From: Pleurotus djamor
Taxonomy: Eukaryota > Basidiomycota > Agaricomycetes > Agaricales > Pleurotaceae
DNA length: 64,000 nt
Assembly: GCA_029747585.1 (NCBI GenBank)
Contig: JAPEVF010000070.1
Location: 1 to 64,000, forward strand
Direction of reading: 5' to 3'
The notes below the pieces were generated by a model that saw only the letters and a list, made by a program, of their open reading frames with translations, searched no databases and was not told where the DNA came from. Position 1 is the first letter of the stretch, and each line of letters begins with the position of its first letter. A program made the position numbers and the translations under genes. Below are positions 1-64,000 of this stretch, one piece after another.

Positions 1-282
1 TTGGGAGCACCTGCTGGTAATCCGCTTCTGTACACACATGGTCACCCTCTTGAAGGCGCCAACGGGTATACGAATGGCCACTTCCCTTTCACCTTTTCGG
101 CTCCATCTACTTCTATGGATACAATTGGCCAACTTGAAGGTACAAGGATGCAAGGGAACCCTCTCACAGCCATTCAACCAGATTTCTTCCTACCTCCCGA
201 CCAACAATGGGCGCCTTTCTTTTACGATGCGACGTCTCGGTCGGGGGAGAACGTGAACCCTGAGAAGGATGCATCCCAGTAA
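1..282 (+). CDS. 3' end of an unknown protein (partial)
   Basis: An open frame enters from the left edge and ends at TAA 280-282, giving 93 residues. The segment is rich in Gly, Pro, Ser, Thr and Asn and has no recognisable domain, membrane segment or catalytic motif. Such composition is common in the disordered C-terminal tails of fungal regulatory proteins, but that is only an inference. The true start lies outside the window, so the internal methionines should not be read as starts. I do not recognise the family. Confidence 0.4.
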   Translation: MGAPAGNPLLYTHGHPLEGANGYTNGHFPFTFSAPSTSMDTIGQLEGTRMQGNPLTAIQPDFFLPPDQQWAPFFYDATSRSGENVNPEKDASQ

Positions 283-1156
283 AGGGATGTGGAGGTACTG
301 AGCAGCGGGATGCTAAAGATTGTGTCTACGAATGAACGAACGACCAATCACGAATTACGAACGACACATACGATTTATTTTTCTTCATCTTATTTATCAT
401 TTATCATTTCCCATCTCACATCATATCATCTTGGTATTTATTCGCATTGGACTCTTGTATTTATACACCACTGTAGCCTTATACTCTTGTAGCCGTAGGA
501 AGGGATATACCCGTAGTGTCGACTCTGGGAGCTGGCTTCCATTGATACTACTTTTGACTCAGTACTTCGTCCGCTTGGAATTAGCTTTCGTACTTCAAGT
601 TGAGCATTGGATCATCAATCAGGGCCAATGTTTCAAGGAAAACGCAGAAAATCGGAGAATAAGTAGGTACAGTTAAGTCGATGTGACACTTTAGGGGTCC
701 ATTGCTGGCATTGTGGTTGTTTGACCGGTCCTGGTAGTGTGTAGGTATCTCGCGGTACTTGGGCACTACAGTCTTTTGTATGATGTTTTTTCGCAATGTT
801 GACAACACACAGCTTTGAGCGTCAAGCTTCAAGCTTCAAGTTCCAAGTCTGTCAGACCGCCAGTCGGCTCGGTGTCAAATCTGCCTTTGCCCTGATGTGT
901 TGACGCCCGCTGCTTATAGGCCCACAACGCATCATCAACCTGGCCAAACGCAAATGTTCCAGTAAGAAGCTACGATTAGTACTAACAGGATTGTATCGAA
1001 ATGCCAGATAAATTATGGGCAACAATGTCAACGTAGCGTAACACATCCAAGAAATTAGAAGGTCCAAATGAGTGAGTACTTGTACGAGCAATATTGTAAG
1101 AATGTTCTATGCGAGAATTCGAAGAGAAGAATCAGCTCGGATGACCGGGTCATTGC
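283..1156. other. intergenic, no supported gene
   Basis: This stretch lies between the convergent 3' ends of the partial gene and laccase 1. The short open frames on both strands have no family resemblance. A run of HindIII-like AAGCTTC repeats is visible at about 824-845, and similar short runs recur near 16970 and 20730. It probably holds two 3' UTRs. Confidence 0.5.
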
Positions 1157-3814
1157 TTAGTCGATCCTGATGGGAAGCAAACGATTGGCGGTGGTGACCT
1201 TGAGAGAGCCTGGTGTGGCCACCCGTTGCTGCTGCGCAGCCTCGTACGCCGGACAGAGATCGTCCCAGGCAGCTGAAACGAATGGCAAACGGTTAGCAAT
1301 AATAAAGTATGTGGAAACCCGTTGTGTCTTACATGGTGCATTGTGAGCTTCTGTAATCGTTGCAGGGCTTTCTGCAAAGACGGCAGCAAATCCGCTGAAA
1401 GAGAGTCAGTCAAGAAACTTGGATACCAACGTCAGAGTGACACGCACAGTTTCAAATGCCAATCGATGTGACTGTTGCGTCAAGGATAAGGAAGACAAAT
1501 TGTTAGTGTACGACGGAGAGCTTACCAGTGAAGGAACCTGAAAACACGAACAGTGTCAGCTTTTGCAAGGCTATACGATCGGGAGACGACGTACCAAGGA
1601 CCAGGGTTATCGGTCCTGAAACGGATCACAACGTTGTCGCCCGGTTTGCTACCGAGTTCAACTGTATCCCGACGCACGGGGTTAACGTAGTTGTAGGTGT
1701 CGCTTCCAGCGCTCTTGACGACGTGGAATGCGTGCTACAGGTGAGAATGGACATGAGAAATGTATAAATGGATTGAGCTTCGAGACCTACGCCGTGTAAG
1801 TGCATCGGATGCTGTAGAAGCAACATGGATTAGCGAGGATGAGAGATGACGAAGAAAGGGGCTCACGGGTCCAGCAAGCTCCATAGGAAGCATGGTAAGT
1901 TCTACCACTTTATTTCTCCCCAAGACGTGAACCAGCTCGGATGGGAGCAGTTCTTCAGCGGTATGAGCCCCGGAAAGGATCTGCAGGAGTATAGGAACAG
2001 CTAGACATGACCAGGAGGTACGTCTCAGTGACGAACCTGGCATGGAGTAATACGACTTACAAGGAGGATGGAAAGTGGTTCCGTTGACAGTGAAAACTAA
2101 GTTCGCAACATCCAAGCCGAACTCCAGGGTGATGTTATGGTCCGCGGCACCAGGCAGATGAATTCCGGGGGCGCTAGCCTCTTCCAACGCATGGAGATCA
2201 GCCTCATGGAATGGCGACGTTAGAGGAACCAANGGGGGCTTCTCCCTGTGTAGGCTCTTGGATAGGCGCGCCGACATAACGGAGAATGGCAGAATTACGT
2301 CCGTTATCAAAGCCCGAGAAGGCCGTCTCGTTATTTGGGTTGGCGCGAATCCAGTAGTTATCCACCGTCTGGTTGGCGTTGATGACGATAGAGTACCGTT
2401 GTCCTGTAACGAAGTTCTAAGGTTAACGTACGGGATTTAAGAAAGAGAGGGGAGTGGGTACCAGCGAAGATACGGATGGAATCAACAACAAGGGGATCCG
2501 TATTCTCCCCATCCACTTCGATGATTGTGAAGGGGTGACCGTCGATGTGGAAATCAAAGAAGGGATCACATGCGACATTCAACAGTCGGATGCGATACCG
2601 TTGACCCTGTTGCACCTCTAAAACGTGGAGGGGCACGGTGCTGTTACCCACTGAACGACCTTTACCGTTGATGAGCGTCGAATCAGATGTAGGTTTACCA
2701 TGGATCTGAAACAAGGCGTGGGGTCATCAGCAAACAAAACGCTCGCTGGCTTAAGGATAGGGAGAGAAGGGCTATACCTCTGGTGATGGAAGATGATACC
2801 AGTCCCCCAGAGTCAAGATTGTAGATTCTATACGCGGCATGAGAAACGAAGACAAATGCCACAGATACCGCGTTCATACCATCATCAACATCGTAAAGGT
2901 CCTGATCGAGAAATGTCAGAACGACTTGAAGCAATTCAACCAATGAAGGAGGTGAACGTACAGCATGAGGATCCTCGGGATCGTATACGATGAACGGGCC
3001 TCTGAGACCATCACAGTACTGAGCCTGGAGGTGCGAGTGATACCTATTTTCCATATCAAGTCCAGAGGTCAGGTAGGCGTCAAATCCATGATCATATCAA
3101 CTTACCAGAATGTTCCTGCTTGCTCGGTAGCGGCGAATTCATAACTACAACGTCGGAGGTTAGAAATAAGCGTTGTATTATCAGCGGCGGAAGGTACTCA
3201 CAGGAATGAACTGCCCGGTGTTATGGGGCATTGTGTGATCATGCTGGCGCCTTGGATCATGGATGTCAACTGGTCGTCAAATGGAGTAAACGGCGAAAAC
3301 AACTCACCATCCGCCCAATTCGAGCCTCGTTGATAGATACCATGCCAATGCTGTGTACGTGACGGGCCCACTGTGAGTTTCCGCTCCCACCGTTAGGTGG
3401 GGTTGAACGCACGATCGTAGCGTCCAAATCCATAGTAGGGTCACTCAGTTCGTTGACGACGTTGAGGTGAAAACGATCACCCTAGCCCAGTTTTGGTCAA
3501 ATAAGATTTTACCGTTCAGGGATGTCCATACCTTTTGACCAGTGATCACCGGCCCTGGATGCAGTCCGTTCACCAGAACCGCTCTGAAAAAGTATTCGAC
3601 AACTGAAACGCGTCCAAAGCGCGACATGGACTCACGAACGAGGAAAGCCATCTACATGGTCAAGGTTTGAGTCCTCGACTCGCGATGAAGATGTCAAGCG
3701 TAGCTTACCCGGGGTGATGATGCCGTGAGAAATGTGCAGGTTGGTGATGGATTCAACGGCAGCGTTCACGGAAGCAGCGCCCGCGAGACCTAGAAGAGAG
3801 GCCGCGATGAACAT
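1157..3814 (-). CDS. laccase 1 (blue multicopper oxidase), secreted
   Basis: Extracellular copper oxidase that takes electrons from phenols and reduces O2 to water. The first exon (ATG 3814-3812) encodes a signal peptide starting [18 protein letters not shown]. About 19 short exons can be joined with GT-AG introns. All four copper signatures are legible: [15 protein letters not shown] (L1), [16 protein letters not shown] (L2), HPMHLHG joined to HAFHVV (L3) and [18 protein letters not shown] (L4). Ten residues after the L4 cysteine there is Phe, the axial position linked in fungal laccases to higher redox potential. The protein should be about 510-520 residues, normal for the family, ending at TAA 1159-1157. 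One N (2232) falls in the coding sequence. A 12-nt exon (1526-1537) carries the FLHC junction. It is paralogous to the laccase at 17.1-19.5 kb. Confidence 0.93.
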
Positions 3815-3860
3815 GACGAGGAGTCGGATGCGAGAGACGAAGAACCACTCACAAATTTCA

Positions 3861-3867
3861 CTTTATA
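3861..3867 (-). promoter_or_regulatory. TATA box of laccase 1
   Basis: TATAAAG on the minus strand about 50 bp upstream of the laccase 1 ATG. This spacing leaves a short 5' leader, as at laccase 2. Confidence 0.55.
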
Positions 3868-3949
3868 GTGGGTTTTTGAGTGTCAGACCCTTGACCGAGC
3901 GCCCAAGAAGAACGATCGAAATATTGCAACCGAAGCTAGTGTGATGAGA

Positions 3950-6930
3950 ATGATGAGGCTATACCTTCTCGTTAGATGGGTGTTCGAAAAGGCTCTGTGA
4001 AGAGCTTGAGATCCTGGTATTCTGAATGTCTAATTGAGTTTATCAGCAAGGTCTGTGAGTGTCGCGTTGTGACTGAGTATACCACAAAAAGCTAAGTATC
4101 ATAGAAAAGTTGAAGGAACGAAAGCGAACGAAGCGAACGCGTGCTGGGCTCAGGTGGAGTAGCAGTGTCAAATGTCTTCGCCGGTAACATCTACCCTGAT
4201 GCACGTTTGATCAGAAGTACATACACAAACGCCTCCGGAGTCCGGAAACCCACTTACCTTTGATCCTCCGTACCAAAACTGTTTCCGTTGAACATCCCCA
4301 AGGCGCAAGCGCATGATGCTACGCGTTGATGTGCCCGAGATCATCTGACTTGAAGTCGTGAGCTCTAAAAGTTGTGTTCATTATGCAGGTTCGCTAACCC
4401 GAAACGACAACAACACGAGTATGCGTTGAGTTTCGTAAGACGGTTGCTCCAAGGTTAGTGATTTCTTCAGCGTCCACTTGTAGTGCTCAAAAGAGCAATC
4501 TGTGTATGTTTCGTTGATTTCTTCTATGAGACAGACAGACACACTGGAGAGATTGTAATCCAGGATGAATGGAGAGATGGTGGAGGCGGTGAGGAAGCCG
4601 GAACTTCCCAAAAAGGAACATCTTCGATGATGATGTAAGTGAGTAAAGGGGGCGTTCGGCCACCAGAAATGCCAGGGGACAGGGACAGTCCAAGGAGGTG
4701 GAATAGCGGACCAGATGGTATCGATTGATTATCTGAGATGAACCTGAGGAGTCAATACAACACAATCGCGTCAAAGGGATAAATGAGGAACAAAGAAGGG
4801 AGTAGTGCGGCAGCGCAGTAAGGAAAACAAACAGCAAAGAGAATAATGAAGAGGTGAGAATTATGATTGTCTTCGTGAGCCACGCGGTCATAGCCATCAA
4901 GGTCTAACTTTCCAATATAAGGAGGCTTCTTCGTGCTCGAGAAGTACAGACCCTCCCCCCTCTAGTATTTAGACACTTGGTGCTCTTGTGCTGCATCTCT
5001 GGACTCTGTGGATGAGACACATGACGGAGCAAAGATGATAAGTGTTCCCCTATTCTCCAAACCGGCCCGAGCCCACTCCCCCTTTCTGCATACTGGTGAT
5101 TCGGGTTCAAACGTTCACTATCGCATTTTCTCGTTCCCACTGATGCAGACTGGTGAGTGCGCCAGCTGACCATGCTGTGCATTCTAGATTGGACCATCCT
5201 TCACTTCTCCGTTGCTCACCGACGATGAGTTACAAGTTACCGCTGCCTTCTAGAGTCCTCATCAGCGAAGGGCCGCCGAAGGCTTCACTTGGTGCGTCGT
5301 ACCTCTCTTGCGTTTCTTTTCGAGACTGATCGGAGTATTCGCTTCTAGTATTTTGAATGTAGGGTATGGTCGTTTTTTCAGCGCGCTATGTCCAGATCAG
5401 TTGGTAACCTGCTTGAAGGCAGCACCGCGGAAATCGAAATCCTTCGTACCTCACCTCATAAGATACGCTCCATAGCATGGAGGTGACATGGAGGGTCCTG
5501 TGCCGAGTAAGGTTCCCTCGATTTTGACCCGATACTCATGTAGTCAAATAGTTTAGCAAGCCTATCGTGCGCCAGGCGGTATGAAGCCAATAAGTGGTCG
5601 ATTGGTGCGGAACATGGGCATTGATAGAACTCTGGTCCATCTTCCTGAGTCATGGAGTTTATCGCCCAACTTGTGGCTACACTATCTTCCTCAATATAAA
5701 CTCTTGCCTGTATGTATACTCTAGCTACACATTTATCCACGTTATGCGCAGTACTCTGAGTTTATGCCTAATCACGTCTTATATGGGCTGTTTTGTTTTC
5801 CTCATTCGGTATCTTCTCAATTTTGCTACCACAATCCATGCATTTTTTACTCCGCTTACATGGGATACTTGGGCTTGGAAGTCAGCGGCATTGGGAATGT
5901 GGAGGCAACTTGGAAGTAAGCCGCTTTACCCGTTCGGGCCGAAATGCACAGCCACTTTGTAGTTGCGACGCGTCATCCCGAAAATACCCAGAGCTGTCTA
6001 AAAACATACTTCCTTGCCAGAATTCGCCCCAGCGAACGCGTTTCTACGCGTTTTCTCTGGTCCTATGGACTCCCCGTACGTTCTAACTGTAATAGCATCT
6101 CCAACGACGCGTTTTTCGCTGAAGNAAAAAAGAAACAGTTAGTGGTGGATGCAATCTCATATTTTCGCGTAATTTACGCCGAATCATACGACATCGAAGT
6201 GGAACCACCTTAGCTTTGATGGCCTGGGACTTCTTCTTGAGATGGCCTTGGATGGTGACCTGCAAGGTCGTCTCCCCGGGTATGTGCAACCTCGCTGCTT
6301 CGGTGCCCATCCTCATCGTTCCCATCTTTCATAGGCGTTATTTTACCTTTCAGAAAGCCAAAATAGAGGGAATATACTTAGCTCAAATGTATACTGCATT
6401 CAGAAGTCGTCGGAGAATGTCCATTCTCGCGATCTTCGCAGGTGGTACGCGGTGAGTGGCTAACGCCTCGTCCCCCGGATTCCCCCCTCCGGATGCAACA
6501 TTTCTGACATTAAAAGCAGTTTCCCATGCTCCAAGGTATATGCCAACTCTGAAAAGGGTCTTATATCAAGGCCCTAAGCTTTGCCGAATTTAGAACATAC
6601 AGACTTCCTCGAGGTGAGTTTTTCGAGTATCCCTTCATGGTCCTTCCCCGCTTACTCCGGCTTCGAAATAGGGAATATAGTAAATCAAATCTATTATCGA
6701 TAGACTGTACCGAAAACTGAAATGTGAATGCGTATTTCAGAGTGATTTTGTCATCGTTCAGCACGAGTGGCTCACGCGTCCGTGCGCGGCGACTATAAAT
6801 TTGTTCCCGCGCTTTCCAACACTGTTTCCTCATCACCACCACCGTTCCCCACACTCAAACACTTTTTGTGAATCTCATCCGACGGATACATCGACCTCCT
6901 CCTTCTCATACTTCCATTATAGCATCAATA
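3950..6930. other. long stretch without a convincing gene
   Basis: The first few hundred bases are the laccase 1 upstream region. Beyond that I see only unsupported open frames. One on the minus strand (4900-4487) begins with a hydrophobic stretch and could be a small signal-peptide or membrane protein, but no continuation or family is recognisable. A plus-strand frame at 5594-5962 is rich in Tyr, Phe and Ser with no domain. A single N sits at 6125 beside an A-run. The last few hundred bases before 6931 are the leader of the next gene. Confidence 0.4.
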
Positions 6931-8253
6931 ATGTCGAACTCATTTATCCCCACCGCTTATCTATCGATGTCTCATCCCAGCCTAAACCCGCGTTCGTATG
7001 AGCATAATTCTACTGCAAGTTCATCTTTCGCTGGGCTCGCTGGCTCGGAGGTGTATGGGGGAAGACTTCCTGGTGATGTGGGTGTGAATCATCCCAACAC
7101 ATGTGAGTTTCTTCTTGAGTGGCTCAGCCACGACGCGAAAATTATGACTGACTTTACAATGCCTTCAGGCCTTCCAGCTACGCCAAATACACCTACGCGA
7201 GTCCTCGAAGACGATGTCAACTGGAGCGATTGGCTTCAGGATTCGCCTGTCAAAGGCGCAGGAAGGGATGGGACTCGGGATACCAGCTTGCAAGACGCGA
7301 GATTAGACTATCCAAGCACGCGTGAGGTTTTTTTTTAACGAGTGGCTCAGTGGTGGATGGTTGACCGTTCTTACTGACTTTCTATTTCCACCCTGTCTTC
7401 AGCTCCACCACAAGCCACCTCCGAAGTTTTCGAAGAGGTCGAAGAGGTCGAGTTCAGCAAACAGCCTGCTGAATCGCCTTTCCAAGAGGTTGGAAATGAT
7501 GAAGACCACCCCAACTCTAGCATCTTCGCACCTACCTCTTCCAACCATTGTAGAACACCTATCGAAGACCCGATCGAGCCCCACCCATACGCTTGCGCCC
7601 ATACGGCGACCCAGGCAGTCGTTCCCAGTCTCCCTCCGACGCCAGCCACTCCACCATCTGTCCCACAGTTCAATTACTTCTCAGACGAGATGGTGGCTGC
7701 ACGGCACATAGGCGCCATGTTTGATGGGTTCAACATCCCATCCCGTTATGTGCTCCCAGGCATGAATGTACATCCCCTGCCACCAGGCTTCGCTTCCTGG
7801 GAGGCTTACCATGCCAACTTGCGTGGATTCCTCGTTCAATCACGATTCGGTCGTTTACGTGCGGCCTTTGAGGATGGCTGTTGGAATGATTTCTTGGATG
7901 AGATTTCCAAGAATTTTCCTGGAGAAGGGGGCGTTAGGATCCTTCGACGTGCCATGCAAATGGCTCAGGTCTTTGGGCTCCCGCCCGAAAGTTTCATCCT
8001 AGATACGGCCGAGACATTCCTCAGCCACTTTGCACCCGAACTACAAATACGGTCCAACCCTCTCGACGATCTGGTGTTCGGTCGTATGATACAGGCAGTT
8101 TGGTGTATCATCCATCCGAACCAACACCTACTGTTCGGACCCGCCCATGTCTGCTTCTTCAAGCCACTGATCGAAGACCTCGGTGCCAGATGGCCGACTG
8201 GTATTCTTGTGCAGACGGCGAATATTGTTGACTTCCCCTCTGTGAAACTGTAG
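6931..8253 (+). CDS. uncharacterised protein, three exons
   Basis: Three exons join cleanly: 6931-7102, 7169-7321 and 7403-8253, with introns of 66 and 80 nt bounded by GTGAG and CAG, and phases that match. The product is about 391 residues. The N-terminal third is low in complexity (Ser, Thr, Pro, Asn). The middle is acidic, with a Glu-Val-rich run just after the second splice, followed by a Pro/Thr-rich linker. The C-terminal 190 residues look globular, with evenly spaced aromatic and hydrophobic residues and the motif HPLPPGFASWEAYH near its start. I do not recognise a family; a basidiomycete-restricted protein is likely. The ATG at 6931 was chosen because its frame alone survives splicing. 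Confidence 0.6.
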
Positions 8254-8846
8254 AAATCCAGCGCTCCAAGCTTCTCGTCAGCTAGCCCCAATCCCTGCAA
8301 CCTAAATCCGCACCATCCAACATTTGACCGCCGACGTTTATGCATTCCACGTTTGTCCTTCAGTGCATGCTCTATCTCAAGGATATCAATGCTAGTTGAT
8401 ACTTTGCTTCATCCCATCTCTTCATCCCCTTGCTTGCGCTACCTACTCCCCTTGTCTCACACTTATCTTTCCCGCTCGGTTTCATTTATAATTCCCCGTC
8501 ATGGCCTTACTTCATATACTAGCATCGGACATAGACGTATCTTACCCATTGATTTCAGGATTTTAGCTAATTATGTCATTCGGACTTGATAAATACGCGT
8601 CCTTCGTCTCTAGCATACACAGTCTCGTTTGTTGAAGCCTTGATCTAAACGTCCTTGGCACGATCTCATGAGATCTCATGCACATGAGCCAGATTCGTGC
8701 CGGGTTCTTGCCTTGGACGGGGATTTCACACGCTAGGTTCACCGTCCCAACTTCCTACTTCCTGTGACCTGAGGCCTTGAGGCCTTGAGGCTTCGTCCTT
8801 CCTCCTTGCCACTCCTCGCTTAGTACCAGGCCAGTGCGAGCTGACT
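8254..8846. other. intergenic with short repeats
   Basis: A 3' UTR plus the promoter of the next F-box gene. It contains a palindromic run around 8665-8690 (repeated CTCATGAG/CATGAG) and a tandem of GAGGCCTT at 8768-8793. No gene is supported. Confidence 0.5.
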
Positions 8847-10331
8847 ATGAACCATTCTGAACGTGTCGTATCCATCCCCGAACTTCTCCTTCAAATCCTC
8901 AAGTTGAATTCAAACAAGGAGAATGCTGTCTGTGCACGTGTTTGCCGGAGGTGGTCTGAAATATGCCTACGCGCTCTGTGGAGGCGGGTCACGATCAGGG
9001 TTTTGCTCAATCTACTTGCTCCTGTAGAGGTAGGACCCGACTTCTTCACAATGGTAAGCCCATGTACTCCTGACGTGTTTTCATCGTATCAATGATTTTG
9101 GCGCCAGCAATTCACGCGTCGCATACACCCGCGCGATTGGGAGCGTCTTCAGCATTATGCACCCTACATCCACGAGCTCATGAGTGGAGGCGATGGCTGC
9201 GATACCTCTGCGCTGACAGCGTCAATTCCCTTGCCATCTCCCACTCTTATGCCCCTCCTGCCCAATCTCCGCGTTCTTGACCTGTTTCTTACGGACGTTA
9301 GTGCGCTGTGTCTTTTCGCGAGCCCTTCCGTCGTCAGCCTATTCACTTTCCTAAGCGACGAAGACTGCGAAAGACCGAACCAATTTCTCTTGGAATGTAT
9401 CGGCGCTCGCATGCCAAATCTTCAGAAATTGAACCTTCGCGATATTGGGGGTCTCTCCAGTGAAGCTGATGAAGCTTTCCCCGGGATGTGTCGCACTCTT
9501 ACCAAATTGAAGAGTCTATCGGTCCCTGGGTCATGGATATTCGAGCAATTTGAACAAGTGGCTCCTCACTTAGTCGCGCTGGAGGAGCTATCACTACACT
9601 GCTCCGAGATCGACAAGCCGTTCTTTGTGTTTCCCAAGGTCTCGCTGGACAAGATACCTTCGGTTCGCTCTCTCAGTCTCTTCATTCCATATGAAAACTT
9701 CCAATACTGGGTTCATGACGGCAACGACATGAGTCATATCACTTCCCTTGAAATCATCGCGGCCCAAGGCCTATGTCCCACCGGACTGCTCCTTGCCGTG
9801 TTACCCAAAGGGTGTCCCAACCTCCAAGTCCTCCGCCTGCCACATCCGGATACGACCATGCGGTCTCCGCCTGTCAACTTCCAAGACTTAAAGCCGTTGC
9901 GCAAGCTCGCTCACTTGCGAGTGCTGGACATTACCGTGCTCTCAAATATTGAAATAAAAGTCGAAGAATTTGCTTCCTTCTTTAGGTATCTTGACCAGTT
10001 GGTCGAGATGACGTTGTCCTCACCAATGTTCACCCCTTCAATCACCTTCGCCCATCTCGAGGCTATCACTCGCTACGCAAAGAAACTAGAAAAGCTGTCG
10101 ATCAACTTACTACCCTTGACTACTTGTCACCACCGCGAGCCTGAGGAAGTGACACCTTTCTTGAAGTTGAGGCTGTTGTCCGTTACAATCTCTCCGTCGC
10201 TACACCTACCGCCTTCTGATTCGGCTAGAACAAGCTACGCACTGCGGCAGATCTTGCCTTCAGATTGTGACCTTGATCTCGGAGAGCATCCCTTCTGGCT
10301 GCTCGTGGGGAAGCTTTATGACACTCACTGA
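8847..10331 (+). CDS. F-box / leucine-rich-repeat protein 1
   Basis: Probable substrate receptor of an SCF ubiquitin ligase. Exon 1 (8847-9053) encodes an F-box-like segment with VVSIPELLLQIL and VCARVCRRWSEICLRALWR, typical of Agaricomycete F-box proteins. A 54-nt intron leads to exon 2 (9108-10331). The total is about 476 residues. The rest has irregular leucine-rich repeats of the type LPNLRVLDLF, MPNLQKLNL and CPNLQVLRLP. Phases match across the junction, which supports the short first exon and the ATG at 8847. A similar gene lies 3 kb downstream on the same strand. The substrate cannot be inferred. Confidence 0.82.
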
Positions 10332-11475
10332 CTTCTTAGATACGTACTTATCATAACGTCCTCGCATATCCTTAGTTCTCAATCAAAAGTAAACAGGTAG
10401 TCTTGAATTTTCATTGACCCCTGGTATTCGTACTCCCTTTCTAAGCGTCCCGTGACGACACGGGCATCGAACCATGGATGTCTGGACCTGCGCGCTTTTC
10501 TTGCGCTCTTGTCCTCCTTCCACTATGAGGACTACTACTTGTCCACCACCCACCCTTTTATAGTGTTATCGACCCCAAGCGGCACGATGCGGACCATACA
10601 AATATAAATAATAACTCATGAAATCTTGATTGGCTGCTTTACGCCATTTTCGCTATTTCAGGACCTCAACTTAGCTCCTCTTCGACCAATCTTCGACGCG
10701 ATTTCGGTTTCCCTTCAACGGTCAATATCATTGTACTTATGCGCATGGCTACGGTGAGTGTACTTGAGTCTTCATAGCTTCCTGCCCAATAGCTAACGTC
10801 CTGCTGCGCAAATACTTTCTCGTTCCCAGACGGTGTTCTTTTTCCTCTAATAAAAAACTCGTGTGCGCAANCGTGTGGGGTGCCCTGGTCGGAGCTGTAG
10901 CAAGAGTGCCTTCCACTCCTTCCACTCGAGGCAAGGATATGCTCCAATTCAAGCTTTACGCTGGCCACGCTTTTCCACCTAGGTTGGAGGGGTTTCTCAA
11001 GTTGGCTGTGTTCCGATTACCAGTGTCGTTGGGCAAGTCACATTTGGTATGTTCGTTCCACGGCATCTGTCCTCATATCTTATGAGACTTCACTAGGATA
11101 TCTCCGGTCCACTTTTGGATGGAAATCTATGTCAACATATTTGGTCTTCCTTCGTCATCGATGTCGGTTTACCGATGTGTATGAGTACGGCCCACTCCGT
11201 ACCCGTTCTAATCTTTGATAACGCCGAACGTTGTTCACAGCGACTCCAGTGCACACTCCACATACTTATCGGCCATCGTGCCGATGCTGGAGCTCTCGCC
11301 TTCCTTGAAGTCTTGCTTTCCCTGCGGAACAGACGTCATACTTTTTAGGTACGATTAAGCTTTGATCTGTGGGGTTGATTGGTGCCGTACTTGTAGGGCC
11401 TCCTGCTCTAAGCGGTGCTCGACGTCGATGATGTAAGATTGAGATCACTCACAGGCGGTGTTATAAAGACGTGTG
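10332..11475. other. intergenic, no supported gene
   Basis: Open frames on both strands (for example around 10666-10968 minus and 11115-11348 plus) show no domain or family. One N at 10871. It probably contains the promoter of the small membrane-protein gene and perhaps decayed coding sequence. Confidence 0.4.
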
Positions 11476-11940
11476 ATGCCTCCCGGACATCCCATCAAAA
11501 TCCTTATGCCGCATCTCAGCATCCTCTTCCTTGCTTTCTGTGCCGCCTCATTATATTCAAACGCTCAGAGACTGCCACTCGGTTCTGGAGCTCGTCGTGG
11601 TCTCACGCCTGGACAACTTGCAGCGGTGATTGGTAGGCATCTTCATCCGAAGTCCAAGAAACTACGATTAACACACGCAACTCACAGTTACAATTATCAT
11701 TGTCGTCCTGGCAGGAGTCGGCTTCTTCATCTGGAGGGTTGTTCGCCATCAACGGCGGTACCAGGCTTCTCACCTGCCGCCGCCAATGCCAACGGCCCCT
11801 CGGCGACGGCTCAGGTGGCCTTTCAACAAGGCGCAGAGAAAGGACGAGAGCGGCAAATCAGGTCAAAGTGAGTAATTTCTCCAGCTTGGTATGACGCTTG
11901 ACCAACTTATAATCTCCGCATAGGTGCGTACAATAGTTAG
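11476..11940 (+). CDS. small single-pass membrane protein
   Basis: Three exons (11476-11632, 11688-11867, 11924-11940) join with introns of about 55 nt and correct phases, giving about 117 residues. The N-terminus is a signal peptide (hydrophobic LSILFLAFCAASLYSNAQ, cleavage probably after the Ala-Gln region). A short polar segment follows, then one transmembrane helix that becomes continuous only after splicing (VTIIIVVLAGVGFFIWRVV). The tail is Arg/Lys- and Pro-rich and would be cytosolic. This design is known for many short fungal type I membrane proteins of unknown role. No family is recognised. A degraded relative lies about 1.2 kb downstream. Confidence 0.6.
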
Positions 11941-12487
11941 CAACCTTCCTGTTCATTGTTTCGCGGTATCACTGTACTCTACTTCATCGCGATGAAGCTC
12001 TCGGACTAGTACTTGTATAATGAACGATGCACAATATATCGGACCCGACGTATGGGACCTACCGTACCCCAAGCACTTCTCTGCAATAAATTTGACATAA
12101 TCAGCAAACCGACCTCCTCTTCTGTAGACTGGGAGGCTTCCTCTCAGAGACATACTAGAAGTTACGCAGTTAAACGCAGTCTTGAACGTCGCCCGAATCC
12201 TTACTGGAAGCCTCCGTACTTCTTGGTTTGGGGTTCTATTCACTATCAGTGGCTTATTATCTCGTAGAGTACACCAGAAACGTAGGCCCATCACCCGAGT
12301 TTGTCGAAACGCAGTCAAAACGCAGTATGTACCGCTTCGAACTTAACTTCAACTTCGCTCTTCCCTTCAAACACGCTTGATTTGGTAACGCCGAGAAGGC
12401 CGAGCGCGCAGTAGACGCTCGCTGAAAATATCTGGCCGAGCAATTTTTCTTCCTTTTGTTTAGCTACTCCAAGCTCAGCTTTTCTCT

Positions 12488-12730
12488 ACTCTCCCACCTT
12501 GCTCTTGCCATTACACCCTCTCGCGGCCTCTGCAGTTTCCGAGCTTCCGCGTGTAGAGGGGGTGTTCTGGCTTTAGCATGCATCCTGCAAGACAACCTTG
12601 TTTCCCACTTGCGTTCAGCACGTCGCGTGCGTGAACTCTTGGTCGACCTGAACACCCATCCGTTCACTTCCTTGCTCCTGCCATTCGCCACCACTTAGCG
12701 GCCTCTGCAGTTTCCGAGCCCCCGCGGAGG
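12488..12730. repeat. imperfect direct repeat pair
   Basis: Two roughly 60-bp blocks (about 12488-12550 and 12667-12728) share the exact core CGGCCTCTGCAGTTTCCGAG and the diverged flank CCTTGCTC(T/C)TGCCATT. The copies are about 180 bp apart. The minus-strand frames here carry the repeated LQRP phrase only because of this duplication. Confidence 0.65.
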
Positions 12731-12889
12731 GGCGTTTGGGCCGAGAGCTCATTCTTCCTCTATTTCTTTCCGGGTCGTCGCGTTCCCTCACCTTTGCTTG
12801 ATGGTGGTCTTTGAACACACCAAACATTGCTTTGAGCGGTTCTTCCCTGCCCAAGCAAGAGCAGGAGCACTCGGGGCTTCCTTCAATGG

Positions 12890-13200
12890 TCCCATAGATA
12901 GCGTACACCAGGTACGAACCAAGTTATAGCGGTGATTGGTGAGTAGCATCCATGTCTGAAACGTCAGCGACTGATATCAATTACACAGGTAATCGTCGTC
13001 GTCCTTTCTCGGCTTTTCACAGAAGTGCCAACACACCGGCGCCGGCGACGCAGATGGCCTCAAGGTGAAGGAACAGAAGGGAGAGGAGAGCGACCAAGCA
13101 GCTCCAAGTGAGTGATCCTACCCGCACACTTGTAACGTTTGGCTTATTTCTATCTCTTTGAATAGCTGTGAGATTGCTCGAACGGGTCGTTTCGATGAGC
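12890..13200 (+). pseudogene. decayed tandem copy of the small membrane protein gene
   Basis: Homology to 11610-11920 is visible at DNA level. The block AGCGGTGATTGGT with a following donor site recurs at about 12927. The next exon again begins at an acceptor CACAG and encodes a short run of Ile/Val, but part of the transmembrane stretch is missing and the frame shifts into Arg/Pro-rich sequence. The exon ends at the same place with CAA-GTGAGT (about 13109). Intron positions match, so this is a DNA duplicate rather than a retrocopy. No intact signal peptide or start is found. Confidence 0.5.
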
Positions 13201-13471
13201 GCAGTCTGCCTATTGAAGTGGAACGCGAACGAGGTCTGAGACGCTGACAATTGGGAACGACGCACCAACGGGGGTCTTCACATTGTACCTAACGTCTGTC
13301 ACAATGAAAAATGACCATAAGGATTCAAGCCGCTCGCCTTTAGACTGCGCTAGAGATGGATATTACGGGAGCCATGGGCGTGGTCGACTGGACTCCGGAG
13401 ATAGGGTGGTGACGATGGTTTGGACAAGTCTCCTGTGGAATAAGGATAACCCCTGAGTACGAGAAGAGTGG

Positions 13472-15039
13472 ATGAACCTCACCTACGCCTCGTGGCACAA
13501 CAAGAGCATGAACGGTTCGTCCTCATCGACGGATCGCGTACTCTCAACGCCGGAGCTTCTCCTCGAAATCTTTCGAAGTACGAGTTTAAGCGACCATGCA
13601 ACTTGTGTCCGAGTCTGTCGGCGTTGGTTTGGTATCCTTGTGGAGGGGCTCTGGCGAAGTGTCCCAATGACGGCGGTGATGGGTCTTTTGATTGTACCTG
13701 GCCAGAAAAAGGTAAGTATTGAACACAGATAGATGCAACCCACAAAACTCACTTGTAACTTGGAAAGAACCGAAAACGGAGTCTAGACCTCCCATCTTTG
13801 AAGAGGTACTCACATTTTGTACGAGAACTCAAGGATGGTTACCGAACTTTCCCTGAATGCAGCTTGGGGAAAACCATCCCTACTCCAGACCTCACGCAGC
13901 CGCCTCTGCTTCCCAACCTCCGGAGTTTGGATTCGTATAATTTCAATCCGGACATCTTTCGTCTTTTCGCGAATTCTTCCGTTGAACAAGCGTACGTGGG
14001 TCTCGAATGCGGCGCAGACAACAGCAGTAACATTCCTATGCTCAAGAACGTCAGCTCGAGAATGCCCAATCTGAAAAGACTTACCTTGGCCAGCATGACT
14101 GGTCATGTCTGTCAAGACAGCGCTGAAACGCTCACGGATATGTGTCGCGGCTTGCCCCTTCTTGAATACCTGGTAACACCAGGGATATGGCTGCTCCCTC
14201 AATGCGCAGCTGTGGGCCCTTTGCTTGCCTCGCTCACGGCGCTCCACATCACCATGTCCGACATTGGAGGGTATGACGGGACGATGCTATATCAGTACCG
14301 CGATTCCTTCCCACAATTCTCGATTTCCCACTTCCCATCGTTACGTTTGTTGACGGTCACCATCCGCTATGATATGTGCCGCTCTTATATCCTTGTGAAC
14401 ACGAATATCATGACCCAGTTGACGGAACTGAAGTTGGAGACCGTACGCACCGAGGGGGAAGATTCATTTCGAGAGACGTTGAACATGATCCCAACCGCCT
14501 GTCCAAACCTCGAATCCCTTCGATGCTCGAAACCAACAAGTCGAGCCCTCCAAGGTTCGCCCCTTACCTATGATACTATCAAGCTTCTCCGACGCATCCC
14601 GTCTCTACGCGTGGTGGAGATCACGGTCGCGTTCCCTATCAAGCTCTCAGTCGACGATTTCGTCTTGATCTTCAGACAGCTCAAGAACCTCACCTACCTC
14701 CGAATATCCTCGCCAGACCACCTTCCTACCATCACGTTTGAACATCTCGAAAGTATTATACCTCGGGCGCGCCACCTTGAGCAATTGGCTGTTGATCTGA
14801 TCCCTCTAAAACTTCAAGCTGTGGGAGATCGTCGCAGATCTGTGGAAATGGACGAGCGGTTCCAGATGTTAAGGAGGGTTGAAAGTACCAGCTCGATGAG
14901 TTTGGATATCAGGTCGCTCAGCGGAGATATCGGGGCGACGACACGTCGGTTAAAGGGAATCCTACCCGTCGATTGTATGTTCGACCATGGGGACCATCCA
15001 TTCTGGATGAAGGTCGCGTCAATGCTGGCGGTAGTCTGA
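13472..15039 (+). CDS. F-box / leucine-rich-repeat protein 2
   Basis: Paralog of the gene at 8847. Exon 1 (13472-13711) holds the F-box segment (STPELLLEIFRS, VCVRVCRRWFG-like, LWRSV). A 56-nt intron leads to exon 2 (13768-15039). The total is about 503 residues. Leucine-rich units such as LPNLRSLDSY, MPNLKRLTLA and CPNLESLRC follow, and the C-terminal block ends ILPVDCMFDHGDHPFW, matching ILPSDCDLDLGEHPFW of the first gene. It is a likely SCF adaptor with unknown target. Start and splice were chosen because the frame is continuous and the same intron position exists in both paralogs. Confidence 0.82.
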
Positions 15040-15177
15040 CCCTATTAGTGGGACTGTTGTTTATGAATCTGTGATATTAAGACCAACAATAAGCATTCAA
15101 AGCGAGGGATACACGAGAAAAGTCGGCACAAAAAGCGCAAGAGCAACAAAAGTAATACTTGGAGGTCGAGTCAACGT

Positions 15178-16709
15178 CTAATCGGAATTGCTACCACTTC
15201 CGTCATTTGGAGAGGTCGAATTTGTGTTGTTCCCCTCCGTGGATGGTGGCGGAAACCTGTGAACGAAAGCGAGTTTAAGAGCTGGGGTCGGATAATGGGC
15301 GGTAAAGGGAAACATACTGAAACCCGTTTAGCTTCTCAACCATCGCGAAACCTTCACCGCGGTCAACAAAATCCAACAAGATAAAATTTGGTGCCCTGTT
15401 TCCTGCTAGGGGAGCGCAAAGGTCTACGTTGGCTTCAATTCTGACGAAATTTGAATGTATGCAGGGAAGAAGGATGGCTTAACACGCACGAGGTGATACT
15501 ATTGGTGGTATCCGCGTGGAGGGGATCGCTGACAATGACCCCATCTCCAACAGGTAAAATGTTCACGTTCAATGAATGATTGATGAGGTACATGTGATCT
15601 TCAACCTGCAGAGGACCACTTATGCGGTTCACCGAGCAAGGGAATGTGGGATCGGTGACGCTGAAGGGTGTCTCCCAGATCTACAAGGGAATCTTCAGCA
15701 GGGAAATCGGCGACAAATAAAGCAACGCTACCATGGCGAATTCCGGTAAGATGGCTGGATTCTGGATGGGTGCCGCACCAGCATCGAAGAAGACCACCAG
15801 ACGCTTGCCTGATTCGATCATGCTTCCGAGTGTAGGCCAATCATCACGGCGGATCGGGATGTTGGAAGCCGGAGGCGCGAATACTAAATCATCTAGACCT
15901 TGATTACTTGAACACGACTGCGTCAGGGACTTTTGAAACGAAGGTATCGAGGGACTTACCAGCATTTGTGAAGACATCTTTCCATGGGCCAGCGACGGTG
16001 ATGCCTTCTGGATTTGTGAATAGGAGGGTAAGGACCTCGTTCGGGTGGGTATCGAGGAAGGATTTGACGATGCGAAGATACGAAAGAACAGTCCCGCCGT
16101 CAAAGAGGCTCTGCAAAAGAAGTGAGGTGGCAAGTAGATAAAAGTTCTTCAGGTGACCTACACAAGCTTTGAAAGTGCAGTTCATGGAATTAAAATGGGT
16201 GGGCAATCAATAACGCGAAGACGGCACATACAGGTGTGGCAGAAATGCAGAATACCGTCATTTCTCGACGCGTTTGTGAGCTCGATATACTCAAGCGTGA
16301 TAAGCAGAGAACTCACAGATGAGACTGGGCCTGGAGCAAGCGTACTCCGAGGTCCAATTGTTGCGTTATGTTGACGGCTTGGTCTCGCGCCACTAGGGGA
16401 ACTAGTAAGCCTCCCTCCACGATCTAAGTACTTGGGGGAACTCACATGCGAGTGGGTTCGAGGAAAATGCAAAGGAATCATGGGACCCAAGAAAGGTGAT
16501 ATTCCCATAGCTTCGGTCGCAGAGTTCTGCATGGCCGTTGCAAATCGCGGCTCTGGAGAGTGACACAAATGAAAAGGCGACTCCGACAAAGGAAATGGTA
16601 TCACCTGGATGACTTACCGCCGTTGGATAGGCACCCCCAGCACGATATGCGTCAAAGCTAAGACTCCTAGTGGAACCACACACCGTTTCCATGAGCCTAC
16701 GCCTTGCAT
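15178..16709 (-). CDS. secreted PLC-X-like phosphodiesterase
   Basis: A TIM-barrel protein of the PI-PLC X-domain-like superfamily found in fungal secretomes. The ATG at 16709 opens a signal peptide (RCVVPLGVLALTHIVLG) that is in frame only if the first intron (GTAAGT..CCAG) is removed. The mature start CNGHAELCDRSYGN is followed by FLGSHDSFA, which has the His-Asp pair of the barrel. HFCHT supplies the second conserved His and is followed by SLFDGGTVLSYL. Later segments include LTLLFTNPEG, RLVVFFDAG, IWETPFSVTD and the tail FILLDFVDRG. It ends in a Ser/Asn/Thr-rich tail at TAG 15180-15178. About eight exons are needed, including one of only 5 nt at 16162-16166. The substrate is unknown; many relatives lack proven PLC activity. 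Confidence 0.8.
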
Positions 16710-17077
16710 GGGGTCTGGTTGAGAGGTTTCCAACGACCGGCGAGCTTCAGACTGTAGACATCCAGACTAAGCTGTCCCTTGTAGTGAAGTTGTGGTAGGT
16801 ATTGCCCTTGAAGAGGCCAGGTAACCAAGAACGGTCGACGATTCCCATAAGTAAGACAGCGGATTTAAGCGTCATGATCGCGAACTGACTGTAGTGGGAA
16901 GAAGATAAAATGGACTCGAAGTCTCGGAACGGGACAACCGATTTGTTTATAACCCAAGCCATCGGCTTGGCCTTCAAGCTTCAAGTTTTCCAGGTCTCGC
17001 CGAAGTCGTGTTCTGAGTACGGGAGCATAATAAGATTAGGAAGATGACAAGGTTGATAAAGTAGGTATAAAGTAGAT

Positions 17078-19499
17078 TATGGTTGGAGGTTGTTATCATT
17101 CGTTCCTTGGGTAAGAGGTCGGGGACGGCTGCCTTCATACAACGGACACAACTCATCCCAGGCGGCTGTCCACACATCAGTACTGAGGAAACACGTAGAA
17201 AGTATGCCGACATACCGGGCACGGGGTTAGCAGCAGATGTTCCCTCTGGGTCCTCGGCAAATACAGCCGCGAAACCTCTGAAGAACGCGAAAAAAAATCA
17301 GTAAAGGCAATGAAAATAGACGTTGGACTCACAGTTCGAGATGGAAATCGATATGGCTATAACGAGATATCAAGTCAGCGACCTTAGGGTGGTTAATAGA
17401 GTTGGTGACTCACCAGTGAAGGAACCAAGGACCTGGGTTATCAGTTTCAAATCGGATAACGACATTATCGCCAGCCGTGGTACCCAAGGCAACTACATCA
17501 CGTCGGACAGCATTGTCCCAGTTGAGTTGCGTAGTACCAGCGCTCTTGACGACGTAGAACGAGTGCTGGAAAGGTGAACAGATCAGTTGGGCGCAAATCT
17601 GATAGACAGGCTGTCACGTACACCGTGAAGATGGATGGGATGCTGAGGTGAGGGTGGGTCAGTATTGATAAGAAAGAGGGGTACGCGGGTGGTTACTCAC
17701 CGGTCCAGCGAGTGCAAGTGGGAGAAGAGTAAGTTCGACTACTTTGTTGCGCTCCAGGGTGTACACACTCCCAGAAGGAAGCAAGTCCTGGGGTGTGTGA
17801 GCACCGGATAGGATCTGTAACAGAACGGGGACATCTACACAATTGTTGAATTTCAGTCAATTATCGAAGCCACCGCGAAGTCAACAAAGAACTCACTGGG
17901 TGGAACAAAAGTGACGTTGTTGACAGCGAAGAGCGCGTTCGCTGCGTCGAAGGCGAAATTCAACGGAATGTTGATGTCAGCGGCCCCTAGTGTATGTGTT
18001 CCAGGGACGGTTGGGTTTGTAAGGGCAACAAGATCTTGTTCCCTGAGAGGGATTTGCGGCGTGGCAAGTTGGGTCGTAGGTTCCTCTACAGGTGCGGTAT
18101 TGTAGCGTAAGATGGCCGAGTTAATTCCACCATCGAAACCAGCGATCGAGGAAGCTGGGTTCGGATTACCACGGATCCAATAATTTCCGATATCTTGGTC
18201 AGCCGTGAGGACGATGGAATAACGTTGTCCGGCGAAAATGCGGAGGGCGTCGACAGTGTGCGGTTGGGTACTCTCGCCGTCAGCTTCGATGATTGTGAAG
18301 TTATGTCCATCAATGGCGAAGTCAAACCACGGATCGCACGCAATGCTGACGAGACGAATGCGATATCGGCTGCCTTTCTCCACATTCATCACGAAAAGGT
18401 CTGCGGTGGGATCATCCCTGAAGCGACCCTTCCCGTTGAACAAGGTCGAATCAGCAGAAGGAGGACCACCTTCCTACAAGATTAAGCGAGTGTCAGGGAG
18501 GCAGTTAACTTAAAAGGTAAAAGGAACGAACCTGAGGCGAAGGAACGTGGTACCAGTCACCAATGGTCAAAACGGTCGACTCATCGTCGACATCGTACAT
18601 ATTCTTGATGTCGAAGTCAAGCAACGACGATCGGATATAGTCTAAGGACATACCTTATGGGGATCGTTGGGGTCATAGACAACGAAAGCTCCGCGGAGCC
18701 CATCGCAGTATTGCAAACCTAGGTGGGAATGGTACCTGTAACGCGTCAAGCATTGGTCTGAACCTATCCACGGACGCGAAATCTCACCAGAAAGTACCAG
18801 CTTGATCAGGTACGTTGAAATCGTACCTACGCGGGAGATAGAGTTAACCATACGCGTCTTAGTGCCAAACAGGTATCGCCATGGACACGCACAGGAAGGA
18901 GTGATCAGGTATGATGGGACACTGCGTCACCATCGCTGGGCCTATACAGATATTGGTCAGAGACACCAACGCCCGAGGAGAATGACAACGAGTTACCGTC
19001 AGCCCAGTTAGTCCCTTTCTGGAAGAGACCGTGCCAATGCTACGGGGAGGTATGAGTTGCTGAGGATTTGCCGCGAAGATAACGCGAAGCGACTCACAAT
19101 ACTCGTGTCGATGTCCATTTGAGTATCAGAGAGCTGGTTGATAACGTTTATCCGGAAGTTATCTCCCTAAAGGGAGTATTAGGCGAGCAGGAAGGAAGCG
19201 GCGGCGACATCTAATTACCTTATTTCCTCGAATGAGGGGGCCGGGAAAGGTTCCAGCAGCGAGGACAGTGCTAGAATATTTTGAGAGATAGCCCTTGCAC
19301 GATGTCGTTGTCACTCACGGGCGTGTTGTACCATCTAACAAGAGGGGGTTGAGTGAAGAGATAGAGAACACAGAGGCGAGCGCGACATACCAGGAGCTAA
19401 GTCCATGTTGACGATGGGTAAGTCTGCGACAGGACCGATGGCGGCATGTGCCGTCAAAGCGGCTGCAGACACGACGAGGGAGAGAGTCAGAAGAGTCAT
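17078..19499 (-). CDS. laccase 2 (blue multicopper oxidase), secreted
   Basis: Second laccase of the window. ATG 19499-19497 opens the signal peptide [19 protein letters not shown]; a GTG further upstream is not a start. Copper signatures after splicing are [38 protein letters not shown] joined to HSFYVV, and [18 protein letters not shown]. The axial residue is again Phe. The [13 protein letters not shown] and [15 protein letters not shown] regions align with laccase 1. It ends at TAA 17080-17078 after a short polar tail. Intron positions largely match laccase 1, but the FLHC coding block is uninterrupted on its 5' side here. Extracellular phenol oxidation, lignin or humus turnover, or pigment formation are possible roles. 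Confidence 0.93.
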
Positions 19500-19540
19500 G
19501 GCGAGGAACCTGAGGATAGAGAAACACCTCACCGGCGAAG

Positions 19541-19548
19541 CTTATATA
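19541..19548 (-). promoter_or_regulatory. TATA box of laccase 2
   Basis: TATATAAG on the minus strand about 45 bp upstream of the ATG, matching the layout at laccase 1. Confidence 0.55.
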
Positions 19549-19699
19549 CTGTACGAGCAAAAAGCAAAGCGCCTCAGAAGGAGGCAATATCGCCAGATTG
19601 GACGGACATCGGGTTCTTGGGAACTTTGATCGAAAGCCGGGGATCCAGAAGGGGAATTGGGACGGCACAATTCTATTTGTTTGACTCGTCTACATAGTA

Positions 19700-20984
19700 A
19701 ACTTGGCACACAGCAGAGCCGAACAGGATGAGGCTCCACACGTGTGCGCTGAAACGAACACAGGCCTATTCAATTGAATGAAGGGGAGAGAAGATAGCTG
19801 GATGCTCACCACCATGTAATCCGCAAAACAGTCAAATCGTTCAAGCGTCTATCACTGGAGTGGAGCCATTTTCTATGCAAGGCAGTTACCCCGCCGCCCA
19901 TAAAACGTTCCATGATGTAAAGACGGCTTTGTTTCGTCCTAACCCATTAGTGTGGTTCAGACCACCAAGAAAGAGGCCATTGTTCTTGGTCTCTGTCGCT
20001 GCGCTTCAGTTCCTTCGGGGTTAGCGATGCCTGGATGAGTCGATGGATATCTACAAGGTGGCGGCCACATTAGTTGATGATCCGTCATAACGGATGAGAA
20101 ACGGTAAGCAAACGACATACCACGATGAGTAACAGTGTTGTAAGCCGAGGTTCGTGACAGCTAAGGCCGTCCTGAGACCGCGTGGTTGATCTCCATGTAC
20201 ATATCTGATGGACATAACAACTCGACGAGCGCGCTCATTCTCGTTACGGCCAAGCACATCGAGGATCATTACCACGAGTGCTCGGGCTGAGAACACCGCA
20301 GAATTGAGGACTCATGTAATGCTAGGGAGTAAAGGAGTTATGATCAAGAACCCAACGGAGGGGACAACAAACTCACTGACCAAGAGGGAGTACGCCGCAA
20401 AGAAGACGCGTTCTGTGGTGCGCAGAAACCGCATCAAACATTGATCGGCCGTGACCCAAGGTATGGGTGATGACTTTATCCATGTTCGAGTCCTTTTGAC
20501 CTGCTTCGGAAGGAGAGTCTCGAAAGGTTTTGGGATCCTGAGGCCTGAGGGTCATTGAGCATGTTGAGTGGTCAATGTTTTGAAAAAGTCGCGTTTGTCA
20601 CGCGGTGTCACAATAGAATGGGTTCATGTGACTTTCTATAGGGACGCTCCTAAGCTCCTCTTTGAATAACATTTCCTACAAGCGTAAGGTACGTATCAGA
20701 CCACGTACACGAGCAGCCACGTTAGGCATCAAGCTTCAAAGCTGAACCCGTCATGCCGGAAGAAAGCTGGTGCAGGAGCAAGCTATCCCTATTTTAACTG
20801 GGGCCTTATCGTGGTCGTATCGATCCGCAAAGCAACTGATAGGTCAGAGTATGTCGGAAAATCAAGTCCGCAGCTCGTTATTCTTCCTCTTGTACAACCA
20901 TCTATCAGTCGAATCTAGTGATAGCAGGTCAGAGAATTACACGAAATCCGTATAGAGTAGAACACTGGCTGACACATACCAGCG
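19700..20984. other. intergenic, possible gene remnants
   Basis: Laccase 2 upstream region followed by frames with some hydrophobic stretches on the minus strand (20450-20050). These look like pieces of a decayed membrane protein but cannot be joined into a model. A short AGGCCTGAGG motif occurs at 20538-20551. No gene is supported. Confidence 0.35.
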
Positions 20985-21649
20985 ATGATCGGTTTCCATG
21001 TCCTCCTTCAATCTTCCATGGAATCAGCCTCGGCGATCGCATCGTTCCTTGAACAAGGTTCTGATCTGACCAAAGACGAGGCCGGCACCCTACAATGGAT
21101 TGCCGCAAAGTTTTCTTCGTCGTCAGAAGCGGCAGAGTTCTTGATCATTGACACATTTTCTGATGAAGCGGGCCGACAAGCTCATCTACAAGGGCAGTGT
21201 GGCGCAGAATTTGGGAAGCAGATCCCACCGTTGGTTTCTGCACCCCCTGCGTTGGAACCAGTGGTTTATCTCGCTAGCAAAGTCGTTCCAAACGCGCCGA
21301 TTACCTGTGGTCTTCAGGTGATGATCCAAGCAAAACCGGGGAGTGTGGACGCGGTACGAAATTTCTTAGTGGTATGTTTAGTTTACTTTGCTCCGGAAAC
21401 GCACTCGCTCAGTACCAATAGAACGCGCTACCTTCAGTCGAAGCCGAACCAGACACGTTGTTGTGGTATGCGATTGAGTTTCCAGGAAAGCCAGGGGTGT
21501 TTGCCATTGTCGATGGGTTTCCGTCAGAGTCCGGTCGGAAGACCCATCTCGAGGGCAAGGTAGCTGCTGCGTTATTCGGAGAAGGCTTGGAGTTGCTGAG
21601 CACGAGTCCAAATGTCAAGGAGTTTGAGATCATATCTGCTAAAGTATGA
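20985..21649 (+). CDS. two-repeat ABM-like (dimeric alpha-beta barrel) protein
   Basis: Two exons (20985-21371, 21422-21649) encode about 204 residues. Each half has the features of an antibiotic-biosynthesis-monooxygenase fold. The first half contains LQWIAAKF, FLIIDTFSDEAGRQAHLQG and LVSAPPALEP. The second contains LLWYAIEFPGKPGVFAIVDGF, SESGRKTHLEGKVA and LLSTSPNVKEF. Thus DxFxxExGRxxHLxG occurs twice. Family members act as small oxygenases or stress-related proteins; a cytosolic location is likely, as no signal or membrane segment is seen. A further upstream exon cannot be excluded, because AG directly precedes the ATG region. Confidence 0.65.
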
Positions 21650-21888
21650 AACGCACGGCACATACTCTACTTTACTTCTTTTTGACATTTCGAGTATGAA
21701 TTCTTTTTCATCCGCAATACCGCAATGTACGCTTGCCCCCCATAGAGTACCTGCAACCAGGCTTCACCGATGAATCGTTTTCTAAGGTGGAAGACAGGGA
21801 CACCCCCTATGTTGGAATTCGTTGGCGTCATAGTTGATGTACTTGGAGCACGACGCCGAACAACGATGTCATCACAGCCTACGAAAGG

Positions 21889-21896
21889 TATATAAA
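21889..21896 (+). promoter_or_regulatory. TATA box of CsbD-like gene 1
   Basis: TATATAAA about 76 bp upstream of ATG 21972. Half CRE-like sites (ATGACG on the minus strand near 21825, ATGACATC near 21867) lie further upstream. Confidence 0.5.
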
Positions 21897-21971
21897 TGCC
21901 TGGTCGCTTGGCAGGGGTGCGATCTAACATACCCCGCCTACAAGCCAAGCCAATCAATCAATCACCTTACC

Positions 21972-22599
21972 ATGTCCGGCGCCGACGTTCATCCTACTGC
22001 CATCGGAACTGGTGTCCAACCCAACACGTCTTCGAATACATCCTCTATGGAGCGCCTCCAGGAGAGCAGCACAAACGGTAGTAATCAGCCCAAAGGCGGC
22101 TTCGACGACGTCGAATATCCAGAACAAATACACTCTGGCGCGGTTGGTTATGGACCCATGTTCGCCCAAGGAGCAGTGAGTCGATTCCATTTCTAACCAA
22201 TCGATCATGGATTCATTACAAACAGACTTTCGAGGACAAACTCACCGGAATCAAAGAAGAAATCCGAGGAAAGCTGAAGCACAACCCAGAATTGGTGGCT
22301 CAGGTGCGTTTCTTGATTTCAGAGGCATGAGTGGATATTAACCGTAATGCCAGGGTAAGAAACGGCGAACGGGAGAGCTCAGACATGAGGAAGCCGAGAG
22401 AGAGGTACGCCCCATTGATAATAATAAATTTTTGGTGCCTAGTGCTAAGTTGGCGCCGAAGGATCGAGAAGAGAATCCGTTCGCCACTCCAAATGATAAA
22501 CAGTCCCAGTCGTCTGGCTCGCTCGAGGACAGTCAGAGGTCCCCGCGAGAACAGCGCCCAAACGCAGCGGGGTCCAATAACGAGGTATCCTTCGCGTAG
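21972..22599 (+). CDS. CsbD-like small protein 1
   Basis: Four exons are inferred: the first ends at AGGAGCA before GTGAGT (about 22173), then a short exon encoding TFEDKLTGIKEEIRGKLKHN, a third encoding KKRRTGELRHEEAER, and a last exon to TAG 22597-22599. The N-terminal half is disordered (Ser, Thr, Asn, Gly) and the C-terminal half is charged. The DKLxG...GKLKxNPELVxxG..RxxGELR pattern matches the CsbD-like segment of the gene at 39006. CsbD is a small bacterial general-stress family with many fungal relatives; the biochemical role is unknown. No membrane segment. Confidence 0.6.
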
Positions 22600-22904
22600 A
22601 CATGGAGTAATCACAAAGTAATAATGATTCTTGGAAGGGGAGTTGTAAATTAGGTGTGCGGGCTTCGTACGTAGCTCAGCGAATAAATCTTCGAAAAGTC
22701 CGAGAGGTCTTGGGTTCGCGTCACAATCCGCCCTCAAGCTGACGAATGATATGGGGGCGAGAACAAATGGCAGGTAGAATCCTGCGGGTCCAATGCAAAT
22801 GCGAGTGGTACAATTGCCTGGATCAGATTGCTGATAGGCCACTGGACCAGCAAAATGAGCGAGCGGATATCACCGAGAAAGCAGGGCACAGGGATTCTCG
22901 TAGC

Positions 22905-22968
22905 TGAAGCATGATGCATGATGCATGAAGGCTGAGCGCTGAGCGCTGAGGCCTTGAGGCCTGAGGAA
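22905..22968. repeat. short tandem and palindromic repeats
   Basis: Three overlapping GATGCATG units (about 22909-22927) are followed by GCTGAGCGCTGAGCGCTGAG and GGCCTTGAGGCCTGAGG. These are compact, palindrome-rich intergenic repeats. The AGGCCT part is shared with 8768-8793 and 20538-20551. Confidence 0.6.
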
Positions 22969-24082
22969 AGAGGAGTCCACATGAAAGGACCCTGTTGCAT
23001 TCCTTGTAATTCAGAGATGGTTAGCTCACGAACTGGATCGCAAACTGGATTCGTGTTCGCCAAAGACCCAGAGGCTTATGGCAAATCGTCGAGTGAAGTG
23101 GCAGGGTCGTGGTTGCCTTCAGTAAATCCCAAGAGCCTAGCTCAGATTCAGAGTGTATCAAAGTAAAGAAGAAACTAAACAAAGGCACTTACGGTTCAGG
23201 TCGAGCTCGACCACTGAATCCATCTTCTTCGAGGAGGTCTTCAGGGATTAGATAAACCGCTCTTTAATTCAGTTGGATGAATGATAAGCTTCGTATGTGC
23301 ATTTTCCTTCGAAGGGACACATTGAAAATCTGGAGATATGTAGAGATTGATATTGTAGACAGGAAAGCGACTTGAACGCAACTTGAACGAAGGCGTGACA
23401 AAAAAGGTCGAGTGTTACACAATTGTCACAGATTTGCTTCGAGCGCCTATCGAGTGGCATGGTTCTGCAACGATGACCACGGTGTTCAATGCGGTCGTGA
23501 TTCTGAATGTCTTCCCCCCATGACCCAATCTATACGCGCGGCGACGTAAGTGGCACGAACTTCTGACGGGGGGACTTCTGTGCGTGAGTCCTCCATAATC
23601 ACCCTGTGAAATGAGCACTTACCTAGCTGAGCCAGCCGCTAATTGTCAGCCAGCCTCACTTGGGCACGTTGACTCTAAGAGAGGTAACAAGCACTCCCAG
23701 GTCCGCAACGAGCCTCAAACGAGCCTCAAAAGAGACGGGGCTTCCGGCAGGAATAATTCCTACACTCTTGATAGCTTGTAAAATCCGGAGTCGAAGCCTT
23801 CAGGCTCGTGTCATCTTCGCTACCAAATTTTGAGCAAAATCGCGCCATGGAATATCTTCTCGATGAGGTCAGGATAAGGTCGCCGTTTGTAGCTCCTAGT
23901 GTCCCAGCTCAATGTCCCATTCCGTCGAGGACCGAGAACGTACAACGTATGCGCTGAATGTTGGTTGGTAAATCAGACGGCGACTTCAAAGTTCATTGGG
24001 AAGCGTATGTTGTCCAGCTTGAGCGCGGGTTTCAGCAGGCGGCGCATTTAGGGCTGGACTTGGGGGCGAGATGGTGAGCAAA
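22969..24082. other. intergenic, no supported gene
   Basis: Short open frames on both strands without domains. It lies between the 3' ends of CsbD-like gene 1 and the F-box/WD gene. Confidence 0.4.
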
Positions 24083-24338
24083 NNTTGTTACACTTCTATC
24101 CAANNCNNNTACAGTACGTCGCCGTTTGTCTTGAATCCATACAGTGCAGCTGAACCAATTATGTAATTGTGTAGCCCTCGAAGAACGTGCAGCGGCTGCC
24201 ATCCCCGGTGCCCCATCTGCTTCTAGCTCGCATGTAGTACACCGAGCCANAAGGATCGCAACAACAGCCTCGGGTACGCGGAGGAGAGTCAAACGGCATA
24301 TCGNCACGANTGANTNCCNNNGNCATACTCANACTCAN
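24083..24338. other. low-quality sequence with clustered N calls
   Basis: Two clusters of ambiguous bases (24083-24112 and 24250-24338, the latter with more than ten N) bracket readable sequence. They fall exactly on the C-terminal coding end of the F-box/WD gene, so its stop codon cannot be fixed. Confidence 0.85.
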
Positions 24339-27060
24339 ATCGCAAACCTCAAATCATCATCCATGTCCTCCATGTCTGACTTCTTGGCCGTAGCTTTCTG
24401 CTTGCCTTGATATCCCTTGGATGGGCTAGTCTTCGCATGAGAGCTTGAGCTGGACTTCGTCATAGCCAGCGGGGTGCACCACGCAGATGGAGGCGAAACA
24501 GAGCTCGCAGAGATAGAACGTTTCGACAAGCTAGGGCTAGTCGGACTCGTACTCTTAGGCATATTCGGGAAATGCTTCTCCGAATGATCGACACCCTTAG
24601 CCTTCGATTTCGCAGGACGGTCGATGGGTCGACCAAAATGCGTTGGTGCAGCTTCTTTGGGTTCCTCTGGTTGTCGAGCAGACAATTGTAACTTCGTATT
24701 GACACTCGACGGAGATGCCCTCGTGAACGATCTGCTGGCTTGTGGAGACGAGTGGAAGCTGGAGCGACGAGATGATGCCCTGGAAGACGCTCCGGAGGAA
24801 ATGGTCGTCTCAGATGGTGGCGGGGATGGCGATAAGGATCGCTGATTGGAGGAGGATGGGACGGGTCCCGATCCATCAAGGTCGAAGTCGGCGTCGAAAA
24901 CGCCTTCTTCAATCCCCCCAGCCACCTGCGTTTGAGCTGTTTCATGTTCCTCCCTACTCAGCATCAAGACGTATTCCACGGCCTCGACTTCACTGAGCCC
25001 GAGACTTTCCAATCCAAGTCTCTGAGAAAGCTCATTTTGCTTGCGTTCAAAAACGCCTTCAGGTAAGGTCGAAGAATCCCGGATGAGATCTCGAGACTCG
25101 CTGATGGCACTATGCAAATCGTGTGTATCTGGCGGATGTATCAAATTCTGTCGATATTATCCTCAAAGGTTCGGAGTACTCACCGTGCACCTTACTGGCG
25201 CGACCAGTCTTTTTCTTAGAACTACCGGCGATATGACGGGATCTAACACCGCCACGGATGTTCCTCTTCGCTGGTCCAGCCCACCACCCAACGATGCGGC
25301 TACCAACGTTGAAAATGACAGCCTGTGAGTCCCCGACCAACGATATCTGGCCTACGATGTCTTCGGAGGATCGCTCAGATCGTCCGCGCGAACGTGGACC
25401 GAATTCTCGGATGAATTCTAAGTTGACGCCATCCCAGACCTTCACTTCCCCAGTGTCTGAGCCGGACACAAGGACCGTCTCATTCCAAGAAATCGCAGTA
25501 ACACTACCACCGTCTGCGTGTGCTTCGATTTTGCGCACGGGGCGGATGGGGGAGGTAATTGCAGGAAGGTAATCAGCCTCGACCACGGAGCGGGAAGACC
25601 AATCGTAGATATTGATGCAACCCAGGGTGTCGCCGACTGCTACGAAGCTACGCGCTGAATCGACATCATTCACATCAACGAAGAGGGGCTCCACACAGGA
25701 TATAAGACCTAGTCCGGGATCATCGCCAAAGGCGGTGATGACGACATCTCGGGTGACTTGATCGATGGAGACACGATGGAAGCATGACTGCGCATGATAG
25801 GCAACCAACAGGCGCACTGTTTGGTTAGATGACGTAGGGTCCACCGTTATTTTAGAAATCGTGGCCGCATTTGAGTTGGGCGCTATCGTCGGGCACGGAA
25901 TGTCAATGCGCTGAGGAGCCTCGAAGGAGACGACAGGTCGAAGAAACTGGGGGAGAACCGCTTTCAACCCGGTCCATACAACGAGACTGCCAGTGGATAG
26001 CGCACAGGCAACAATGCCATGGTCCATCAATGCAGGACTAACCAATGAATACGGGGCATCGACGACCGGGGGTGAAGTCCACAAGAGGGCTAGAGTGTTT
26101 CTGTTGGTTTCCCAAACCTTCAGCAATCCATCGAGGCCGACGCTGACGGCATATTTAACTTCATCTTTCTTCCCAACACCAGTTTCCCAGGCGACCGAAA
26201 AAACGGGAGCATTGTGGCTATCGTTCGTGGAACAAGTGAAGGGGACAACTTGACGGGTTGAATTGGCGTGGTCCATGGACTTTTGCATGTTGACGAAGCC
26301 AACCTTTCCATTTGGGTAACCAAAGAGGGCCATTCCAACACCATTGTGGGCGTGGATAGAAGAAACATGTTCGACTCCGACGAGTTCATCGGCTATGTGA
26401 ACGTTGGTTGCTCGACTGGTGAGGGGGTAGGAACGGGTTATAGTAGCCGGAGAAACCGTAAACGTGACTATATTTGGGATGGGCAGAGGCGTCCAGTGCG
26501 TTGCGGGACTGGCCAAATGGCTCGAAGCGAGTTGCAGACGCGAGCCAGGTGTAAAAATGTTGAGTGGGGTATGCGTCATCGTAGAGTTTCCAGATAATCC
26601 CCATCGCCTGCACTGAAGTATCAATACGGGTTCGAGATACATCAAGAGATTGACTCACCGAAGGAGCTTGTAACGTGCGGTGAACGTTTCTCGCCATGAT
26701 TGCTGGGGCGACTTCCTCAAGAGTAGACGCTTCCAAGAAAGTAGTTGAATACCACTTTCCGGCGAAATTCCGAGAAATTGAGTTGCAAAGGCCCGCTGCC
26801 AAGTAGTATCCAACTTTACGTAGTCAGACAAAAGTTTGCAGACCCGGGCGAGAGATAAGAGTGCAGGTGGTTCAAGATAAGAGGTGATATGCAGGAGGGA
26901 TTCTCCAGGCAGGTCCAGAGGAAACCTGAAACCTGAATGTTGGTCGCTGCTTTGTGATCCATGTTGGTGATCGGAAAATTGGTGAACTGGTAAANTAGAG
27001 GTCTGGAGTCGAATCTTTCTGAGATAACTCGTGTCGTCTATAGAGCATAAACTGTGGGGA
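24330..27060 (-). CDS. Ufo1-like F-box / WD40 protein with UIM-like tail (ends uncertain)
   Basis: Likely SCF substrate receptor. Order of parts: an F-box (FPLDLPGESLLHITSYLEP ... LARVCKLLSDYV, about 26925-26800), a beta-propeller in one long exon (about 26615-25185) with units such as YAVSVGLDGLLKVWETN and LVSGSDTGEVKVWDGV, then after a small intron a charged tail. The tail carries LGLSEVEAVEYVLMLS and, at its very end, MDDDLRFAI, both resembling ubiquitin-interacting motifs. F-box plus WD40 plus UIMs is the architecture of yeast Ufo1. No in-frame ATG precedes the F-box in the visible exon; an N at 26996 and probably an unrecognised first intron obscure the start. The 3' end is lost in N calls. 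It is divergent from ARPC5. Confidence 0.75.
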
Positions 27061-27226
27061 AGGGCGTAGAAGTTACGTCGGGGTGCGCAGACAGCTCGAT
27101 GACGAGGAGGTCTGCGATGGTGGTGGTTCGAGGTTAAGAGAGTTGTCACCAGCAACCCGAAAAAGACGTCAGTCGGCGATTGCCGGTCCTTAAGCTACCA
27201 TCTTATCTTATCTTAGCCACACCGCG

Positions 27227-27248
27227 ACCACCACCACCACCACCACCA
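27227..27248. repeat. ACC/CAC trinucleotide run in the ARPC5 leader
   Basis: About seven CAC units directly upstream of the ARPC5 ATG, within the short divergent interval shared with the F-box/WD gene. Confidence 0.7.
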
Positions 27249-27253
27249 ACTCG

Positions 27254-27889
27254 ATGGACACTGCATTTCGCAAGATTGACATCGATGCCTACGATGAGGA
27301 CGTCCTTCAAGAATCAGAACTATACGAGCCATATCCGCAGGATGCTTCGCAAGCCCTAGAAGAAGCAAAGCAACGACAATCCGCAGTCCGAAGCGCACTG
27401 GCCAAGTATGTTCCAAATACCAAAGTCCCAATAGCTTTGTTCGAGATTCCATGACAGGAACGATACAGCTGGTGCGCTAGGTATTGCGCTAGATAACGCG
27501 CCGTATGGGCCGAACGTAGAGGACGCAAAGGTACGCGTCAAGGAGAATGGTTCTGGCCATCTCCAACTCATTGATTGCTCTTTTAGGTCGTGACGCTTCA
27601 GACGATTCTTACTATCCTGAACAGCACAAAATCAACAGAAGTGACCCCCGTCATCAAAGCCCTGTCGCAAGACTCCCAAGACGCTCTTATGAAGTACCTT
27701 TATAAAGGTATGGCCATGCCAGGTTGGGGAGACATCAGTGGCAGCGTCCTTTTGGTATGGCATGAAAAGGTGTGTTCCCTTCGTCCCCTTGCGAGTGCGT
27801 AGTCTTTACTCACATATATCACGCAGCTCACTGAAATCGCGGGCGTGGGGTGTATAGTTCGGACCATGACTGATCGCCGCACAGTATGA
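27254..27889 (+). CDS. ARPC5: Arp2/3 complex 16 kDa subunit (ARPC5)
   Basis: Smallest subunit of the Arp2/3 complex, which nucleates branched actin in the cytoplasm. Four exons join to about 156 residues, normal for the family (about 150). The N-terminus FRKIDIDAYDEDVL is the conserved acidic opening. The central ALGIALDNAPYGPNVEDAK and LQTILTILNSTKSTEV, and the C-terminal QDALMKYLYKGMA and SGSVLLVWHEKLTEIAGVGCIVR, are diagnostic. Introns of about 50-60 nt follow the Lys codons at 27404, 27530 and 27770. Stop TGA 27887-27889. It is expected to be constitutively expressed; the adjacent F-box gene is transcribed away from it. Confidence 0.95.
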
Positions 27890-28274
27890 AGGAAAGGTTG
27901 TTCGTCCTCGTTATAGCAGTCACTTCGTCGGATCCAACGAAGGCTTCCTGTATTGTGAACCGACTGAACAACGAAACCAACGGTGCCGATGGCATCCAGT
28001 CGCCCCACCAATCTATGCCCAATCATTGATGCCTTGACATCCAACATAATACATTGGCCTCGAGCTAGGCGCGCAAGCATCAGTCGATTCTGTCATCAGA
28101 GAGTGTAAGCCCTTCAAATCCAACCTATGTAACACTACATCAAGGTTTTGTGCGGCCTTGAAAGCTTGAATGACTGCTTGGATCTGATCGTCAGAGAGGA
28201 TTTATCCTCCTGTATCACGCAGTTAGACGAATTGAGAGGTTGTGTTAAACACGAAATATGTATACATCCAGGTA

Positions 28275-30461
28275 TCACTGGTCACCTCCCGGTCCGGACT
28301 GAGAGACCGCTTCACGATCCTCAGCTGCTTCTCGCCATTTCGCACCCTTCCAAATCACCAGTAAAATCAAGCACTCGGTGATGATCATCACAAAGCACCA
28401 TATCGTATACAACCACCCTGAAACCGTCCTGTGTCAGCTGGCAGAATGATTAGGACAGTTAATGGGGCTCACCGTCACCAACAGTATCCTGAATGGCGGT
28501 GGATTTGCTTCAGCATCACTGAAGAAATAAAGGGGGAAGGTTTGGAAAGCCTCACTTGTAGTGGGACTGCAATTTCCGTGACTATGAACGCACAAGTACC
28601 ACGAAATGCGCTGTTACAGGCCACGGCAATGGAGGAACGCCCATTGTTGGCATCGACAACATAGGCCAACGTACTCGCGTAGACAGAGCTGTTAGAGAAG
28701 TCGGAAGGATACGAGGGGTGAGATCAATAGAGTGCGTCGGTTTGTCAACTCACTAGGCAAGAAATCCGTTGAGGAAGAGCATGACACATATCGCTGAAAT
28801 GTGTGCGTGTCGTTGAGTGACCCAAGCATACCCCAGGATAGATGGCGGGAGTAAAACTAGGCCGAAATATGTGCTCCTAAGTCGCATCTAAGATGGGTGG
28901 GTATCAGGAGCTTGGTACCGAGAATGGGACGCTCTATTTAACTCACTTCAGGAAAACTTTGACCTCCGTTGGCTTCCTTGAGTTTTCTGAGCGTATAGTC
29001 AGAGTAACGACCGCCAATGAGACTTCCAGCAAGGCTGCCTGTCCGTACATTGAACGATGGAAAGACAAAACGACAACCGGAATGCACACCAATACCAGAA
29101 GACAAGAGAACCAAGCCGACTTTCGAGGCATCGTATTGGTATTTGCTACCCAAGGTGCGAGACGTAGTGTACGAGGTCAAGAACCCGAATGCAAAGAAAG
29201 CACCTTGGTCGGCAGTTCAGAAGCTAGTTCAAACTTCGAAGGCGCACGTCAGAATTCACCTGTGACTAGGAAGATGATCAAGTTATTTATCCGAGTAAGG
29301 ACAAGGCAGATCGGCCGAAGGAGGTTGACATCCTTGAAGGTGAGCTTGATATCGAGCAGGTCAGCTGGGCGAGTGGCCTTATGTGTTCCACTTCCACCTC
29401 CATCGGCGAGGTCCTTCTCCAGGTCAGATGCGATGGCGATCTCAGTGTCCGACGACGTGTGACTATGGGCTGAGGCCACGCCACCGCCTGGTCCAAGGTT
29501 TAAATTACTGTCGCTAGGCATTTCACCGTTGGATTCATGGTCGCGCAGTTTAGCTTGTAAGACGGTTTGAAAAGTGAGACTACGTTCTTTCCTCCAAGTA
29601 TCCTTGAAGAAGACCAAGAAAGAGAAAAAGCTCGCGCCGCAGAAGATGGCCGTGAACCAGAAGCAAGCACGCCAGGAGAAACCAGCTGTTAGAGCGCCTC
29701 CGAGGATAGGTCCAAGAGATGGTCCAAGAAGGGGAGCCGTGTAATAGATCCCCATCTTAGTTCCCCGAATTGCAGAGGGGTAGATGTCTGCCAACGTAGC
29801 GGCACCCATTGTTATTGCGGAGGCCGATCTAGTGGAAAAATTTAATTTAACGGTGAGAACGAATGGTAACTGATACTTGAAGCTGCTTACCCAGCACCTT
29901 GTAAAACCCGAAAACCAATCACCAGTCCTATGTTCGACGCCAAGGCCGCACCGATGAACCCGACAGTGGCTAATCCGACTGAAATGAGATACACTAGCTA
30001 GAGATGAATTAGAAGGATATACACAATGCCATTGAGAGACTCGACGGTCAACTTCCTTCCTTTTATTTCACTGACGGCGCTCCATATCAAAGGTACAATG
30101 CCTTGTGAGAGAATAAACAACGATAATGAAAGACTAATTTGAGAGCTGGTTGCAGGGAGTTGCTCCTCCATTTGCTGGATGGCGGCTATACCGTCGGCAG
30201 CACCACGATAAAGGTCAGAGATGCTAGACATACCCGCGAAAGGATTTGAATTTCAGCCTACGATTTTGGATGTGTGTGCCAAAGCCAGCTACAACAGCTG
30301 CCGACGAGATGATCAAGAGTATAACGTTCTAAAGTGATCGGGAAACGGTCGAGCCCTTGTCAGGAATCAAAGAAGTCGCAACTCACCTTCCTTGTATCCG
30401 ACCAGGCACGAGGATCATCTTTGACAGCGACGTGCTCGATATCCATTTGCGGGGATTGCAT
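28275..30461 (-). CDS. MFS transporter, DHA1 type (copy A)
   Basis: Plasma-membrane proton antiporter of the drug:H+ antiporter-1 group. It starts MQSPQMDIEHVAVKDD at 30461. After a GTGAGT intron it reads NVILLIISSAAVVAGF (TM1). Further segments are QQMEEQLPATSSQISLSLS, LFILSQGIVPLIWS and the loop SEIKGRK (motif A). Then follow ATLADIYPSAIRGTKMG and the motif-C-like APLLGPSLGPILGGAL. A long charged central loop separates the two halves. The C-terminal half ends with YTIWCFVMIITEC and a charged tail to TGA 28277-28275. All exons can be aligned with copies B and C. The substrate is unknown. Its promoter region carries a decayed SMARCD fragment, showing it moved with that neighbour. Confidence 0.85.
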
Positions 30462-30869
30462 AGCACAAGTACTTTTGTACTGTAGTGGGAGTGCTGCCTC
30501 TGAGCCGTTTTATAGAAACTGCTTCACATCGAGCAAGAAGCGAAAGCGCGATCCGGTCGTAGGATGGTTCACCTGATTATGGGGTTTCTGCATCCTGCGC
30601 ATGATACGTATCGGTCCACAATGGCTTCAACTTCGGGGCTTCGCAGCGTACCTTCTCAAATGTTGGGGAGCTTCTAGATGACGGAGAAGGTGGTGCGAGG
30701 TTCATCATAGACATCCTTCACGGATACGATACACAGGAAGCCTACGAGGACGTCTAAGAATCCACGTTCAACCGGACTGAAACGCACCGTTGGGGTAATA
30801 GTAGACAATTTTTCCTCAGATCAGCTGCCGAATCGATTACAAACCGATTCTGGCGAGGGTTTCACCATA

Positions 30870-31320
30870 GAAGAAATGAACGTAAGTACTTAGTATCAAT
30901 AGAAAAACAACAACAAAAAGCGAATAGAGGTTCTCGTTCGATATACTCGGGGTGATCGTCTTGTTAGTAGGGCAACAGTCTATAGACCTTCAGAGTCACG
31001 AATGTGCATCATCAGAGAAGACAGTGCAATATAGTTTATTGTAGTGACGTACCTGTTCCGCCAGGGTGGTTCACTTTTTCGAAGGGAGCTCCAGCGCCTA
31101 GATCAGAGACGATTCTACGAATGTGCGTCTGAGATGGGGATTATAAAGACACTGGGCATGCTGAGCCGTGAAAGAATTCGCTATTAAGATGAACGGAAGA
31201 AGCCCTTCGTCAAGTTTAGCCACCTTGTTCGCTCGAAGAAGGATCATCATCTTCAGCATCGAGCCCAAGGCCGAACGCCGGTCAAGTGCCAGCATGTATG
31301 TACGGACCGCACAGCTAGGG
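30870..31320 (-). pseudogene. SMARCD/Swp73 3' fragment
   Basis: Minus-strand sequence resembles the last exons and introns of the intact SMARCD gene at 40.2-41.9 kb. Translated traces include LLRANK..VAKLDEGLLPFI and AQHAQCLYNPHLRRTFVES, against LLQANKESAANLAKLDEEVLPFI and ALHAQSLHNSHLKRTFLES in the intact gene. The matching intron is retained, and similarity continues past the stop into 3' flank (TTTTTGTTGTTGTT followed by CTATTGATACT). In-frame stops and deletions destroy the frame. It has no SWIB domain and no start. Confidence 0.75.
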
Positions 31321-31373
31321 AAGTCGTCCACCCGAGTAACTTACTTGTATCTGTAGCGCGCTCTGGATGAGTA

Positions 31374-31431
31374 GGATAGGTTGGTCTAGTGGTTACGTCG
31401 GTGCAACTCCGGCATGTTCCATTTTTAGAGG
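31374..31431 (+). other. tRNA-like relic (A-box and T-arm-like)
   Basis: GGATAGG, then TGGTCTAGTGG (a perfect A-box pattern), then GTCGG-TGCAACT-CCGGC, which folds as a 5-bp T-arm with a near-canonical loop. The anticodon arm is missing and the acceptor stem pairs poorly. It looks like a truncated tRNA-derived sequence rather than a working tRNA. Confidence 0.25.
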
Positions 31432-31624
31432 CGTTACGCCCGCGACTAGCCCACTCACGCGTTCGTACAATGTATGAATCTAAGTAGCATGAATTGTACA
31501 GGATCCTCAATAAGGGAAGCAATCGGGTTTGCGAAGGATGTGCACGGAGAGCGACTGGTTGGCAGTGAAAAGGTAAGGAGACTTCGTAGGTTATATTTAT
31601 ATAACTAAGGAATATTATGCTAGA

Positions 31625-33764
31625 TCACTTCCTAGACTGAGAGACAGCTTCACGCTCCTCAGCTGCTTCTCTCCATTTCGCACCCTTCCAAAGCACTAGT
31701 AAAATCAAGCACTCGGTGAAAATCATCACGAAGCACCATATCGTATACATTCCCCCTGAAAACGTTCTGTATCAACTCAGAAAAAAGGCAGGAGAGTCAA
31801 TGAAGCCCACCGTCACCGACAGCGTCCTGATCCAGGCGGCGCATTCGGTCAGCGTCACCGAAGAGATACCGAAGGAGACTTGGAAGATCTCACCTGTAGT
31901 GGGACTGCGATTTCCGTGACTATGAATGCATAGGTGCCACGAAATGCGCTGTTACAAGCCACGGCGGTGGAGGAACGGCCATTGTTGGAATCGACGAGAT
32001 ATGTCACTGTACTGGCATAGATACAACTTATTGAAATGTTAGATGGATGTGAACAGTGGGAGAGATGGGGTGTGTCAGCAATTCGACTGACATTGAGAGA
32101 AATCCATTCAAGAAGAGCATGACACACATCGCCGAGATGTGTACACGTCGCTGGGCAACCCAGCCGTACCCCAAGACAGCAAGCGGGAGTAAGAGCAGAC
32201 CTAAGAATGTACTCCTCAGGCGCGTCTAAAATGAGTGGGTATGAGGGATATGGAGTTGAGAGTCAAATGCGTCTCTCTAACGCACTTCTGGAGAGCTATG
32301 GCCTCCATTAGCCTCTCTGAACTTTCTAAAAGTGTAGTCCGAGTAACGGCCGCCAATGAGACTTCCAGCAAGGCTGCCTAGAGAGAGCTGAAGTGAATCG
32401 ATATGGTGGATGTCATCCAACATGCGTACCGATTCCAAACGACAGGAGCACCAAGCCTATCTTGAAGGCGTCGTAATGATATTGGGAATCCAACGTTCGG
32501 GACGAGGTATATAAGAGGAGAAACCCAAGCGCAAAGATGGAGCCTAGTCAGTAGATGAGTCTAAGCCACTACCATCACGGAGGACCCACCAGAGGCTAAG
32601 AGAATGATCAAGTTGTTTATCCTACGAAGGACCAAGAAAAGCGGCCGAATGGGGTTGATATCCTTGAAAGTGAGCTTGATATCGTGCACCTGACTGATTG
32701 CAACAGCAGCACCGACTTTCTCACAACTGTGAGTGTGAGCTTTTTCTTCGCTGGGTATGACAGCGATTTCGGTTGCAGACGACGAATGACCACTCGTTGC
32801 CGCCCCACCGCCGCCGGAGCCAAGTTGGTTATCGTCGCTGTGCGATTTGCTCGAATCATAGCGGTTCATTTCGCGTATTTGAGCTCGCAAGACATTTTGA
32901 TAGGTCAGGCTACGCTCTTTTCTCCAGGTATCATTGAAGAAGACCAAGAAAGATAACCAATTTGCACAGCAGAAGATGGCCAGGAACCAGAAGCAAGCCC
33001 GCCAGGAGAAGCCGACCGTTAGAGCGCCGCCAAGGATAGGACCGAGAGATGGACCGAGAAGCGGGGCCGTCCAATATACTCCCATTTTGGTGCCTCGTAT
33101 AGCAGGGGGATATAGGTCGGCCAATGTCGCTGCACCGAGTGCTACTACAGCAGACGTTCTGAAAACACCTGGTCAGGACTTCGTGGACTAAAGGATGATA
33201 GACTACTTACCCAGCACCTTGCAGAACGCGGAAACCAATCACCAGTCCAATGTTGGGCGCCAATGCAGTCGCGATGCACCCGACGATGGCCAGACCGATT
33301 GAAACGAGGTATACAAGCTATCGGTGAATCAGGAATGGGGCGTCTTGTTGACAAGATACACAACGCTACCTTCCTTCCCATGATTTCACTCATCGCACTC
33401 CATACCAAAGGTACAAGTCCTTGTGAAAGGATAAAAATCGACAACGAAAGACTGATTTGAGAGCTAGTCGCAGGGAGCCGTTCCTCCATTTGCTGAATCG
33501 CAGCTAACACCACAGTAACGGTCAGCCACATTTCACGCATAAAGGGATATAGGCTCACGAGTTTGGATATTGGCGCTGAGGCCAGCAATCATCGCGGCGG
33601 ATGAGATGATGAGGAGCACGACATTCTGATGGGAAAGCAATCCAGGAAGTGAATCTAGTGTAAGAAGTCAAGAGTATCACAAGACTCGCCTTCCTTGTAG
33701 TGGACCAGGCACGAGGATCATCTTCGACAGGGACGCGTTCAATGTCAACTCGCGGGGCTTGCAT
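31625..33764 (-). CDS. MFS transporter, DHA1 type (copy B)
   Basis: Close paralog of copies A and C, in tandem with A. It starts MQAPRVDIERVPVEDDPRAW at 33764. The first intron (33689-33626) has a GC donor (AAG-GCGAGT). Diagnostic segments are QQMEERLPATSSQISLSLS, ADLYPPAIRGTKMGVYW, APLLGPSLGPILGGALTVGF and NNLIILLASGG. The central loop is charged and ends before DIKLTFKDINPIRPLF. Twelve or so membrane spans are expected. It ends at TGA 31627-31625 after AEEREAVSQSRK. An N (33808) lies in its TATA-like promoter box. It is a putative multidrug or small-molecule exporter; no substrate can be read from the sequence. Confidence 0.85.
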
Positions 33765-34177
33765 GGTTGTCGAACTTGGGGCTCTAGCATCTACGGCCAC
33801 GAATCCANTTTTTATGCAAGCATCCTCATGTTGCGCGCAAGGATGAAAGCGTGAACTGGCCGTCGAATGGTGCAGTTAGCTTCGACGCTACATGCGCAAG
33901 AGAGGGCAAGGGTCTAACAACGCCCACATCACATCACAGCTAGACTGGGACACACACCAATAGAGAAGATCGCCCAAAGCGTGAGTGAGTTTAAAAATCA
34001 TGTTATGGAATAGATAGCAGGAGATATGCATGCAGAAAGTAATATGTGTCAATAGCAACGAAGAGATGCGACAATATATGAGTACGTACGACCAAACAAG
34101 TCTAAAAACAGGTATGNAAAGCGATGCGAATGACTGATCAATGAAGTGAAAGATAGCTACCAAAGATGGATGAACGT

Positions 34178-37100
34178 TTATGGGGGAGCGGTGTTTACGA
34201 TAGGTCTCTGCCCCATGTCAGGAGCACCAGAGGGATCTAAATTCGAGGGAGTCGTGTTTGCGTTTGCGTTTGCATTCTCTTTCTCCTTCTGTTCCTTCTG
34301 TCTATTCAATTCTTTCGGCAACATGATGGCACGGTCAACGGCAAGAGGCAAGCCACGATGTCTGCCGCGAACCCTAGGTTGCATGAAAGGTTTCATGAAA
34401 GGTTTCATTAGACCTTCGGGAAGAAACGCCAGGAAATGAAACACGCACATAATGACAATGATGATAAGCTTTGACAATGGTTTCATGGCACCACAGAATG
34501 AAAAGTTGTCCTAGGTTGCGGAGGCGTAAGCTATGACGGAAAAGTATGAGGCCATGCGGACTGACATATGGAACGCCGAGGGTCAAGCCGATACCACCAA
34601 AGGCTGACACGAGTTCGAAGAGAACCCGAAAGAGGTCAAACCATTTCTTGTCTTCGTCCATAATCTGACCTCTCTCGATAATGGCAATGAAGAACACCGC
34701 CCAAACTAACCACCAAATATCTGTTCACGTGAATTAGCTCGTATAGGCGGACGCTTGGTGTCTGAGTTATGAAAGGAAGACGAACCGTTGGACACTTGTC
34801 TGCGAAGATGCCAATCGAGGTACTTCCCAACCCGCTCGCGAGGAGGAAGAGCTTCCAAGTTTGTAGGTTCTTCATCTTCATCATCCACAGGGGCTTCAAA
34901 GACACCGAGAGACCTTTCTTCATACACATTGGTCGAACGGATACTCATTGCAACCTAGAACTGGTCTCAGGAAGGATTAGGTACGATGGCAAAGCACATA
35001 CTGGGTAAACCTGAGGTCACATTCAGCAACATCACAAATTAGACGACTTTGAGTGGACTTACAGCGATGTACATCATCACGGCGTAAAGGAATCTACGGA
35101 ATGGGTAAGCTTCATTAGCTCCTGAAGCTTGAAGGATGAAGCAACATACTGGATCGCAGGGGCAAAGTTTGCGAGGGGCACGATAGAAAATCCGGAGGCG
35201 CGGGCAGCGAGACCTTGAAACAACCCAGCGATGACACGGGGTCCTCCGCCAAGTGCCTCAAAGGCAGGAAGTCCAATGTCTGCGAGCAGCGCAAGTCACC
35301 AACCTTAGTATCGGATGAACTATAGGAAACTTACTCAAAACTTCGAACGCTGCCCACTCAACAGCGCTACTCACCGAGCCGGAAGAATTAGGGAAGGCAT
35401 GGGGACAGCAATGAATCGCACATGCCTGAAGAGGACAAGACATATAAGGAGAAACCATGTTTGATGACTTGGGAATCTGATCGCAACTTGGTCAGGGCGT
35501 CTCTACCCTCTGTCACGTAACTCACAGGTATATGAAGCATCTGCCACAGCGGTGTGCCAACGTAAGTGCTGTATCGTTTGTGAAGGTTAGACGAACCTGC
35601 GAGGATGGTCTATCAAGAATTCCAGAGCCTTATGTGTATCTGACTTGACGTTGGTAATTTTGTAGCCAATCCAGCTTGCGGAGAGGAACTAGATGAGTAT
35701 ATGTAATAAGGTTTGATGGAATGATGATACTGCTCACATGACAAAGCGGAGACTGGTCGCGTATTCCACCGGTTGAGAAAGAGTATGACAGCGAAGCAAA
35801 AAGATTGACGCACAAGATCGGCTAAAGACAGAACTTTGAAGTTAATCCAGGATGGACGGCGATATGATCGATATGTGGAATTTTAGACGCACGAGAGCAT
35901 GGTTTCCAGCCAGGATGACGAACATCATTGCAACTACACGAAAACATTGGCTTTAGTGGTGAGATGGGACGGTGAGCAAAGGACGCACCAATCATCAAAT
36001 ACGCTGACTGAAAGGGAACCATCCCCCTAAAAAAAACAACGTCAACAACGTGCGTGTGGATTTCATGGACGTAGATATGCAATACATATCGACCAGCGAC
36101 AATCCACCTCCGGTGTACGCGCCCATCACTTGAAACAAGGCAAACCTAACGCAAGAAGTGAGGGCATGAGGATCGAACCAAAGGAAAAGTGTTTCAACAA
36201 CGGACCATGGTTTCTGGACGATCCTCGGTTGAGCTTCAAAGACGCCGTCGTATGTATGGGTGACAGACAGCCACGGTGCGAATAAGATGTAGGCGAACAC
36301 TTGAGTGAGAACGAAATACTAAACAACCCAACCATCGATGGCATCAGTGCCGACGAACACGCATAAGGGATGAAGGGAAACTGGACTCACGGAAGGGACC
36401 AAATAGCTTAACAACCTCAACGCTCGGTACTCTGCACCACCCACTTCCTCAATCTGCTCATCCGTCAATGTCTCTGCGTGGATATCGGAGTTCCTCCCGA
36501 CAATCAAAGGAAACGAAAGCCACGAAACAACTTTCGCATTCATATCTGATATATCTGATATGAACCGATCCACGACATTGCCGTCCTCGCTCATATTGGA
36601 ACGACTATCACGAAATGGATGCTCAGCATCGCCCCTTACATCACCGGGCGAATTTGGCCCTAAAGACGTAGGACTGAGGACGGTCTCTCCCATGTGATTG
36701 GCACCTGTGATGGTTTGGGTTGAGGATATGGTGAGCTTGCGTTCAAGCGTTGCATAAGTCCTTGGAGAGATATATTGAAGAGCTCTCTGTGCGACGTTGA
36801 TTGGACCAGGAAATCCGCCGTAATGCTGATACTTGGCTTTATCACCATGTTGTGGTTCACCTTGCGCATCGAGGGGCGCCATAGCTCTTTGATGGTGAGT
36901 TAACATTGTCACCCCTCGACGAGGACGGTATCGAGTTCCAACTGTGCGGTACTGAGTTGGTGTCAGTTGCGGAGTTTGTGGTTACTCACCTCGTTGCGGG
37001 CGTGGACGAGCACTTGAAGTAAACGATACTGTTCGCGGAAAAGGATCTTCGACAGGTGAAGCCAAAGCAACACTGGCTGCTTTAGGCGAGCTCGTGAAGG

Positions 37101-38002
37101 TCTTCGCGTCCTCCCTATTGAGGATACCGCCGTCCTGTGCATCCTCGCTCTCCCTGCGACGACCATTATCCCCGAATCCGAATAACTCCAAGTCAGAGGT
37201 GTGGGATATGTTATCGAGCCTTGATAACGTCGGGCGTGGTGTTGAACGTGGCGTTGGTCGGGTAATCATAACTCCCGGACTGGGTGGAGCTCCCACGTCG
37301 CCAATGCCAGGTAGATTGGTAGGGGACATGGCAGCCGGCGAGTCTGTTAACCCTTTTTCCGTGTCAATCTGGCCAGGACCGGTATTTTGACCCAATTGCA
37401 AAGCGTGTATAGGTGACGAGATGGAGTTCAATAGCAGTGTTCGCGTGCGTTGCATAGCCAGAAGGGCACCGCGCCGTTTGGGACTATACTTGATAACATA
37501 CTCGCATCGTGTGCGGAAATAGTATCTTTTCTCTTGGTTGTGAATAGGATTGGCTACGAAGAAAGCCACGAGACTACTCACTTGCGGACTAGAACCATCA
37601 CCCACGACACCATTGTGATATCTCCCTTTCATAGCCATTCTCAACGCCTGACCACCACGAACTCTAAAGGAAACTCACAATCATCATCAAAAAGTATAGA
37701 ATGACCTGCTGCATCACTGTCGTCGTTGACAGATTGACCGTCGACAAGCCCGTCACTGTCATTGACGAATAACAAAGAAACAACGAGTCCAGATAGCTGA
37801 CGCGAAACCGCCCATTGCATGCGTAGAAAATGCCGGAAAAGATGAGGGGAACGAAGGTGAATGCTAGCAAATGAATCCGGAAGAAGGTGCTCTCTTTCTT
37901 GATGGTATGCCACAGTCGTTGTCGTCGAGTCGCATTGGTCGGGTCCACTTTCTCGGATACGTGCGATTCCTGTGGCTCGAGGCCGAGCGCGTTGTTTTCC
38001 AT
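34178..38002 (-). CDS. TRK1: Trk-family high-affinity K+ transporter
   Basis: Plasma-membrane potassium uptake system. The start MENNALGLEPQESHVSEK is chosen because an in-frame stop precedes it. The first M-P-M unit reads FYACNGRFRVSYLDSLFLCYSSMTVTGLSTV, with TVTGLSTV as a selectivity-filter-like loop, followed by the cation-transporter segment MVSWVMVLVRK. A long cytosolic loop (about 37500-36450, rich in Ser, Thr, Pro and Arg) is characteristic of fungal Trk1. The second half has FALFQVMGAYTGGGLSLVD and MGMVPFQSAYLMI, later LFELVSAFGGIGLTLG (last filter region) and VRGRHRGLPLAVDRAIMLP, the classical Trk C-terminal motif. At least ten introns are needed. Stop TAA 34180-34178. An N at 34117 lies beyond the stop. 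Confidence 0.9.
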
Positions 38003-38179
38003 GTCCTGGCCGCTGGGGTAGGACTCTTGGGTTCAAGAGTCCCTCGGAGTTGTAAGAAAGCTGGAATGAAAGAGAACACAGGTGTGCATCATTGTTGGGT
38101 TATAACTTTAGACTATTTTCAGACCCTCCTCGTGTATTCAGTTCTGGCTACACCACTCAGGGTCATTTGTAGGTAATCC

Positions 38180-38905
38180 CCGAGCTCACCCTGAAACACC
38201 AGCCTGAGCCATCCTCAAACTCGATGCAACCGCTGGTATTACTTATGTGGTGCATTTCACTGGTCAGAATCCTCTGTTCTCGCTGAAAAAATGCCCTGGG
38301 AGTCGCCGTCGGAATAAGGTGAGAACCCACCAAGCCGTTCTTCTCTACGCGATATTTGCATCATCGAAGGCGCAGCCTTTTTACCCATTTTTGTAATTCA
38401 TCAAATTCCAGAAGGGCCTGCGAACAGATGGTCAAGTTGGTTCGATGAGAGGATGATATTGCGAGATAGGCTTGAACCAGCCTCTACGTCAACATTGACA
38501 TGGTGAGTCGGTGACGCGTTAACTCTAACCTAGTCGAACCCACCCCGCCGCTCGAAGCTTGTGCAATACTTACTCTAGTACCTACGCTCTAGCTTACCCA
38601 ACGAAAGGGCCAAAATGAGTGCGCAAGAGAATTCTATTTCCGCCAGTGATATAGATCAACTCGGAACGGTCCTCCATGGAGTAAAGGTGAACGTGAACAA
38701 CCTGATACCATGGTCACCCTTTCTCACCGATGCCATGACAGAAATTCCAGGAAAATTGAGATGCTACTGGCGCCAATACGTGCCTGTGAACCGGGAAGTA
38801 AAGCGCCAACTAGAATGACATCACTGACTGTTGGCCCTTTCGTAGTTCACTCCAGCTATGATGCTGCGTATTGCTTGCCGCCCTCAAGTCTCCTCTCCAA
38901 CCCCA
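38180..38905. other. intergenic between divergent genes
   Basis: Shared 5' region of TRK (minus) and the CsbD-like gene (plus). A 67-residue frame at 38615-38818 has no family resemblance and I do not call it a gene. Confidence 0.45.
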
Positions 38906-38907
38906 AC

Positions 38908-38915
38908 TGACGTCA
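38908..38915. promoter_or_regulatory. perfect CRE palindrome TGACGTCA
   Basis: An 8-bp TGACGTCA, the binding site of Atf1/CREB-type bZIP factors, lies about 90 bp before the ATG of the CsbD-like gene and 15 bp upstream of its TATA box. In fungi such sites serve stress MAP-kinase signalling through Atf1 homologs; that link is inferred here. Confidence 0.6.
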
Positions 38916-38929
38916 CCTCCAGAAACACA

Positions 38930-38936
38930 TATATAG
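38930..38936 (+). promoter_or_regulatory. TATA box of CsbD-like gene 2
   Basis: TATATAG within CATATATAGG, about 70 bp upstream of ATG 39006. Confidence 0.5.
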
Positions 38937-39005
38937 GATATTGCCATTGAAATCGGATCCCCATCCAACCCGAAACAACTCACCTCGATTCAAAATCCAA
39001 CCATT

Positions 39006-39663
39006 ATGTCCGGAACCAGATTGAACAACACCGACTTCTCCTCGATGAACCCTAACAATAACAATTTCTCCAATACTCAAGGCGCTGGCTTCACCACCGA
39101 CAAACCCCCTACCCGCCACGTCCACCATAACTCTGCCGAACCTCTTCCAGGCGCAAGGGGCGCTCGGGACCCTATCGACTACAGCGTCGACAATGTCGAA
39201 AGCATGTCATCTGCTCACGGTCATCATCAGGGCGCCGACTGGCATCAGCGCGATAGCTTTCGTCAGCCAGGGACCTTCAACCCCTCTGCCGACGACTCTC
39301 TTAGTAGCCAAGGTAATACGGCTTTCACTAGGGATCGTCCCATGAATGTGCAACCTGCCCCCGAAGGTCGGTAATCATCATTTGGCTTGGAAACCTAGAT
39401 CTGATCCCTTAACACGCAGGCGGTGTGTCCGTCGATGGACAAGCTGGTTTGCCTGAAGGCCATGCTGGCTTCGGCGACAAACTCGTCGGCAAGACCCAGA
39501 AGGTAAGCTCAGATATATCGATTCCGTTACTTATGTTCTAATTCGGCTCGCGAAGGTTATAGGGAAGGCATCGAACAACCCCGCATTGCATGAGAAAGGA
39601 GAACTTCGTGAGGCAGGAGGAAAAGCTGCCGCTGAGGGTCTCGCTAGGGCACCCCACGATTAA
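39006..39663 (+). CDS. CsbD-like small stress-type protein 2
   Basis: Three exons; the second begins GGVSVDGQAGLPEGHAG after an intron opening GTCGGT, and the third begins VIGKASNN. The N-terminal part (about 120 residues) is disordered and rich in Asn, Ser, His and Pro. The C-terminal block FGDKLVGKTQKVIGKASNN followed by PALHEKGELREAGGK is the CsbD-like signature shared with the 21972 gene. Fungal relatives are small, soluble and often stress-induced; mechanism unknown. The promoter holds a perfect CRE and a TATA box, consistent with inducible expression. Stop TAA 39661-39663. Confidence 0.7.
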
Positions 39664-40208
39664 ATTCTGGAGTTGACATCGATGAACTTGTAATATCGAC
39701 ACGAAATCGCTCTTGTACTATAGCAGATATAGGTTAATTTTAAACGCCCCCAGCAAGTCAAGGCATACACTCCAACGATTTGTAACTTTCATATTCATCG
39801 AATCATTCGTTTGCGAGAGGAATCGGCAGCCATGCAGTTGGGCGGGCCGTTGAGTACCAAAGTATCGGTTCATAGCGCGCTAGGATGGTAGAAACCCAGA
39901 TATTATCGAATGTGAAGGTAGGGAATATTGACAAAGTCGGAACTTGGGTACTACACCCTGATGCTTAGAGAATATTTGGACATCCTTCTGTTCTTTTCTA
40001 TAGCTGTGAGCCCTCCGCTCCGCAGAGTGCGTCATCCCCCTCGGCTCAGTTCGAGAAAGGGAGAACTTGGGGTTCCGGTCTACGTTCGACGAAGGAAGCC
40101 AGACGAACAGGATGCGTGAACTCCCCCTAAAGGAATCAGGAGGGATGTCACGCTCAATCTGGCGCGTTCGCGTGACACTGGACGCGTGACATTTGACTCC
40201 CACCAATC

Positions 40209-41870
40209 ATGTCTGCTCCTCCTCCTCCATCAACCCAGGACGCCCCCAAATCAATCAAGTTCGTCGACTAGCTGTATCTGCACTGAATAGCTCTGACGGG
40301 ACCTTCCATTCACATAGAAAGCGCAAGCTCACTGACAAATCAATCCCAAATGTCATCTTGCAAAGCCCTGCGTTCGCGGAGGATTCAAGAATGTACCAGG
40401 ACTTACTCGAGATGGAGAGAAAGCTTGACTGGACAATAATGAGGAAGAAAGCTGAGATACAGGACGCCTTGGCTAGAAACCCGACGGTCAGTAATGATGT
40501 GGTGTGTAGTGTTCTTGTTCTAAATGACAGTAGACGACGCGCACGCTGCGATTGTTCGTTTCTCACTCTACCTCGGGTCAAGTTTGGCAGAATGGTGGAG
40601 ATACCTCGACGACACCCAACTTTGACACTGGTGAAGGTGTTCCAGCGTGGATGTTGAGGATAGACGGCCGCTTGTTAGAGGTATGTCTTTGCCATCAACT
40701 TGACGGTTTGATATATGCATTGACGTGATTCTAGCCACCCAATGTGCGGAGCAGAGATAAGATACCCGTTCGCAAATTCTCGACTCTCATCAAGCGGATG
40801 GTCGTTGAAATGGACAGAGACCCCGCAATGTACCAAGACTCGAACATCGTTGAAGTACGGCCTTCGTTTCTGTACCCCCTACCTGGAACTCATCTTAGAA
40901 CTACCTCTGCTACCCTAGTGGCCTCGAGCTCCAGGTCATCAAAATCCCATCCTGGATGGCTTCACCATACGACGCACGGGCGATGTGCCAACCAAAATAC
41001 GAATCATCTTGTTCCTCGAACATTTCCCAGAACAGTTCAAAGTCACGCCAGAGTTAGGGAGCCTGCTAGGGATCAAGGAAGAGAGCAGAGTCGGCGTGAT
41101 ACAGGCGTTATGGAACTACATCAAGGTGCAGGGCTTACAGGATAAAACGGATCGACGATTGGTTAGGGCGGATGATGCTCTTCGCCCAGTGCGTGTCTTT
41201 CTCGGCGGCGCCGTGCCGTACTTATGCTCGTTTTACCAGATTTTCGGAGCGGACGCGTTACCATTCCAGAAGCTCCCTGAACTAGTGAATCGCTACCTGA
41301 CCGCTCCGGACCCAGTGATAGTACACTACATTCTGAACCCAACGATACCGCCACCTGAGCGGCCTTCGGCTTGGGATGTCGAAGTGAAGATGGAGGACCA
41401 CCTGATGAAAGGAAAAATGACCGTACTCCTCCAGGCGAACAAGGAGAGTGCTGCGAATCTCGCTAAACTTGATGAAGAGGTTCTTCCGTTCATCTCAACC
41501 ACATCGTTAGTGTGAGGCTAACCTATTTCCTTCCCCTAGATCGCTCTACATGCCCAGTCTCTACACAACTCTCACCTCAAGCGCACGTTCTTGGAATCCT
41601 TCTCTAATGACCCGGCGCAGTTTATCCAAACATGGCTGGAGTCCCAGTCGCGGGATCTGGAAAGTATCTTGGGCGCTGGGGCCACGGAATATGGCACTGT
41701 TCGTGCGGAGGAGTTGAAGAGGAGCGAGTTTTTCAGACTTCCCTGGGTGGAAGAGGTACGCCTCTACAACAAACTTTGTCGCGTCGTCTTCTCTGATGGT
41801 GATGTTCATTGTGACTTCATAGGCTGTCGCGCTCCAGGAAGGTCTTCGAATCTCGAAGTTACCTGGGTGA
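40209..41870 (+). CDS. SMARCD/Swp73-type SWI/SNF subunit with SWIB domain
   Basis: Accessory subunit of SWI/SNF or RSC chromatin remodellers (relatives: yeast Swp73 and Rsc6, fission yeast Ssr3), nuclear. Exon 1 encodes MSAPPPPSTQDAPKSIK; a 58-nt intron is preferred over a 32-nt alternative. Next come IPNVILQSPAFAEDSRMYQD and the coiled ERKLDWTIMRKKAEIQDAL, then TLRLFVSHSTSGQVWQNGG. The SWIB/MDM2 domain reads FPEQFKVTPELGSLLGIKEE, then VIQALWNYIKVQGLQD and later IFGADALPFQKLPELVNRYL. The C-terminus is HAQSLHNSHLKRTFLESF then AVALQEGLRISKLPG, with TGA 41868-41870. About eight exons. A broken copy of its 3' part lies at 30.9-31.3 kb. MFS copy C follows on the same strand. Confidence 0.9.
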
Positions 41871-42372
41871 ACGTGTCGCTACCTGTAACACAAGGGCATC
41901 TATTTTCTTTTTGTTGTTGTTGTTATTCTATTGATACTTTTCTTTTCTGTGATGTCTAATCGCGCTGCTCAGTGCTCAAATCAACACAGTGCTTATGGTC
42001 GACCCCAACTCAACGGTAGGTCCCAGTCCGGTTGTGATGCAAAGTGCGAGCGGGAGAAATCTTTTCTTGTGGTGTTGGTTTCTGGTTTACTTGCTGGTTT
42101 TCATTCTTCGTGCATTCTTAAGGTGTTGCGCAGGCGNTTTTGCGTATTCTAACTATTCATCGAGTGGTGTTGGACCCCGTGATCCACGTTCATCCTCTCC
42201 GCCGTCTACGTACTACTCCCTAGAAGTTCTATCTATCGTCTCAAGCCATTCAGCGCCTTGAGAAGCTTATGATAAATGCGAACGAAGCGCGGACCGAAGA
42301 AACCCGACGGCAACATGAGCCATCCGGCGGCCGACTCGCGCTCTCGCTTCTTACACAACATGAGGATGGGTG

Positions 42373-42380
42373 TATAAAAA
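42373..42380 (+). promoter_or_regulatory. TATA box of MFS copy C
   Basis: TATAAAAA about 55 bp upstream of ATG 42430, within a block conserved in front of all three MFS copies (CATCC..CG.CCG..TCGCGCT(T/C)TCGCTTCTT, then the TATA). Confidence 0.6.
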
Positions 42381-42429
42381 TGGACTCTTTTCCAGATGCG
42401 ACATACAGCGTTCTCACCAAGGTTGAACG

Positions 42430-44607
42430 ATGCAGACCCCGCGAGTTGACATTGAACGCGTTCCTGTGGAAGATGATCCTCGCACCTGGTCGGCTACAAG
42501 GAAGGCGAGTCTTGTGACGCAGCCTGTTTGACTCCTCGGACATGATTTACTTCCTGAATTGTTTTCTTATTAGAATGTCGTCCTTTTCATCATTTCATCC
42601 GCGGCAATGATCGCTGGCCTCGGCGCCAACATTCAAAATCGTAAGCCTGATTCTTTCTTTTGTGTCTTGCATCCTCCTGACCTATGGGACTGTCATAGCC
42701 GCAATCCAGCAGATGGAAGAACAACTTCCTGCGACCAGTTCTCAAATCAGTCTTTCGTTATCGCTGTTTATTCTTTCACAAGGCGTTGTACCTTTGATAT
42801 GGAGTGCCATAAGTGAAATCAAAGGAAGGAAGGTGACCATCGAGTCTGCGTAAGGGTATTCAAAACCTTCATTCTAATCCATCTATAGCTCGTATATCTC
42901 GTTTCAGTCGGTTTGGCTACCGTTGGGTGCATTGTAACTGCCTTGGCTTCGAACATCGGGCTGGTGATTGGGTTCCGCGTTCTGCAAGGTGCTGGGTGAG
43001 CAGCTTACCTACCCAGTGGCGTCCTTCGCGCCATCCTAACTTGTAATTCCTTCCTTATAGATCGTCTTCTGTCATATCAATTGGCGCAGCTACATTGGCG
43101 GACCTCTACCCCCCTGCGATTCGGGGAACCAAGATGGGGATCTACTATACGGCTCCGCTTCTTGGTCCATCCCTGGGACCTATCCTTGGTGGTGCTTTAA
43201 CCGTCGGCTTCTCCTGGCGTGCTTGTTTCTGGTTCATGACTATCTTCTGCGGCATAAGCTGGTTGTCTTTCTTGATCTTCTTCAAGGATACTTGGAGGAA
43301 AGAACGCAGTCTGACCTATCAAAATATCTTGCGAGCTAAACTACGGGAATTGGACCACGACGACTCAAGCAAAACGCCCAGCGACAGCAATCCAAAAATC
43401 GTTTCTGGCGGTGGTAAAACGGCAATAAGCAGTCACACTTCGTCGGTAACTGAGATTGCCGTCGTGTCTAAAAATGGACTAGAAAAGGACCTCGCCTTTG
43501 GTGGTGAGAAAACTGGGAACACCGATGTGTCTGCTGAGCTACCCGATATCAAGCTTACTTTCAAGGACATCAACCCCGTCCGGCCTATCTCCCTTGTGCT
43601 CCGCAGGATAAACAACTTGATCATCCTCCTCGCCTCTGGTGGGTGTGCACTTGGATCACACCTAAATTTGTGCGTACTCAGACCTTTTGATGCTCACCAG
43701 GGTCTTTCTTCGCGTTTTCGTTCTTGATCACGTACACCACGTCCCGGACCTTGGGTAACAAATACCACTACGATGCCTTCAAGATAGGCTTGGTCCTCTT
43801 AGCTTTTGGCATTGGTGTGCACCTCGCTCTTCGTTTGCTCTATACGTCATTCCTCCAATCTATGAATAGGTAGCCTTGCTGGAAGTCTCATAGGTGGTCG
43901 TTACTCGGACTATACCTTCAGAAAACTCAAAGAAGCTAATGGAGGACAAAGTTCTCCAGAAGTGAGTTTGTTGTATTCCATCTTGGTACCGAACTGCTCA
44001 TCATGACTCATCTTAGATGCGTCTGAGGAGCACGTTCTCCGGCCTGCTCCTACTTCCACCATCTATCGTTGGGTATGCCTGGGTCACTCAGCAACATGTT
44101 CACATCTCTGCGATGTGTGTCATGCTCTTCCTCAACGGTTTTCTTTCTATGTGCGTAGATATATTGACATCATCCCTGTGGCTCATCTTGCTATTCCTAT
44201 CCATATCAGCTACGTCTATGCTAGCACGTTAGCCTATATCGTTGATGCCAACAATGGCCGTTCATCCACCGCGATGGCTTGTAACAGTGCATTTCGCGGG
44301 TTTTCTGCGTTCGTAGTTACGGAGATCGCGGTACCACTACAAGTGAGATACTCGTTCCTTTTTGCCTCCCCATTTGCAACTCCTAACCGAATATATCATC
44401 CTTAGGACGCTGTTGGTGATGGTAAGCCGTCGCAACCTCTCATCTCATATTCTGTACTGATAGAGGCCTCCCTCAGGGTGGATGTATACGATATGGTGCT
44501 TCGTGATGATAATTACTGAATGCTTGATTTTACTGGTAATTTGGAAGGGCGCGAAATGGAGGGAAGCGGCTGAAGATCGTGAAGTTCGTTCCCAGACCAG
44601 GAGGTAA
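42430..44607 (+). CDS. MFS transporter, DHA1 type (copy C)
   Basis: Third paralog, opposite in strand to A and B. Exon 1 (42430-42504) encodes 25 residues starting MQTPRVDIERVPVED and ends at a GC donor; intron 42505-42573. It continues NVVLFIISSAAMIAGLG, QQMEEQLPATSSQISLSLS, SEIKGRK, VGLATVGCIVTALASNIGLV, LADLYPPAIRGTKMGIYY and LLGPSLGPILGGALTVGF. A charged loop follows, then DIKLTFKDINPVRPISLVLR and NNLIILLASG. The second half has SLAGSLIGGRYSDYTFRKL, YAWVTQQHVHISAMCVMLFL and DANNGRSSTAMACNSAFRG. It ends WREAAEDREVRSQTRR with TAA 44605-44607. It sits directly downstream of the intact SMARCD gene, so it is the best candidate for the source copy. Confidence 0.88.
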
Positions 44608-44930
44608 TCCTGGATCCATGCCCCCATAGATATTCCTAAAATGTCGATGTAGATACGGCTATAGACTTAGAGATAGAGGCATAGAGATAAAGTATGTGCT
44701 ATAGGGGCACGATACCACGATATGCTCCTGGCCAGCCTCAACATCACCTCTCGATACATACCTCGTTCATCCGAGGTGGTGTCACCACCCAACCTAGGGC
44801 TTTACCACCATACTGATAATTCGGCTCCGTGTCAGACGATAGACTAATACTACATTGTGAATGCGCGAGGTATAATAAACAACATACATAGACGGTGAAA
44901 GGCGCAGTTGAGTAGCGAGTCCTAGGCAAA
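44608..44930. other. convergent 3' intergenic
   Basis: Interval between the 3' ends of MFS copy C and the Rtt106-like gene. A run of (T)AGAGATAGAGGCATAGAGATA is visible near 44665. No gene. Confidence 0.5.
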
Positions 44931-46475
44931 CTAATCATCATCTAGCTCGTCTTCTTCTCCTTCAGGCTCCCCCATCAGATCATCGGTGACCATTTTTACG
45001 GCCATGTCCATGGCTGCACGGCTCATTTTGGGTAAGGCACCTTGCCTGAGCAGTGGATGTTTCGCAGGGTCGAGTTCCTCTTCCGACTCCATGGCGACAT
45101 CTTCTTCGTCTTCCCCCTCGGCGTCGCTCGGCGCACCAGATGGGTGGCCTTCAGCTTCTTCGTCATCAGATCCGGAATCAGATCCTGAGCCACCAGAGTC
45201 ATCCGATTCCTCGTCGTTGAAGGACGAATCGGAATCCTCATCGTCATCGAATTGGGCATTGGCAAGGGTGATATTTCCAGACGGGAGGGGTTTCTGTTGA
45301 GACTTGGTAGCGGGTGGTGGAGGTGCTTGTCCATTGACTGAACCGAAGAGGTGCCGATGATTCCTGATCCAATCGTTCATTGGATCCTGCTCTTTCGCAT
45401 CGATGACGCCAAACTGGGTTTCCTCTCCTTCATTATCGGCAGGTTCATCTCCTTCCTGATCGGTTTTTTGTTGTGGTCGCCGGGTTAGAAGCACTGAGCA
45501 AGTCTTTCCCGTACCTCCGACGATGCGCAGGCCCTCAGTTCTATTGATGAGGTCTTCGACGGACCAAAACTCGCAGGGTTTACTCTCTCCCCAGAGAATG
45601 CCTTCTTTCATGAACCAGAGAGACCCAGCTTTAGCACCACGGTAGGCCTCGATACCAGGTACGCCGTTACCACTGGGGCCGGGGCCACCAACTGAGCTAC
45701 GGAACACCTGCACTGAAGGCTCGAGAATAGGAAAGGGAAGATGGGAAAGGAATTGACGGAGAATGGGCAGAGTTTCGGTTCCTTTGGCATGCGTTTCCTT
45801 GGATTCTTCAGGGGTAAACGTGGTTGCAGAGACAGGTGCAGTGGATTTAGCGTCGATACCAAATATTACTTGTTGGTTCGAAGGATCATTTGAGGCTGCC
45901 TTTGCGGTTGAAGGTGAGTCTGCGGAGAGTAGCACAACAGTCCAGTGAGGCTTTGTCTTCCCTCTTGTTGGTAGCAAGAACGCGCGAGTCAGATGTTTCA
46001 GCGGGATCTCGGCCTCCACAGTTCCTGTGGTAGGATTGACGAGCGATATAGCAGCAGTAAATATCTTAAGGTCCACCTTCTTGCGGACTGGAGATGTCGT
46101 GGAGACAGAGTGTAGGATGAACAAGGGTTTACCACGATCAAGTACAGGAGACGACGCCGACGCGTCTACACCATCGGCCTGGAGCTTAGGACGCTTGCCC
46201 GCGCCCGGACTGTCTCGATCATTGGATGCTCCGTCGTCGCGAACTCGTTTGTTACTCGAGGGCGATACGATACCTTCTAAAATAATACGCGCTCTGGCCT
46301 GTCTTTCAGACCAATCAAGTGGTGCTGGAGAAGCCGCACATTCTGCACCCAACGTGAACCGTAAGAGGTTCTCCACAGTGGCTTTGGTCTGCTCCGAGGC
46401 GCAAAGATTACGAACACTGGTCGACAATTCTTGGGGTAAAGTAGAAAGGATAGATTCCAGTATTGATTGGGCCAT
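44931..46475 (-). CDS. Rtt106-like histone chaperone
   Basis: Single exon of 514 residues. The family (Rtt106 / Spt16-middle-domain type tandem PH fold) binds histone H3-H4 in replication-coupled nucleosome assembly and silencing. Residues about 100-350 form the core, with LFILHSVSTTSPVRKKVDLK, TGTVEAEIPLKHLTRAFLLP, then GIEAYRGAKAGSLWFMKEG and GESKPCEFWSVEDLINRTEG. A nuclear-type basic patch (KRVRDD, GKRPKL) lies near residues 77-97. The C-terminal quarter is strongly acidic (DDDEDSDSSFNDEESDDSGG and more), as usual in histone chaperones, and ends EEDELDDD. It is divergent from the RluA gene, 161 bp between ATGs. It is larger than yeast Rtt106 mainly through the tails. Confidence 0.85.
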   Translation of the reverse strand: MAQSILESILSTLPQELSTSVRNLCASEQTKATVENLLRFTLGAECAASPAPLDWSERQARARIILEGIVSPSSNKRVRDDGASNDRDSPGAGKRPKLQADGVDASASSPVLDRGKPLFILHSVSTTSPVRKKVDLKIFTAAISLVNPTTGTVEAEIPLKHLTRAFLLPTRGKTKPHWTVVLLSADSPSTAKAASNDPSNQQVIFGIDAKSTAPVSATTFTPEESKETHAKGTETLPILRQFLSHLPFPILEPSVQVFRSSVGGPGPSGNGVPGIEAYRGAKAGSLWFMKEGILWGESKPCEFWSVEDLINRTEGLRIVGGTGKTCSVLLTRRPQQKTDQEGDEPADNEGEETQFGVIDAKEQDPMNDWIRNHRHLFGSVNGQAPPPPATKSQQKPLPSGNITLANAQFDDDEDSDSSFNDEESDDSGGSGSDSGSDDEEAEGHPSGAPSDAEGEDEEDVAMESEEELDPAKHPLLRQGALPKMSRAAMDMAVKMVTDDLMGEPEGEEDELDDD

Positions 46476-46636
46476 TTCGTCTACAAGAATCCAAGAAATC
46501 AGACGTCGTCGTCAGTGGCGCGACGTCGTGGTGGTGGTGAAGGTGAGAAAGGTGAACGCCGTGGCCAGTCGCGTCCACGCTTAGGCGTCCCACGGGCGCG
46601 TCACGACTTTTGCTTCCGCCTTCCGAGCCAAATTGC

Positions 46637-47854
46637 ATGTCTCGGTCACCTTTCGACATCTTAAAATGTGTTCACTACGTTGACAAAAGCGTTTTATTCT
46701 TGAACAAACCACCGGGACTCGTATGCCAGGCTCAACTTGCCAGAAACAAATTGTACCAAGCACGGCCTGCATTGGAGGACGGGTCAAGGGTCAGTTCATA
46801 CTTTTCTTGGTCGTCGTGTTCTCATAACAAAAGTAGAGGAAAGGTCGAGGTAACGATTTTGACCTTGCTCTCCGAGGTGCGTACTCTCTGTATGTGTTGG
46901 GAGAAGCACGCTCAACTTCGCGTAGAGATCCAAACCGGCCTGAAACTTGAAAATGTCCCATATCCTGTGCACAGACTCGACAAGGTTCGTGCAAAGTCTT
47001 ACAAGCAGTTGTAAAATGAGGCTAATACGCATCATACCAGGGTACCACTGGTTCGCTCATTCTGGCTCGCACGACGTCAATGGCCCAGGAACTTTCTCGT
47101 CAATTTACCAGCCGAAGTATAGACAAAACTTATCTGGCCATCGTCAGAGGAGGTCCATCGTCGTTTCCGGAACGCGAAGGGACTGTCGAGGCCCGTATCT
47201 GCTATACCGATGGCAGAGGATGGATAGACGCTTCCAGCAAATCGCCAAACTCTAAGAGTAGCTGGAAAGTTCTTTCTTCTTCGGTGAGCAGTAAGCCCTC
47301 CTTTTTGCTTTCGCTTGCTGAAATGCATGCCCCCAGCCCGTTGCCCCGCTAACCCTAGTTCAATTGACTCTTCATACCGGCTTGAAACATCAGCTCCGCT
47401 TACACATGGCGTACAGTTTACGAGGTACTTCGCATGCCTTCGCCCCCTCCACAGTTTACTCAGCGTTCCACGGGGCACATTAGCTCCAATACTCGGCGAC
47501 CCGCTTTACGCCACCGCGAAAGTGACCAAAGCCATCAGCGACGTCACTACAATACCTGCGCAGCGTACATTTCTCCATGCTTCGCTTATTGAGATGGATG
47601 TAAGCCTCCACAAGGCTTTCTCGAGGAATGACGTGCATGCTGATCGATACCCTCGGTAGAGGTACCTGAAGACTGGTCCAAAGAAACGAATTCGCTTAGG
47701 CTTGCGAGCACCACTTCCCGCTGATTTCCTCAAGATATGTTCCGACGCCTCGTTACCCATCAACCCAGCTTTTATCAAAGGCGGAGTAACTGTTGATGGC
47801 ACGCCGATCGATGAAAACACCTTTCCTCCATTGGAGGGCAAGTGGCAACCATGA
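46637..47854 (+). CDS. RluA-family RNA pseudouridine synthase
   Basis: Isomerises uridine to pseudouridine in rRNA or tRNA. The ATG at 46637 (MSRSPFDILKCVHYVDKSVL) is followed by FLNKPPGLVCQAQ. The catalytic motif VPYPVHRLDK, with the invariant Asp, is followed after an intron by GTTGSLILAR. Further family blocks are RQFTSRSIDKTYLAIVRG and the substrate-binding TLHTGLKHQLRLHMA, then PILGDPLYA and FLHASLIEMD. It ends KGGVTVDGTPIDENTFPP to TGA 47852-47854. Six to eight exons; small exons near 46845 are less certain. No S4 domain is seen. Relatives of this length include mitochondrial 21S rRNA enzymes, so a mitochondrial role is possible. Confidence 0.85.
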
Positions 47855-47955
47855 ATTCGTCAAATCGTAAGTAGCTATATGTCGAAGTACGAAAATGATA
47901 AGAAGTGATAAATTAATACACAGTATATGGAAGCAGGGATCCCTGATCAAGCGAT

Positions 47956-49234
47956 TTATCGAACGTTTGAAGTGGCGGTCGCGTTCGCGGGTTGTGTCTG
48001 AACTTGACCGTCTACTTGGGCTTTGATCAGGTTGCCTACTCCCAGTGCCACTGCGCTGACGGCTTGCGCAGCGCCAGAAGCAAGGACGTGTCCCACTGGG
48101 CCGCCTACTCCCGCTGCTACCAGAGTCGCGGGGAGCGTACCGACTGTAATAAGCACAGCGCTGAGCAAGTATCAAAGTCAGGAACTATAATCATTATTCA
48201 TCCAGCCAAGTCACTCACCTAAGCGTAGACATGGCTTTCGGATGTTCGGTTTGTAGGAAATCAAGAGCATTGCACGCGTTGATGAGCCACTTGGGCGCAT
48301 GAGCGATGGTAGTAACAGCTGAGAAAACATAAGCAGGTCGCTCACAATGATGAACTGAATATCTCTTACTGTCGTCCGTGTTTGAACGTTGGGGTTCTCC
48401 ACTCTGAATTGGCAAGACAACGGCAGTCTCAGCCCTCGGCTTGGATGCGATGACCGACTCCGTCTTTGCTGGTACGGGAGGTGGTCGTTGAACAACTGCT
48501 GCCTGGATGCTTTGAGCATCGTCCCCATCCGTGCTCTTCTCCTTCTTGATACCCCAGAACGTGGAGGCATCCATCGTCTTCGATTTCGTTGGGACTGGCC
48601 TTTGGGTATCCGAAGCCCTGGAGTTCTTACGCATAAGCCAAAGCGAGTCCGATCTCACAGAGGATAAGCTCGGTCGTTTGGATGTTCCTTTCGTGTCCAT
48701 GACCTCATCAATGGATTCTGGTTCTTCTGTCTTTGGCTTGGAGAACCACCAGATCCCTGAGGGCTTGGACTGGACTTTGATCGCCTCTGTTTCTGTCTCG
48801 GCGATGTCCCCTACAAGCGAGCAAATGTCAAAGGAAGAACGCGAGTATGAGAGGTGCTAGGTGACTTACATCCCATGTTTCGCATAGCGATTTTGAACTT
48901 CTTCCAGTTCCATCGATAGTTCCCGCCGTTGACTTTGGCCATCACCATCTTCAATTCATCCATCCTATAATTCTCTTCAGTATACTGACGTCTCAATTTC
49001 AGAAACAACACGAGATACACACCTTGCTCTTGGCTTCGCATCCATGAAGTGCCTGCCGACTTTGTGCCAGCACTCCTGTGGTACCTTGCGCTGAACGCAT
49101 CCGGCCTTGATTTGGTTCAACCACTCGTCAACGGGGAGGTCCTTCTTCGGGTTCCCAGTGAACCTAGGGCCGTCCTTCCACTCTGAGAACACCGGCTCGA
49201 GGTCAAATGATTTTAACTTGAAGGCGTCAAGCAT
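47956..49234 (-). CDS. conserved uncharacterised protein
   Basis: Four exons give a protein of about 360 residues. The N-terminal domain reads MLDAFKLKSFDLEPVFSEWK, FTGNPKKDLPVDEWLNQIK, PQECWHKVGRHFMDAKPRAR and, after two introns, GNYRWNWKKFKIAMRNMG. Its Trp pattern recalls a short nucleic-acid-interacting or retroelement-gag-like fold, but I cannot support a function. The middle is a Ser/Lys/Thr-rich disordered region. The C-terminus is a long Ala/Gly/Val-rich hydrophobic stretch (TLPATLVAAGVGGPVGHVLA and following), which could be a membrane anchor or amphipathic region. Similar proteins with this opening are, to my knowledge, common in Agaricomycetes. Stop at 47956. Confidence 0.6.
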
Positions 49235-50069
49235 TGTCGTTATAGTAGTCGGTTACGGGTTGCAGTTATTCGTGGGGGTGTGGAGGTAGAGTGTTTATGT
49301 GTCAAGTTGTTTCATACGAGGGCCTTTTCATTGACCATCCCCTTCTTATAGACAAACGACAAGGGGGAGGCTTTCTTTGTGGCCTCATTGTGTTGGTGTG
49401 GATGAGAGTAAAGGCCATGCTCTATCTCGCAAGGTCAAGGGTACTTCCCTGACTTTCCGAACTCGGTTTCGGGCCACCATAAAGCTTGGAACGGGTCACA
49501 AGTTTCTGACCATAGACCACAGTGATAGGTTTGTATGAAAACCACGTTTTTGATTACCGGATTCGTAGGACAATGGGTGATTGCAGGCCTTCCAATGCCG
49601 TATCTGGCATACTTTCGAAACAGCGGAACCTGGCACTGCCTTGATAACTGAGGCCACGACCACGAACCCTCAAACGAGTTGGTGATTGGGTTTGTGACTT
49701 CGGTCTTTCTACAAACTCGTTCCGGTGTACGTTCCTTCTTACTATACCCCACGGGCCTTTCGTGAGGTCCGAAAAGGCTCGAATCGAGAATCTGAGGGAA
49801 TTCCGGGCTCTCGGGGCATACAGACGATGTCTATCCCACGGCTTGGGGTGTGGCCAGGCAGATGTGTCAGTGTGGCTGACGTCGAAGTTGAAACTCGGAG
49901 TGCGCATTGTGCGTACCAGCTGCGACTTGCTTCGAGTTACACGATGGTTGGGTTGTGTCTTCCCGGGCGCTCCTAACACATGATAGGAGCATCCCTGATC
50001 GTGTGACCGGCTGCAATCTGTTTCGATGCTCGACTCTTTCACCCAACCTTCATCAACGCGTTTGCAGCA
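49235..50069. other. divergent promoter region
   Basis: Shared upstream region of the conserved unknown (minus) and LCL3 (plus). A 162-residue minus-strand frame (49554-50042) shows no domain or coding-like pattern and is not called. Confidence 0.45.
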
Positions 50070-51263
50070 TGCCAGACTCCGGAGTACCTAGCAGACTATC
50101 AGACCTACGCAAAGTAGCTAGCACAAAGCTAGAAGAGTACCAAAGCCTTCCACAGCCTCTTCTGGTCCTGTTACCCTCTGCTTTTGCTTTGGGTTCAGTG
50201 TCGACACTGCTCGGGGGAGCTATATACCGACGTTACTTCCGCAGAATCCGCAATGGGGACTGGATTATGCCCGACGCGTTTTCGAAGAGAAAATGGGTCA
50301 AAGGTCGCGTAACTTCGTAAGTTGGTTGCGACCGTCTTGATATCATGTACTGATGCAAAGGATGTATATACAGCGTAGGAGATGCTGACAATTTCCGTTT
50401 CTATCACACTCCTGGATTTGGTTGGAGGTGGCCTCTCAAATTTCGTAGAGTTCCATCAACATACAAAGGTTCGGGATATTTCTCCATTTAGTTTTTCATC
50501 TGTTTCTTATGTTGCGCTTTATAGATCTTAAGGAACAAACCATGCATATTCGCATCGCCGGTGTTGACGCACCGGAAGTACGTTCTCGTCGTCTCAATTG
50601 ACAAAGCCTTCATTCAGGCCAGCTAGGGTTCACACTTCGGTCGACCAGCTCAGCCATATGCTGCCGAGAGTCTCGCATGGCTCAGAGAACGTATACTAGG
50701 CCGCACAGTATACTGTCAACTTATACGGCGTGATCAATACTCCCGCATCGTCAGTTTGCTTCAGTCGTGCCATGTACTCAATTTTCCTGACGCGTTGGTG
50801 AAGGTTGCCGTTGTTGTATCCCCTCGGGTATTCCCCGGGCGCCTGGCGATTCATCGAGGCACGAGCCTCTCGTTGGAGATGCTTCAGTGTGGCTCTCTTC
50901 TTATATGTACTGGAAATCCTTTGCTAATGAACGCTTCCTTTCTCTAGAGCAGGCTGGGGCACAGTTTATGAACAAGCTGGTGCGGAATACGGAAGGTGGG
51001 GCAAGGACGTTTTCCTCAAAGCGGAGGCGGAGGCAAAGTGAGTTCATGACACTTGCTTCGTATGTAAACCTGAGCTAATTATGGGGCCATGCAGGGCAGC
51101 GCGAAGGGGTATGTGGGCAGGCGGAACGAAAGGTGAAACGCCGGCAGAGTATAAGCGACGATACGCCAATGCAGCCAAAGAAAATGGCTCCTCGAGTCCG
51201 TCAGAGGCTGCTTCTGACTCTACACCTTCCGTCAAGCGGTGGTTTGGTTGGCTTCGGCGCTGA
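50070..51263 (+). CDS. LCL3: Lcl3-like membrane-anchored nuclease (SNase fold)
   Basis: Probable endonuclease of the staphylococcal-nuclease family; the yeast homolog is mitochondrial. The N-terminus has one transmembrane helix ([20 protein letters not shown]) and the start of the SNase fold. After introns the fold reads [26 protein letters not shown] (metal and catalytic region, with Asp and Glu), [36 protein letters not shown] (catalytic Arg) and [20 protein letters not shown]. The C-terminus [20 protein letters not shown] is typical of Lcl3. Seven exons are inferred; the acceptor near 50950 must be the second AG (TAGAG) to keep the frame. Stop TGA 51261-51263. Confidence 0.88.
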
Positions 51264-51425
51264 GCGCAAAAAGAGTGCTGGGTCATCTTGTGATGAAGTA
51301 GAAATGTTTCCTACGCTCCTCCTTCAGGTTGATTTCATAATGTAACGACCACGAACGGACTGAATGATGCTTCCAGGACATTGTATAGGTACTTCGACAT
51401 GTATTCTATCTATTTGGAAACCCGC

Positions 51426-52657
<1,232 letters not shown>

Positions 52658-52679
52658 CGTAGTTAGGACTGAATGAGGT

Positions 52680-54970
52680 GGGCTTGTGGTAGAACGGGCC
52701 GTGGTAGACTGGTAGATGTTAGGTAGACGCTACATTTCCTCTACTTTTGTACTGAAANTTTTTTACTGAGTCAGCTTAAAAAAGTTGATTATCAACGCTC
52801 TACTGACCAATACGTTGGCGGGACCGCTATGAGTTGGATCGGAGATAGCCTATTATTGGCTCCCAGGTACACGATTGCGCCACCCCTATACGTTCCACCA
52901 ATCCCAAGCACAACACGATCATGTAGTTTCGATAGATACGCATCCAACAGGATTCTTGCTGTCCCCGGCTTCTATAGGTTCCAATGATTAGAGTCTAAAA
53001 TGTGCGAAGAGATATAAGGCGGAAGGATGAACGAAGTTACAAAACATACAGAACGACAGAATCTAGCATGTGCGGAGGAATGGCGCAGCTGGCCAGCTGG
53101 TGGGGAGGATCATAGCAAGCTTGACCCCTGCGTTGATGTGGACATAGAGTAAGCGTCGTCAAAAAGGCGCTCGACATTGGCATGTTTAGGCTTCCTCAGA
53201 TTTCGAAAGGCATGTGTGCGCTGTTGGGCGATCGAAAGCCAATCACGAAGCAGCTCATAGAAGGGTACGAATGGAAAACCACAACTTCAGGGAGAGCTTT
53301 AAACAACCGCGAAAACACTGTGAAGTGTACTATCGCGGAGGTCACGCCAACGAGTACGATCGATGTTGTTGAGCCTGTCGCCACGCCCCAACAGTACTTA
53401 CAACAAAAGCCCAGACGAAGGATTGGAGGCGACCTGATCAACAGTCACGCATGCGTGCAAAACGCGGCGAGCGATGCTAACGAAAGTGTAAACGAGTCGT
53501 TGGTTGGGACAGTAAGAACCGGACTTACTGGATGATGCATCAAAAGTTTTGCGTCAGGTTTGATGAGCAATATTGGAAGAAACCCAATCGACTAGCTATC
53601 AAGCAGGAGTTGTAGCACGCGTCTCGAATTGGTAAAGGAGATTCCCAGATTTTGTTCATCTCGAACACGGTGGAGTGGTCTACAAGCAAACATGTATGAT
53701 GGTGAGAACAAGACGTTTGAAGGGTACTGTAAAATTCACCCACCATGGTGTACAAGTCCCTAGTTGCTTTAGCTCTCCTCAGGTCTCGGAAAGGATGGAT
53801 CGGCGGCTCATGGTGATTACCCAAGGTATCCAACGTCACTGGAAAAGACTTCCCAAGGCAGAAGATACAAGGGCAAGTCAACTTCCGAGTTTTTGGCTCG
53901 GTAATCCTTCGTGGTATTGTGCCCAGGTGCATTGGGAATTCCGACGTGGAGTCAGCAGTGGCGCGATGTTATGTAAGATCGGGGAGGCGGTGCTGGTTTA
54001 TGGTTTAGTTGTTGAAGGCGAGTCGTTTGTTGATCAACAAACCCAAAACAAATCGCCACAAACAGTACCCCATTGCGAAAGCATAAAGCCAGAGTGCCCG
54101 TCTGCCATTTTTTTCCATGGCACAAAACATGGTCGACCGGGTGTAACCCGCTATCAACCTTGCCTTTGCCTCGTTGGATCTCGAAGGATTTGGAGCTGTC
54201 GAACCCGTCTGTACCCTGGGAAGGCGTGAACCTGCATGGCCTCCATGTGGTTGATCGCGCCTGTCGGACGCACTGCTCGTCAGTGTGCTCTTTGTCAGGT
54301 TGACCTCTCGGTCTCCGGGCAGTGGGGTAGGGCAAGACAGTTCCCATAAATCTGGAGGGGTTCACTTGGTGGAGGAGGGGGAGGTAGGCATACGGGGAGC
54401 TGGAGGCCTTGGATGTTGGGAACGGCGGGGTCTGGGTCGCAAGCTTTCGGGCGCACCTTTGACGCTGGGGGAGTCGTGGGCTAGTACAAGAACCAGTCAG
54501 CTGAGATCTACTAGCCCCGCCGTTTCTTTTGCCGAACTTACCTTTTTGTCTTCATATTGTGTCTTCGAACTCAGTAGCAGTATTCGGATTGGTAGCTTTA
54601 GTTTCTGCAATGAAATGGATGTGGCTCTTGGGACAGTTGGAACAGTTACGATTCGAAAGGGAACGCTGATAAGAATGGAGACAAGGTTAAGGCATGGGCA
54701 GAATGTCGAACGTGAGCGTATTATAACTCACCTCGAATTTTCGACAGAATGGGCCAATGGTTGAGTCTGCTTCAACGCAAAAGGGAGACAGAGTGAGCGC
54801 ACTTGCAGGGGGGACTTCCAATTCCTACTCGCGCCTGCGCAGGGATCGACTGACAAGGTAGTGCGGCCACGAAACTGATGTCAAAGAAACGGAGTCGTGG
54901 GCTTTGAACGTTTGAACTCTCAAGGGAAGCTGTTTGACCCAGCGATTTCCACAGTGCGGGCGACGCGAAG
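52680..54970. other. gene-poor stretch
   Basis: More than 2 kb without a recognisable gene. Overlapping frames on both strands (plus 53182-53535 and 53675-54229, minus 53540-54365) have no domain, no matching splice structure and no coding-like composition. An N at 52758 lies before a T-run. It may hold decayed sequence. Confidence 0.4.
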
Positions 54971-54974
54971 AAGG

Positions 54975-55650
54975 CTATGACTGTCGCCGCCCAGATATCA
55001 CCGCGGTAAAGTATAACGACGGGGGAAGTGACGGAGTGGTATGGCCGAGGAAGAGGACGACGATCCTTTGATGAAACGAGGCACCCATAAGTTCCTCGAC
55101 GCGTAGTTGGGCATACATAGACTGGGCTGAGGACGAGAGTTCAACCGCGCTCAGATACGTGTTGCCTTCATCTTCGATCTTGTTAAGCAAGCGAACACGT
55201 TCGATGGATATCTATAGTAGGATGAGAAGACGTGATAAGTCATGCAGTGTAGACGATAACGTTACCATCCTTTATCCGTTGATTTAGTCACCTCGTCCTG
55301 CGCGACATCCTACTCCCATCTCACTACGCCGTGAACGTGCGACCCCACCCCGCTGGTACAAGTTTCGTCTTTGGAAGCAACGAAGATTTGGACCCTGCAG
55401 GCTGCCTCAGGGATGTGACGTTCTTCAATCTGAGGTTGGGGAAATCTTATTGCAGCAGAGTAAGGATGATAACGAGCCTATCAAATATCAGAATGCACCC
55501 TAGAAAGACGGACACATTGGCAACTCACTCGAAAAGGACGAACGCATAGCCGAGCCTGGCGCAGGATTCTTGAAGACGCGTCAGACGTCGAATGTCATTC
55601 GCTCGTCTGCAAGCTCTACCACATGGTGGAGACTGGCTCCTCTATGAGGT
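54975..55650 (-). CDS. possible uncharacterised gene fragment
   Basis: A minus-strand exon reads NKIEDEGNTYLSAVELSSSA, then LRVEELMGASFHQRIVVLFL, and ends at 54975. An upstream piece (about 55605-55525: DIRRLTRLQESCARLGYAFV, followed by a GTGAGT donor) could belong to it. I do not recognise the family and cannot join a complete gene; it may be a remnant. Confidence 0.22.
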
Positions 55651-55969
55651 CTTGTGAGCCGGATCGTGATGCAGATTCAACGTTCAACGTCAACTTCAGG
55701 TAGGCGTTAAATTAAAGGCTTAGCGCCGGTGATCAAGATGGTGTTGACCAACAATCCCCCGCGAACTAGGTTCGAACGAGCGACAAGATAGTACATGCAA
55801 GGGAGAACGAAGACGGTATAAAATTTAAGGGATTATATGAACAAGTAATAGTATGAAACAAGCCTGAAAATTGGCGAGACAGATACATCGTACACGAGCA
55901 TTTGCACATCAACCATAGCTAAACAGGCACATATAGTGAGAGAAAAAGGCGAATTCAACATCTAAAGTC

Positions 55970-57070
55970 TTAGAAACCATACACGAGTAGTTTTCCACCG
56001 AGAGACAGCCTCACCACAACTACTTCACCGGATTCTTGACATTCTACGAGGACAAAGGCTGGGGTGATGACTCTGGGCGTAGAGAAGGCGAAGTGAGTCC
56101 CAGTGGTTATTCTGGAGAAGTCGGGGAAGTTTGAGCCATGCTNCGCAANTGGCGAGGGGGTGGAAGATGATAGCAGGAGTAGCAGCGGTTGACACTCCTG
56201 AGGCGGGGTCAAGGAAGACGGGGGGTGCAGAGAGGGAGGTGATTGTATGCGGGGCGGATAAGTCGTGCGGGTACACCGCTTCTCGAAGGTCAGACAGCTG
56301 GGCGACGTGCTCTGTAACCTCGACCGGGAGCTGGGAATATGTATCCAGCGGTGGGCTGAAATGTTCGAAGCACAGTGAGTAAGCGTGATCTTACTATCAT
56401 TGCTAGCAAAAGTGAGACGTACATGTCATTGGGCTGTGATCCGACTACGAAATTTGGAATTGTATGGAGATGAGCGGCTCCCCTCACGAGCTGTTCAAGG
56501 ATGTCGGATAGCCAGGGGTCGAACGTGTCCACAACTAGTCGCGAGGCGACGTACGCTAGGAAGATGGTGGCAAGGATGCGTCCCTGCTGAGGGGATGGGA
56601 GCCGAGCCGTGTCAGGAAGCATATTAAGGACCTCAGAGGACACCAGGGATCTAATGAGTGGGCCGCCCAGTTTGCGACCCATCTCCGATTTGAATCCAAG
56701 CGTTTTAAACGTTTTGCGAATTACCTAGGCATGGCAGCGTTTGTCAGAATAAGGATGGTAGGGTCAGAGGTAAGAGAATTATTCATACCTCGGCAGACGC
56801 CAACTCAAGATGAACCTGAGCGGTGGCGTCGTCAACCATCTCGTCGATAAGAGCGTCGAGAGCTTGATTTGCGAGTGTAAGACTTTCTTCCTCACGAATA
56901 GGCACGACAATTGGGGCATTGGTTGGGATGAGGTGAGGGTGAGTTATGGCCCGGTCACTCCAAAGACCACCGGCAGCCATCCTATGTACCAAGAATTGAG
57001 TCGTCTGCATCAGCGTCGGCTTGATTGGCGGCACGGGTAGCGAGAGAGAGGTCGACGGTGCGGACGCCAT
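55970..57070 (-). CDS. uncharacterised protein, three exons
   Basis: The start MASAPSTSLSLPVPPIKPTL (ATG 57070-57068) is preferred to longer upstream frames. Exon 1 encodes a helical N-terminus (TLANQALDALIDEMVDDATA, VHLELASAE). Exon 2 reads VIRKTFKTLGFKSEMGRKLG, then ARLPSPQQGRILATIFLAYV and LSDILEQLVRGAAHLHTIPN. Exon 3 begins PPLDTYSQLPVEVTEHVAQL and ends VECQESGEVVVVRLSLGGKL to TAA 55972-55970. Between PAIIFHPLA and SNFPDFSRITTG the frame changes exactly where two N calls lie (56143, 56149). Dropping one N restores it, so this is most likely a consensus error. No family recognised; no membrane or signal segment. Confidence 0.55.
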
Positions 57071-57473
57071 GAGAGAGATATTGAGCAAACGAGACTGAAG
57101 ATGATGGGGAGAAGAAAAAAGAAGGCGTTCAGAAGCCAGAAGCCAGTCTGAGTTCAGAGTTGGCGGAGTCGCTGCGCCCATCACATGACGACTTCCCCCT
57201 CCATCTTGATGGTGACGAAATGCCATTAAATAGTACGAGGACGCAAGGCGACTATTCGAGGCAGCCGTCATGAACGCATTTTCAACTTGCCACACTCCGG
57301 ACCTCACCCTACGCAAGAGAGTCAGTCAGTCAGCTTCGACTGAACCTGAAGGAAGATAAACTTGTCTTGGATGATGCGATCCGTTGACAGTGTGAAAAAT
57401 GCAATCGAACGGAGGGATACAGTTGCAAGACACTACATGAACCGGATACACAGAGATAGAGCGCGCTGGCTTC

Positions 57474-59622
57474 CTAAGTGAGGACGTTTCGAGCAAATGG
57501 TCCAGTAATAGGACAGCCATGAAGCTTCTCTGCCAACGTCATAACCTCATTGAGGCCATCTGCACATTACAGCCGTTTGCATATATAATGGCAGTCGATC
57601 GACAAAAAGATCAATTGAGAATTCGGCTGACTTAGAAAAATTCGGCTAAATTGCGCAAAGCCGTATCTCAAAGGTGGATGTCCCATCGCTGGAGCTAAAT
57701 GAAATACAGGTGAATAACTCATCTCGTATACATCTTACCTCCTTGCACAAGCCTTTTGGAAGTCTCCATTTGCGTCGCGAAGGAGTTGCAAAGGAAAGGG
57801 GCCACTTGGGGGAATCAGGGGCCGTGATTCAGAGCGGATTACTAAGCTTTTTGGCCGAATTTTTCTAAGTCAGCCGAACTCTCAATCGATCTTTTTTTCG
57901 ATCGACTGCCATTAGATATGCAAACGGCTGTAAAACTCAATTCTGTCCGCGCTTGCATCAAGGATAAAAATGACCAACCTTGCTCTAGTTTCAATGGACC
58001 CTGAATATAACGTTGAATGGATGAAGTACCCAGAGGAGAGTGATGCTCACCAGTTCTTCTAATCGATAACCCTCAGAGTGATATCCAGACGCCGGAAGCG
58101 TCGCGTATATACCCAAAGATACCAATAGCTTGTCCATCAAGAAGCCTAGGCCGGCACGTTCGGCGCGATACCAAGGTGTCGAAGGGAATCTAGGCTTGAT
58201 GTCAGTGACTCAACATGCACCTTGAAGGCGGGGCAAGGATTCACCTCGTCGGACGCATGCGATAGAGCCCTGACGAAGGAGTGAATTCACCGGCATCGGG
58301 CACCTCATCCTGAGGGATGATCATGACTGGGTGAGACCGAGGTAGACAAAGATGCTTCATAGTAAATTTGGCAAGGGTAAGGAGGGAGTTGATAACCATG
58401 TAAGGCAGCTTGCTTGGCGGTTCGAGTCTGGATAAAATATAATAGGCTGTTTTCGATTCTTGGACCAGAAACGCATTCACTTACAGCATAGCATTGCGAA
58501 CGTGACCTTCAAGCAAACACGCAGTGACGCCGCGAGCAAAGTTCTTGATGCCAAATACATCTGGGAGGGCGTACAACAGCTCTTCAGTCGTCCCTACCGC
58601 GACTTCGTGGTTCGACTGAGCAGGAACCATCGATCGCTGTTCGTATTCCTAGTAAAAGATACAGCACTGAGTAGAGAATAAATAATGATAATGAAAGGGA
58701 ACTGCACGTACGAGCGACCATTCTGTTAGGGCAGAGAGGGTATCAGGGATCTCTGAGATATTCATGCGCGTGCCGATTTCCCGCCACAATATGAAGAAGG
58801 CCTGTAAACACTTCAGATATCGACCTGGTCGCCGGGTAAACGAACTCGCCTCTTGTTCCATCTCCGAGAGAGGCCTCCATCCGTAACGCGCAGCCCGGCG
58901 CTGAAGCGCGGATGTCAATAAGTATTAGAAGTCGACTCGATATACCATACCGCTGGTTCCAAGATGAATAGGGACAGCGTGTATAGGTAGTCGTCGTTTG
59001 ACTAGTGTGGCGGTCATTTGCTGAAGGAAATCGGAAATCGCTTGAGATGACCTACAATCTTGTATTTGGAATGAAGCCAGTTCGTGCGTGCTAGGGCTAT
59101 CGACCCTCTCGGATCCAAGTTCGTGTTGTCCTTATCATCATCAAACTTGCCACCGACTGGGTAAGCCAACCAAGTGCATATGAGAATTTGTGTCTGAAAT
59201 AGAACAGTCAAGATCGGTTCTAAGTATTCCCACATCAGAAGCCTACGTCGATATATCGCTTCGAAACCTTGACTGGGCACGTAAACTCCTTCGTGCTAAC
59301 GAGGATCTTCGATATGCTCGGCTGTGTTTCCCATGGACAATTAGAGATCAGTCCCCTTGCCACAGCTCAGCAAGACTCCGAGACGTACCACAGCATATGT
59401 TTTAAAAAGAGCCAAAGCAAGCGAATACCTCAAAAGCAATGGCATATCATAGAATGTCGAAACATAAACGATTTCTTGCGCTTCCCGAGGGGTTAGCTTG
59501 TGCGACTTGAACTTGGCCAGATACTTCTNATGGATTGCTCGGTATCGTTTCCAGCGAAGGTGGCGGACAAGAGCAAGATAAGAAGTTATAGAAGCAAGGC
59601 AGAGAGCAGCGAAGGGCCTCAT
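57474..59622 (-). CDS. mpaB / rubber-oxygenase-like (DUF2236) protein
   Basis: Member of the ER-bound oxygenase mpaB / rubber-oxygenase catalytic-domain family. Members such as MpaB cleave a farnesyl chain in mycophenolic acid synthesis and Lcp cleaves polyisoprene, both heme-dependent. About ten exons give about 426 residues. The N-terminus is hydrophobic (CLASITSYLALVRHLRWKRY, an ER-anchor type) and leads into HKLTPREAQEIVYVSTFYDM. Other blocks are RTNWLHSKYKI, YGWRPLSEMEQEA, NISEIPDTLSALTEWSL, PSKLPYMVINSLLTLAKFTM and RAERAGLGFLMDKLLVSLGI. The last exons read GPLKLEQ (22 nt, 58000-57979) and DGLNEVMTLAEKLHGCPITG, to TAG 57476-57474. An N at 59529 falls in codon 32. The final intron (57978-57560) contains a MITE. 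The ATG is 237 bp from that of the divergent helicase. Confidence 0.85.
57570..57930. mobile_element. 361-bp MITE with 77-bp terminal inverted repeats
   Basis: The ends are inverted repeats of 77 bp with only four mismatches (57570-57646 against 57930-57854), starting CAGCCGTTTGCATAT. Both sides are flanked by TA (57568-57569 and 57931-57932), the target duplication of Tc1/mariner-type elements. The internal 200 bp have no transposase; the small frame inside is spurious. It lies within the last intron of the mpaB-like gene. Few mismatches between the ends suggest a fairly recent insertion. Confidence 0.9.
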
Positions 59623-59858
59623 CTCCGCAAGCCGAGGAGGTGGAGCAGAACCCTAACCTTGTAACCATGAGTGCGCCACACCCAGGGTCGGCGCTTATGG
59701 CTTGGCGGACAAAGGCGCGCCCTCGCGCGTTTCTTCTCCATCTTTGACTCAGCCCACAGACCTGTGGCTTTTTCTCCATCTTTCTCCATCTCAAACCACT
59801 TCTTTATTCGTATCTATTGCTTTGGAACGCGTCTACAAACTTCGTAGTGAATTCGAGA

Positions 59859-62800
59859 ATGACCGTGATGCACTCTAGCATCCTCGACGCGTTAGACGGG
59901 AAGTCTTTTGACGACGACGAGGGCGCTTCGTCGAGCGACGTGTCCAGCCTTGGGCTGGGGCTGGGGATCCCAATACTACCGCAAATCAAGCATCGACGAG
60001 CTTCAGACGGTGTGATCCTACCTGGTACGCGATTCATTTTCCGGGTCTGGAAGCGTTTACGGCGTCGGCTAAGTGTCCCTAGATTGCACTGACATGCTCG
60101 TATCACCAAGAGCAGTTTCTTCGCCAACGAAGTCTCCTTCGGCTAAGGTTGTTGCCGGAGGATTCAGACTCAACTATGACGCAGAAACGCCTCTTAGGAG
60201 CATAGATGTTGGCGGACAGGACCAGCAGCTCAAGTCAGTTTTTCTTCGCGCTTATTTTGTTATCTTGACGCCTTATATGCGCGATTTTCTGCTGTGTAGA
60301 CTCGCGGAATTCGTGACGAAAGCCATTGACAACCTTAGTCATGGTCGCAGCGTTCGTGAGGCCATGGAGGATCTAGGTTTGAAAGAGTACGTACATATTA
60401 ACTTGCATAGTGCATCGAAACCTTTAACCTTCGTTTCACAGCAAATCTGACCTCCTTCCTGGTTTGGATGTACGTCTCCTTCCCCATCAAGTCATCGGCG
60501 TCAGTTGGTACGTCGCGTACTTTATTAGGCATTTAACGTTTTCAACGCCACACCAGGATGCTGGAACAAGAAAGAGATAGATCGAAAGGTGGAATCCTCG
60601 CGTACGTCATATTTGACTTTTGGCTTCCGACGCGATGTCTAAGACTTCCGGTCCTTTAGCGATGATATGGGGCTGGGGAAGACCGTGCAGATGATTGCCA
60701 CAATGGTCATGAATCAGCCTGACCCTGATGATGAAGACCTCCGCACGACACTCATTGTAGTACCTGCAGCTCTCCTACAGCAGGTAAGCTTGCAGACTTT
60801 AAGTTCAAGACCTGTATGACGACCAATACGCTTAGTGGAAAGAAGAAATCGAAACAAAGACGAATGGGATTTTCACCGTCCACGTTCACCATGGCAAAGA
60901 CAAACTCAAAACCCTCGACGAGCTCTATGAAAAGGATGTCAGTCCTCCTTCCCTGATTGTGTATTTTAACGTGAATTATATTGTCCTCCCTTCAGATGGT
61001 TATCACATCGTACCCAACTCTATGTCAGGACTTCTGGATGCCGAAAGACCTCCAGGTAGGCGAGGAAGAGCAATATCTAGCCAAAGAAGGGTGAGACGAG
61101 TGTTCGCCTTGCTTCGCACGTTCCGCTGAAAGACACTCTTACAGTGGACTCTTAGCCCGTGCCAAGTTTTACCGTGTGGTTGCCGACGAGGCGCAGTTCA
61201 TTCGGAATCGGTCTTTATCGCCATTTACTTTTATGTCTTCATCCCTGCTGACGATCCCATCGTTTTAGTGCTACGAGAGCCAGTATCAGTTTGGCCTATA
61301 TCCGGTCTGTCTATCGATGGATGCTGACCGGAACCCCAATTACGAATACACTGTGAGTTTTTTCTCCTCCGACGTTCCCTCTCTGTTCACCCCCTGACTC
61401 GCACCCGCTTCCGCAGTGCCGACATCTACGGGTTGCTGCGTTTTGGACGATTCCGGCCATGGAATGATTGGGAAAGCTTCAATGCCCATGTAGCCAAAGT
61501 GCAATACGAAGATGCTCCCCTTGCTAGCCAGAGGGCCCAGGCCATCCTGCAACCACACATTCTTCGCCGGACGAAAACCTCCACGCTGGTAAGCTGTCAA
61601 ACTTTGTGAAATTGAACATGCGATGATCAAGAGGTCGAATTGTTCATAGGAAGGCGAACCTATTCTGCAACTCCCTCCGAAAGACATCGAGTTGTATACC
61701 ATTGACTTTTCGGAGGAAGAACGCGATGTAAGGCGGCGGATTTCTTTTTCTGCACTTGGCTCACGAGTCTATGTAGCTCTATGATTCTTTCGAGAAACGC
61801 TCGAAGCTCAGGCTGAGCAAATTCATCAAAGAGCGAACCCTCGTGAAGAAGTGCGTCAACCAACTAACCATCCCTTCCACACAATCAACTCGAAACCTCT
61901 CACCTTTTATCCAGTCATGCTGTCGTATTGGTCATGATCCTCCGTCTGCGACAACTCTGTTGCCACCCGAATTTGATTTTGGTCCGTCGTCCTCCGTTTA
62001 CCGTCGTACCGAATGTCTGATGCCTGTTCGCGTCTTTGCAGAAAGATGTTGGCGATTATGCGGATCCTACTCTTCTCGTAGCAGGCGATGCTGAACAGGA
62101 ACTGGGTCGCGCGTTGAAGTTCATGGGTCGTGCGTGGGTTGCCAATGTGAGACGACATTTCACATAGTCATGATTCTTGCGCTCAACATCATATATCCGT
62201 TTCTAGGTCAAGCAACGGTAATTGACAACGTGCTATCTCATGTGGCATTCACTCAAGCTCATCATCAAACTATCTAGTTTCTTGACGCGTGCTGCTGCAA
62301 CGGAAATTATCGAATTTGCTGACCTGATTGACGAGGGCGACAGTACCTGCCCTGTGTGCCAAGATCGTTCGCATTCAGACTTTCTTTTTGTCTCAGCGGG
62401 TTCTGACTTTCATGTAGTGTATGTTGAAAACAGCGGGCGCGTTTTGGAGTGCGGACATGAACTCTGCTTTGGTGCGTTATCATCTCCTCTTGTCGACTGA
62501 TGATGTAACGCTGACGGGCCGTAGAATGTCTCTTGGAGATCAGTAACTCCCCGCTCAGTCATGATGGTATCTTGTATGTGTTATTTTGGTACCCTTTTAC
62601 GTTTTAGTGCTCATTCGTGTGGTTAGTGGATACGGAACGGAGAAGCAGAACATGGAGGCTGAGAAGGCATTTGAAAATGCCGAGGCGAAGGGTCTACGTC
62701 CTTGTAAGTGATGAGCTCATTCCACCATCCTGTTTGATCTCAGCGTATCCGCCACTAGGCCCAACGTGCAAGAAGATGTCCAACTTCAACGCCCCAAACA

Positions 62801-64000
62801 AAGTCTTCAAGTCATGCGCCTTTGAGCCCTCTGATGAAGAGCTGAGCGCTTATGCCAAGTCGCACCGTCAGGCATCCAGGAAACAGAGGCATTCTCGGTA
62901 CACGATTAAGGATGAAGACGACGATGATCTTGAGGTCGGTGATATTGACATGAAGAATCCTGGATCGTCTCCGAAGAGGTTTGGAGATGACTTGGGAGCA
63001 TCTGACGACGATGACGATGACCTTCCCGATGCATCAATGATATTCACAAGACCTGCGAAGCGGATAAAGAAAGACGGGGATGCTATGAGTGAGGTGGGTG
63101 GTTCGCTGAGTTTATGATCATGTAAAACTGAATATTGTTGTCCTTTGACAGGACGAACCTTTTGGTGGACTTGGAGTGAAGGACGAACTTACAGGCAGCC
63201 AAAGGAGGAAGAGTGGTAGGCCAAGTGGACCAAGTCGTAGATCGTCCGCTGGTTCCTCGAAGCCAAAGGCGAAGGCCCAAGTCAAACGCAACCCCGACGA
63301 CGGTCCCTCTGACGAAGTGATTGCTGCCTGGAGGAAGGGCGACGATGATCTTGAGGCAAGCGCGAAGATGGTAGCAATGATTGATATTCTGAAGAAGAGT
63401 GGTGATGATAAGACCATCGTGTATTCCCAATGTAAGTTTGTTCCGTTGGTTGATGTCTCTTCGTGCTAACCTCCCTGCTTTCTACAGGGACTTCGATGCT
63501 TGACCTATTGGACCTCCTTCTCTCCCGCTATGGAATCCAATGCTTGAGGTATGATGGCAAGATGGACCGAGGTACTAGGGAGGCGGCGCTTGCCAACTTC
63601 AAGCGCCCTGGTGGGCCCAAGATCATTCTTGTTAGGTACGCCTTACAGTCCCTTCGACGGTTGAGTTTGAGCTCACACCAACCGATCTAGCACGCGCTGT
63701 GGTGGTGTTGGGTATGTCTAGTCACCCTACGATCCGATTCATACACTGACAGATAGAACAGCCTGAATCTTGTTGCTGCGAATCGTGTGATCAAGTGCGT
63801 ACTCGCCGCCCCTGTTACTTTTGGAACACACTAACCATCTCCACAGTATGGATTTATCCTGGAATTATGCCTCAGAGTCCCAGGCATACGATCGTGTACA
63901 TCGTCTTGGTCAAGAGAAACCTGTGTTCGTCAAGCGTCTTGTAGTCAAGAACACGATAGAAGAACGGTAACTTCCTCCCCTATTGCTCCTATCATCGGTC
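59859..64000 (+). CDS. Rad5/Rad16/Uls1-type SNF2 helicase with RING insert (3' partial)
   Basis: DNA-dependent ATPase with a ubiquitin-ligase RING, of the group acting in post-replication repair or SUMO-targeted ubiquitination. The start MTVMHSSILDALDGKSFDDD (59859) precedes an acidic, Ser-rich N-terminus. Helicase motifs after splicing: LLPHQVIGVSW, GGILADDMGLGKTVQM (Walker A), TTLIVVPAALLQQW, MVITSYPTL, VVADEAQFIRNR (DEAQ box), WMLTGTPITNT and ILRRTKTSTL. A RING finger is inserted: CPVCQ, then VLECGHELCFECL, then RPCPTCKK. An acidic linker (DEDDDDLEVGDIDMKN) precedes the C-terminal helicase lobe: LRYDGKMDRGTREAALANFK, STRCGGVGLNL and YDRVHRLGQEKPVFVKRL. About twenty introns. The gene runs past the right edge. 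Confidence 0.92.

Follow-up and report, generated by a model that had tools for sequence, protein, structure and literature searches.

Part of a SMARCD gene and the adjoining DHA1-like MFS transporter gene have been copied together at the DNA level in Pleurotus djamor, and the copies form a head-to-tail array on the strand opposite to the parent. We analysed 64,000 nucleotides (positions 1 to 64,000 of contig JAPEVF010000070.1, assembly GCA_029747585.1; hereafter the window), and a second version of the locus was found on another contig of the same assembly, C189, with MFS copies B, D and A, an inverted C and two SMARCD fragments. The window contains the following features.

24335–27194, minus strand: F-box/WD40-like gene, left of A (PF12937 E 9e-10; PF00400 E 6.6e-6, just under the PF00400 cut-off)
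28275–30461, minus: MFS copy A, spliced model with an open frame
30462–30890, minus: promoter of A together with the flank 3′ of the SMARCD fragment, the whole collinear with 41900–42429
30890–31295, minus: decayed SMARCD 3′ fragment of unit A, collinear with ~41347–41938 (nhmmer, BLASTN, alignment)
31310–31600, minus: remains of unit D, comprising the start region of its SMARCD fragment and a short repeat-like insert (31349–31431)
31625–33764, minus: MFS copy B, modelled with an open frame and the same 10 intron positions
34180–38100 (extent approximate), minus: TRK-type potassium transporter gene, between the array and SMARCD (PF02386, ORF list)
40209–41870, plus: intact SMARCD (SWI/SNF 60 kDa subunit; SWIB domain), 8 exons, 429 aa in the gene model (PF02201 E 4.5e-22)
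42430–44607, plus: MFS copy C, DHA1-like, adjoining SMARCD, 11 exons/10 introns, 526 aa in the gene model (PF07690 E 3.3e-51)
44931–46511, minus: gene for an RTT106-like histone chaperone, next to C on the right (PF08512 E 2.9e-15)

The PF02386 match lies on the ORF at 34724–34374 (E 5e-8), one of four TRK-region ORFs tested; a Pfam search gave no match for the other three. The F-box/WD40-like reading frame enters a cluster of Ns at 24083–24338. Searches found no tRNA genes at 24–48 kb, no Rfam families at 31250–31520 and no match in the plasmid collection compared. The deposited SMARCD model, P0002, differs from ours at the exon 6/7 border (LDEE|IALHAQ), and its border is the likelier of the two.

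Collinearity beyond the transporter genes

When the window was compared with itself by BLASTN, A aligned with C (28310–30461 against 44584–42430, minus, 72.8%), B with C (31623–33833 against 44609–42356, minus, 71.3%) and A with B (plus, 70.3%). Homology upstream of copy B extends for ~115 bp. Outside the MFS gene, the same comparison gave three collinear minus-strand matches.

30892–30928 against 41938–41899, minus: 85% (BLASTN)
30994–31066 against 41816–41741, minus: 77% (BLASTN)
31184–31220 against 41498–41462, minus: 89% (BLASTN)

A profile of SMARCD with its 3′ flank and promoter, derived from the genes in the window and on C189, matched the minus strand at 31295–31104 (nhmmer, E 1.1e-16) and at 31067–30507 (nhmmer, E 1.5e-18), the latter match running from the end of SMARCD via the flank into the promoter. 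The window fragment also retains part of a SMARCD intron (BLASTN, alignment). A retrocopy origin was ruled out because introns are kept at shared positions, and the SMARCD gene at 40209–41870 is the parent of the fragments. A T/G-rich run lies within the most conspicuous match and might suggest that the SMARCD similarity is due to chance or low complexity and that the transporters are independent family members. We give this reading practically no weight: 10 sequences whose bases were shuffled inside 100-base bins gave 0 profile matches at E ≤ 1, which rules out chance similarity, compared with E values of 1e-16 to 1e-18 in the window and 4e-68 on C189.

The initial annotation had described a block of ~3 kb copied at the DNA level in opposite orientation, collinear through SMARCD exons, an intron, the 3′ flank, the promoter and the transporter, and this would have fallen had similarity been confined to the MFS exons; the BLASTN and profile matches bear it out. 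Its coordinates for SMARCD (40209–41870), C (42430–44607) and A (30461–28275) are right within tens of bases. The fragment, given as 31320–30870, was placed correctly, but is recognisable only from ~31295, not 31320.

Array units and transporter copies

Copy B is followed on C189 by fragment-D and then by fragment-A. The profile search located a fragment upstream of A2 at 67170–67806 (E 4.4e-68) and one upstream of D2 at 63176–63350 (E 3.8e-12) and 64428–64678 (E 3.3e-9); in front of MFS copy B in the window it found none. An MFS 3′ flank is joined to a SMARCD fragment twice on C189, and B2 and D2 have similar 3′ flanks up to the fragments (69% over 94 columns, E 1.5e-6). SMARCD fragment plus MFS gene is the unit of a head-to-tail array; the duplicated block is truncated in SMARCD, the kind of unit junction is repeated and the intron–exon structure is common to the modelled copies. 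The junctions differ in position, with the fragment of unit D starting ~180–190 bp later than that of unit A. Because homology in the best preserved fragment, on C189, begins at the equivalent of window 41307–41315, just after the SWIB domain, the fragment was probably truncated at birth and is not a decayed whole gene. The initial annotation correctly recognised B as a further tandem copy and the passenger SMARCD as decayed; the passenger was probably never a whole gene, and the single inverted copy that it proposed is instead an array.

The window version appears to have lost MFS D, and 31310–31600 would be the deletion scar. Window 31573–31348 aligns with C189 63196–63453, and window 31251 onward aligns with C189 67267 onward. 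The remains of unit D are joined to unit A's fragment near 31310–31250, with an exact breakpoint that is blurred: two possible continuations score equally over the last 190 bases (76 each, locally). The repeat-like insert inside unit D's fragment is common to the window and C189, and D's upstream region was therefore presumably present in the window before the deletion. Exchange between equal points of two SMARCD fragments was not supported as the cause, since the joined points, as far as the blurred breakpoint shows, are not homologous (equivalents of ~41660 and ~41347–41400). A LINE-like insertion was also seen, in one version only.

Each of the seven modelled MFS sequences has 10 predicted introns in the same places (66 of 70 GT–AG, three GC–AG and one TT–AG). 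Window copy A has lost one splice donor, as its intron 3 begins with TT, not GT (30051–30050); the deposited model P0005 drops residues VSEIKGRK instead. This splice-site loss occurs in one version. Values of dN/dS are 0.12–0.24 over all 21 MFS pairs. In copy C, the PF07690 (MFS_1) match covers the whole protein (residues 33–469), and the best solved relative by sequence is Quinidine resistance protein 2 (E 1.4e-27). Many Agaricomycete homologues are named ‘vacuolar DHA amino acid exporter’, among the best 120 of 580 matches, scored from the candidates sharing most words; NCBIfam (prokaryote models) gave only below-cut-off matches among the 25 shown. Each MFS gene most likely encodes a 12-helix proton-driven exporter, as predicted from sequence. 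The copies thus resemble fungal DHA1 (drug:H+ antiporter-1) proteins of the Qdr/‘vacuolar DHA amino acid exporter’ type in PF07690 and in their best solved match, Qdr2, but here the putative exporters are amplified next to SMARCD.

Identity between D and A is 0.69–0.71 in the 5′ part and 0.79–0.82 in the middle, and between B and C it is 0.76 and 0.66, respectively (three segments, picked after looking at the data). A conversion-tract scan of 11 triplets (33 tract tests, uncorrected for number) gave shuffle fractions of 0/2000 for the D=A tracts and 0.03 for the B=C tract, which would fail correction. Mosaicism of this kind, or gene conversion, weakens the whole-copy tree, which comprised our seven copies and 13 of 120 listed homologues. 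Six of 14 fetched proteins were excluded: P0001, P0002, P0005, P0010 and P0024 (fused, truncated or duplicates of our own copies) and P0085 (more distant). Copy C and full-length SMARCD are each represented just twice among the matches obtained from the 55.9 Mb assembly.

Origin of the opposite orientation

We are fairly confident that the best explanation is a DNA-level copy that came to lie on the opposite strand, followed by array growth, the formation of alleles and loss of D. As far as can be judged from the copy tree, the segment from mid-SMARCD through the MFS gene would have been duplicated within the P. djamor lineage, and the duplicate would have ended up ~8 kb away before amplifying head-to-tail into units B, D and A. 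The SMARCD pieces were presumably dead on arrival and drifted; the transporters would have been held by purifying selection, with tracts exchanged by gene conversion, and the window haplotype may have lost MFS D by illegitimate deletion. Set against this history are the non-identical junctions of units A and D, the tree weakened by conversion, and copy B, which has no detectable SMARCD fragment upstream, such that every simple array model needs a loss. A competing history, to which we give somewhat less than an even chance, differs only in how the opposite orientation arose: head-to-tail duplication next to SMARCD (SMARCD-C, fragment-B, fragment-D, fragment-A) would have been followed by one inversion of TRK, a small gene, SMARCD and C. 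Indeed, inverting the segment between the B promoter and the C 3′ flank gives a head-to-tail SMARCD-C-B-D-A, tandem duplication attaches MFS 3′ flanks to SMARCD fragments in just this way, and both would-be breakpoints appear to be short intergenic stretches. However, the profile search found no SMARCD fragment beside the C 3′ end or before B, and the first junction would therefore have to have been lost at a breakpoint. Since this single inversion would also explain the layout, copying and inversion in one step, as initially annotated, goes beyond what the layout shows. Linkage of SMARCD and RTT106-like genes in several other Agaricales (locus tags; among the best 120 of 235 and best 120 of 379 matches, scored from the candidates sharing most words) fits both histories.

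Two diverged versions of the locus

The two contig versions are probably alleles of one locus in two haplotypes. They are collinear over the block and differ by 1–5% at its edges, toward which identity rises to 97–99%. Jukes–Cantor K reaches 0.30–0.31 in the non-coding DNA of the array and 0.20 in the SMARCD promoter, and is 0.026–0.034 to the right and 0.014 in the F-box gene; in this one isolate, divergence therefore peaks over the array, across ~ten kb, and decays on both sides. Fragment and parent differ by ~0.43 substitutions per non-coding site and the versions at the array by ~0.3. Between versions, dS is 0.57 for B compared with 0.07 for C and 0.15 for A, so window B and C189 B2 might be different paralogues rather than alleles, although they are sisters in both gene halves. 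Homology does not continue into both flanks, as the C1085–C189 block ends at 24300 and 47263; clusters of ambiguous bases, present at three of the four block edges, make assembly joins there likely, and allelism is thus only probable. The unmatched flanks of the two contigs would also suit a paralogous segmental duplication of 23–27 kb at another site in the same nucleus. We consider this unlikely given those clusters, the high identity toward the edges, the right edge falling inside the window's pseudouridine-synthase reading frame, and overlaps that leave at the edges as at chimeric joins: C1231 and C916 are 99% identical to the window edge where they overlap it but depart from its sequence beyond, and C907 matches C189 at 99% as far as 47342, where it too departs.

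If the versions are alleles, they point to long-lived haplotypes or introgression. A more speculative and rather doubtful proposal places the array at the heart of an old balanced polymorphism unrelated to mating type. Two haplotypes, differing in the number and the versions of their exporter genes, would have stayed separate for much of the period since duplication, perhaps because a dikaryon gains from having both exporter sets or because the locus contributes to recognition between strains. Ancient balanced haplotypes reportedly occur at a nutrient locus, the yeast galactose pathway. They are also described for the Trichaptum MAT loci (PMC8970355), with a similar local maximum of divergence between haplotypes that declines to either side. 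Here, unlike at the MAT loci, neither a B mating-type nor an HD locus was indicated: there was no STE3 match on C1085 or C189 among 41 listed and no Homeobox_KN match among 3 listed, both counts being lower bounds from a search that scores only the best candidates.

The locus resembles tandem gene-family expansion with partial passenger duplication (a truncated pseudogene) in its collinear exons, introns and flanks, its decaying truncated neighbour and its coding copies under purifying selection. What sets it apart is an array that runs opposite to its parent and a number of copies that is not the same in the two deeply diverged versions found in one assembly. Our literature search found no paper joining inverted and tandem duplication, gene conversion and a fungal transporter, or Pleurotus, an MFS transporter, tandem and segmental duplication. 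Usually it takes distant species to infer how a neighbour is partly duplicated and how a tandem array grows, undergoes gene conversion and loses members; at this locus, a single assembly shows several stages, with differently decayed fragments, a transporter deletion, and a LINE-like insertion and a splice-site loss each in one version. The array is mostly ordinary gene-family evolution, and the divergence peak is the noteworthy part. If the versions are not alleles, they would warn that divergent haplotypes in dikaryon assemblies can become chimeric contigs; if they are, the peak would make the locus a testable example of haplotypes maintained for long away from the mating-type loci.

The repeated unit and a second version of the locus

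The initial annotation had proposed that a block carrying the 3′ end of SMARCD and an MFS transporter gene was copied at the DNA level and inverted. Self-BLASTN of the window returned A/C, B/C and A/B matches among the transporter copies, and three minus-strand matches beyond the MFS gene. Outside the MFS genes, collinearity was recovered with a two-sequence profile spanning SMARCD, the 3′ flank of SMARCD and the C promoter; it matched 31295-31104 (E 1.1e-16) and 31067-30507 (E 1.5e-18) and gave zero matches at E<=1 against shuffled DNA (window and C189 stretch, five shuffles each). The duplication is confirmed; it was well described and is ordinary in kind.

Genes of the locus in the window
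28275-30461 (-), MFS copy A
31625-33764 (-), MFS copy B
40209-41870 (+), intact SMARCD, SWIB domain at residues 200-272
42430-44607 (+), MFS copy C

The window is the opening 64 kb of contig C1085 in an assembly of 55.9 Mb and 1413 contigs. DNA matches in this assembly comprise C twice (100% and 96%), full-length SMARCD twice (100% and 93%) and a further SMARCD fragment on contig C189. Window 24300-47263 is collinear with C189 47352-74265 reversed, where C2 and SMARCD lie on one strand and B2, D2 and A2 follow on the other. Profile search located C189 SMARCD fragments before A2 (67170-67806) and before D2 (63176-63350 and 64428-64678). The A2 fragment starts at the equivalent of window 41307-41315, immediately past the SWIB domain, and gaps break its frame. 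Therefore, repetition affected a [SMARCD 3′ end - spacer - MFS] unit whose SMARCD passenger was probably incomplete from the outset. The opposite orientation would be explained either by an array copied in inverted form or by tandem duplication followed by inversion.

A more distant MFS relative lies at C189 84789-87707 (short pieces, ∼64-84% identity). Other repeats in the window are an inverted repeat at 57567-57933 (84-nt arms, 94% complementary, 199 nt between), a short direct repeat at 12514-12551/12689-12726 (84% alike; similar stretches on C453 and C548) and a diverged direct duplicate at 1593-2686/17424-18454 (66-71% identity; more relatives on other contigs).

Transporter genes and their history

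MFS models were obtained by drawing C by eye and projecting it through a seven-way alignment of the copies. Each copy has 10 introns of 46-76 bp; 66/70 are GT-AG, 3/70 GC-AG and 1/70 TT-AG. Intron 1 is GC-AG in C, C2 and B and GT-AG in B2, D2, A and A2, and its GC-AG form in C and B could be a conversion tract between them. Near 42505, B and C share a run (42438-42515; shuffle fraction 0.03, uncorrected), and the MFS copies look mosaic. The sole TT-AG intron is intron 3 of A (donor 30051-30050), which is GT in its C189 counterpart; reading through it meets a stop codon. P0005, the deposited model of A, instead drops VSEIKGRK, presumably the loop following the second helix of the MFS protein.

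No inner stop is present in any of the seven copies once D2, which lacks the first ATG, is started at an internal ATG and a single N is removed from A2. In C, MFS_1 spans residues 33-469, and among solved structures Quinidine resistance protein 2 is the best sequence match. dN/dS was 0.12-0.24 in all 21 MFS pairs, and dS was 0.72-1.08 in 18 pairs (A/A2, B/B2 and C/C2 left out).

Deposited P. djamor proteins P0005 and P0010 (ONZ45 tags) match A and B, with splicing that differs in places, and ONZ45 tags also occur on proteins listed with a 104,107-bp contig, the size of C189. At C189 50063-54471, model ONZ45_g5755 (P0002, 909 aa) fuses SMARCD and MFS by skipping the SMARCD stop. In P. pulmonarius, P0001 is, by eye, two of its MFS genes fused; both fused models are probably annotation errors.

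The protein tree groups all four P. djamor copies in a single clade (100/99), within which C branches outside (B,(D,A)) (95/91). A separate MFS set exists in P. pulmonarius, three of its members being listed on equal-sized contigs (82,619); the P. pulmonarius SMARCD and the P0001 MFS pair also share a contig size (2,845,320). Given these species-specific clades, either amplification followed the P. djamor/P. pulmonarius split or within-species gene conversion mimics that.

Linkage of SMARCD and RTT106-like was compared in example species among those listed, using equal contig size and tag spacing.

SMARCD and RTT106-like tags in relatives
Hohenbuehelia grisea, HGRIS_007029/007036, contigs equal-sized, tags close
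Termitomyces, H2248_002741/002743, contigs equal-sized, tags close
Psilocybe cf. subviscida, D9619_009133/009125, contigs equal-sized, tags close
Tricholomella, D9615_007956/007948, contigs equal-sized, tags close
Marasmius oreades, E1B28_013334/013382, tags wider apart

In Amanita thiersii and Leucogyrophana mollusca the two genes are on contigs of unequal size. The best Hohenbuehelia MFS match, among those listed, is on a contig of other size than that of SMARCD. Therefore, the MFS gene may have joined SMARCD within the Pleurotus line.

Probable insertion and loss at unit D

The D2 SMARCD fragment is broken by ∼1.1 kb of extra DNA, of which the inner 876 bp starts with a T run, matches 26 other contigs and is flanked by copies of a 12-bp repeat (63442-63453 and 64330-64341). 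A reverse-strand ORF within it weakly resembles zf-RVT (E 7e-5; 23.8 bits vs a cut-off of 27.5), and C189 63442-64341 probably represents a truncated LINE-like insertion. This insert is absent from the window: the C189 flanks, once joined, align to window 31455 down to ∼31310. Beyond that point the window runs on in the unit A fragment, with 31251 onward corresponding to C189 67267 onward (profile match 31295-31104). This passage from the start of unit D into unit A suggests that the window version lost the remainder of unit D, including its MFS gene (roughly 2.8 kb; approximate breakpoint).

Divergence between the versions

In 300-bp bins, window/C189 identity falls from 97-100% (24.6-28.5 kb) through 84-96% (28.5-30.9 kb) to 74-82% (30.9-34.2 kb), then rises to 81-97% (34.2-42 kb) and 95-99% (past 42 kb). 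Jukes-Cantor distances, which are rough because they come from pairwise alignments of gappy DNA, were 0.31 for the SMARCD fragment plus A flank, 0.30 for the TRK-B spacer, 0.20 for the SMARCD promoter, 0.026 for the SMARCD-C spacer and 0.032 for the C 3′ flank; for genes they were 0.014 (F-box), 0.034 (RTT106-like) and 0.071 (SMARCD). Allelic dS was 0.07 for C, 0.15 for A and 0.57 for B. The SMARCD fragment and SMARCD differ by 0.43, a value lowered because the parent gene is constrained. Under an even clock, the array versions would have been apart for much of the period since duplication.

We consider it likely that the C1085 and C189 blocks are alleles, although their contig flanks are unlike each other. 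Clusters of ambiguous bases sit where contig homology ends (window 24083-24338, C189 47321-47358 and 74386-76475) and are likely chimeric assembly joins; no ambiguous bases cluster at the fourth block edge (window 47263). Window 23770-24103 matches C1231, and 24110-24303 an inner piece of C916 (99% each), while C907 tracks C189 up to 47342 and then departs, which also resembles assembly joins. Several results temper the reading of long separation. Window 1-24 kb and 47-54 kb are mostly without a near-identical second copy, a pattern fitting a collapsed assembly, where diverged stretches alone tend to stay separate. Elsewhere on C189 another contig, allele or paralogue, matches at just 81% across 3.1 kb, and one window stretch has a C334 match at 87% beside one at 96%; therefore, strongly diverged pairs are not confined to the array. 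Introgression or hybridity inside the P. djamor complex would produce the same divergence picture as long-separated alleles. Intermediate states are preserved at the locus, and the divergence peak between the versions merits population data.
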